NCBI GenBank assembly: GCA_021296345.1
Contig: JAGWAN010000021.1
Location: 1 to 35,473 of the forward strand
Reading direction: 5' to 3'
Length of the DNA stretch: 35,473 bases
Source: Acidimicrobiia bacterium
GTDB lineage: Bacteria; Actinomycetota; Acidimicrobiia; Spongiisociales; Spongiisociaceae
In this document: positions 1 through 35,473 of the stretch, piece by piece
How positions within the stretch are numbered: position 1 is the stretch's first letter
Layout of the letters: the number at the start of each line of letters is the position of its first letter
The notes under the pieces: generated by a model
What the model saw: only the letters and a program-made list of their open reading frames with translations
Told to the model about the DNA's origin: nothing
Databases searched by the model: none
Position numbers and translations under genes: made by a program

Positions 1-63
1 CGCCATCAGTGCCAGGACCATCATGATCGGGATGAAGAGCCACTTCCTGGGTGAGCGTCGCAT
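1..63 (-). CDS. Secreted ABC transporter substrate-binding protein, 5' end only
   Basis: Only the first 21 codons lie in the window; the gene runs off the left edge. They read as a signal peptide: an Arg/Lys-rich start (M-R-R-S-P-R-K) followed by a hydrophobic run. I chose the ATG at 63 because GGGAGG lies five bases upstream; the in-frame ATG at 75 has no good ribosome site. It follows two NitT/TauT-type permease genes on the same strand, 75 bases behind the last one, so a periplasmic or lipid-anchored binding protein for that importer is the natural reading. The identity is inferred from context, since the mature part is not visible. Confidence 0.5.
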   Translation of the reverse strand, partial: MRRSPRKWLFIPIMMVLALMA

Positions 64-138
64 TTTGCCTCCCATCTCGTGGGAGTGCGTATTCTCCTGC
101 CAGGCATCATTAGGCTGCGCCGGCAGCCTGCTTCCCAC

Positions 139-996
139 TTAGTTGCCGAGCATGCTACCCACCAGGCCTCGGTCGCTGCGTGGGCTCCAGCGGATTATTC
201 TTGCCGAAATGAGGCGAACCGTCTGGTCGAAGATGATCGCCATAGTGCAGAAGAGCGCAATGATCATCAACATCCCGGCCGGATCGAGGTACTGGTTTCG
301 CACCAGCAATATGTAGCCCAGTCCCTCTCGGGATCCCAGGAACTCCGCCGCGACATCAAGGCCCCAGGCTGAAGCGACAGCCAATCGTAGGAAACCCACC
401 AGATGGGGGATGATCGCCGGAATGACAACCGTGCGGTAGATGTGAAAGCGGCTTGCCCCGGTCGTAAGGGCGGCCTGTACGTAGATGTGGGGGACGTTCC
501 GGATTGCTTCGAGCGTGACAAGGGTGAACATGAGGAACATACCCAGAGCCACCAGGCCCACCTGTGGCAGGAATCCGATCCCGAACCACAGAATGAACAG
601 CGGGATGAGGGCAAACAGCGGCACCGGCCGAACCAGATTGTCCAGCGTCGCCTCGAAGAACCGCCGGATGAAGGGGCTGTACCCGAAAATGATGCCGGTC
701 GCCAGACCCGTGAGGCTGCCCAGAACCAGCCCGAGCAGGACCATCTGCAAGGAGATCCAGGTGGCGTGCGGGATCAGATCGATGATCTCGACCAGGGACT
801 CGAGCACCCGGTCGGGACCGGGCAGCTTGGCCGGATCGATGATGCTCCTGGTGAGCGCGTACCACGCCACCAGCGAGATGAGCGGGACGACCGCCGCTTC
901 GGCCAGCCGCCGTCCCGGCCCGGCGGGAGCGGGCTGGACGTGGACCAGTGCCCTCCCCCGTTCCGGTCGGTCCCCGGGAACCCTTCGCCGGCCCAT
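139..996 (-). CDS. ABC transporter permease, NitT/TauT (SsuC-like) family
   Basis: Integral membrane subunit of an ABC importer of the nitrate/taurine/sulfonate/pyrimidine-precursor type. About 285 residues, the usual size, with several hydrophobic segments and the family's cytoplasmic coupling region (G-A-S-R-F-H-I-Y-R-T-V-V-I-P-A-I). The longest open frame starts at 1053, inside the upstream gene, but the ATG at 996 lies just after that gene's stop (1002-1004) and has a GAAG ribosome site, so I prefer it. It is a close paralogue of the permease at 1002-1910: both carry L-D-N-L-V-R-P-V-P, E-A-x-R-N-V-P and a C-terminal M-L-G-N. The two probably form a heterodimer. No ATPase gene is visible here; it may lie beyond the left edge. 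The solute cannot be read from the sequence. Confidence 0.88.
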   Translation of the reverse strand: MGRRRVPGDRPERGRALVHVQPAPAGPGRRLAEAAVVPLISLVAWYALTRSIIDPAKLPGPDRVLESLVEIIDLIPHATWISLQMVLLGLVLGSLTGLATGIIFGYSPFIRRFFEATLDNLVRPVPLFALIPLFILWFGIGFLPQVGLVALGMFLMFTLVTLEAIRNVPHIYVQAALTTGASRFHIYRTVVIPAIIPHLVGFLRLAVASAWGLDVAAEFLGSREGLGYILLVRNQYLDPAGMLMIIALFCTMAIIFDQTVRLISARIIRWSPRSDRGLVGSMLGN

Positions 997-1001
997 TGAC
1001 T

Positions 1002-1910
1002 TCAATTGCCCAGCATGTGGCCGACCATGCCCCGCCGGGCGCGAGGACTCCATCTGGTCAGGCGAGCGGCAGCGAAGCGAACCGTCTGATCGAATACCAC
1101 CGCCAGCGAGCAGAAGATGAACACGATGAGCACGATCGCCGCGGTGTCCAGGTAGTAGGACCCCCGGCTGATCATGATGTATCCGAGACCTTGCTGGCTT
1201 CCGGATAGCTCGGCGGCCACATCAAGCCCCCAGGCGTAGGCTGCTCCGAGCCGGACTGACGAGATGAGATGCGGGGTGATCGCCGGAATGACGACGGTCC
1301 GGTAAATACGGAACCGTCCCGCACCGGCGGTCAGGGCGGCCTTGACATAGATCTGCGGAACGTTGCGCACCGCCTCCAGCGTCGTCAGGCTCAGCAGGAG
1401 GAAGATGCCGATGGCAACCAGTGCCACTAAGCGCACCATCTCCACCCGGAACCACAGGATCATCAGGAAGATGAAGGCGATGAATGGCACCGGGCGAACC
1501 AGATTGTCGAGCGTGGCCTCGAAGTACCTCCGGATCGTCGGGCTGTAGCCCAGGAGGAGACCGGTCCCGATGCCGGAAACACCACCGATGGCCAAGCCGA
1601 TCAGCACGATGCGGAGCGAGGTCCACAGGGCGCCCGGCAAGTCGTCCCAGAGTTCCGCCGCACTGTCCAACACCGCCTCCGGTGACGGCAGGTAGACCGG
1701 GTCGATCCGGACGTACCCCGGGTCTGCCGCAGTGAAGAACAGCCGCAGCGCTTCCGGCAGGCTCTGCGGGTCGAACGGCATCTGGCGGGTTAGCAGGAAC
1801 CACACCGCCGCCAGGATCACCGGCACCACGGTGGCATGGGCGATCAGCAGGGACTGGCGCGGAATTCGCGCTTGGCCGAGGAATGTCAACCGACCAGCGG
1901 CTCTGTCCAT
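1002..1910 (-). CDS. ABC transporter permease, NitT/TauT (SsuC-like) family
   Basis: Second membrane subunit of the same importer, 302 residues. It starts at ATG 1910 with a GAGAGGA ribosome site and ends five bases before the start of its paralogue at 996, so the two are co-transcribed. Compared with the partner it has an extra N-proximal loop (roughly residues 45-75, P-F-D-P-Q-S-L-P-E onwards) between the first hydrophobic segment and the shared core. The core carries the family's P-V-P-F-I-A-F-I-F and G-A-G-R-F-R-I-Y-R-T-V-V-I-P-A-I stretches. The adjacent tandem copies suggest a duplication followed by division of labour in a heterodimeric channel. The promoter should lie in 1911-2044, shared with the divergent lipoprotein gene. 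Confidence 0.9.
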   Translation of the reverse strand: MDRAAGRLTFLGQARIPRQSLLIAHATVVPVILAAVWFLLTRQMPFDPQSLPEALRLFFTAADPGYVRIDPVYLPSPEAVLDSAAELWDDLPGALWTSLRIVLIGLAIGGVSGIGTGLLLGYSPTIRRYFEATLDNLVRPVPFIAFIFLMILWFRVEMVRLVALVAIGIFLLLSLTTLEAVRNVPQIYVKAALTAGAGRFRIYRTVVIPAITPHLISSVRLGAAYAWGLDVAAELSGSQQGLGYIMISRGSYYLDTAAIVLIVFIFCSLAVVFDQTVRFAAARLTRWSPRARRGMVGHMLGN

Positions 1911-2044
1911 CCTGGTTCCTCTCCGGCGCGGGTGGATGGTACCGACTTACCTACGATCCGTCACCTGGCAGGCGGGTGCCGCCGGTTGGCCGGGAGTAGG
2001 ATCACGGGCAGGACAGACCGAGTTCTGGACACCTAGGAGGCCCC

Positions 2045-2485
2045 TTGAGAACGCCAATCGCTCTGGGGATCGCCGCAGTGCTGATCGTTGCTTGCGGGAG
2101 CGACCCGAGCCCGGGTACTACGGCCACAACTTCCCCTCCTACCTCGATTAGAGCGTCGACCACCACACTGCGGCCGGCCACAGTGACGGTTGCGCCGACC
2201 GAAGGACTTCCCGATGACTACCCGCCGGAGTTGGTGCCTCCCGGCGTGACCTCGAGCGAGTGGGCGCCGACCGGCGCAGGAACCGACGTCTTCTTCGAGG
2301 TGGCCGCCGGTTTCGACGAGATCATCGACTTCTTTACGGATGCGCTCGAGCCGCCTCTTGATGTAAGGACCGAGGACGGTGTCGACCGCGCCATCTGGGT
2401 GTATAAACCCGGCGTGGAGCACATTGCGGTCATCGTCGAGTCCGATGCGGGGGGCGTCCGCATCAAGGTTTCTGGTCTGTTCTGA
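2045..2485 (+). CDS. Small secreted lipoprotein, function unknown
   Basis: 146 residues. It starts with TTG at 2045, set by a perfect AGGAGG at 2035-2040. Residues 1-17 form a lipoprotein signal peptide ending in the lipobox L-I-V-A-C (Cys17), followed by a low-complexity Thr/Pro/Ser linker to about residue 60 that would hold a globular domain off the membrane. The domain (about 62-146) has an acidic stretch near E-V-A-A-G-F-D-E-I-I-D-F-F-T and ends in alternating beta-like hydrophobics. I do not recognise the fold. It is divergent from the permeases and 81 bases upstream of the phosphotriesterase gene, so it may be the first gene of the BMC operon or an independent gene. Confidence 0.75.
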   Translation: MRTPIALGIAAVLIVACGSDPSPGTTATTSPPTSIRASTTTLRPATVTVAPTEGLPDDYPPELVPPGVTSSEWAPTGAGTDVFFEVAAGFDEIIDFFTDALEPPLDVRTEDGVDRAIWVYKPGVEHIAVIVESDAGGVRIKVSGLF

Positions 2486-2566
2486 GGCCGGCCCGCTATT
2501 CAGCGCCGCAGCGCCCTCCCGCTCCGGGAGCCGTCTAGTGTCACGGGACGAAGCGATGGAGAAACC

Positions 2567-3613
2567 ATGAAAGAGACAGGCAAGATCATCACGGTCAACG
2601 GTCCCATCGAGCCTCACCAACTCGGCGTGACCATGATGCACGAGCATCTGCTGTTCACATGCCTCATGTGGTTCTTGGAAGGGACACATCGGGGCTTGGG
2701 GTCCGACTCCTATGTACCGGTGACCCCCCACAACGCCGCGCTGCTCCGGGAGTTCCCCTACCGCAGCCGGGACAACCTGATCAACACCGACTGGCGGCTC
2801 AGCGCGCAGGAGATCAGGCGGTTCAAGATGGCGTTGGGTCGCAGCGTTGTGGACTCCTCGAATCTCGGTCTCGGCAGGGATGTGTGGGGTCTCCGCAAGA
2901 TCGCCGACGATGTCGGGATCAACATCATCTCGGGCACCGGGTACTACGTAGACCATGCCCATCCGTGGTACGTGGACTCGATGACCGCCGAGGAGTTGGC
3001 CGAGGGAATGATCGGTGACATCACCACCGGGGCCGACGGGACCGACATCCGCTGCGGGATCATCGGGGAGATCGGTACCTCCGACCCCGTCACGCGCAAC
3101 GAGTGGAAGGTACTGGAGGCGGCTGCCGTCACCCACCACGCCACCGGTGCGGCCATCCAGATCCACGCACTCCACGAGCAGCGCCTGATGCCCTCCATTC
3201 TCAAGTTCCTGATCGAGGACCACGGCGTGCATCCCAGCCGGGTCATCGCCGGCCACCTGGATCTCTGTACCGACGACCGACCCTATCTGGAGGAGGTCGC
3301 CGGTTACGACACCTTCCTCGAACTGGACGACTGGGGCCATCCCTGCCCCACCGACGGGGTCTACGTATCCGACGAGGACCGGATGTCCACCGTGGAGTGG
3401 ATGGTTGAGGACGGCTTGGGCGACAAACTGCTGTTCGCCCACGACATCGGCCTAAAGGCTCGCCTGTCCAGCTTCGGCGGACCCGGCTGGGACCACATCA
3501 TGAACGTGATCCTCCCGTCGCTGAAGGACCGCGGCATGTCCGTCGACCCCCTGTACGGATTCGTGATCGACAACCCTGCCCGGGTTCTCCCGCTAGCCAT
3601 GAAAGTCGGATGA
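2567..3613 (+). CDS. Phosphotriesterase-family metal-dependent hydrolase
   Basis: 348 residues with an amidohydrolase-superfamily TIM-barrel layout. Metal ligands expected for the family are visible: H-E-H at 25-27, Glu168 in G-E-I-G (the place of the carboxylated Lys in true phosphotriesterases), His200, His230 in A-G-H-L-D and Asp293 in A-H-D-I. Glu at the bridging site is typical of the PHP/lactonase-like branch, so a lactone, ester or cyclic amide is a likelier substrate than a phosphotriester. The ATG at 2567 has a GGAG site. It opens the run of same-strand genes leading into the BMC shell genes, and may perform the first hydrolysis of the pathway that feeds it. Substrate unknown. Confidence 0.87.
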   Translation: MKETGKIITVNGPIEPHQLGVTMMHEHLLFTCLMWFLEGTHRGLGSDSYVPVTPHNAALLREFPYRSRDNLINTDWRLSAQEIRRFKMALGRSVVDSSNLGLGRDVWGLRKIADDVGINIISGTGYYVDHAHPWYVDSMTAEELAEGMIGDITTGADGTDIRCGIIGEIGTSDPVTRNEWKVLEAAAVTHHATGAAIQIHALHEQRLMPSILKFLIEDHGVHPSRVIAGHLDLCTDDRPYLEEVAGYDTFLELDDWGHPCPTDGVYVSDEDRMSTVEWMVEDGLGDKLLFAHDIGLKARLSSFGGPGWDHIMNVILPSLKDRGMSVDPLYGFVIDNPARVLPLAMKVG

Positions 3614-3678
3614 GGCTTCGAGCGGGACTGGGCCTGGGTGGCAGGGCAGCGACGGCAGCCTATAGGATGTGCTGACTC

Positions 3679-4146
3679 ATGGACTACAGGGTTGCGAACA
3701 CGATCGAAGTGCTGAATCGCGCCACCAACGCCATCTGGTACGAGATGCCGGAGGAGGTCAGGAGGCTCACGACCCGGCGGGGGACCAAGGGGTACGGATG
3801 GCCGATGATCATCTGTGCCGAGGAGAACACCAGGGCCTTCGCTGACGACATGGCCGTGCTGCGCAATGCCGGCCGGGATCAATCGCTCGATCTGGAAACG
3901 CTCAAGCAGGTGGTGCGGATGTTCTGCGATGCGCAGCTAGGCATCCTCCACAACTGGTACGGGCTCGACGACAGCGTCGCGCTGGTGCGGAATTCGCTCG
4001 ACGCGCTGGACCACATGGAGACACGCGACGAGTACCTGGCCTACACCCACGAGTTGAGCGTCTACCTAGGCCGCCTCCATTGGTGGGCCGACACTCTGGT
4101 CCCGTGGGATGACATCAGCACCAAGTACGAGGAAATGACCGAGTAA
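3679..4146 (+). CDS. Hypothetical protein in the BMC operon
   Basis: 155 residues, soluble, apparently mostly helical, acidic, with many aromatic residues (W-Y near 20, H-N-W-Y near 95, H-W-W near 135). No signal peptide, membrane segment or nucleotide-binding motif is visible and I do not recognise the family. It lies 65 bases after the phosphotriesterase-like gene and 21 bases before the Gfo/Idh/MocA gene on the same strand, so it is probably co-transcribed. Coding bias matches its neighbours. It could be a small enzyme, a subunit of one of the neighbouring enzymes, or a binding protein. Confidence 0.72.
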   Translation: MDYRVANTIEVLNRATNAIWYEMPEEVRRLTTRRGTKGYGWPMIICAEENTRAFADDMAVLRNAGRDQSLDLETLKQVVRMFCDAQLGILHNWYGLDDSVALVRNSLDALDHMETRDEYLAYTHELSVYLGRLHWWADTLVPWDDISTKYEEMTE

Positions 4147-4167
4147 GCGGGTATTGAGGAGGAGCCG

Positions 4168-5226
4168 GTGGCCGAACGCGACGGTAACTACAGGGTCGGA
4201 TGCGTGGGGGCGGGTTTCGCCGCCTCGGTCTATCACCTGCCTGTCCAGCAACGTGTCGAGGGAGTGGAGACGGTGGCGATCGCCGACCTCGACGTCGACT
4301 TGGCCCGGCAAAGAGCGGACGAGTACGGCATCCCCGAGGTCTACGGGCCCTTCGAGGAAATGATCGAGCAAGCCGACCTGGACATCGTCTCGGTCTGCGT
4401 GCCGCCCTTCCTCCACCTGGCAGTCACCAAGGCGGCCGCCGCGGCCGGCGTGCATGTCATCTGCGAGAAGCCGATGGCCGCCTCGCCGGAGGAGGTAGCG
4501 GAGCTGGTCCAGGTGGTGGAGGACAGCGGGATCAAGTTCATGATCGCCGAGAACTTCTGGTGGTACCCCGACCTGGTCGATGCCAAGCAGCGGATTGACG
4601 CCGGGCTGATCGGCGACCTCTTCCACGTGCGGGTCGAGGAGTTCATCAACGACATCGATCCCACCTACCGGCGCGACCAGGAACGTTTCCTCATGTACGA
4701 GCAAGACGTCCACTACATCGACGTGATCCGGCATCTGGTCGACGCCGACGTGGTGAGGGTGCACGCCATGACTCGCCAGATCGCCACCCAGCAGCTGGCC
4801 GGCGAGAACTTCGCGATGATCACGATGGAGTTCGACAACGGGGTTATCGCCCGCATCGACGAGTGCTGGGTGTCGGCCCGCGGCGACCAGTACGTGATGC
4901 GCATGCGTATAGACGGCACCCTCGGCTCGATCTTCATCAACCAGCCCGACCACCCTTACAAGCTTTACACCGACAAGCCGGGCCTCGAGGGCTGGCACTA
5001 TCCCGCCACGGACACCAAGCCCCCGGGCGGGCACACGGTCGGGTACTCGGCGCCCTGGCCGGCCGACGAGCTCCGGGAAGGCACCGTGGGGTGTTATGTG
5101 GCCTTCCTCGACTACCTGGACAACGGCATCCCTCCTGTCACCGTGGCGTCTGACAACGCCCAGACGATGGAAGTGGTGTTCGCCGCCTATGAGTCGGCCG
5201 AGACACAGCAAGTCATCCACCTGTGA
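4168..5226 (+). CDS. Gfo/Idh/MocA-family NAD(P)-dependent oxidoreductase
   Basis: 352 residues. The N-terminal Rossmann fold has G-A-G-F-A-A at 14-19, an acidic end of beta-2 (A-D-L-D, 39-42) for the cofactor ribose, and the family's E-K-P motif at 100-102, whose Lys acts in catalysis. The C-terminal half has the mixed-sheet substrate domain, with D-V-H-Y-I-D-V-I-R-H near 175-185. The GTG start at 4168 is set by GAGGAGGAG just upstream. The family usually oxidises a hydroxyl on polyols, sugars or related compounds. In this operon it could make the carbonyl compound that the aldehyde dehydrogenase uses. It has no N-terminal EutQ-like tag, so it is probably cytosolic. Confidence 0.9.
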   Translation: MAERDGNYRVGCVGAGFAASVYHLPVQQRVEGVETVAIADLDVDLARQRADEYGIPEVYGPFEEMIEQADLDIVSVCVPPFLHLAVTKAAAAAGVHVICEKPMAASPEEVAELVQVVEDSGIKFMIAENFWWYPDLVDAKQRIDAGLIGDLFHVRVEEFINDIDPTYRRDQERFLMYEQDVHYIDVIRHLVDADVVRVHAMTRQIATQQLAGENFAMITMEFDNGVIARIDECWVSARGDQYVMRMRIDGTLGSIFINQPDHPYKLYTDKPGLEGWHYPATDTKPPGGHTVGYSAPWPADELREGTVGCYVAFLDYLDNGIPPVTVASDNAQTMEVVFAAYESAETQQVIHL

Positions 5227-5282
5227 CCGCTCCGCGAGGTAACTCCGCACCGGACCGGCCGGGCTAGAACGGGCCGGGCCGG

Positions 5283-6098
5283 ATGCCTACGACTCTGCGG
5301 GACGGGCTCCTCGATTTCTTCCGCTCGTGCGAGTGGGCGGACGCCCAGGCTCTACTGGACGATCAGGAGGTGAGTTTCTTCGAGGCGAAGGTGGACACCG
5401 TCGTACACCCGCTGTCGTTGGAGTTCCTGTTCGTCGAGTACCTGGACCGGCTCGGTCGCGGGGTGCGCAACGTGGGCCATGCGTTCGTGGGCGAGTGGGG
5501 GTGGATCAAGATCTACCCGGAGGTCCGGCCGGTGCTCAACGTGGTCTGGCGCTACGACGCGTCGTCGGTCATCGCCGCCCACCCCGACGAATTCCTGGAC
5601 GTGTGGACGGACGGTGGGGAGCACAGCTACCTGGAGGAAGTAAGCCCGAGACGGGTCACCGAGGCGGACCGGAATGGCCTGCTCTCCTACCTGGCGTCCG
5701 ACCACTGGGGGCAGGTACTCGGCTGGTTCGCCGATCACGAGACCGAGCACTTCCACACCTATCTCCACACCGATCTGCATCCCCACGATCTGGCGCCCTT
5801 CCTGGTCGAAAGCCTGGCCGAACGGGGGTTCCGGCTCGGCGTTCCCCCCTTCTTCCTCGCCCGGCCCGACCTCGGACTCATGTGGATCGGGTTGGCGCCC
5901 GACGGAATGACCTCCCAGGAGGTGGCCTGCATCCACACGCCCGGCGCGCTAATCGAACCCAAGAAGCTCACCGACGAGGACCGGGAATACGGGGGCGATC
6001 CCTGGACCGTGACCGACTTCCGCCAGCGGGTAGCCCGGGACCCGTACCAGGTGCTGACGTTGTCCGAGGCGAGAGGGATAGTCGATGAGTTGGTCTGA
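5283..6098 (+). CDS. Hypothetical protein with a His/Glu-rich segment, BMC operon
   Basis: 271 residues, soluble, with no family I recognise. The striking part is residues 151-169: His152, Glu153, Glu155, His156, His158, His162, His166 and His168 within 17 positions, which could bind a metal, though a chance composition cannot be excluded. Further His lie at 42, 66 and 100. It starts at ATG 5283 and ends 12 bases before the aldehyde dehydrogenase, so it is almost certainly translated from the same message. It is one of two unassigned proteins next to the shell genes and a candidate for the enzyme that makes the aldehyde, but that is inference. Confidence 0.72.
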   Translation: MPTTLRDGLLDFFRSCEWADAQALLDDQEVSFFEAKVDTVVHPLSLEFLFVEYLDRLGRGVRNVGHAFVGEWGWIKIYPEVRPVLNVVWRYDASSVIAAHPDEFLDVWTDGGEHSYLEEVSPRRVTEADRNGLLSYLASDHWGQVLGWFADHETEHFHTYLHTDLHPHDLAPFLVESLAERGFRLGVPPFFLARPDLGLMWIGLAPDGMTSQEVACIHTPGALIEPKKLTDEDREYGGDPWTVTDFRQRVARDPYQVLTLSEARGIVDELV

Positions 6099-6110
6099 GG
6101 GGGTGGCGCC

Positions 6111-7904
6111 GTGAGGCGGTTCGTGACCAGCGAGGACATCCGGGAACTGGCCGAGGTCGGCGAGTATGAGTTGCTGATGCGCGAGGGAACGGTCCTGACC
6201 GACGCGGCCCTCGACGAGGCGTACCGATTGGGCGTCCGACTGCTGGAGGGTTCCCGCCTAGCTGCTCCGCGGCCCCCGGCGGCGGATGGGGATCGCTCCG
6301 GCCGGCTACCCCCGGTTCCGCAGTCACTTTCTGTCCGGTCGCCGGCCCTCCCCGTAACAGAAGCCGCGCCGGTACCGCCCCGGGTAACCGCCGATGCCCG
6401 GCCTCGCTTCGAGGGGCTTCCGGATCCTGCCCGGATGCACCCGAGGCTCTTGATCGACGGGGAGTTCCGGGACGCAACCGGAGGGTCCACCAACCGTTCC
6501 GTCGATCCGGCCACCAACGAGACCATCGTGGAAGTGGCGTCCGCTGCGGCCGACGACGTCGATCTGGCGGTCCGGTCGGCCCGGCGAGCCTTCCGCCGGT
6601 GGCGAGTCATGGATCCCGCGGAGCGAGCAGATCTGTTGTTGAAGGTGGCCGAGCGGATCGAGCAGGAGCACGAGTTCCTGGCCAAGGTGGAGAGCCAGGA
6701 CGTGGGGCGGCCCATCAGGGAGACCACCCTGATCGACCTTCCGGCATCCTGGGATCCCTTCCGGTTCTTCCAGGGGCTGGTACGAGCCATTGACGGACGG
6801 GTCCTGGCGCTCCCGCAGGACTCCCTCGACTACGTGCGCAAGGAGCCGATGGGGGTGGTGGGGATGATCATCCCCTGGAACTTCCCTCTCCATATCGCAT
6901 GCCGTAAGGCGGCCGCGGCGCTGGCGGCCGGCAACACCGTGGTGCTGAAGCCTCCGGAACTGGCGCCGCTGTCGTGCCTGGAACTCGGCCGGATCTGTGT
7001 GGAGGCCGGTCTACCGCCAGGCGTGTTCAACGTGGTGCCGGGCGCCGGGGAGGTGGCCGGCGCCGCCCTGGTCGAGCACGGGGGTGTGGACAAGATCGCC
7101 TTCACCGGTTCCACCGTCACCGGCCGATCGGTCATGCGGGGCGCCGCCGGAACCATCAAACGGGTATCCCTGGAACTCGGAGGCAAGTCCCCCTCAATCG
7201 TTTTCGCCGATGCCGACCTGGACCGAGCGGTGAGCGGCGCCCTGTTCGGTATCTACCTGGCCCAGGGACAGGTGTGCTCGGCCGGTTCGCGGATACTCGT
7301 GGAACGGCCCGTCTACGACGAGTTCGTGGAACGCTTCGCGGCCAGGGCGGCATCCATCCGGATCGGGCTGCCGTGGCGGTGGGGGACACAGTTGGGCCCG
7401 CTGGTGAACGAGCGGCAGATGGAGCGGGTCTATGAGTACGTGGACATCGGTCGGGCCGAGGGAGCGACCGTCATAGGGAGCGGCACCCCGCCCGATGATC
7501 CCTCCCTCGCCGGGGGCAACTTCGTCAGACCGACCTGCTTCGTTAACGTCGAGCCCGGGTTCAGGATCGCGCAGGAGGAGATATTCGGTCCGGTGGCGGT
7601 GGTGATGCCGTTCAGCGGCGAGGAGGAGGCGGTCCGGTTGGCCAACGACGTACGCTACGGATTAGCCGCCGGGATCTGGACCACCGATGTTGGCAAGGCG
7701 CATAGAGTGGCGCGGGACTTGGAAGCGGGCTCGATCTGGGTCAACCACTTCGGCGTGTATCCGAGCGAGGCGCCCTTCGGCGGCTACAAGGAGAGCGGCA
7801 CGGGCCACGATTTGGGTCTGGAGTCGCTCCACGAGTATATGGAGACCAAGAACGTGCACGTCAATATCGGGCGCGGGTTCAACGATTGGTACGAAGACAA
7901 CTGA
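6111..7904 (+). CDS. Aldehyde dehydrogenase with N-terminal EutQ-like (BMC-targeting) domain
   Basis: 597 residues, about 100 longer than typical aldehyde dehydrogenases. Residues 1-50 match the N-terminal domain of the DUF3830 protein at 9176 and resemble EutQ N-termini; a Pro/Ala-rich linker follows (about 51-100); the catalytic region fills about 105-597. Visible motifs: P-W-N-F (255-258), F-T-G-S (331-334) for NAD binding, general-base Glu355 in E-L-G-G-K, nucleophile Cys389 in G-Q-V-C-S, and Glu490 in E-I-F-G-P. With both Glu355 and Cys389 it looks like a hydrolytic, NAD(P)-dependent enzyme making a free acid, not a CoA-acylating PduP/EutE type. GTG start with a GAGGGGG site. It sits directly before the shell genes, so it is the likely core enzyme of the compartment. 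The aldehyde is unknown. Confidence 0.93.
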   Translation: MRRFVTSEDIRELAEVGEYELLMREGTVLTDAALDEAYRLGVRLLEGSRLAAPRPPAADGDRSGRLPPVPQSLSVRSPALPVTEAAPVPPRVTADARPRFEGLPDPARMHPRLLIDGEFRDATGGSTNRSVDPATNETIVEVASAAADDVDLAVRSARRAFRRWRVMDPAERADLLLKVAERIEQEHEFLAKVESQDVGRPIRETTLIDLPASWDPFRFFQGLVRAIDGRVLALPQDSLDYVRKEPMGVVGMIIPWNFPLHIACRKAAAALAAGNTVVLKPPELAPLSCLELGRICVEAGLPPGVFNVVPGAGEVAGAALVEHGGVDKIAFTGSTVTGRSVMRGAAGTIKRVSLELGGKSPSIVFADADLDRAVSGALFGIYLAQGQVCSAGSRILVERPVYDEFVERFAARAASIRIGLPWRWGTQLGPLVNERQMERVYEYVDIGRAEGATVIGSGTPPDDPSLAGGNFVRPTCFVNVEPGFRIAQEEIFGPVAVVMPFSGEEEAVRLANDVRYGLAAGIWTTDVGKAHRVARDLEAGSIWVNHFGVYPSEAPFGGYKESGTGHDLGLESLHEYMETKNVHVNIGRGFNDWYEDN

Positions 7905-7917
7905 GGAGGTTCGGATC

Positions 7918-8196
7918 ATGGAAGGTGCTCTAGGGTTGATCGAGACCCGCGGGCTGGTCGGCGCAATCGAAGCGACCGACGCGATGGCCAAGGCAGCTCG
8001 TGTCGAGATCGTCGGGCGCGACGTGATCGGAGGCGGGTACGTCACGGTCATGGTGCAGGGCGAGGTCGGTGCGGTGAAGTCGGCGGTGGATGTAGGCGCC
8101 TCCGCGGCCAAGAAGGTCGGGCAGCTCGTCGCAGCCCATTTGATTCCCAAGCCCCACGAGGACTTGGGAAAGGTGAGCGCTCTGCTCGACGGCTGA
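7918..8196 (+). CDS. BMC-H shell protein (hexamer, EutM/PduA-like)
   Basis: 92 residues forming one complete BMC domain, the standard size for hexamer-forming shell tiles of carboxysomes and metabolosomes. Typical stretches are G-L-I-E-T-R-G near the start, the A-D/T-x-M-x-K-A-A-x-V helix, a pore-loop sequence I-G-G-G-Y around 41-45, and A-H-L-I-P-K-P-H toward the end. The glycine-rich pore loop implies a small polar-lined pore. The ATG at 7918 has GAGGAGG upstream and lies 13 bases after the aldehyde dehydrogenase. It is the only single-domain BMC-H gene in the window, so it would make most of the shell facets. Confidence 0.97.
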   Translation: MEGALGLIETRGLVGAIEATDAMAKAARVEIVGRDVIGGGYVTVMVQGEVGAVKSAVDVGASAAKKVGQLVAAHLIPKPHEDLGKVSALLDG

Positions 8197-8267
8197 TCCC
8201 CGTGTCTGTCCATCCGAAAGGCGGGACAGCCGGGAATCGCAGGCGGAGCGAAAGCGAGGATACGTAG

Positions 8268-8534
8268 ATGTTGTTGTGCCGTGTTACGGGAAGCACCGTC
8301 GTGACGGTGCGGGCCGGCGGGATGGGAGGGGCCAAGCTGCTGGTGGTGCGGCCGGAGGGCGGCGGCCCCGCCTCTTCGTTCGTGGCGATGGACACCGTGG
8401 GCGCCGGGTCGGGAGACCTGGTGCTGGTCGCCCAGGGAACCGCGGCGAGAATTCCGGATGCCACCGCGTCGGCGCCGACCGACGCGACAATCGTCGGCAT
8501 CATCGATGAAGCAAGCCACGACCCGGGAGGATGA
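8268..8534 (+). CDS. BMC-P shell protein (pentamer vertex, EutN/CcmL family)
   Basis: 88 residues, the usual length for the family that caps the vertices of microcompartments. Features of the beta-barrel fold are visible: a start of the form M-L-L-C-R-V-T-G-S, a central V-A-M-D-T-V-G-A-G-S-G-D turn, V-L-V-A-Q-G-T-A-A-R, and the closing P-T-D-A-T-I-V-G-I-I-D. The start ATG at 8268 has a GAGG site. It is separated from BMC-H by 71 bases without a gene and its stop lies one base before the BMC-T start, so the latter two are translationally coupled. With BMC-H and BMC-T it completes the minimum set for a closed shell. Confidence 0.95.
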   Translation: MLLCRVTGSTVVTVRAGGMGGAKLLVVRPEGGGPASSFVAMDTVGAGSGDLVLVAQGTAARIPDATASAPTDATIVGIIDEASHDPGG

Positions 8535-8535
8535 G

Positions 8536-9171
8536 GTGACGAGTCCGGGGCAATCAGGTGGCGGGGGCGGCAACTCCCTGCGCGCCTACGTGTATGTCGA
8601 CAAGATGCAGCCGGTCTGGGCGGCCTATGTAGGAAGGGACGACCCGAACGGCCCGGGATTGGAAGGGATGTCACAGCTGTACGTGGAGGTGGCGCCCGCC
8701 ACCCTGGTGTTCTCGCTGGCCAACGCCGCGCTGAAGAACACAGAGAACTCCTCCTCGATGCTGGTAGCCGAGCGGAGGTACGGGACGCTCGAGCTCCATT
8801 CGGCCAACCCTGACACCGTCCGCCAGGCCGGAACGATCATCCTGGCGATGATCGGTAGCTCCTCGGCGCCGGGTATAGCACCCTCTCTGGTGACCACACG
8901 CGTCATCAACAACGTGACCGGGGCGGAGGCCGGGCTGGTGAACCGGATGGGCGTCCGCGACCGGCTCCGGGAAGGCGACGCCATGCTGGTCGTGGAGACC
9001 GAGCCGGCCGCGTATGTGGCGCTGGCGGCCAACGAGGTGGAGAAGCAAACCTCGCTCCGCATGGTCCTGGTGAGACTGCATGGCGCCAGCGGGCGGCTTA
9101 TCCTCGCGGGGAGCGAAGCGGAGGTGGAGATCGGGCACCGCGTTGCGCTCGAGGCTCTTGGAGAAGGATGA
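8536..9171 (+). CDS. BMC-T shell protein (tandem BMC domains, trimer)
   Basis: 211 residues from GTG 8536, chosen because GGGAGG lies five bases upstream and the previous gene stops at 8534; the open frame extends further upstream but only through the BMC-P gene. Two BMC-like halves are visible, about 15-105 and 120-205. Recognisable parts are Y-V-D-K-M-Q-P-V-W-A-A-Y, E-V-A-P-A near 50, Y-G-T-L-E-L-H-S near 83, and E-P-A-A-Y-V-A-L-A-A-N-E-V-E-K in the second half. From memory these resemble trimeric shell proteins of the Rhodococcus/Mycobacterium-type and related loci. Such trimers often carry a larger, gated pore suited to cofactors. It overlaps nothing and is followed after four bases by the DUF3830 gene. 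Confidence 0.92.
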   Translation: MTSPGQSGGGGGNSLRAYVYVDKMQPVWAAYVGRDDPNGPGLEGMSQLYVEVAPATLVFSLANAALKNTENSSSMLVAERRYGTLELHSANPDTVRQAGTIILAMIGSSSAPGIAPSLVTTRVINNVTGAEAGLVNRMGVRDRLREGDAMLVVETEPAAYVALAANEVEKQTSLRMVLVRLHGASGRLILAGSEAEVEIGHRVALEALGEG

Positions 9172-9175
9172 TCCG

Positions 9176-9715
9176 ATGCGCCGGATACTGACCACCGATG
9201 ACATCAGGGCCGTCGCCCGCCGGGGCAAGACCGAGCTGGTGGTGGAACCGCCCACCGTGATCACCGCTGCGGCCCGGGAGGAAGCCGGCCTGGCCGGGCT
9301 CCGCATCATCGAAGGACCCGGAGACCGCGACGCGGACATAGTGATCAAGGTGGCCGGCGAGGAGATCCGGGCCACGCTCCTCCTCGACGAAGCACCGGTG
9401 ACCGCTTCTGCCATCCGCGACCTGCTCCCCCTTTCCGGCACCGTCAACCATGCTCGCCTGGCCGGCGATGAGCTCATGTTCCCGATCCGGACCTACATGG
9501 GTCCCGAGAACCAGTCGAAGGCCCAGCAGGCCGGCAACATCGCCTACTGGCCCGACCGCATGATCATCGCCATGTTCTACGGCGACACCGGAGGGGTGGG
9601 TCTCACCAACATCTTCGCCCGGGTGGCAGCCGACGACATGGACGCCTTCCGCCGGGCCGGCGACCACGTTTGGAAGAATCAGGGAGTCGAACTCTGCATC
9701 GAACGGGCCGGCTAG
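9176..9715 (+). CDS. DUF3830 cyclophilin-like protein with N-terminal EutQ-like (BMC-targeting) domain
   Basis: 179 residues. Residues 1-49 repeat the N-terminal domain of the aldehyde dehydrogenase at 6111. Residues about 55-179 look like DUF3830, a cyclophilin-like beta-barrel family: L-D-E-A-P-V-T near 68, V-N-H-A-R-L-A-G-D-E near 92, G-P-E-N-Q near 109, A-G-N-I-A-Y-W-P-D and Y-G-D-T-G-G. Members I know of occur beside hydantoinase- or amidase-like genes, but their activity is not settled. ATG 9176 has GGAGAAGGA upstream and follows the BMC-T stop by four bases; it closes the operon. The shared domain implies that it is packed inside the shell, possibly as an enzyme acting on the same substrate. 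Confidence 0.88.
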   Translation: MRRILTTDDIRAVARRGKTELVVEPPTVITAAAREEAGLAGLRIIEGPGDRDADIVIKVAGEEIRATLLLDEAPVTASAIRDLLPLSGTVNHARLAGDELMFPIRTYMGPENQSKAQQAGNIAYWPDRMIIAMFYGDTGGVGLTNIFARVAADDMDAFRRAGDHVWKNQGVELCIERAG

Positions 9716-9946
9716 ACCACAAGGAAAACAGCTTGCGAGGGCTGCATGGTTTAAAGGGTTAACGCAGACCTCCTGAATCAGCGCAAACCTAGGGTCGCGT
9801 ATCGATCCAACTTGAAATCATCGTAAGGGCTAAGCCAGTGTTTGACCGGCGGTCCGGCCGGCTTCCTCAATCAGACCGGCAAACCAGTTGCGCCTGCACC
9901 CCCCCCGAGGCGATAATCGATCAAGCGACCCGGAGGAGGGGTGCCC
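9716..9946 (+). promoter_or_regulatory. Intergenic region between the BMC operon and the polyamine-type ABC operon
   Basis: About 230 bases without a gene. It is less G+C-rich in its first half (TTTAAAGGGTTAACG near 9750) and contains a G/C-rich stretch near 9848-9862 and a run of C at 9899-9906. It should hold the end of the BMC transcript and the promoter of the ABC operon. I cannot place -35/-10 boxes with confidence. The end carries GGAGGAGG (9932-9939), which fixes the start of the next gene. Confidence 0.35.
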
Positions 9947-11179
9947 ATGTCTGATGGCCGCGATCCGATCAGTAGGAGGGATTTCGTCAAGCTAGCGGGC
10001 AAGGGGGCGCTCGTCGCAGGTGCCATGCCGGCCGCTCTGGCCGCTTGCGGCGAGGATGCTCCACCCGAGACGGTGGTCGTTACCGAGACCGTCATCGAGG
10101 AGAAAATCGTCACCGAGACGGAGACCATCATCGAGACCGTCATAGAGGAGGCCCCCACCACCACGCTGAGTCCGCGGGACGCGGGGTTGGCGGCGGAGAA
10201 CGGCGCCGACCTCCTCATCTACGCCCCACCCGGACGGGAGGTTCCGACCCAGTGGCCCGGCTACCTGGGCAGGTTCCCCGAGCCCCAGTTCGCGGCCACC
10301 GCCGGAAGCTTCGCTTCCCTGGGCGAGTTGCAGCTGGGCGCCATCGAGCCAGACATCTGGAACCCGTGCTTCGCGGTGTTCGACACGGCGGTGAGCGAGG
10401 GTCTGGTGCAGCCGTGGGATACGGATCTGATCCCCAACTTCAAGGATCTGAACCCCAACCTGACGGCCGCTACCTCCCGTGACGGCAAGCAGTATGCCAT
10501 TCCGTTGCTGTACGGGCTGGCGATCCCGATCTACCGGGCCGACCTGTACACGCCGAAGGAGAACTCCTACTCCATCCTCTTCGATGAGGAACTGGCGGGG
10601 AAGGTCACCTGGACGGACTCGGCCGAGTGGTTCGTCGTAGCCGGCAAGCTACCCGAGAACAACGTGGCCAACCCCCTCGATCCGACCGACGAGGAACTGG
10701 ACCGTCTGGTCGAGTTCCTGAAGGCGAAGATCAAGGTCGTGCCCGCTGCTCTGTACAGCGATCTGGCCACCAACCAGACCGATCTGGCCACGGGCAACAT
10801 CGTGGCGTCCTACGTCGCGCCCACCCAGTGGATCGAGCTGACCAAGCAGGGCGTGGACATCGCGTTCGTCACCCCGGACGAGGGCTTCATCGGGTTCTCG
10901 TGCGGTTACTTCCTGATGGCCGGCGCAGATCAGTACTACCACGCCCACGAGTGGGTCAACGCGGCGGTCAGCGTCGAGGCGGCCCTGACCATCTCGAACA
11001 AGTTCAACTTCGGGAACTCCAACCTGGAGGCGACTGCCGTCGACAACCCGTTGCTGGTGGACGTGATGGGATTGGGTAATCCCACCGCCCTGGACGGGGT
11101 TTCGCTGCTCGACAAGATGCAGAACATCGACAGGCTGAACGACGCGTGGATCGAGGTCAAGGCGTCGGCCGGAGTCTGA
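9947..11179 (+). CDS. Spermidine/putrescine-type ABC transporter substrate-binding lipoprotein (PotD-like)
   Basis: 410 residues, extracytoplasmic binding subunit of a polyamine/opine/2-aminoethylphosphonate-type importer. The N-terminus has a Tat motif (S-R-R-D-F-V-K, Arg10-Arg11), a hydrophobic run, and a lipobox L-A-A-C with Cys34. Residues about 40-72 are a Val/Glu/Thr-rich repetitive tether. The rest has the extended bilobed fold of the family, with W-N-P-C-F, Y-A-I-P-L-L-Y-G and W-T-D-S as recognisable places. ATG 9947 is preferred over GTG 9941 because GGAGGAGG lies seven bases away from the former and one base from the latter. First gene of a five-gene operon. The substrate is not certain. 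Confidence 0.88.
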   Translation: MSDGRDPISRRDFVKLAGKGALVAGAMPAALAACGEDAPPETVVVTETVIEEKIVTETETIIETVIEEAPTTTLSPRDAGLAAENGADLLIYAPPGREVPTQWPGYLGRFPEPQFAATAGSFASLGELQLGAIEPDIWNPCFAVFDTAVSEGLVQPWDTDLIPNFKDLNPNLTAATSRDGKQYAIPLLYGLAIPIYRADLYTPKENSYSILFDEELAGKVTWTDSAEWFVVAGKLPENNVANPLDPTDEELDRLVEFLKAKIKVVPAALYSDLATNQTDLATGNIVASYVAPTQWIELTKQGVDIAFVTPDEGFIGFSCGYFLMAGADQYYHAHEWVNAAVSVEAALTISNKFNFGNSNLEATAVDNPLLVDVMGLGNPTALDGVSLLDKMQNIDRLNDAWIEVKASAGV

Positions 11180-11349
11180 TCCCAAATCGAATCAAGTGGT
11201 CGTCCCAGGAGGGTGCCGGGTTGCACGGTGGCCGGTGAGAACCTTTCGCTGTCCGGCATCCTCGCGGGTCGGCGACCAGTGAGACTTGCGGGCACCCACC
11301 ATTGAGCACCGTGGCATCGGACAACGACACTTCTAAGAAGGAGGGTCGC

Positions 11350-12225
11350 GTGACCAGCCTGGCGCGCCGTCGCCATCGGGTGACGCGCTCGCTGCTGGCG
11401 TTGCCGCTCGGCTGGCTGCTGCTCTTCTTCGTGATCCCGGTGTCGCTGGTCGTCGCTTACAGCGTCGGGATTCTGGCCACCTTCACCAAGGAGGAGGGGG
11501 TCAGCCTGGAGAGCTGGCGGCTCTTCCTGACCGGCGAGAACGTCTACATGCTGCTGTTCATCAAGTCGTTCAGGATGGCGCTGATCGTGGCGGTGGTAGT
11601 GGTGATCCTCGCCTACCCGATCGCCTACTTCCTCGCGATGATCGCCGACAAGTATAAGTACTCGTTGCTACTCCTGATGATCGCTCCGTTCATGACCAAC
11701 TTCTTCATGCGGGTGATGGCCTGGAAGGTGCTGCTGGGCAGGCAGGGGGTGATCAACTCCTTCCTGTTCTGGACGGGTCTGCGGGATCCTTCCAACCCTA
11801 TCGAGGGCCTCGCCTTCGGGGAGATCCCGGTGATGATCGTGCTGGGATACGTGTGGATCCCGTTCGTCATGCTGCCGATGTTCGCGGCGATGATCAGCAT
11901 GGACCGCCGGCTGCTGGAGGCGGCTACCGACCTGGGGGCGAGCCGGTGGCGGTCGTTCTGGAAGGTGACCTTCCCGCTCAGCCTCCCAGGAGTGGTGGCC
12001 TCATTCTTCTTCGTCTTCATCCCGACCATCGGGGAGTTCGTGGTGCCCAAGCTGGTGGGTGGGACCAGGGGTTACATGTTCGGGAGCGCCATCGACGACC
12101 TGTTCGGTATGGGTCTCGATTGGCGTACCGGATCGGTGCTCTCCCTGTGGCTGGTGATGGCGGTGTTCATCCTGGCGCTGCTGTTCATGCGCCTGGTGCG
12201 TTTCGGAAGGCTGGCCGAGTCATGA
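11350..12225 (+). CDS. Polyamine-type ABC transporter permease 1 (PotB-like)
   Basis: 291 residues, about six membrane helices, with the ATPase-coupling loop E-A-A-T-D-L-G-A-S-R-W-R-S-F-W-K-V-T-F-P-L around 185-210. I chose GTG 11350 because AAGGAGGG lies just upstream; the in-frame TTG at 11302 has no ribosome site and adds an unconserved polar tail. It follows the binding-protein gene by about 170 bases without a gene, which may allow more binding protein than permease to be made. Its stop overlaps the next permease by four bases (ATGA), so the two chains are coupled and would form a heterodimer. Confidence 0.93.
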   Translation: MTSLARRRHRVTRSLLALPLGWLLLFFVIPVSLVVAYSVGILATFTKEEGVSLESWRLFLTGENVYMLLFIKSFRMALIVAVVVVILAYPIAYFLAMIADKYKYSLLLLMIAPFMTNFFMRVMAWKVLLGRQGVINSFLFWTGLRDPSNPIEGLAFGEIPVMIVLGYVWIPFVMLPMFAAMISMDRRLLEAATDLGASRWRSFWKVTFPLSLPGVVASFFFVFIPTIGEFVVPKLVGGTRGYMFGSAIDDLFGMGLDWRTGSVLSLWLVMAVFILALLFMRLVRFGRLAES

Positions 12226-13103
12226 ACGACATAGCCACTTCCAAGCTGGCCAAATGGGTCCTGATCGGGATATTCATCGTTGAGATCATCTTCCTCTACG
12301 CCCCCGTCAGCCTGCTCTACATCTTCTCGTTCAACCAAGGCAGCGTTGTCGGGTTCCCCTTCTCCGGGTTCACGCTTGACTGGTATGAGACGGCCTTCAC
12401 CAACCGCGGCCTCCTACTCTCGATGCGTACCAGCGCGACGATCGCCCTGATGTCGAGCACCGCCTCCATCGTGGTGGGCCTACTGATGGCCATTCCCCTG
12501 GCCCGGCGCAAGTTCAAGGCCAAGACGCCGATCATGGCCCTCGTGCTAAGTCCGCTCGTGGTGCCCCACCTGGTGTTCGGCGTCGCACTCCTGATCACAT
12601 TCCGGAGTGTCTCCCTCGTCACGAACGATGCCATCGAGTTCCCCTTGTCGTTGGGGGCAGTGGCTATAGGGCATGTTGTCGTCCTGATGCCGCTGATCGT
12701 CCTGATCCTGATACCCCGTCTCCAACGTATAGACGCCCACCTCGAGGAGGCGGCCCAGGACTTGGGGGCCAGCGGTTGGCGGACCTTCCGAACCATCATT
12801 CTTCCCCTCATCGCGCCGGCCCTAGCGGCTGCCTACGTGATCTCCTTCATCATCTCGTTCAACGAGTACGCGGTGGCCGTGTTCGTGAGCGGTCCCACCA
12901 CCACCTTCCCGATCTACGTCCTCAACGAGTTGCAGGTCCCCGTGCGAGTCCCGCAGATAATCGCAATCTCGGTGATCGTCGTGACTATCTCGCTGCTGGT
13001 AGTGGTCGGCGCCGAATTGATGCGCCGCGTATTCGAGCGCCGGTACCGGGTGCTCAGCCAGACCGCGGGGTTGCTGGGCGTGGCCGACGCGGATACGGAG
13101 TGA
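12222..13103 (+). CDS. Polyamine-type ABC transporter permease 2 (PotC-like)
   Basis: 293 residues with about six membrane helices. The first is I-G-I-F-I-V-E-I-I-F-L-Y-A-P-V-S-L-L-Y, and the PotC-style F-S-F-N follows. The coupling loop reads E-E-A-A-Q-D-L-G-A-S-G-W-R-T-F around 180-195. The ATG at 12222 overlaps the preceding stop. It is followed by 31 bases and then the CocE/NonD hydrolase gene, so the transporter genes continue into a catabolic gene before the ATPase gene. Confidence 0.93.
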   Translation: MNDIATSKLAKWVLIGIFIVEIIFLYAPVSLLYIFSFNQGSVVGFPFSGFTLDWYETAFTNRGLLLSMRTSATIALMSSTASIVVGLLMAIPLARRKFKAKTPIMALVLSPLVVPHLVFGVALLITFRSVSLVTNDAIEFPLSLGAVAIGHVVVLMPLIVLILIPRLQRIDAHLEEAAQDLGASGWRTFRTIILPLIAPALAAAYVISFIISFNEYAVAVFVSGPTTTFPIYVLNELQVPVRVPQIIAISVIVVTISLLVVVGAELMRRVFERRYRVLSQTAGLLGVADADTE

Positions 13104-13134
13104 GGATGAGAGCCGGGCGAGGGATGGAGATGTG

Positions 13135-14886
13135 ATGTCTGACCAGGCTTCGTTGCGCCAGCCCTACTCGCGGCGGGTTCACTCCTGGGCGGGTGTGGAT
13201 CTCGAACGCAACGTCGAGATGCAGACCAGGGACGGCGTGACGTTGAGGAGCGACATCTACCGTCCCCTCGGCGCCGGACCCTGGCCGGTGTTGATCCACC
13301 GGACCCCCTACGGCAAGGACTTCGTGCACGACGGCCACTACCTGCATCCGGGCTGGTACGTGCGGAATGGCTTCGTGGTCGTGGTGCAGGATGTGCGGGG
13401 CCGGTTCGGGTCGGACGGCGAGTTCGTGCCCTACCTGAACGAGTTGGCCGACGGCTACGACACGGTGGAGTGGGCGGCCGGGCTGGAGGGTTCCAACGGG
13501 CGGGTCGGTATGTATGGGGCAAGCTATCCCGGAATGGTCCAGTACCTGGCGGCCGTCGAGGGTCCCCCGAGCCTGGGCGCGATCTCTCCGACGGTGGCCG
13601 CCGCCGACCTCTACAGCCACTGGACCTACGAGGGAGGAGCCCTGCGCCTGTTCGTTCCCCACTGGACGGCCGCTCTGCTCATGGAGATCGGCGTGCGTCG
13701 GGGCCAACCCGATCTGACGGCGCGCGGCAAGGCCATCCGGTCGGTGCCCTCTCAGGCCGGCGCCTGGCTGGGTTCCGCCGCGCCGGTTGACCTGGATCCG
13801 CTGGAGCATGCCGAGTTCTACAGGGAGTGGCTTGAGCACCCCACCAACGACTCTTTCTGGAAGGAACGGAGCGCCCTCCACCGCATGGATTCGGTCCGGT
13901 GCGCCGTGCTGCACATCGGCGCATGGTTCGATACCTTCCTGGAGGGCGCCCTGGTCGCCTACCGGGAACTGGCGGCCCTGCCGGACGGTCCGGAGCAATG
14001 GTTGATCCTCGGTCCGTGGGGACACCTCCCGGGCGGGGAGTGCATCGGAGACCTGATCCTGGGGCCGCAAGCCAGAGGGACGGTCAATCTCGACCAGGTT
14101 CAGGTCGACTTCTTCCATCGGCATCTCTCCGGAGTGGCCCCGGAGACCGGCGAGAGCCGGGTCCGCTACTACGTGCTATTCGAGAACCGCTGGCACGACA
14201 TCCCGTCGTGGCCGCCCCCAGGGACGGAGACCACTCTCTACCTGCACTCGGACGGAACGGCCAACACGGTTGGTGGTGACGGCCGTCTCGACGAGTCGCC
14301 TCCCGAGGAGCCGGAACCGGCCGACCTGTACCACTTCGTTCCCCGCATCCCGGTGGCAGCGGCGGGTGGGCATACTTGCTGCGACGAGAGCGCCATGCCC
14401 GCCGGTCCGCGCAGCCAGCACTTCCTGGAGCGGTTGCCCGAGATCCTGGTCTACTCGACGGAACCCTTCACAGAGGAGGTCACCCTGGCCGGACCGGTCA
14501 CGGCCCGGCTGTGGACAGCTACGGAGGCAAGCTCCGCCGACTACGTCACCCGCCTATGCCTGGTCCACAACGGCACGTCGCTCAATATCAGCGACGGGAT
14601 CAGGCGGATGACGGCCGAGGACCTCGCCGAGGCTCGAGACGAGGACGGTGTGGCGGAGGTCGAGATACAGATGCAGTCCACCGCCGCGCTGCTCCGCCCC
14701 GGTGATCAGTTGCGCCTCCACGTCGCCAGCGGCGCCTTCCCGGCCTTCGATATCAACCCCCAGACCGGGGCTTTGCCCGCGATGACCCCTATATGGGACG
14801 GGATAGCGGCCATGCACGGGATCTGCCACGAACCGGGCCGCGAATCATCGGTAACCTTCACCCTGCACCAAGGAGATGGATCATGA
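13135..14886 (+). CDS. CocE/NonD-family alpha/beta serine hydrolase
   Basis: 583 residues, typical length. The N-terminal alpha/beta hydrolase domain holds nucleophile Ser130 in Y-G-A-S-Y-P-G, Asp266 in G-A-W-F-D and His297 in G-P-W-G-H, forming the catalytic triad of cocaine-esterase, glutaryl-acylase and X-Pro dipeptidase relatives. The C-terminal part (about 410-583) is the beta-jelly-roll domain of the same family. ATG 13135 has GGAGA nearby; GTG 13132 is also possible. No signal peptide, so it acts in the cytoplasm. It lies between permease and ATPase genes of an importer, and its end overlaps the ATPase start, so it probably cleaves an ester or amide bond in the imported solute or a derivative. 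Specificity is not readable from the sequence. Confidence 0.9.
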   Translation: MSDQASLRQPYSRRVHSWAGVDLERNVEMQTRDGVTLRSDIYRPLGAGPWPVLIHRTPYGKDFVHDGHYLHPGWYVRNGFVVVVQDVRGRFGSDGEFVPYLNELADGYDTVEWAAGLEGSNGRVGMYGASYPGMVQYLAAVEGPPSLGAISPTVAAADLYSHWTYEGGALRLFVPHWTAALLMEIGVRRGQPDLTARGKAIRSVPSQAGAWLGSAAPVDLDPLEHAEFYREWLEHPTNDSFWKERSALHRMDSVRCAVLHIGAWFDTFLEGALVAYRELAALPDGPEQWLILGPWGHLPGGECIGDLILGPQARGTVNLDQVQVDFFHRHLSGVAPETGESRVRYYVLFENRWHDIPSWPPPGTETTLYLHSDGTANTVGGDGRLDESPPEEPEPADLYHFVPRIPVAAAGGHTCCDESAMPAGPRSQHFLERLPEILVYSTEPFTEEVTLAGPVTARLWTATEASSADYVTRLCLVHNGTSLNISDGIRRMTAEDLAEARDEDGVAEVEIQMQSTAALLRPGDQLRLHVASGAFPAFDINPQTGALPAMTPIWDGIAAMHGICHEPGRESSVTFTLHQGDGS

Positions 14887-15986
14887 CGGCTAGCTCCTCC
14901 CCGATGTCCGAGGTCGGGATCCACCTAGAGGGCATCACCAAGACCTTCGGCGAGGTGGTGGCGGTTGACGACGTCGACGTCGTCATCCGTGAAGGGGAGT
15001 TCTTCTCGCTTCTGGGACCGAGCGGGTGCGGCAAGACGACCAGCCTGCGGATGATCGCCGGCTTCGAAGTACCGGACGCCGGCCGGGTCCTCCTGCGCGA
15101 CAAGGACGTGAGCGGGGACCTACCCAGCAGGCGCAACGTCAACATGGTCTTCCAGCACTACGCCCTGTTCCCGCACATGAACGTGGAGGACAACGTGATG
15201 TTCGGACTGCGGGTCTCCGGCGTGAGGAAGAAGGAGCGCGTGCAGCGGGTGGCCGAGATACTCGAGATCGTCCGGCTGCCCGGGTTCCAGAAACGCAAGC
15301 CCTTCCAGCTGTCGGGGGGCCAGCAGCAGCGGGTGGCCCTCGCCCGGGCTCTGGTCAACCAACCATCGGCCCTGTTGCTCGACGAGCCGCTCGGCGCTTT
15401 GGACGTGAAGCTGCGGCGCGAGATGCAGCTGGAGTTGAAGGCCATCCAGCACGAATTGGGCACCACCTTCGTGTACGTAACCCACGACCAGGAGGAAGCC
15501 CTCACCATGTCTGACCGCATCGCGGTCATGAACCTGGGCCGGGTGGAGCAGATCGGTACTCCACGCGAGATCTACGAGCACCCCCACTCTTCCTTCGTGG
15601 CCGGGTTCATCGGATCCCTCAACGCTATGGACTTGCTGATCCAGCAGAGGCATGACGGTACCGGCGTCATGGCGGTGGGTGAGGGCCGGGTGATTGCTCG
15701 TGTGGATGCGAATGTGACGGCCGGTGCCACGCTGCGGGCGGCGGTCCGCCCCGAGCGCATCGCCCTGGGTCCGGCGAGCGCGCCTGTCCATCCCGACGGG
15801 TCCGTGGTCGTAGGAGCGGTGGAAGAGGTCATCTACCTGGGGGCAGTGAGCCTTTTCCACGTCGAAGTACCTGGCCTAGGCCAGATCGTCAGCCAGCGCA
15901 TGTCCCACGAGGACGAGTCCGCATTCCGGACCGGCGACCAGGTCTCGGCCTCCTGGGAGCTCGCCCACACGCTCGTCCTCGAGTAG
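14883..15986 (+). CDS. Polyamine-type ABC transporter ATP-binding protein (PotA-like)
   Basis: 367 residues. Walker A G-P-S-G-C-G-K-T at 45-52, signature L-S-G-G-Q around 143-147, Walker B L-L-L-D-E-P at 164-169 and the switch His in T-H-D-Q are all intact. The C-terminal region (about 245-367) is a TOBE-type regulatory/oligosaccharide-binding-fold domain as in PotA and FbpC. ATG 14883 overlaps the hydrolase stop (ATGA). It would energise the permeases at 11350 and 12222 and is the last gene of the operon. Confidence 0.95.
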   Translation: MTASSSPMSEVGIHLEGITKTFGEVVAVDDVDVVIREGEFFSLLGPSGCGKTTSLRMIAGFEVPDAGRVLLRDKDVSGDLPSRRNVNMVFQHYALFPHMNVEDNVMFGLRVSGVRKKERVQRVAEILEIVRLPGFQKRKPFQLSGGQQQRVALARALVNQPSALLLDEPLGALDVKLRREMQLELKAIQHELGTTFVYVTHDQEEALTMSDRIAVMNLGRVEQIGTPREIYEHPHSSFVAGFIGSLNAMDLLIQQRHDGTGVMAVGEGRVIARVDANVTAGATLRAAVRPERIALGPASAPVHPDGSVVVGAVEEVIYLGAVSLFHVEVPGLGQIVSQRMSHEDESAFRTGDQVSASWELAHTLVLE

Positions 15987-16043
15987 ATCCGAACGGCGGC
16001 CGGTGGTTGGCTGACGGTCACCTTCGAGATCTTCACCGATCTC

Positions 16044-16339
16044 ATGGACGCGCCGGGCGTCAATCGGGTTCGGATCAACATCGACATGATCGACCGCGAC
16101 CTGGTCCGCTTGCTGGCACGCCGGCATCTAATGGTCATGCGAGTGGGCCGGATCAAGGCTCAGCGAGAGATGCCGTCCACATTCCCGAGCGGGAGGTGGA
16201 GTTGCTGGACATCGTCCGGGAGGAAGCGGAGAGGCACCGTCCGGATCCGGTCGAGGTCGAGAAACTCTTCGTGCTCATCCTGGAGCAGGCGCGAGAGACG
16301 CAGCACCGGGAACGCTCCGGACCCTGGTCCGTGGCCTGA
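16044..16339 (+). pseudogene. Chorismate mutase type II (AroQ-like), broken by a frameshift
   Basis: Two reading frames together give one AroQ-fold protein. The frame from ATG 16044 reads N-R-V-R-I-N-I-D-M-I-D-R-D-L-V-R-L-L-A-R-R, with the helix-1 pattern and the active-site style Arg/Lys (G-R-I-K-A-Q-R) before about 16170. The homology then continues in another frame as H-I-P-E-R-E-V-E-L-L-D-I-V, with the helix-2/3 region to the stop at 16339. One missing base (or two extra) near 16165-16175 explains the break. It follows the importer operon by about 57 bases. It is either a true pseudogene or an assembly/sequencing error; the rest of the sequence looks well preserved, so an error is possible. 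Confidence 0.7.
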
Positions 16340-16356
16340 GCCTTGCGGTACCGGCG

Positions 16357-16382
16357 CCCGAGGTGTGGTCGCCGACCTCGGG
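16357..16382. terminator. Stem-loop between convergent genes
   Basis: A perfect 8-bp inverted repeat, CCCGAGGT at 16357-16364 and ACCTCGGG at 16375-16382, with a 10-base loop. It sits exactly between the plus-strand chorismate mutase remnant and the minus-strand PLP enzyme stop, where a bidirectional terminator is expected. There is no clear U tract, so it may be a weak or factor-assisted terminator. Confidence 0.45.
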
Positions 16383-18695
<2,313 letters not shown>

Positions 18696-19094
18696 TAGCT
18701 GGAGCCGGATGTGGGGAGCCTGAGCCTTACTATGTGGCGCGGCCGGACATCGGCTCCATTCTGACCGGGTACTGCAAGGTTGGTTACGCGCTGGATGAGC
18801 CGGGTCGGGCGACACGGAGGGGTTCGGGGCATCGGTGTAGTGTGCGGCTCATGACCGGCCCGCTCCCAGAACGATCCGCCCCCAGACCATGACCATCGGG
18901 GGGATCTACCGTACGGCGATCAGGCAGGACCGCTCCCATGTGATCCACCCGTTCAGCCGGCCGGGCGCCGCTGAGATCACTCCGGACGACATGTATATGG
19001 GCGGCGCCGGGTGTCACATGGAGGCTGCCCCCCGCGGCAATGGACGCACCCTCGAACGGGTCGAATCCGACCTGCGCGCCGGAGAGATGCTGCG
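18696..19094 (+). other. Gene-poor stretch with a doubtful small frame (18889-19098)
   Basis: About 400 bases without a convincing gene. One open frame, ATG 18889 to TGA 19098, codes for 69 residues and its stop overlaps the start of the next gene (ATGA). Its segment R-S-H-V-I-H-P-F-S-R-P-G faintly recalls the beginning of class III aminotransferases, so it could be the remains of one or a short leader gene. The match is weak and I do not call it as a gene. The promoter of the following operon should lie here. Confidence 0.25.
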
Positions 19095-20105
19095 ATGACC
19101 GAGCCAGAAGCTGGAGGCGCCTTCACGATGCTGCCCGACACCGACATCCTTCTCGGCCTGTACCGGCGGATGGTGCGCATCCGGGTCTTCGAGGAGAAGG
19201 TCCAGGAACTTCACAGGCTCGGAAAGCTGCCCGGCTTCGTGCATGTATACGTGGGCGAGGAGGCGGTGGCGGTGGGCGCCTGCAGCGTACTGCGCGACAC
19301 CGATCGCATCACCAGCACCCACCGGGGTCACGGCCATTGCATAGCCAAGGGGGCCGATGTCGCTCCGATGATGGCCGAGCTTTTCGGGCGGTCGGACGGC
19401 TACTGCCGGGGCAAGGGCGGCTCGATGCACATCATCGATACCAGCCTGGGGATCCTCGGCGCCAACGGCATCGTCGGCGGCGGGATCCCGATGGCCACCG
19501 GATCGGGCCTGGCCGACGCGGTGCTGGGCCGGGATGGGGTGACGGTCTGCTTCTTCGGTGACGGCGCCGCCAACCAGGGCGTCCTGCTCGAGGGCCTGAA
19601 CCTGGCCGCCATATGGAAGCTCCCGGTCATCTACCTGTGCGAGTCCAACCAGTACATGGAGTTCACCCCCACCACCGATCTCACCGCGGGGAGGATCTAC
19701 CGCCGGGGCGAACCCTTCGGCGTGGCGAGTATGGAGGTGGACGGGAACGACGTCCTGGAGGTGCGGCGGGTGGTCGGCGAGGCGGTCGACCGGGCCCGGC
19801 GCGGGGAGGGCCCCTCCCTGATCGAGGCGATCACCTACCGCTTCTCGGGTCACAGTGAGGGCGAGAGCGCGTTCGTGTCCGCCTACCGCACCGAGGAGGA
19901 GGTGGAGAGCTGGAAGGCCCGCGACCCCGTGACATGTTTCCGGGACCTGCTACAGACCGAAGCCGGGTTCACGGCCGCCGAACTCGACTCCATCGATGCG
20001 GAGGAACAGGAGGCGGTCCTCAAGGCCGTGGACTTCGCCGAGGCCAGCCCCCATCCGTCACCCGACGAGGCGCTCGATCACGTTTTCGCCCCCGCAGGAG
20101 GATGA
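19095..20105 (+). CDS. ThDP-dependent 2-oxoacid/acetoin dehydrogenase E1 component, alpha subunit
   Basis: 336 residues. It carries the alpha-chain core: R-I-R-V-F-E-E-K near the start, S-T-H-R-G-H-G-H (74-81), G-K-G-G-S-M-H (107-112), and the ThDP/Mg motif from G-D-G at 155-157 to N185. The usual N-N at the end of that motif reads S-N, but the second Asn is kept. The heterodimeric E1 decarboxylates a 2-oxoacid or cleaves acetoin and passes the acyl group to a lipoyl arm. ATG 19095 with GGAGAG upstream. It ends two bases before the beta gene and heads a four-gene operon. Acetoin dehydrogenase (AcoA) and pyruvate dehydrogenase-type E1 are both possible; its size favours the Aco-like group. Confidence 0.9.
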   Translation: MTEPEAGGAFTMLPDTDILLGLYRRMVRIRVFEEKVQELHRLGKLPGFVHVYVGEEAVAVGACSVLRDTDRITSTHRGHGHCIAKGADVAPMMAELFGRSDGYCRGKGGSMHIIDTSLGILGANGIVGGGIPMATGSGLADAVLGRDGVTVCFFGDGAANQGVLLEGLNLAAIWKLPVIYLCESNQYMEFTPTTDLTAGRIYRRGEPFGVASMEVDGNDVLEVRRVVGEAVDRARRGEGPSLIEAITYRFSGHSEGESAFVSAYRTEEEVESWKARDPVTCFRDLLQTEAGFTAAELDSIDAEEQEAVLKAVDFAEASPHPSPDEALDHVFAPAGG

Positions 20106-20107
20106 GG

Positions 20108-21100
20108 ATGGCGAACGCGTACTTCATGCAGGCAATGAACCAGGCGCTGCGCGCGGCCATGGAAGAGGACGAGACGGTGATCGTGATGGGTGAGGACGTC
20201 GACCGTGGCGTATTCGGCGTCACCAGGGGCCTGATCGACACCTTCGGCGCCAACCGGATCCGCAAGACTCCCATCTCGGAGGCGGTGTTCGTCGGCGGGG
20301 CGGTGGGTGCGGCCGCCGCCGGTCTGAGACCGTTCGCCCATGTGATGTTCTCCAGCTTCTTCTACGTGGCAATGGACCAGGTGGCCAACCAGGCCGCCCG
20401 CCTCCGCTACATGTCCGGGGGCCAGGTGGAGCTTCCCATCGTCTACTTCGCGGGGACCGGCCCGTCCGGATCCGCCGCCGCCCAGCACTCGGAGAACCCC
20501 CACTCGATCCTGATGCACACGGCCGGCCTCAAGGTGGTGATGCCGAGCACCCCCTATGACGCCAAGGGCCTGATGATCGCGGCCATAAGGGATCCCAACC
20601 CGGTGGTCTACCTGGCCGATCTACGCCTCTCCCGCCGCCGCGAGCCCATCCCGGGGGACCCCTACGAGATCCCGCTGGGGGTGGCGGATGTCAAACGGCA
20701 GGGTAAAGACGTGACGGTCGTGGCGCTGGCTTCGCTGGTCCATCTGGCCGTCGACGTGGCGGACAAGCTGGAGGCCGACGGGATCTCGGTGGAGGTGGTG
20801 GACCCGCGCAGCCTCGTACCGTTCGACTGGGACACGATCGTCGCCTCGGTCCGCAAGACCGGTCGGCTCGTGGTCGCCGATCCGGCCCGCCGCCTGTGCG
20901 GCCTGGCGGCGGAGGTGATCGCCGGTGTGTCGGAGAGGGCCTGGGACTCCCTGCGGTCCCGACCGCAGAGGGTCACCTGGCCGGACATACCGGTTCCGTT
21001 CAGCCCCGTGCTCGAGGCAAGGCTCGACGTGGGTGCCGACGACCTGGAACAGGCCATCCGGGCGACTCTCGGCAGCCCGGTGGCGGTTGGCTCCGAGTGA
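20108..21100 (+). CDS. ThDP-dependent 2-oxoacid/acetoin dehydrogenase E1 component, beta subunit
   Basis: 330 residues, the transketolase-like pyrimidine-binding and C-terminal domains of the beta chain. Typical features are M-G-E-D-V-D (28-33, with the catalytic-type Glu), G-V-T-R-G-L, T-P-I-S-E-A, the E-N-P-H-S region near 135 and the C-terminal D-P-R-S-L-V-P-F-D. I prefer ATG 20108 because GGAGG is six bases upstream; ATG 20102 would sit directly on it. It pairs with the alpha chain just upstream and is followed after 16 bases by the lipoyl-domain gene. Confidence 0.92.
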   Translation: MANAYFMQAMNQALRAAMEEDETVIVMGEDVDRGVFGVTRGLIDTFGANRIRKTPISEAVFVGGAVGAAAAGLRPFAHVMFSSFFYVAMDQVANQAARLRYMSGGQVELPIVYFAGTGPSGSAAAQHSENPHSILMHTAGLKVVMPSTPYDAKGLMIAAIRDPNPVVYLADLRLSRRREPIPGDPYEIPLGVADVKRQGKDVTVVALASLVHLAVDVADKLEADGISVEVVDPRSLVPFDWDTIVASVRKTGRLVVADPARRLCGLAAEVIAGVSERAWDSLRSRPQRVTWPDIPVPFSPVLEARLDVGADDLEQAIRATLGSPVAVGSE

Positions 21101-21116
21101 CGGAAGGTAGGCCGGT

Positions 21117-21344
21117 ATGCAGGTGATACTTCCCAAGTGGGGGGTGTCGATGCAGGACGCGGTGTTGGTCCGCTGGTTGAAGGCGGTGGGCGCGCCGGTG
21201 GTCGAGGGCGAGCCTCTGGCCGAGTTCGAGACCGACAAGGTCGAAGTCGAGCTGGAGTCCCCGGCCTCGGGCATCCTCACCAGGGTGTACGTCTCTGAGG
21301 ACGACATCGTGGATGTCGGCGCCGTGATAGCCGAGATCGAATAA
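21117..21344 (+). CDS. Free-standing lipoyl-domain protein
   Basis: 75 residues forming one complete lipoyl/biotinyl domain and nothing else. The motif E-T-D-K-V at 38-42 holds Lys41, where lipoate should be attached, and E-S-P-A-S-G closes the second half of the barrel. In standard complexes this domain is the N-terminal part of E2, followed by a subunit-binding segment and an acyltransferase core; here the gene ends directly after the domain. The next gene starts five bases after its stop. It is therefore a swinging-arm protein for the E1 chains encoded just before it; the transferase and E3 must come from elsewhere, or the acyl group has another fate. Confidence 0.9.
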   Translation: MQVILPKWGVSMQDAVLVRWLKAVGAPVVEGEPLAEFETDKVEVELESPASGILTRVYVSEDDIVDVGAVIAEIE

Positions 21345-21349
21345 CCACG

Positions 21350-23005
21350 GTGGGCGGTCTGTCGCAGATCCCTGACTATCCCGGCGGCGACCTGGTAGTC
21401 GACCTTCTCGCCGCCCGCGGCATCGAGCGCATCTTCTCGGTGTCGGGCGGACCGCTGAATTCCATCTACCACGCCACGCTGCGTGCCCCGGTGCGGATCG
21501 TCCACACCCGGCACGAGGCGGCCGCCGCGTTCATGGCGGAGGGCACAGGCCGGGTCACCCGGTTTCCGGGGGTGTGTGCGGTCACCCTCGGTCCGGGCGT
21601 CACGAACACGGTCACGCCGGCGCTGACCGCAACCCGGGCGGGCGTGCCGTTCCTGATCCTGGGCGGCCAAGCCCCGGTAAGCGTGCTGGACAAGGAGTCG
21701 ATCATGTCGTTCGACCCCCTGCCGGTGATGAGGCCGGTCACCAAGTACGCGGCCCGCGTGGTCGACCCGGCCCGGATCGAGGAATACCTGGACGCCGCCT
21801 GGACGGCGATGACCTCCGGGCGTCCCGGTCCGGCCTTTCTGGAGATTCCGGTGGATGTGCTGGCCGGGGCTGCGCCGCCCCCGTCGGCAGGGCGCGCCAA
21901 GGGTTCCCGGTACGGTCCGGGGCTCGTAGCGGAGCAGGCCGAGCGGCTCCGGCATGCGATCTCGGGCGCACGCCGGCCCCTGCTGGTGGCCGGAGACGAC
22001 ATCCTGTGGTCAGCCGCTGATGACGTGCTGGCCGAGGCCGTCGATCGCCTCCGGCTTCCCTTCGTCACCCTCCGGCTCGGTCGGGGTCTGACGGACGAAC
22101 GTCACCCTTGTTGCGCAGGGGTGGGCTATCTAGGGTCGAACCCGCCCCTCCGCGACACCATCGCAGAGGCCGACCTGGTGCTGGTCATCGGCCATGAACT
22201 CGAGGCCGACCTCGCGTACGGCGCGCTGATCTCGGACGACGCGATGGTGATCCAATCCCATCCCGACCCGGGCGTGGTCGGCAAGTTCTTCCGGCCCGAC
22301 CTCGGGCTGGTCGCCGGGTCGGACACCGTGCTCGCCGCCGTTGCAAGCTCCGATCCCGGTGGGTTCGACCGCGCCTGGTGCGAGCGGGTCGCGCAGGACT
22401 GGCGCTCGTGGCGGGACCGCGCCGCGGCAGAGTCCCAGGCCGAGGGTCGAGGGATACATCCCGCCCGGCTCTCGGCGCTGATCGAGGACGCGATGCCGCC
22501 CGGCGCCACCTTCGTGACCTCCCACGGCAACATCGACTTCTGGGCCGACCCCGTGCTGAGGATCACCCCTCCCTCTCGCTACCTGCGAGCGGGCCAATCG
22601 GGGGCGCTGGGCGCAGAGATTCCGTTCGGGGTGGCGGCGAAGCTGGCCTCCCCGGCGAGCACCGTGGTCGTGATCGTCGGTGACGGCGGGTTCGCGTTCC
22701 ACGGCCTGGAACTGGAGACCGCCCTCCGCTACGGGGCGCCGATCGTGGTGGTGATATATGACGACGAGAAGTGGGGCGCCATTGCTCTCCCGCAACAGCG
22801 TGCCTATGGAACCGAGATCGAACTCGACCTGCCCCGCCGAGCGTGGTGGAAGGTGGCGGAGGCCATGGGCGGCCACGGGGAGTACGTCGATGACGAGGCG
22901 GAATTCGGTGATGCCCTTACCCGTGCCCTCAGGTCAGGACTACCCGCTGTCGTCCAGGTCAAGGTACCCAGCGTCGAAGCCCCCTACGTGGAGTATCACT
23001 CCTAG
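21350..23005 (+). CDS. ThDP-dependent enzyme, acetolactate synthase-like
   Basis: 551 residues with the three-domain layout of the acetolactate synthase/glyoxylate carboligase/decarboxylase family. The activating Glu is present (Glu56 in T-R-H-E-A-A-A). The ThDP/Mg motif starts with G-D-G at 444-446 but ends in D-D (471-472) where most members have N-N. The start is GTG 21350, directly after the lipoyl gene. No small regulatory subunit is nearby, so a catabolic role is likelier than branched-chain amino acid synthesis. It may produce or use the 2-oxoacid or aldehyde handled by the E1 proteins in the same operon. Substrate unknown. Confidence 0.87.
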   Translation: MGGLSQIPDYPGGDLVVDLLAARGIERIFSVSGGPLNSIYHATLRAPVRIVHTRHEAAAAFMAEGTGRVTRFPGVCAVTLGPGVTNTVTPALTATRAGVPFLILGGQAPVSVLDKESIMSFDPLPVMRPVTKYAARVVDPARIEEYLDAAWTAMTSGRPGPAFLEIPVDVLAGAAPPPSAGRAKGSRYGPGLVAEQAERLRHAISGARRPLLVAGDDILWSAADDVLAEAVDRLRLPFVTLRLGRGLTDERHPCCAGVGYLGSNPPLRDTIAEADLVLVIGHELEADLAYGALISDDAMVIQSHPDPGVVGKFFRPDLGLVAGSDTVLAAVASSDPGGFDRAWCERVAQDWRSWRDRAAAESQAEGRGIHPARLSALIEDAMPPGATFVTSHGNIDFWADPVLRITPPSRYLRAGQSGALGAEIPFGVAAKLASPASTVVVIVGDGGFAFHGLELETALRYGAPIVVVIYDDEKWGAIALPQQRAYGTEIELDLPRRAWWKVAEAMGGHGEYVDDEAEFGDALTRALRSGLPAVVQVKVPSVEAPYVEYHS

Positions 23006-23020
23006 GACGTGACGGTCCTA
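23003..23020. terminator. Short inverted repeat spanning two convergent stop codons
   Basis: TAGGAC at 23003-23008 and GTCCTA at 23015-23020 pair perfectly around a six-base loop. The arms contain the stop codons of the ThDP enzyme (plus) and of the ATPase gene (minus). A six-pair stem without a U tract is weak, so this may be chance. Confidence 0.28.
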
Positions 23021-24310
23021 CGGTCCCAGGGCCGAGAGTGGCGCCACCCTCACGCCGTCGGGGCGGGTGTAGCCGTAGCCCACGGCGGTGATCACCACCA
23101 GTGCAGCGAGCTGCCCGGCGCGCTCGGCGCTCACCTTGCGGCTCAGGCGCAGCAGCGATCGTGCCGCCGCGTCGATCGCGTCGCCGCCCCCGAGCTTGGC
23201 CTCCGCGGCGAGCCAGCGTCCGTCCGGGAAATCGATGATGGCGTCGGCCTCCAGGCCCGATGCGTCACGCATATGGAAGACGCGTCCGTTCAATGGCTGG
23301 GCGAGGATGCGAAGATCTCGCACGACAAGCGACTCGAAGAGCACCCCGAGGGTGGACGCGTCGGCCAGCAGCCGGTCTGGGTCGGCCCCCAGCGCCGCCG
23401 CAGCCAGCGAGGGGTCGGCGTAGTGCCACTTGGGTGACCTGCGCAGGGGCGCTCTCGATCGCAGGCGCACCGACCAGGCGGGCTGTTCCTCCACAACGAA
23501 CAGTCGCCGCAGGGTCTCCAGGTAGCTGCGGACGGTGTGCCGGTGCAGTGGTTCGGGCTCGACATCGGCAGCCAGCGTGGAGTTGCGGGCTTCCGATGCC
23601 GTGTTGCGCGCGAGGGACCGCAGCAGCCTCTCGATCCCGGCCGGGTTGTGCGAGACTCCGCCATCGAGCCGCGCGATGTCGGTCCGGGCGACCTCGGCGA
23701 GGTAGTCGCGTAGATTCTGCTGCACCTCCGGCAGCTGAAGGCCGATCTGGCCCGGCCATCCGCCTCGGCACAACACGTTCGCAACGCCTCGGATTCCCGC
23801 CTTTGAGGCACCGGCCCGGCAACTCTCGCCTTTGAGGAGGCCTGTTAGAGACACTTCGCCGCTGGAGTCGGCCGACTCGAATAGCGACATGGGACGCATA
23901 CGGATACGCCGCACCCTGCCCGCGCCGGTGTGGCGGGTTATGTCGTCGGCAGGCTGGGCAGAGCCCGCGAGTATGAACACCCCCCGCTGGTTGGTGGCGT
24001 CGCAGGCATGCCGGACATGGTTCCACACCGTGGGAACGATCTGCCACTCGTCGAGCAGTCGCGGTGACGGGCCGGCGAGCAGGGTGGACGGCTCCACCGC
24101 GCCGATCATCCGGGCGTCGAAGTCTGTGTCGAGCCGCACCGCGCTGCGAGCGAAGCGCAGGCCCGTCCAAGTCTTGCCGCAGGCGCGTGGCCCTTCAAGC
24201 ACCACGAACCCGGCGGCCCGCAGCGCCCGCTCCATCTCCGAGTCCACAACCCGCGCCCGGTAACCGTCCGGTACCAGCGTGCCACCCGCGGCTAGGCTCA
24301 CTATGTCCAT
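23018..24310 (-). CDS. AAA-type ATPase with C-terminal DUF4143 domain
   Basis: 430 residues. The N-terminal ATPase part has Walker A G-P-R-A-C-G-K-T (40-47), an L-L-D-E-W-Q Walker B region near 95-100 and an I-L-A-G-S-A sensor-like strand. The second half resembles DUF4143, with R-S-Y-L-E-T-L-R-R-L-F-V-V, the G-x-L-F-E-S-L-V-x-x-D-L region, and a D-A-I-I-D-F/A-E-A-K-L-G pattern like a nuclease-type fold. The family is common and often mobile; some members are linked to toxin-like or defence roles, but no function is established. The ATG at 24310 lies six bases after a TATAAT box, which indicates a leaderless message. It stands alone and converges with the ThDP operon. Confidence 0.88.
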   Translation of the reverse strand: MDIVSLAAGGTLVPDGYRARVVDSEMERALRAAGFVVLEGPRACGKTWTGLRFARSAVRLDTDFDARMIGAVEPSTLLAGPSPRLLDEWQIVPTVWNHVRHACDATNQRGVFILAGSAQPADDITRHTGAGRVRRIRMRPMSLFESADSSGEVSLTGLLKGESCRAGASKAGIRGVANVLCRGGWPGQIGLQLPEVQQNLRDYLAEVARTDIARLDGGVSHNPAGIERLLRSLARNTASEARNSTLAADVEPEPLHRHTVRSYLETLRRLFVVEEQPAWSVRLRSRAPLRRSPKWHYADPSLAAAALGADPDRLLADASTLGVLFESLVVRDLRILAQPLNGRVFHMRDASGLEADAIIDFPDGRWLAAEAKLGGGDAIDAAARSLLRLSRKVSAERAGQLAALVVITAVGYGYTRPDGVRVAPLSALGP

Positions 24311-24315
24311 CTCTC

Positions 24316-24347
24316 AATTATACACTATATATGGTCTGAATTATACA
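24316..24347 (-). promoter_or_regulatory. Twin TGTATAATT boxes: promoter of the DUF4143 ATPase
   Basis: On the minus strand TGTATAATT occurs twice, at 24347-24339 and 24324-24316, 23 bases apart. Each contains a perfect TATAAT. The nearer one leaves six bases before the A of the ATG at 24310, the spacing for transcription to begin at the start codon itself. No TTGACA-like box is evident upstream of either. The area is strongly A+T-rich against its G+C-rich surroundings. The repeats could be two promoters, or a promoter plus an operator for a repressor. Confidence 0.55.
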
Positions 24348-24408
24348 GTTTAGGACGAATATGAGGTACAGTTTGATAGCAAAGTGGATTAGCTATAAGA
24401 TGATACCA

Positions 24409-25956
24409 CTAGTCCGCGTACATCAATCGGATGGCAGCGGTCAGGTAGGTGCGGGCCTTGTCGGTGAGGCGTCTCCAGCCGTAGGTGTCGAGGACGTAGC
24501 GCATCAACTCCTCGTGGGTGGCGCCCCGATGCATCTCAAGGCGGCGCTCCAGCAGGGCCACCACCTCGTTCAGGGGCACTTCGTAGAGGTCACGGCTTCC
24601 GATCTCGCGAACCACCACCGGAGCACTCCCGGGCACGCGAAGAACGCGCTGGTACTCGCTGTCGCCCGGGCTGCCCAACTCGTCGATCTGCACCTGCTTC
24701 TGGTCGAGCAGGCGGGCGACAGCCTGATCGAGCTTGGACCTGGCCAGCTTGGTGACCCGCGTGGAGCCCGATCCCCGTACATAGACCTTGTATGCCCTGC
24801 CGGCCGTGAGCGGCCCTTCCCTCTCGATGATCGTCCGTAGTCCGGGGACGGCTCCGAACGGATGGGTGGCACTGGGGTGGGGAAGCCCGCCCCCCTCCCA
24901 CTCGGAGTACGGAAGCATGGGCTGCGCGGCCGTGAGCGGCGCACCGGCCCGGCGCTCGGCACTGGTAGCGGAAGGAGGAGACAGTGTTCCCGCGCTACCG
25001 CTGCTCGAGACGGGGCTGACCGGGGTCTCGCCCCGGAGTACCCGGGCCACGTCCTTCACGACGCCCTCCTGCGTACGGACCTGGGCCTCGATGGCCCATC
25101 CGGCGATGTGCGGGGTGAGCACCACCTGATCGAGCGCCAGCAACGGGCTGCCGGGGGCCAGCGGCTCCTCCTCGTACACGTCGAGTCCGGCGCCGGCGAT
25201 CACTCCGTCGCGCAGGGCGGTGACCAGGGCCGCCTCGTCGATGACGGGACCTCTAGCGGTATTGACCAGGTAGGCGGTGGACCGCATCGTGGCGAGTTCA
25301 TCCGCGCCGACGAGATGCCAGGTCTCGTCCGTGAGGGGGACATGGACGGAGACGAAGTCGCTGCCGGCCAGCAGTTCGGCCAGGTCGAGGGGTGTTGCTC
25401 CGACCTCCTCGATGGCGTCCGGTGGTACGTAGGGATCGTATGCCTGGACCGCCATCCCGAACCCGAAGGCGCGCTGGGCGAGGCGCCGCCCGACGGCGCC
25501 GAAGCCGATGATGCCCAGGGACTTGCCCTCCAGTTCGATTCCCATGAACTGCCGCGGAGGGAGGCGGTCCCCGGCAACGAGGGCCGTATGGGACGCGACC
25601 ACGTTGCGAGCCAGGCACAGCATCAGAGCCATGGCGTGGTCGGCGACCGCCGCGGCCTGGGCCCCGGCCGCGTTGACGACCGTGACCCGGCGGTCAGTTG
25701 CCGCCGTCAGGTCCACCTGGTCCATGCCTATGCCGATCCGGCCGATGACCTTGAGCAGCCGGCAACGCTCCAGAACGTCTCGCGTGAGATGGCCTGGGAA
25801 CAGCTGGTAGACGATTGCGTGGGCATCGCGCACCGCCGCCATGAGGTCCTCCCGAGCCGTGACCGGAACCGTTCTCACCGTCCCGACCCCCTCCAGCGCC
25901 CGGCGCGAGGCAGGTGTCAGCTCCACCCGGTCGAGGAAGACGATGTCATAGTCCAT
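24409..25956 (-). CDS. D-isomer-specific 2-hydroxyacid dehydrogenase with an unusual C-terminal extension
   Basis: 515 residues. Residues 1-310 are a complete NAD-dependent D-2-hydroxyacid dehydrogenase: G-F-G-A-V-G at 151-156, Arg235 in N-T-A-R-G, Glu264 in E-E-E-P and His283 in T-P-H, the catalytic residues of the family. A Ser/Pro/Ala linker follows (about 311-345), then about 170 residues unlike the ACT or ASB domains found on phosphoglycerate dehydrogenases. This part begins I-I-E-R-E-G-P-L-T-A-G-R-A-Y-K and looks like a small winged-helix or helicase-associated domain (a faint resemblance to DUF3320). The reading frame is open throughout, so it is a real fusion in this sequence. No clear ribosome site is visible before ATG 25956. 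It reduces a 2-oxoacid or oxidises a D-2-hydroxyacid; substrate unknown. Confidence 0.82.
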   Translation of the reverse strand: MDYDIVFLDRVELTPASRRALEGVGTVRTVPVTAREDLMAAVRDAHAIVYQLFPGHLTRDVLERCRLLKVIGRIGIGMDQVDLTAATDRRVTVVNAAGAQAAAVADHAMALMLCLARNVVASHTALVAGDRLPPRQFMGIELEGKSLGIIGFGAVGRRLAQRAFGFGMAVQAYDPYVPPDAIEEVGATPLDLAELLAGSDFVSVHVPLTDETWHLVGADELATMRSTAYLVNTARGPVIDEAALVTALRDGVIAGAGLDVYEEEPLAPGSPLLALDQVVLTPHIAGWAIEAQVRTQEGVVKDVARVLRGETPVSPVSSSGSAGTLSPPSATSAERRAGAPLTAAQPMLPYSEWEGGGLPHPSATHPFGAVPGLRTIIEREGPLTAGRAYKVYVRGSGSTRVTKLARSKLDQAVARLLDQKQVQIDELGSPGDSEYQRVLRVPGSAPVVVREIGSRDLYEVPLNEVVALLERRLEMHRGATHEELMRYVLDTYGWRRLTDKARTYLTAAIRLMYAD

Positions 25957-26099
25957 AGCCGGTCGAGTGTACCGGCGACAGTATCTTCGGCGACTGGTCG
26001 CATCGGATGATCCGGTCTCGGGACTTTGCTCGTAGCCAGCCCGCGGAGGGGGCGGGTAACGCCGGCGATCCCAACCGAGTAGCGTAAGGTCGGCACGAC

Positions 26100-27854
26100 A
26101 TGCTCACGAAACTCACGATCCGCAACTTCAAGGGTATCGACGAAGCCGAGATCGAACTGGGCAACCCGGTTGTCTTCGTGGGTCCTAATGACTCGGGGAA
26201 AACCACTGCGCTGCAGGCACTCACGCTGTGGGATCTGGGGTTGAGACGGTGGACGGAGAAGCGGGGCGATCAGTCGCCGTCGAAGCGGCCCGGGGTTGCG
26301 GTGAACCGAAGGGACCTGGTTGGCGTCCCGGTTCCTTCGGCCCGCCAGTTGTGGCATGAGCTACGGGTCCGCGAGACATTTCGCGGGGAGAGCGGTCAGA
26401 GAACCGAGAATATTCGTATCGACGTGATCGTTGAGGGGGTAACGCAAGTCAGGGTCGAGGAATCGACCGGATTCAGATACTGGTCGTGCGGGCTCGAGTT
26501 CGACTACTTCAACGAACAAGGCTTCTACTGCCGTCCTCTGCGGATAGATCAAGGTGGCCACGAGCGTATGCCGGTTCTGGCCGCCGGGCTCCGCCCTCGG
26601 GTGGTGCTGCTCGGTCCCATGTCGGGCCTGGCCACCAACGAGACGAGGCTGGAACCGGGAGCGATCAATGTTCGCCTAGGGGAGGGCCGCACCGCAGAGG
26701 TTCTCCGTAACCTGTGTTTCCGCGTCACCGAACTGGCCGACGGCGAGGACCGCTGGGGTGCTCTGTCCGAGCGCTTGGCTACTCTCTTCGGGGCCAGGCT
26801 CGACCGTCCTCGGCTGATCCCCGAAAGGGGTGAGATCGAACTCACATACGTGAATCGGGCAGGGTCGCGCTTGGACCTGACCGCGGCGGGCCGCGGCATG
26901 CAGCAGACGCTGCTGTTGCTGTCGTTCATCAACCTGCACCCTGACAGCGTGGTCCTGTTGGACGAACCTGATGCCCATCTCGAGATACTGAGGCAGCGCC
27001 AGACCTACGAGTTGCTGAGCGAGGCCGCGTCCGGCAACGGAACGCAAGTGATCTGCGCCTCCCACTCCGAGGTGATGCTCAACGAGGCGGCTGACCGGGG
27101 CACCGTCGTGGCCTTCTTGGGTTCCCCTCACCGGATCGACCACAAGTCAGAGGTCCTGAAGTCACTCCGCGACATCGGATTCGAGGACTATTACCTGGCC
27201 GAGACCACCGGGTTCGTGCTGTACGTCGAGGGTTCAACCGACCTATCGCTCTTGAGGGCCTTAGCAGAGGTGCTGGGGCACGAAGCGTCGGATGTGCTCG
27301 AGCGGCCGTTCGTTCGCTATGTCGGCAATAGACCCAACGATGCTCGCAGTCACTTCCACGGTCTGAGGGAGGCGAAGCCCGATCTCGTGGGCTTCGCCCT
27401 GTTCGATCGTTTGTCAGTGAACCTGGACAACCATGATGCCCTCGTGGAGCGCATGTGGCGCCGGCGCGAGTTCGAGAACTACCTGCTTCCTACCAAGACG
27501 CTACGGGAGTACGCCCGGGAGGAGGGACGAAACTCGGCGGTAGGGCCCCTGTTCGAGGCGTCGGAAACCGAGCGATGGGGCGGCGCTATGGACCATGCCA
27601 TCGGTGAGCATGTGCCCCCGATAGCCCTCCGCAACCCGGACGACGACTACTGGATTGACACCAAGGTCAGCGATGACCTGCTTGCCCGGGTGTTTACCGC
27701 CTTCTTTGAAGAACTTGGTGGGCCCAACCGGATGCCGAAGGCGAATTACCACCGGCTGGCCCGCTACTTGGAGCCTGCCGATGTTCACCCGGAGGTTGTA
27801 TCGGTGCTCGATTCCCTAGCCCACCAAGCGAGCGGAGCCCAGCCAGGGGAATAG
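26100..27854 (+). CDS. OLD-like AAA ATPase with probable TOPRIM nuclease domain
   Basis: 584 residues. The N-terminal ATPase is of the SMC/RecF/OLD type: L-T-I-R-N-F-K-G-I, Walker A G-P-N-D-S-G-K-T-T at 28-36, a signature-like G-R-G-M-Q-Q-T-L, Walker B V-V-L-L-D-E-P-D-A-H and a switch H-S-E. The C-terminal part begins with L-Y-V-E-G-S-T-D (Glu377), the usual start of a TOPRIM domain; the later acidic cluster is less clear (F-A-L-F-D-R). This is the build of class 1 OLD nucleases, several of which act in phage defence, alone or with a partner. No partner gene is adjacent, so the role here is open. It is divergent from the dehydrogenase gene, with 143 bases between. Confidence 0.82.
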   Translation: MLTKLTIRNFKGIDEAEIELGNPVVFVGPNDSGKTTALQALTLWDLGLRRWTEKRGDQSPSKRPGVAVNRRDLVGVPVPSARQLWHELRVRETFRGESGQRTENIRIDVIVEGVTQVRVEESTGFRYWSCGLEFDYFNEQGFYCRPLRIDQGGHERMPVLAAGLRPRVVLLGPMSGLATNETRLEPGAINVRLGEGRTAEVLRNLCFRVTELADGEDRWGALSERLATLFGARLDRPRLIPERGEIELTYVNRAGSRLDLTAAGRGMQQTLLLLSFINLHPDSVVLLDEPDAHLEILRQRQTYELLSEAASGNGTQVICASHSEVMLNEAADRGTVVAFLGSPHRIDHKSEVLKSLRDIGFEDYYLAETTGFVLYVEGSTDLSLLRALAEVLGHEASDVLERPFVRYVGNRPNDARSHFHGLREAKPDLVGFALFDRLSVNLDNHDALVERMWRRREFENYLLPTKTLREYAREEGRNSAVGPLFEASETERWGGAMDHAIGEHVPPIALRNPDDDYWIDTKVSDDLLARVFTAFFEELGGPNRMPKANYHRLARYLEPADVHPEVVSVLDSLAHQASGAQPGE

Positions 27855-28207
27855 GAGATCGGTCAGGTTCGGATCCAGCGACTTGCCTTTTACTCCTCGA
27901 CCCAGATACGCGAACTTCGCCACTGGCCGTCCGGTCCCCGTGTTGCCTGCAGCCTGCCACGGGATGCTGCGGTTCGCAGATCCGGAGCGTCGGCCGGTCT
28001 AGGAACCGGAATCTATTCGCTCATCGGAAAATGATCACACCGAACAATCGTGTGGTTCAGGCGTGTTGGATACTTCAGGTAGGCCGTAACGACGGACCTT
28101 GGCCCTCCGTGGCCCGGCCGTAGAAGGTTGAAATTGTTGAGTTACGCATAAAACAAAGGAACAGAACAACAGCTACATATGTGTAATTCCAGTGCCACGA
28201 CCGCTGA
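27855..28207. other. Intergenic region without recognised gene
   Basis: About 350 bases between the OLD-like gene and the end of the convergent DctM gene. Its right half (about 28120-28190) is poorer in G+C and contains a palindrome ACATATGT. I see no coding bias, RNA gene or convincing terminator. Confidence 0.4.
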
Positions 28208-29572
28208 TCAACCCACCACGGATGGCAGCCAGAGGACGGTCGAGGGAAAGACCATCACTAGGACCAGCGCCACGCCCTGGAGGGCCATGAAGGGAAGGGC
28301 GCCCCGGTGGATGTCGAGCGTCTTGACCTCGGGTGGCGCCACGCTCTGCAGGTAGAACAGCGAGAACCCCACTGGTGGTGAGATGAACGCCATGTTGAGG
28401 TTGATGGCGATCATCACCGTAAACCAGATCATCAGGCCGGGGAGGGTCTCGAACGGCGTCTCGCCCAGCTCGTGAAGCAGTCGGATCGCCGGAACGAAGA
28501 TCGGCATCACGATGAAGGTGATCTCGATGAACTCCAGATTGATGCCGAGCAGGAACACCGCGATGTTGGCGATGATGATGAATCCCCAGAAGCCGCCCGG
28601 CAGGCCGGTGAGAATGTCCTGAGCCAGCCGCTGGCCTCCGAGCTGGTCGAAGACCAGCTGGAAGAAGGTTGAGCAGAACAGGATCATCAGCACCAGACCG
28701 GTGATGTGGGCGGTGGAACGGGTGGCGCCCGCGAGAACCGATCCCTTCAGGTTCCGGTTCAGGGCGGCCAGGACAACGGCGGCGGTGGCCCCTACCGCGC
28801 CGGCCTCGGTCGGCGTGGCGATTCCGGTGAAGATCGAGCCGAGCACGGCCAGGATCAAAAGGATGATGGGCAACACCGCGATCAGCAGCTCCCGCACCAG
28901 GCTCCAGCCCCGGATGGTGCGCGCCTCCTCGGGAAGGGCGGGCGCCACCCCGTCCTTGGTGTAGGCCTTGAAGATCACCCAGAGGCCGTAGATGGTGGCC
29001 AGCATCAACCCGGGGACCATCGCCCCCAGGAACAGGTCGCCCACCGAGACGCCCACCACCTGGGCCAGCAGGATCAGGACCAGGGAGGGTGGGAGCAGCT
29101 GGGCTAGCGTGCCCGAGGCGGTGATGAGGCCGGTGGCGAGTCGGTGGTCGTACCCGTAGCGCACCATGGTGGGAAGGGACAGCAGGCCCATGACGATCAC
29201 GGTGGCCGCCACCACGCCGGTGGCCGCCGCCAGCATCGCTCCGACCAGCACCACGGTCAGTCCCAGGCCTCCCTTGAGCCGGCCCAGCGCCATCCCGATG
29301 GTGGTGAGCATGCGCTCCGCCAGCCCTGATTTCTCGAGGATCGCCCCCATGAACACGAAGAAGGGCACTGCCAGCAGCGTGAAGTTGTCCACCGCCTTGA
29401 ACCAACGGCTGAACAGGATGATCATGCGGTTCAGGTCGAACTCTCCCATGAGGAGCCCGATAGCCCCGAAAATGACGGCCGTACCGGCGAACGAGAAGGC
29501 CACCGGGTAGCCCACCAGCAACAACACCAGGAAGACGGCGAACATGATCATGGCGATCCATTCCGCGCCCAC
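28208..29572 (-). CDS. TRAP transporter large membrane subunit (DctM)
   Basis: 454 residues with about twelve membrane segments, the usual size for the channel subunit of a TRAP transporter, which uses a sodium or proton gradient to import organic acids and related solutes. Family features include A-V-P-F-F-V-F-M-G near 65, [10 protein letters not shown], the P-P-S-L-V-L-I-L-L stretch, and [10 protein letters not shown] chose GTG 29572, which overlaps the DctQ stop (TAGTG) and has GAGG nine bases upstream; ATG 29551 lacks a site. A long open frame extends upstream but is only the shadow of DctQ. No DctP gene is adjacent. Confidence 0.94.
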
Positions 29573-30162
29573 TACTCGATCCTCAATGGCGCGTCGGAGC
29601 GCCTTTCCCGTAGGCCGATTTCCCTGCCGGTGAGGCGGGCCCCGAGCCGGATCAGGGTGGCGATCGTCTGGAGTCCCAGCAACAAGAACGCCACCAGGAT
29701 CAGCGCCTTGAGCGGTGCCCGCGGCAGGCCGCCGGGATCGGGCGAAACCTCCCAGATCCGCCACGACTCCAGAACCGGCTTCCATGACACCCATACGGCC
29801 AGGGTGGTGAAGGGCGCCAGAGCGACCAGGTGGCCGACCAGGTCGATCTTGGTCTTCACCCGCTCGGAACGTTCGGCATACCAGAAGTCGACCCGCACGT
29901 TCCCGTCGTGGCGCAGCAAGTAGGGGAACATGAGCAGGAAGATGACCCCGTAGAGGTACCACTGCGCCTCGATCCAGGTGTTGTTCACCAGCTGGGTTTC
30001 GGTATAGCGCCCGACGTAGCGCAGGAAGACATTGAGGAAGCCCACCGGGATGAGGATCGCCACCACCACGCGGGCGATCCATCCGCAGCCTTCGGTGATG
30101 GCGTCGGCGACCACAACCGTGTTGCGGGCCACCGCGTCCAGGAAGGCACCGATCGCGAGCAC
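29572..30162 (-). CDS. TRAP transporter small membrane subunit (DctQ)
   Basis: 196 residues with four hydrophobic segments (about 31-50, 68-85, 110-130, 150-170), the DctQ build; [12 protein letters not shown] and R-H-D-G-N-V-R-V-D match well-known DctQ positions. GTG start at 30162. Its stop overlaps the DctM start by one base, so the pair is translationally coupled. The missing third component, the periplasmic binding protein, is not next to it; only a fragment of a DctP of the same general type exists at 17770-17940. Confidence 0.92.
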
Positions 30163-30255
30163 GCTAAAGCGTCACTTCGAAGGCCGCTGACTCTTGGTAC
30201 GCCACTGGGCGGAACACTACCCCGACCGCCGCCGGCGCGCCGTGAGGCGACCGGA

Positions 30256-31236
30256 TCACACCGTGGCGTTGGTCCCGACCACCACGATGAACAGCCCGAA
30301 CAGTCCCAGCAGGACCGCGCCGTGGGAGCGTCCCAGGCGGGAGCGGGTGGCGGCCATGACGCCCACCGCAACGCCGATCACCATCATCATGACGTGTTCC
30401 CACACCCGCCGCTCCCCGATCGGACCGGCGCCGGCCACCCCGGCCACCCCCACTACCAGAAGGGAGTTGAAGAGGTTGGACCCCAGCAGATTGCCGATGA
30501 TCAGCTCGGTGGCCTTCCGGCGGGCGGCGGCTACGGCGGTTACCAGCTCGGGCAGGCTGGTTCCCAGGGCGAGGATGGTGGCACCCACGAACCCGCCGGT
30601 CAGTCCGTAGACATCGGCCACCTGGCTGCCGCCTTCGACAAGGAGCCAGGCCCCCACCACGATGCCCACTATCGACAGCGAGGCGCGGCCGATTTCGGGC
30701 GCTGCCCTGTCGGCGGTCCCACCGATCGTCTCGTCAAGCGCCGGACCGGAGGAAGTGTCCGCTACCCCGACCCTGACGTCGCGCTTGGACCAGACGAGCA
30801 GGAACACCGTAGCGATGGCCATGCCCGACACCAGTAGGACGCCTTCCCACCGGGCCAGCGTGTCATCCCAGGCAGCGGCCATCATCGCTGCCATGGCCAC
30901 CAGCGTGATGACTCCCTCCCGGCGGATGACGCGCAGCTGGCCGACCACCGGCGAGATGACCGCGCTGACCCCCAGCACCAGCGACAGGTTGGCGGCGTTG
31001 GAACCCACCACGTTGCCCACCGACTCGGCAAGCTCCCCCCGAACCGCCGCCACCGCGCTTACCACCAGCTCGGGGGCGGAAGTTCCGAAGCCGATCACGA
31101 GCGCGCCGACCAGCACCGGGGAGACTCCCCAGATGCGGGCCAGTCGGGCCGCTGCCACCACGAAGGGATCTGCGGATGCCCAGAGCAGCACGATGCCGGC
31201 GGTGATGAGAACTAGACCCAGCCAGAGCACTGCCAA
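30256..31236 (-). CDS. CaCA-family sodium/calcium (or proton) exchanger
   Basis: 326 residues with about ten membrane helices and the two inverted alpha repeats of the cation exchanger family: G-F-G-T-S-A-P-E-L near 50 and A-L-G-T-S-L-P-E-L near 210, each with the ion-binding Glu. A charged loop lies between the halves (about 150-190). The start is TTG 31236 or GTG 31230; neither has a strong ribosome site. It precedes DctQ by 93 bases on the same strand. It may export calcium using sodium or protons; it is unlikely to belong functionally to the TRAP system. Confidence 0.9.
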   Translation of the reverse strand: MAVLWLGLVLITAGIVLLWASADPFVVAAARLARIWGVSPVLVGALVIGFGTSAPELVVSAVAAVRGELAESVGNVVGSNAANLSLVLGVSAVISPVVGQLRVIRREGVITLVAMAAMMAAAWDDTLARWEGVLLVSGMAIATVFLLVWSKRDVRVGVADTSSGPALDETIGGTADRAAPEIGRASLSIVGIVVGAWLLVEGGSQVADVYGLTGGFVGATILALGTSLPELVTAVAAARRKATELIIGNLLGSNLFNSLLVVGVAGVAGAGPIGERRVWEHVMMMVIGVAVGVMAATRSRLGRSHGAVLLGLFGLFIVVVGTNATV

Positions 31237-31585
31237 AGCCTACCGAGCCGGGGTGACCGCTCTGTGTGTCAACCCGGTGTGCTAGGAGCGTCCCGAAAAA
31301 ATGTCCCGTTGGCCCATAACCGGAGCCAGCACTCCAGTCCGGGTGTGGCGGGCCAACCCATCCCCATCGTTTTCAGCATCTTCCTAAAGGACCACCAATC
31401 CTTGGACCCACGCATAGGAAGTAGCCCACGAACCACCGACAAGTACAGACGAACAGAAATGACCTCAGACATCGAAGCCTCTCGGGTTTGGCGACGTGGT
31501 ACTTCACCGGTTTCAGCGAGGCCTCAACCTCTTTAGAAAACTTTTGCCCCACTCAACCCTACATCTACGAGCAGGGCCTGCTAAC
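31237..31585. other. Degenerate intergenic stretch, lower G+C
   Basis: About 350 bases with short open frames in several directions and none with convincing coding character. The composition shifts here from the G+C-rich DNA on the left to the poorer DNA on the right. It may hold the edge of an inserted segment. I looked for inverted terminal repeats or a transposase and saw none. Confidence 0.4.
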
Positions 31586-31755
31586 GTTTTCCTGACCCAT
31601 CTGCATTCCGACCAAACGATCGGAATGTTGGCTGTGTTGTTCATGTCCTGGGCATATGGGCGACAGGCTCGCTGGAGGTCTACGGGCCAGTCGGCACACG
31701 AAGCTTGATGGAGCATCTGGAAGAGGCTTATCAGGGGAGCCTTACGGGAACGTAG
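31586..31755 (+). pseudogene. Decayed metallo-beta-lactamase-fold hydrolase
   Basis: Two frames give pieces of one family. From 31586: V-F-L-T-H-L-H-S-D-Q-T-I-G, the metal motif of the fold, although the last His of H-x-H-x-D-H is Gln here. From 31672, in another frame: L-E-V-Y-G-P-V-G-T-R-S-L-M-E-H-L-E-E-A-Y, which in RNase Z-like and related hydrolases follows about 25 residues later, then a stop at 31755. The frameshift lies between about 31660 and 31672. No start region or C-terminal half is visible. It is a clear remnant. Confidence 0.72.
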
Positions 31756-31834
31756 GTTTGGCTCAAGGGCGAACGCAAGGCAGACCACAGCAGATAAGGG
31801 ATTCCACATCAGATCGCGGATTAGGGAGCACAAC

Positions 31835-33178
31835 ATGAACACTAAGCTACGATACCTCTTCGTCTTTGTCCTCGCTTTGTCGGTCGCTATTGTTGGTTGT
31901 CAGTCGACTGATGACGAACCAGCGCCGGCCGAGGAACTTGCGGAGACCGTTCCGGCCGAGGAAGTCGCTCCGGCCGAGGAGGTTGAGCCTGTCACGCTCC
32001 GCTTTATGTTCCCTGAAGGAGCTGGTCGCGGACCCGGCTTTGATTCCGCAATCGCTGCCTACGAGGAGTTGAATCCTCACATCACCATCGAGACCGAATC
32101 AATTCCGTTCGGAGAATATGGCGGTCTGCTGCCTGTCCAGTTCGCCGGCGATAGCCCAGCGGACGTCGCATTAGTCGATAGCTCTGCGGTGATCTCCTAC
32201 GCATATAATGGGGCTATCGTTGCTTTGGGTGACATTTTCAACCAATCCGATGTCGACGACTTCCTTCCTAGCCTCGTCGATCAATCAACGTACGAAGGCC
32301 AGATGTATGGCGCACCGTTCTTCATATCAACGCAGGGTGTGTTCTACAACACGGACATGTTTGCGGCAGCCGGCATCGATCCTCCGACCTCTGTCGAAGA
32401 GGCCTGGACCTGGCCCGAATTCGTCGAGAATGTCTCTCGGGTAGTGGAAAGCGCAGAGAGTGATGATGTCTGGGGGCTAGTGTTCCTGTCGAACCCTCCA
32501 GGCAGCATCTCGTGGTCGCTGCCGGTAATCCGTAGCAATGGTGAACCGGGCTCGAACACGTTCATGGCCCTTTCAGCAGACGGTACAGAAGTATCGGGAT
32601 ACTTGGATACCCCTGAGGCCATGGAAGCCTATCAATTCTGGCAGGATCTATATGTGGAACATGGTCTCGCTCCTCAAGGCGATGTCCCGGATGCGTTCGG
32701 TAACGGACAAGCCGCGACGATGATCTCGTTCTCAGCATGGGGCAGCGTGCTAAATAACGTGTTTCCGGACCTCAATTGGGATATCATGCCGATTCCCTAT
32801 CTTGAAACGCACATCGTCCACGCCAGCCACTTCATGCCCACGGTGGCGGCCAAGAGCGACTATCAGGAAGAGGCCAAGGCCTTTGTACAGTTCCTTTCAA
32901 GCACCGAGGGCTTTATGGCTTACTATGATGTCACAAGTGACATGCCTGCTCGCATTTCGTTGCTGAACGGGCTCGAAGAGTTCCAGGTACGTCCGCTCAG
33001 CATCTTCAAAGACGAGCTGCTCACGGTTGCTCACGCAGCACCAGGTGGTCCCGGCGGCGCGATTTACGGCGACATTGTCGGTTCTTTGTTGGTAGATATC
33101 GCCCAGGGAGCCGACATCGAGGCAGCGGTTGACGCAGCTGTGACTGAGCTTGATGCGCAGTTGACTCAATTCAAGTAG
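31835..33178 (+). CDS. Sugar-type ABC transporter substrate-binding lipoprotein
   Basis: 447 residues. The signal peptide ends in a lipobox with Cys22 (A-I-V-G-C), followed by an acidic tether that repeats P-A-E-E (about 30-50). The mature domain has the MalE/UgpB-type fold: V-T-L-R-F-M-F, then Y-E-E-L-N-P-H-I-T-I-E near 80, P-A-D-V-A-L-V-D near 110, G-V-F-Y-N-T-D-M-F-A-A-A-G-I near 170. ATG 31835 with GGGAG upstream. Codon use is distinctly less G+C-rich than in the neighbouring operons (about half G+C in the line I counted, against about two thirds or more in the BMC operon). Solute unknown, probably a saccharide or glycerol derivative. Confidence 0.92.
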   Translation: MNTKLRYLFVFVLALSVAIVGCQSTDDEPAPAEELAETVPAEEVAPAEEVEPVTLRFMFPEGAGRGPGFDSAIAAYEELNPHITIETESIPFGEYGGLLPVQFAGDSPADVALVDSSAVISYAYNGAIVALGDIFNQSDVDDFLPSLVDQSTYEGQMYGAPFFISTQGVFYNTDMFAAAGIDPPTSVEEAWTWPEFVENVSRVVESAESDDVWGLVFLSNPPGSISWSLPVIRSNGEPGSNTFMALSADGTEVSGYLDTPEAMEAYQFWQDLYVEHGLAPQGDVPDAFGNGQAATMISFSAWGSVLNNVFPDLNWDIMPIPYLETHIVHASHFMPTVAAKSDYQEEAKAFVQFLSSTEGFMAYYDVTSDMPARISLLNGLEEFQVRPLSIFKDELLTVAHAAPGGPGGAIYGDIVGSLLVDIAQGADIEAAVDAAVTELDAQLTQFK

Positions 33179-33201
33179 TCCTGGTCCAAGTAAGCGTTAT
33201 G

Positions 33202-33243
33202 CCAGATTGCCGCTCTCGATTCCTTTGGGGAGCGGCAATCTGG
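33202..33243 (+). terminator. Strong intercistronic hairpin after the binding-protein gene
   Basis: A perfect 14-bp inverted repeat, CCAGATTGCCGCTC (33202-33215) and GAGCGGCAATCTGG (33230-33243), with a 14-base loop. It lies 24 bases after the binding-protein stop and before the two permease genes. In many importers such a structure stabilises the first message and stops most transcription, so that binding protein exceeds permease. No long U tract follows. Confidence 0.7.
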
Positions 33244-33309
33244 TCAATCCAAGCTTCGTGAAACCTGTTCAGGCCTGGGAACGGCCTCGGACGGCCAAGG
33301 ACTAACAGC

Positions 33310-34185
33310 ATGGACATAAAGAGACCTAGTGCGCATGCGATCGAGCAGTACCGTTCCGCACTGCTCTTGAGCGTACCAGCTCTCGTCGGCCTTGCAGTCT
33401 TCTGGTACATGCCAACAATTCAGGCCGTAGTACTGGGCTTTCAGGATTATAACCTGATGTCTGGCAGTCAAGCATGGACCGGTGTCGAAAACTTTCAAAC
33501 CGCGGCAACCGACCCATTGCTCAGGCTTACGTTCTTGAACACGGTGGTCTATTTCCTGATGGAGGTGCCGCTCCAGATGGCCTTGGCCCTTGCTTTGGCG
33601 CTTCTCGTGCGGCGTGGTCCGGCTTGGCTCCGTACCGTCATACTGGTGCCAACCGTTACTTCGATGGTTGTTGTGAGTGTCATTTGGGGGTTGATGTATC
33701 ACCCGAATAGCGGGTTGATCAACAGCCTGCTTGGGAGTGTCGGTGTGGCGCCTCAGCCGTTCCTCACCAGCGCTCAACAGGCCATGCCCTCGATTGCGCT
33801 GCTCATGATCTGGAAAAACGTCGGCTTCAGTATGCTGTTTTTCCTGGCCGGCTTGGTAAGTATCCCGGGAAACTACTATGAGGCCGCCGAGACGGACGGG
33901 GCGAACAGCGCACAACTCTTTCGCTATATAACGCTTCCGCTACTGCGAGGCACTGTCGTCTTCTTGCTTATCACGAACACGGTTACGGCGTTCAAGGTGT
34001 TTACACCCATATTCTTGATCACAGAAGGCGGGCCGATCAATGCAACGCGCGTCGTTGTGCTCTACATATTTGAGAACGCGTTTCGCTTCAACAAGATGGG
34101 ATATGCCGCAGCGATATCCGTCTTGCTCGCCCTGTTCCTACTGATTATAAGCGTGTACTCGCTCCGCGTGTCCAGGACGAAGTGA
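33310..34185 (+). CDS. Sugar-type ABC transporter permease 1 (MalF/UgpA-like)
   Basis: 291 residues, six membrane helices. The family coupling loop is E-A-A-E-T-D-G-A-N-S-A-Q-L-F-R-Y-I-T-L-P-L near 195-215, with G-G-P-I-N-A-T just before the last helix pair. ATG 33310 with AAGGA upstream. It forms a heterodimer with the next permease. Codon use resembles the binding-protein gene and differs from the G+C-rich neighbours. Confidence 0.93.
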   Translation: MDIKRPSAHAIEQYRSALLLSVPALVGLAVFWYMPTIQAVVLGFQDYNLMSGSQAWTGVENFQTAATDPLLRLTFLNTVVYFLMEVPLQMALALALALLVRRGPAWLRTVILVPTVTSMVVVSVIWGLMYHPNSGLINSLLGSVGVAPQPFLTSAQQAMPSIALLMIWKNVGFSMLFFLAGLVSIPGNYYEAAETDGANSAQLFRYITLPLLRGTVVFLLITNTVTAFKVFTPIFLITEGGPINATRVVVLYIFENAFRFNKMGYAAAISVLLALFLLIISVYSLRVSRTK

Positions 34186-34214
34186 TCATCAATGACTCGA
34201 GCCGGTGAACCCTT

Positions 34215-35093
34215 ATGTACTCGAGAATAGTTGGGCGGCGATCAGATCGGGTATCCGGCCCGCGTCGAGGCGCGTGGGCTGTGGTGCGGCTGCCCGTCGT
34301 TATCGGCGTCGCGTTCTTCTTTGTCTTTCCCTACCTTTGGTTGGCGGGCTCATCCTTCAGGCCCCGGGAGGAAATCTTTCGTTACGTTAGTCCAGTTTCG
34401 TGGCGAACGTTCGTTCCGGTAGCACCTACGCTTGACAACTTTCGCCATTTGTTCTTCGAACTCAACTTTGGCCGGGCACTGGCTAACAGTCTGGGCATAG
34501 CAGTCGTCACAGTGACCATCACTCTATTCATCTGTAGCATGATTGCGTTCGCCCTTGCCCGAATCAGGTTCCCCGGGCGCGAAATTGTGTTCACGCTGAT
34601 CCTCGCCACGATACTGATTCCGTTTGAGACGATCATGGTCTCGGTGTTCTTGACAGTCCAGCGCCTGGGCTTGTTCGATAGCTATCCAGCGCTAATCTTG
34701 CCCTGGGTTACGGATGCATTTATCATCTTTTTGCTCAGGCAGCATTTTCGAGAGATCTCCGATGAGCTGCAGGACGCTGCGATTGTAGATGGTTGCTCAC
34801 TGTTCCGAGTCTACTGGAACGTGATGTTGCCAAACATTCGCCCCGCGCTCGTCAGCGCCGCCTTTGTGAAATGCGTTTTCTCGTGGGACGCATTCCTCTG
34901 GCCGCTGATCGTCACCCGAGACCCGGATCTGACGGTCGTCCAATTGGCGATCTCTCGCCTCTTCACGGACCAAAACGTCTTATGGGAGCTCATCTTTGCG
35001 GGTGCTTTCGTCGGTACCGTGCCACTTATTGTGCTTTTCCTCTTCCTACAGCGTTACTACGTCGAAGGGGTGGTGACCAGCGGATTCAAATGA
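34215..35093 (+). CDS. Sugar-type ABC transporter permease 2 (MalG/UgpE-like)
   Basis: 292 residues, six membrane helices. The coupling loop reads D-A-A-I-V-D-G-C-S-L-F-R-V-Y-W-N-V-M-L-P near 190-210, and the protein ends in Y-V-E-G-V-V-T-S-G-F-K, a typical MalG/UgpE tail. The start ATG 34215 has no strong ribosome site; the gene lies 29 bases after permease 1. No ATPase gene follows in the window, so the importer may use a shared MsmK-type ATPase encoded elsewhere. Confidence 0.92.
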   Translation: MYSRIVGRRSDRVSGPRRGAWAVVRLPVVIGVAFFFVFPYLWLAGSSFRPREEIFRYVSPVSWRTFVPVAPTLDNFRHLFFELNFGRALANSLGIAVVTVTITLFICSMIAFALARIRFPGREIVFTLILATILIPFETIMVSVFLTVQRLGLFDSYPALILPWVTDAFIIFLLRQHFREISDELQDAAIVDGCSLFRVYWNVMLPNIRPALVSAAFVKCVFSWDAFLWPLIVTRDPDLTVVQLAISRLFTDQNVLWELIFAGAFVGTVPLIVLFLFLQRYYVEGVVTSGFK

Positions 35094-35196
35094 TGTAGGC
35101 GGGCTTGTCCCTCATGACGATGTGGTGGGGGAGTTGCAAGCGACGAGCGTACAGGGGATTGACATTGTCAAGCAGAACGTACCGAAGGGCAGAATC

Positions 35197-35473
35197 ATGC
35201 TCCTGATCACCAACGTGACGGCGGTGACAGTCGATGCGCGGAGGCGCATCATCACCGACGCCGCGATCGCGGTCGAGGGCGGCTGCATCGCCGATATCGG
35301 CAAAGCCTCCGATCTGGCCCTCCTCCACCCCGATGCGGACCGACTCGACGGCCATGGCATGCTGGCTCTGCCGGGGCTGATCGACGCCCACGCCCACTCG
35401 GATCAGGCGCTTCTGCGGGGCGCCGCCGACGACCTGCCCTGGCGACCCTTTCTCCGGGAGGTCATCTGGCCGC
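35197..35473 (+). CDS. Amidohydrolase (cytosine deaminase/TRZ-ATZ-like), 5' part
   Basis: The first 92 codons are visible and the gene runs off the right edge. It starts like metal-dependent deaminases and amidohydrolases: L-L-I-T-N-V-T-A-V-T-V-D, then the small beta-sandwich, then P-G-L-I-D-A-H-A-H-S with the first two metal-binding His (65 and 67) and D-Q-A-L-L-R-G. The start ATG 35197 gives the standard N-terminus, but the frame is open back to 35077 and reads V-G-E-L-Q-A-T-S-V-Q-G-I-D-I just upstream, which may be the relic of another gene. G+C content returns to the high level here, so the lower-G+C block ends close to 35094-35196. Confidence 0.85.
   Translation, partial: MLLITNVTAVTVDARRRIITDAAIAVEGGCIADIGKASDLALLHPDADRLDGHGMLALPGLIDAHAHSDQALLRGAADDLPWRPFLREVIWP

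Follow-up and report, generated by a model that had tools for sequence, protein, structure and literature searches.

Metabolosomes have been described as using an aldehyde dehydrogenase (ALDH) that depends on CoA and NAD+, with the ARO compartment as the named exception. ARO, found in Actinobacteria and assigned to 2-aminophenol/catechol, pairs a small shell with a non-CoA ALDH that PMC10470539 describes as unlike all other microcompartment ALDHs and as having no detectable encapsulation peptide. By the description in PMC8217296, its shell consists of two BMC-H and one BMC-P with no BMC-T, and its mark is ring-opening dioxygenases (pfam02900). In the SPU type, represented in the one order relative checked in detail (L073), BMC-H, BMC-P, BMC-T, and an ALDH are accompanied by DeoC (pfam01791) and RpiB (pfam02502). 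As reported in PMC12487888, residues 1-99 of EutQ are enough to target GFP, and the H1/H2 part interacts with the shell; this shell-interacting end precedes a cupin domain.

The window analysed here, a stretch of 35,473 nucleotides from an uncultured Acidimicrobiia bacterium, contains an operon of nine genes (2567-9715), all on the + strand and separated, in gene order, by 65, 21, 56, 12, 13, 71, 1, and 4 bases (Table 1). The gaps of 1-71 bases, the common strand, and the gene positions are indeed those of the compact operon that had been recognised from the letters alone (the sequence-only reading). In comparisons with relatives L021, L020, and L023, all nine genes have dN/dS values of 0.04-0.26. 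A block of eight genes is present in identical order in all 8 carrier genomes, every one of them from a single Acidimicrobiia family, and the phosphotriesterase-family (PTE) gene lies directly upstream of this block in 7 of the 8. The Cucumopine_C gene is present in 8 of 15 family genomes, the window's own included; among 13 family genomes, 7 have both this gene and a BMC-T 80-100% identical to that of the window, and 6 have neither. Since the shell genes and the genes upstream of them have stayed together in one order, lack of conservation cannot be held against the sequence-only reading. The ABC transporter/hydrolase stretch, whose transporter was judged from its sequences to be of the spermidine/putrescine kind, follows directly downstream in 5 of the 8 carriers; its conservation is not strict.

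Table 1. Features of the operon and its downstream flank, with coordinates as positions in the window.
Feature	Coordinates	Strand	Basis
Phosphotriesterase-family (PTER-like) hydrolase	2567..3613	+	PF02126 1.8e-62, 212 bits
Helical-bundle module, cucumopine synthase/McbB (Pictet-Spenglerase) family, separate protein	3679..4146	+	PF18631 1.4e-13, 51.7 bits
Gfo/Idh/MocA oxidoreductase (NAD(P)-dependent) with an EKP motif (residue 100), untagged	4168..5226	+	PF01408 3.9e-26, 92 bits
Orphan with homologous N- and C-terminal halves and a weak fold match to VOC proteins, untagged	5283..6098	+	hhalign, AlphaFold, Foldseek
Aldehyde dehydrogenase, non-acylating type, EutQ-like tag (residues 1-47), Glu355 and Cys389	6111..7904	+	PF00171 (Aldedh) 5.9e-170, 566 bits
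BMC-H shell protein	7918..8196	+	PF00936 1.9e-26, 92 bits
BMC-P shell vertex protein	8268..8534	+	PF03319 (EutN_CcmL) 1.5e-22, 80 bits
BMC-T shell protein, CcmP-like	8536..9171	+	NF053796 3e-41, 141 bits; equivalog cut-off 340 not reached
DUF3830 domain (cyclophilin-like) preceded by an EutQ-like tag (residues 1-48); candidate partner of the 3679-4146 subunit	9176..9715	+	PF12903 1.5e-11, 45 bits
ABC transporter, spermidine/putrescine kind (four genes), and S15/CocE-type hydrolase; accessory	9941..15983	+	Pfam

Matches to Pfam and NF053796 bear out the complete minimal shell (BMC-H, BMC-P, BMC-T) proposed earlier, and the presence of both PF00936 and PF03319 genes in the locus is the gene signature of a microcompartment. 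Pfam gave no match to the BMC-T protein at E 0.05; the genome has one PF00936 gene, a count made with a model that misses BMC-T. This BMC-T is 79-96% identical in 7 relatives, and BMC-T proteins outside the family share at most 40% identity with it. The PTE, Gfo/Idh/MocA, ALDH, and DUF3830 assignments likewise stand by their Pfam matches. Of the two proteins left unassigned by the sequence-only reading, 3679-4146 now belongs to Cucumopine_C, and 5283-6098, with no match to a Pfam or NCBIfam family, is still without one.

By its sequence, the ALDH is predicted not to be the CoA-acylating enzyme of the canonical metabolosome core. It has the catalytic Glu355, which is retained in 7 of 7 relatives and is missing from 4 of 4 microcompartment ALDHs compared; in the SPU locus L073, in contrast to the window, the ALDH lacks this Glu. 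Its best family matches are BADH/HpaE, under the cut-offs of these families, and it lies close to BADH/HpaE and the semialdehyde dehydrogenases. Because the catalytic Glu is kept, the product should be a free acid. A PduL-type phosphotransacylase (PTAC, PF06130) was not found in the window's own genome (0 of 1; 94.95% complete), and controls matched in 2 of 14. Pfam placed none of the nine proteins in the families of classical signature enzymes, alcohol dehydrogenases, or phosphotransacylases, in agreement with the earlier view that the operon has no alcohol dehydrogenase and no PduL/Pta-type phosphotransacylase.

An EutQ-like N-terminal tag is present on two of the nine operon proteins, the ALDH and the DUF3830 protein, and on no other. 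The ALDH scores 36.9 bits with a profile built from DUF3830 tags, and the DUF3830 protein 37.8 bits with one built from ALDH tags; the other seven proteins stay at 5.5 bits or less. The two tags are identical at 22 of 47 residues; the best among 10,000 shuffles reached 13. Both align to positions 1-49 of the EutQ model, the DUF3830 tag at 5.4e-6 and 26.3 bits (cut-off 193 bits) and the ALDH tag weakly (0.084). In the window, the tag is fused to the ALDH and DUF3830 domains instead of to a cupin. By their similarity to EutQ, the tags are putative encapsulation signals of the kind that belongs to a metabolosome core; the ALDH of ARO differs in this respect.

Cucumopine synthase and McbB contain a cyclophilin-like and a helical-bundle module, and both appear to be encoded in the window as well. 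Here, however, they are split between two distant genes at opposite ends of the operon (3679-4146 and 9176-9715), one of them with the microcompartment tag. The 3679-4146 protein exceeds the cut-off of PF18631 (Cucumopine_C; 27 bits) and matches PDB 3x27 at 2.3e-4, or at 1.5e-4 when a profile of the window protein and 6 relatives is used. A DUF3830 profile that includes plasmid homologs finds the Pictet-Spenglerase 9ns6 at 1.1e-9 and 3x27 at 1.1e-8. The window-only profile reaches McbB (3x27) at just E 1.9, ranked below unrelated-looking proteins, and its matches to the repeat/designed proteins 9flp (5.4e-9) and 4rv1 (1.3e-5) mean that small E-values in this search are no proof. At pLDDT 56, the predicted structure of the DUF3830 protein is too poor for a fold search.

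The scaffold has a two-gene form elsewhere. DUF3830 and Cucumopine_C genes adjoin in three plasmid kinds, pRi1724, Sodalis pHS1, and S. medicae pMl1, and the modules are fused in a Shinella protein; hhalign of the window orthologs against the plasmid pairs gave 93.7% and 95.6%. The plasmid pairs differ from the window in their neighbours, and no shell genes are annotated in the stretches compared. ABC transporter and hydantoinase A/B genes lie near the pRi1724 and Sodalis pairs, the latter with hutH in addition, and no hydantoinase or hut genes lie alongside the S. medicae pair. A Cucumopine_C gene was found within 1.5 kb at 0 of 30 other DUF3830 loci of the phylum, drawn from 44 matches, and a phylogenetic tree isolates the window clade on a long branch of its own. 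McbB, 9ns6, and the plasmid proteins of pRi1724, Sodalis, and S. medicae share the Glu of the YG..TE motif. The window protein has Gly at this position, as do 6 of 6 aligned relatives; thus, the chemistry may differ from that of McbB. By residue count, this Glu is probably McbB Glu97. A passage in PMC9366743 bears on its role.

The earlier statement that the operon has no signature enzyme holds for the classical ones. It needs revising in that the tag is confined to the ALDH and the DUF3830 protein, and the DUF3830 and Cucumopine_C proteins each resemble one module of the enzymes of the cucumopine-synthase/McbB family, which makes this pair a candidate signature enzyme.

The best PDB match of the PTE protein is 9efa, 'Phosphotriesterase-related protein' (2e-50). 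In the PTER N-acetyltaurine hydrolase, Arg204 and Arg233 are described at the substrate (PMC11374699). The window protein has His and Leu at the 9efa positions taken as these residues, a mapping inferred from number offsets, and N-acetyltaurine was dropped as a substrate because the two arginines seem not to be retained. Within the 5283-6098 protein, the halves match each other (hhalign probability 98.3, E 2.3e-14), indicating an internal repeat. Its AlphaFold model (pLDDT 71) gave weak Foldseek matches, mostly to VOC proteins. Of the 1066 with E <= 10, 3 reached E <= 0.001, and the TM-scores were low, ranging from 0.13 to 0.35 among the best 50. Paralogs of this protein and of PTE lie close together in a second locus without shell genes. 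A homolog (25%) is present on a Sinorhizobium meliloti plasmid, among ORFs of an unannotated stretch that, named by eye, are ABC transporter, D-2-hydroxyacid-, and shikimate-dehydrogenase-like. Plasmid searches gave nothing for MocA at E 1e-30 and broad families only for the ALDH and PTE.

The reading we prefer, with a probability of roughly 0.4, is a catabolic metabolosome in which a two-subunit enzyme on the cucumopine-synthase/McbB scaffold releases an aldehyde that the ALDH oxidises. A single protein each of the BMC-H, BMC-P, and BMC-T classes would make up the shell. The N-terminal tags would draw the ALDH and the DUF3830 protein inside, and the Cucumopine_C protein, which has no tag, would enter with the DUF3830 protein as the other subunit of a single enzyme. 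The gene neighbourhood suggests that this enzyme would work in the breakdown direction: once an N-containing compound has been imported, retro-Pictet-Spengler or related C-N cleavage would release an amine and a reactive aldehyde from it. The ALDH would then convert aldehyde, NAD+, and water to the free acid, so that neither CoA nor a phosphotransacylase would be required. The PTE-family hydrolase would probably ready the substrate by cleaving an ester, lactone, or amide, and NAD would be supplied or recycled by the MocA oxidoreductase. Several observations weigh against this reading: the Gly in place of the McbB-type Glu, the E 1.9 of the window-only DUF3830 profile, the isolated long branch, the placement of the two module genes at opposite operon ends, the 0 of 30 phylum loci, and the S. 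medicae pair with neither hydantoinase nor hut genes beside it. In its fullest form, as the first microcompartment with a split Pictet-Spenglerase/opine-synthase-scaffold signature enzyme run backwards, cleaving a cyclic amine in the shell and passing the aldehyde to a tagged CoA-independent ALDH with no CoA chemistry, the proposal is rather unlikely.

It is possible, if doubtful, that the shell surrounds the non-acylating ALDH and that the aldehyde comes from MocA or from 5283-6098 as a VOC-type oxygenase, with the DUF3830/Cucumopine_C pair isomerising, opening a ring, or binding. Such a scheme would be comparable to the dioxygenase and ALDH pair of ARO, and it gains from the missing McbB-type Glu, the 30 of 30 phylum DUF3830 loci without a Cucumopine_C neighbour, the weak VOC fold matches, and the closeness of the ALDH to BADH/HpaE and semialdehyde dehydrogenases. 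The pairing of PTE and 5283-6098 paralogs away from shell genes also points this way, since that pair would then have its own chemistry. The tag distribution argues for the preferred reading instead: MocA and 5283-6098 score at most 0.4 bits wherever the tag profiles list them, and no operon protein besides the ALDH and the DUF3830 protein is tagged. Very improbable is a biosynthetic compartment, in which the enzyme would run forward and condense amine and aldehyde in the shell to make an alkaloid or opine. The family members with assigned products that are named in the papers compared are indeed synthases (McbB, as described in PMC7024544, and, by name, cucumopine synthase), but an encapsulated ALDH would use up the aldehyde that such an enzyme needs, the operon is flanked by ABC transporter genes, and two of the three kinds of split pair sit in catabolic-looking clusters.

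The locus might also belong to a MIC-, MUF-, or ARO-related type already named in a published catalogue, which we consider improbable. Loci with an ALDH but without a complete core are called MIC in PMC4207490, and 68 types are described in Supplementary Data 2 of PMC8217296, with whose main-text descriptions the window was compared. ARO is likewise actinobacterial, with a small shell and a non-CoA ALDH; its second BMC-H, its lack of a BMC-T, and its ring-opening dioxygenases, a family to which Pfam assigned none of the nine window proteins, set it apart, as does the singular standing given to its ALDH. SPU shares BMC-H, BMC-P, BMC-T, and an ALDH with the window, but DeoC and RpiB are absent among the nine proteins. 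As the window's type, SPU, ARO, and the canonical core do not fit in gene content and ALDH type. A full-text literature search found no paper joining microcompartment with cucumopine, DUF3830, or cyclophilin-like. Papers with both 'microcompartment' and 'Pictet-Spengler' (PMC7961827, PMC5882880, PMC10992092, PMC12943553, and PMC4408053) concern, by their titles, engineering or heterologous synthesis. No matching type appears in the descriptions compared in PMC8217296, PMC4207490, PMC9052549, and PMC10470539, and novelty relative to these descriptions is supported. To this extent, the sequence-only reading is partly supported.

If the preferred reading is true, the locus would be the second CoA-free case after ARO, with a tagged, hydrolytic-type ALDH, which would suggest that aldehyde chemistry free of CoA is among the uses of shells. 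Compartments would also gain a reaction class if their cargo includes a scaffold of the Pictet-Spenglerase type. The tagged cargo pair consists of an unusual ALDH and a relative of one half of the opine/beta-carboline-making enzymes, a combination absent from the descriptions in the microcompartment papers compared, and EutQ-like tags on two different enzymes would offer a testable, portable targeting module. The isolate names of the relatives point to marine sponges as their probable origin. If this origin holds, the locus would provide a handle on symbiont use of nitrogenous host compounds.

The sequence-only reading had described a compact nine-gene, same-strand operon, and this is borne out: all nine genes share the + strand and are separated by 65, 21, 56, 12, 13, 71, 1 and 4 bases. 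The family assignments backed by Pfam and NCBIfam are PTE, GFO_IDH_MocA, Aldedh, BMC-H, BMC-P, a CcmP-like BMC-T and DUF3830. The BMC-T reaches 141 bits with the CcmP model (equivalog cut-off 340) and has no match in a Pfam search. Across all nine genes dN/dS is 0.04-0.26 (window versus the related loci L021, L020 and L023). The window is contig C78 of a genome of 2.83 Mb in 82 contigs, 94.95% complete; one PF00936 gene, one BMC-T relative (searched with the window BMC-T) and no PTAC gene were found in that assembly.

Features of the operon and of other loci in the same genome
Feature	Location	Strand
PTE	window 2567-3613	+
Cucumopine_C	window 3679-4146	+
MocA	window 4168-5226	+
Orphan	window 5283-6098	+
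Aldehyde dehydrogenase (ALDH)	window 6111-7904	+
BMC-H	window 7918-8196	+
BMC-P	window 8268-8534	+
BMC-T	window 8536-9171	+
DUF3830	window 9176-9715	+
Chorismate-mutase-like short ORF	window 16044-16439	+
D-serine-dehydratase-domain PLP-type protein	window 16386-17762	-
Shell-free paralog cluster	L003 633-16804 (G000:C24)	
Three tandem DUF3830 genes	L117 8093-9500 (G000:C81:28102-29508)	

By tblastn of the window genes, the block Cucumopine_C-MocA-orphan-ALDH-BMC-H-BMC-P-BMC-T-DUF3830 has a single order in each of the eight genomes that carry it (window, L018, L019, L020, L021, L022, L023 and L029). The relatives include the MAGs RHO1_bin_64, RHO1_bin_3, APA_bin_98, SB0661_bin_37 and CO36387bin_10 and the OY282370 assembly, isolate names that we take to point to marine sponges. 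PTE lies immediately 5' of the block in 7 of the 8, and 5.7 kb away in L023. An ABC transporter and a CocE-like hydrolase follow directly 3' in five carriers (window, L018, L020, L022, L029), with none seen within the available flank of L019, L021 and L023. Five carriers (window, L018, L021, L022, L029) have a divergent pair of SsuC-like permeases 5' of the operon. Further downstream in the window, the frame of the PLP-type protein overlaps the 3' end of the chorismate-mutase-like ORF.

The Cucumopine_C protein occurs in 8 of 15 family genomes, our own included; of 296 phylum genomes, our own is the one with PF18631. The orphan is found in 8 of 59 relatives, again counting our own (8/15 in the family, 0/44 in the order's other families), and in our own alone among 396 phylum genomes. 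Window BMC-T matches 81 of 345 class genomes, seven at 80-100% identity, all in the same family, and the remaining 74 at 40% or less. Among 13 listed family genomes, BMC-T is present at 80-100% identity in seven and absent from six, and the Cucumopine_C gene tracks it, present in the same seven and missing from the same six. One of the seven (G405) has a stop within the aligned BMC-T stretch, and its tblastn alignment starts at residue 13.

ALDH and the DUF3830 protein share an N-terminal tag. Residues 1-47, with the start codon taken as M in both, show 22/47 identities in an ungapped alignment; the maximum in 10,000 shuffles is 13. With a profile of DUF3830 tags from seven loci the window ALDH scores 36.9 bits, and with one of seven ALDH tags the window DUF3830 protein scores 37.8 bits, while the seven remaining window proteins reach at most 5.5 bits with either. 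EutQ model positions 1-49 align to both tags (E 5.4e-6 for the DUF3830 tag; the ALDH tag reaches just 0.084 and its L023 counterpart 0.087), at scores far below the equivalog cut-off for all tags, as a fragment would be. According to passages of PMC12487888, EutQ 1-99 is enough to target GFP to Eut compartments, and the contact with the shell involves its H1/H2 part; a passage of PMC4827028 indicates that EutQ-EutM binding appears to need the EutQ N-terminus.

The DUF3830/Cucumopine_C pair is the candidate signature enzyme. The Cucumopine_C gene matches PF18631 and PDB 3x27, labelled cucumopine synthase, which we take to be the McbB structure; against 9ns6 its profile reaches only E 0.95. McbB, as described in part of PMC7024544, converts tryptophan and oxaloacetaldehyde to beta-carbolines. 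A plasmid tblastn finds a Cucumopine_C relative in 11 records at 21-28% identity. In the six whose neighborhoods were examined, DUF3830 adjoins Cucumopine_C in two S. medicae, one Sodalis and two pRi1724 records, and the two modules are fused in one protein in a Shinella record. The pRi1724 (a mikimopine plasmid) and Sodalis pairs have amine/amino-acid ABC transporter and hydantoinase A/B genes nearby, Sodalis also hutH; no hydantoinase or hut genes occur within the stretch read around the S. medicae pair. For the two modules, hhalign of window orthologs with plasmid proteins gives 93.7% (E 1.9e-7) and 95.6% (E 1.2e-8), from low-diversity alignments. A DUF3830 profile including the plasmid proteins matches 9ns6 ('Pictet-Spenglerase', 1.1e-9), 3x27 (1.1e-8), 9k0a and 9uwa/b, as well as cyclophilin-like proteins without a named role, such as 2nnz. 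The aligned cyclophilin-like domain is C-terminal in 9ns6 and 9k0a and N-terminal in 3x27, so module order varies within the family. On balance, the two proteins probably form one enzyme.

The main rival explanation is that the aldehyde comes from something other than this pair, and several results weigh against the proposed pair. McbB, 9ns6 and the proteins of pRi1724, Sodalis and S. medicae carry Glu at a position of the aligned motif that is Gly in the window protein and in 6/6 relatives (YGDTGGVG in the window group, YSDTGGVG in L019). If this position corresponds to McbB Glu97 (residue 118 of the chain, counted on the assumption of a 21-residue tag), the same catalytic base as in McbB would be ruled out for the window enzyme. 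The window-only DUF3830 profile matches 3x27 at E 1.9 only, behind 2nnz (1e-5) and 3kop (2e-4). Repeat protein 9flp (5.4e-9) and designed protein 4rv1 (1.3e-5) also outscore 3x27, so small E-values in this search call for caution. A 45-row tree puts the window group by itself on a long branch, its neighbors uncertain, and Cucumopine_C was found within 1.5 kb of 0/30 other phylum DUF3830 loci. Given these points, the reaction of the pair is inferred from its scaffold, the tag and the gene context.

The orphan matches no Pfam or NCBIfam family. It consists of two homologous halves (hhalign 98.3%, E 2.3e-14), and a T-x-x-H-P motif is conserved in both. The best AlphaFold model (8 sequences; pLDDT 71, pTM 0.68; pLDDT 50-59 in four others) predicts two helix-helix-beta-helix-beta-beta-beta units, for which Foldseek returns mainly VOC-type proteins at low TM-scores. 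A paralog at 43-45% is present in 8/8 carrier genomes. In our own, it (44%) adjoins a PTE paralog (73%) within a cluster that lacks shell genes and also has hydantoinase A/B, a second PTE, PhyH, RraA, PALP-type, and class III and IV aminotransferase genes. Since these paralogs lie side by side without a shell, PTE and the orphan may work jointly, either ahead of the compartment or alongside it.

L073 (G045), a microcompartment locus in an order relative, has by Pfam DeoC (PF01791), RpiB (PF02502) and ALDH, the set of the SPU type as defined in part of PMC8217296. By tblastn, several further loci of the order also have BMC-T, BMC-H, BMC-P and a distantly related ALDH; the Pfam check covered L073. 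L082 (G057:C23), a second microcompartment locus, also in an order relative, encodes an octopine/nopaline-dehydrogenase-like protein, glutamine synthetase, an ALDH with no Glu at the Glu355 position and a malate dehydrogenase with a similar N-terminal tag. At L079 (G581:C9), shell genes lie beside hydantoinase B and a methyltransferase, with no ALDH match at E 1e-5 within the 20 kb searched; its BMC-H is the closest non-family BMC-H in that search (64%). The tandem DUF3830 trio has same-order counterparts in G177:C23, from another family of the order, and amidohydrolase-like and PTE-like ORFs, named by eye, lie near it. In L027 (G402:C9), from a relative, sarcosine-oxidase-subunit-like and creatinase-type-peptidase-like ORFs, also named by eye, lie between the operon and the second cluster.

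In established ALDH chemistry, a Glu and a Cys placed as Glu355 (LELGGK) and Cys389 (GQVC) of the window ALDH go with a hydrolytic, CoA-independent enzyme, and this activity is therefore predicted here. Both motifs are kept in 7/7 relatives searched; Glu is replaced in all four aligned microcompartment ALDHs (Rhodococcus pRB98, Methylibium RPME01, L073 and L082). A shell with a hydrolytic ALDH, taken alone, is very probable. The fuller reading, held with a confidence of 0.4, is a CoA-free metabolosome: within the shell, the DUF3830/Cucumopine_C pair would release an aldehyde for the tagged ALDH to remove without CoA. Novelty of the locus is judged from full-text literature searches and microcompartment papers, the catalogue's supplement aside. 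Sections of PMC10470539 single out the non-CoA ALDH of the ARO type as distinct from every other microcompartment ALDH and describe it as having no detectable encapsulation peptide. The window ALDH is also non-CoA by prediction but carries a tag; set beside that account, it would be the second exception among microcompartment ALDHs after ARO's, this one tagged.
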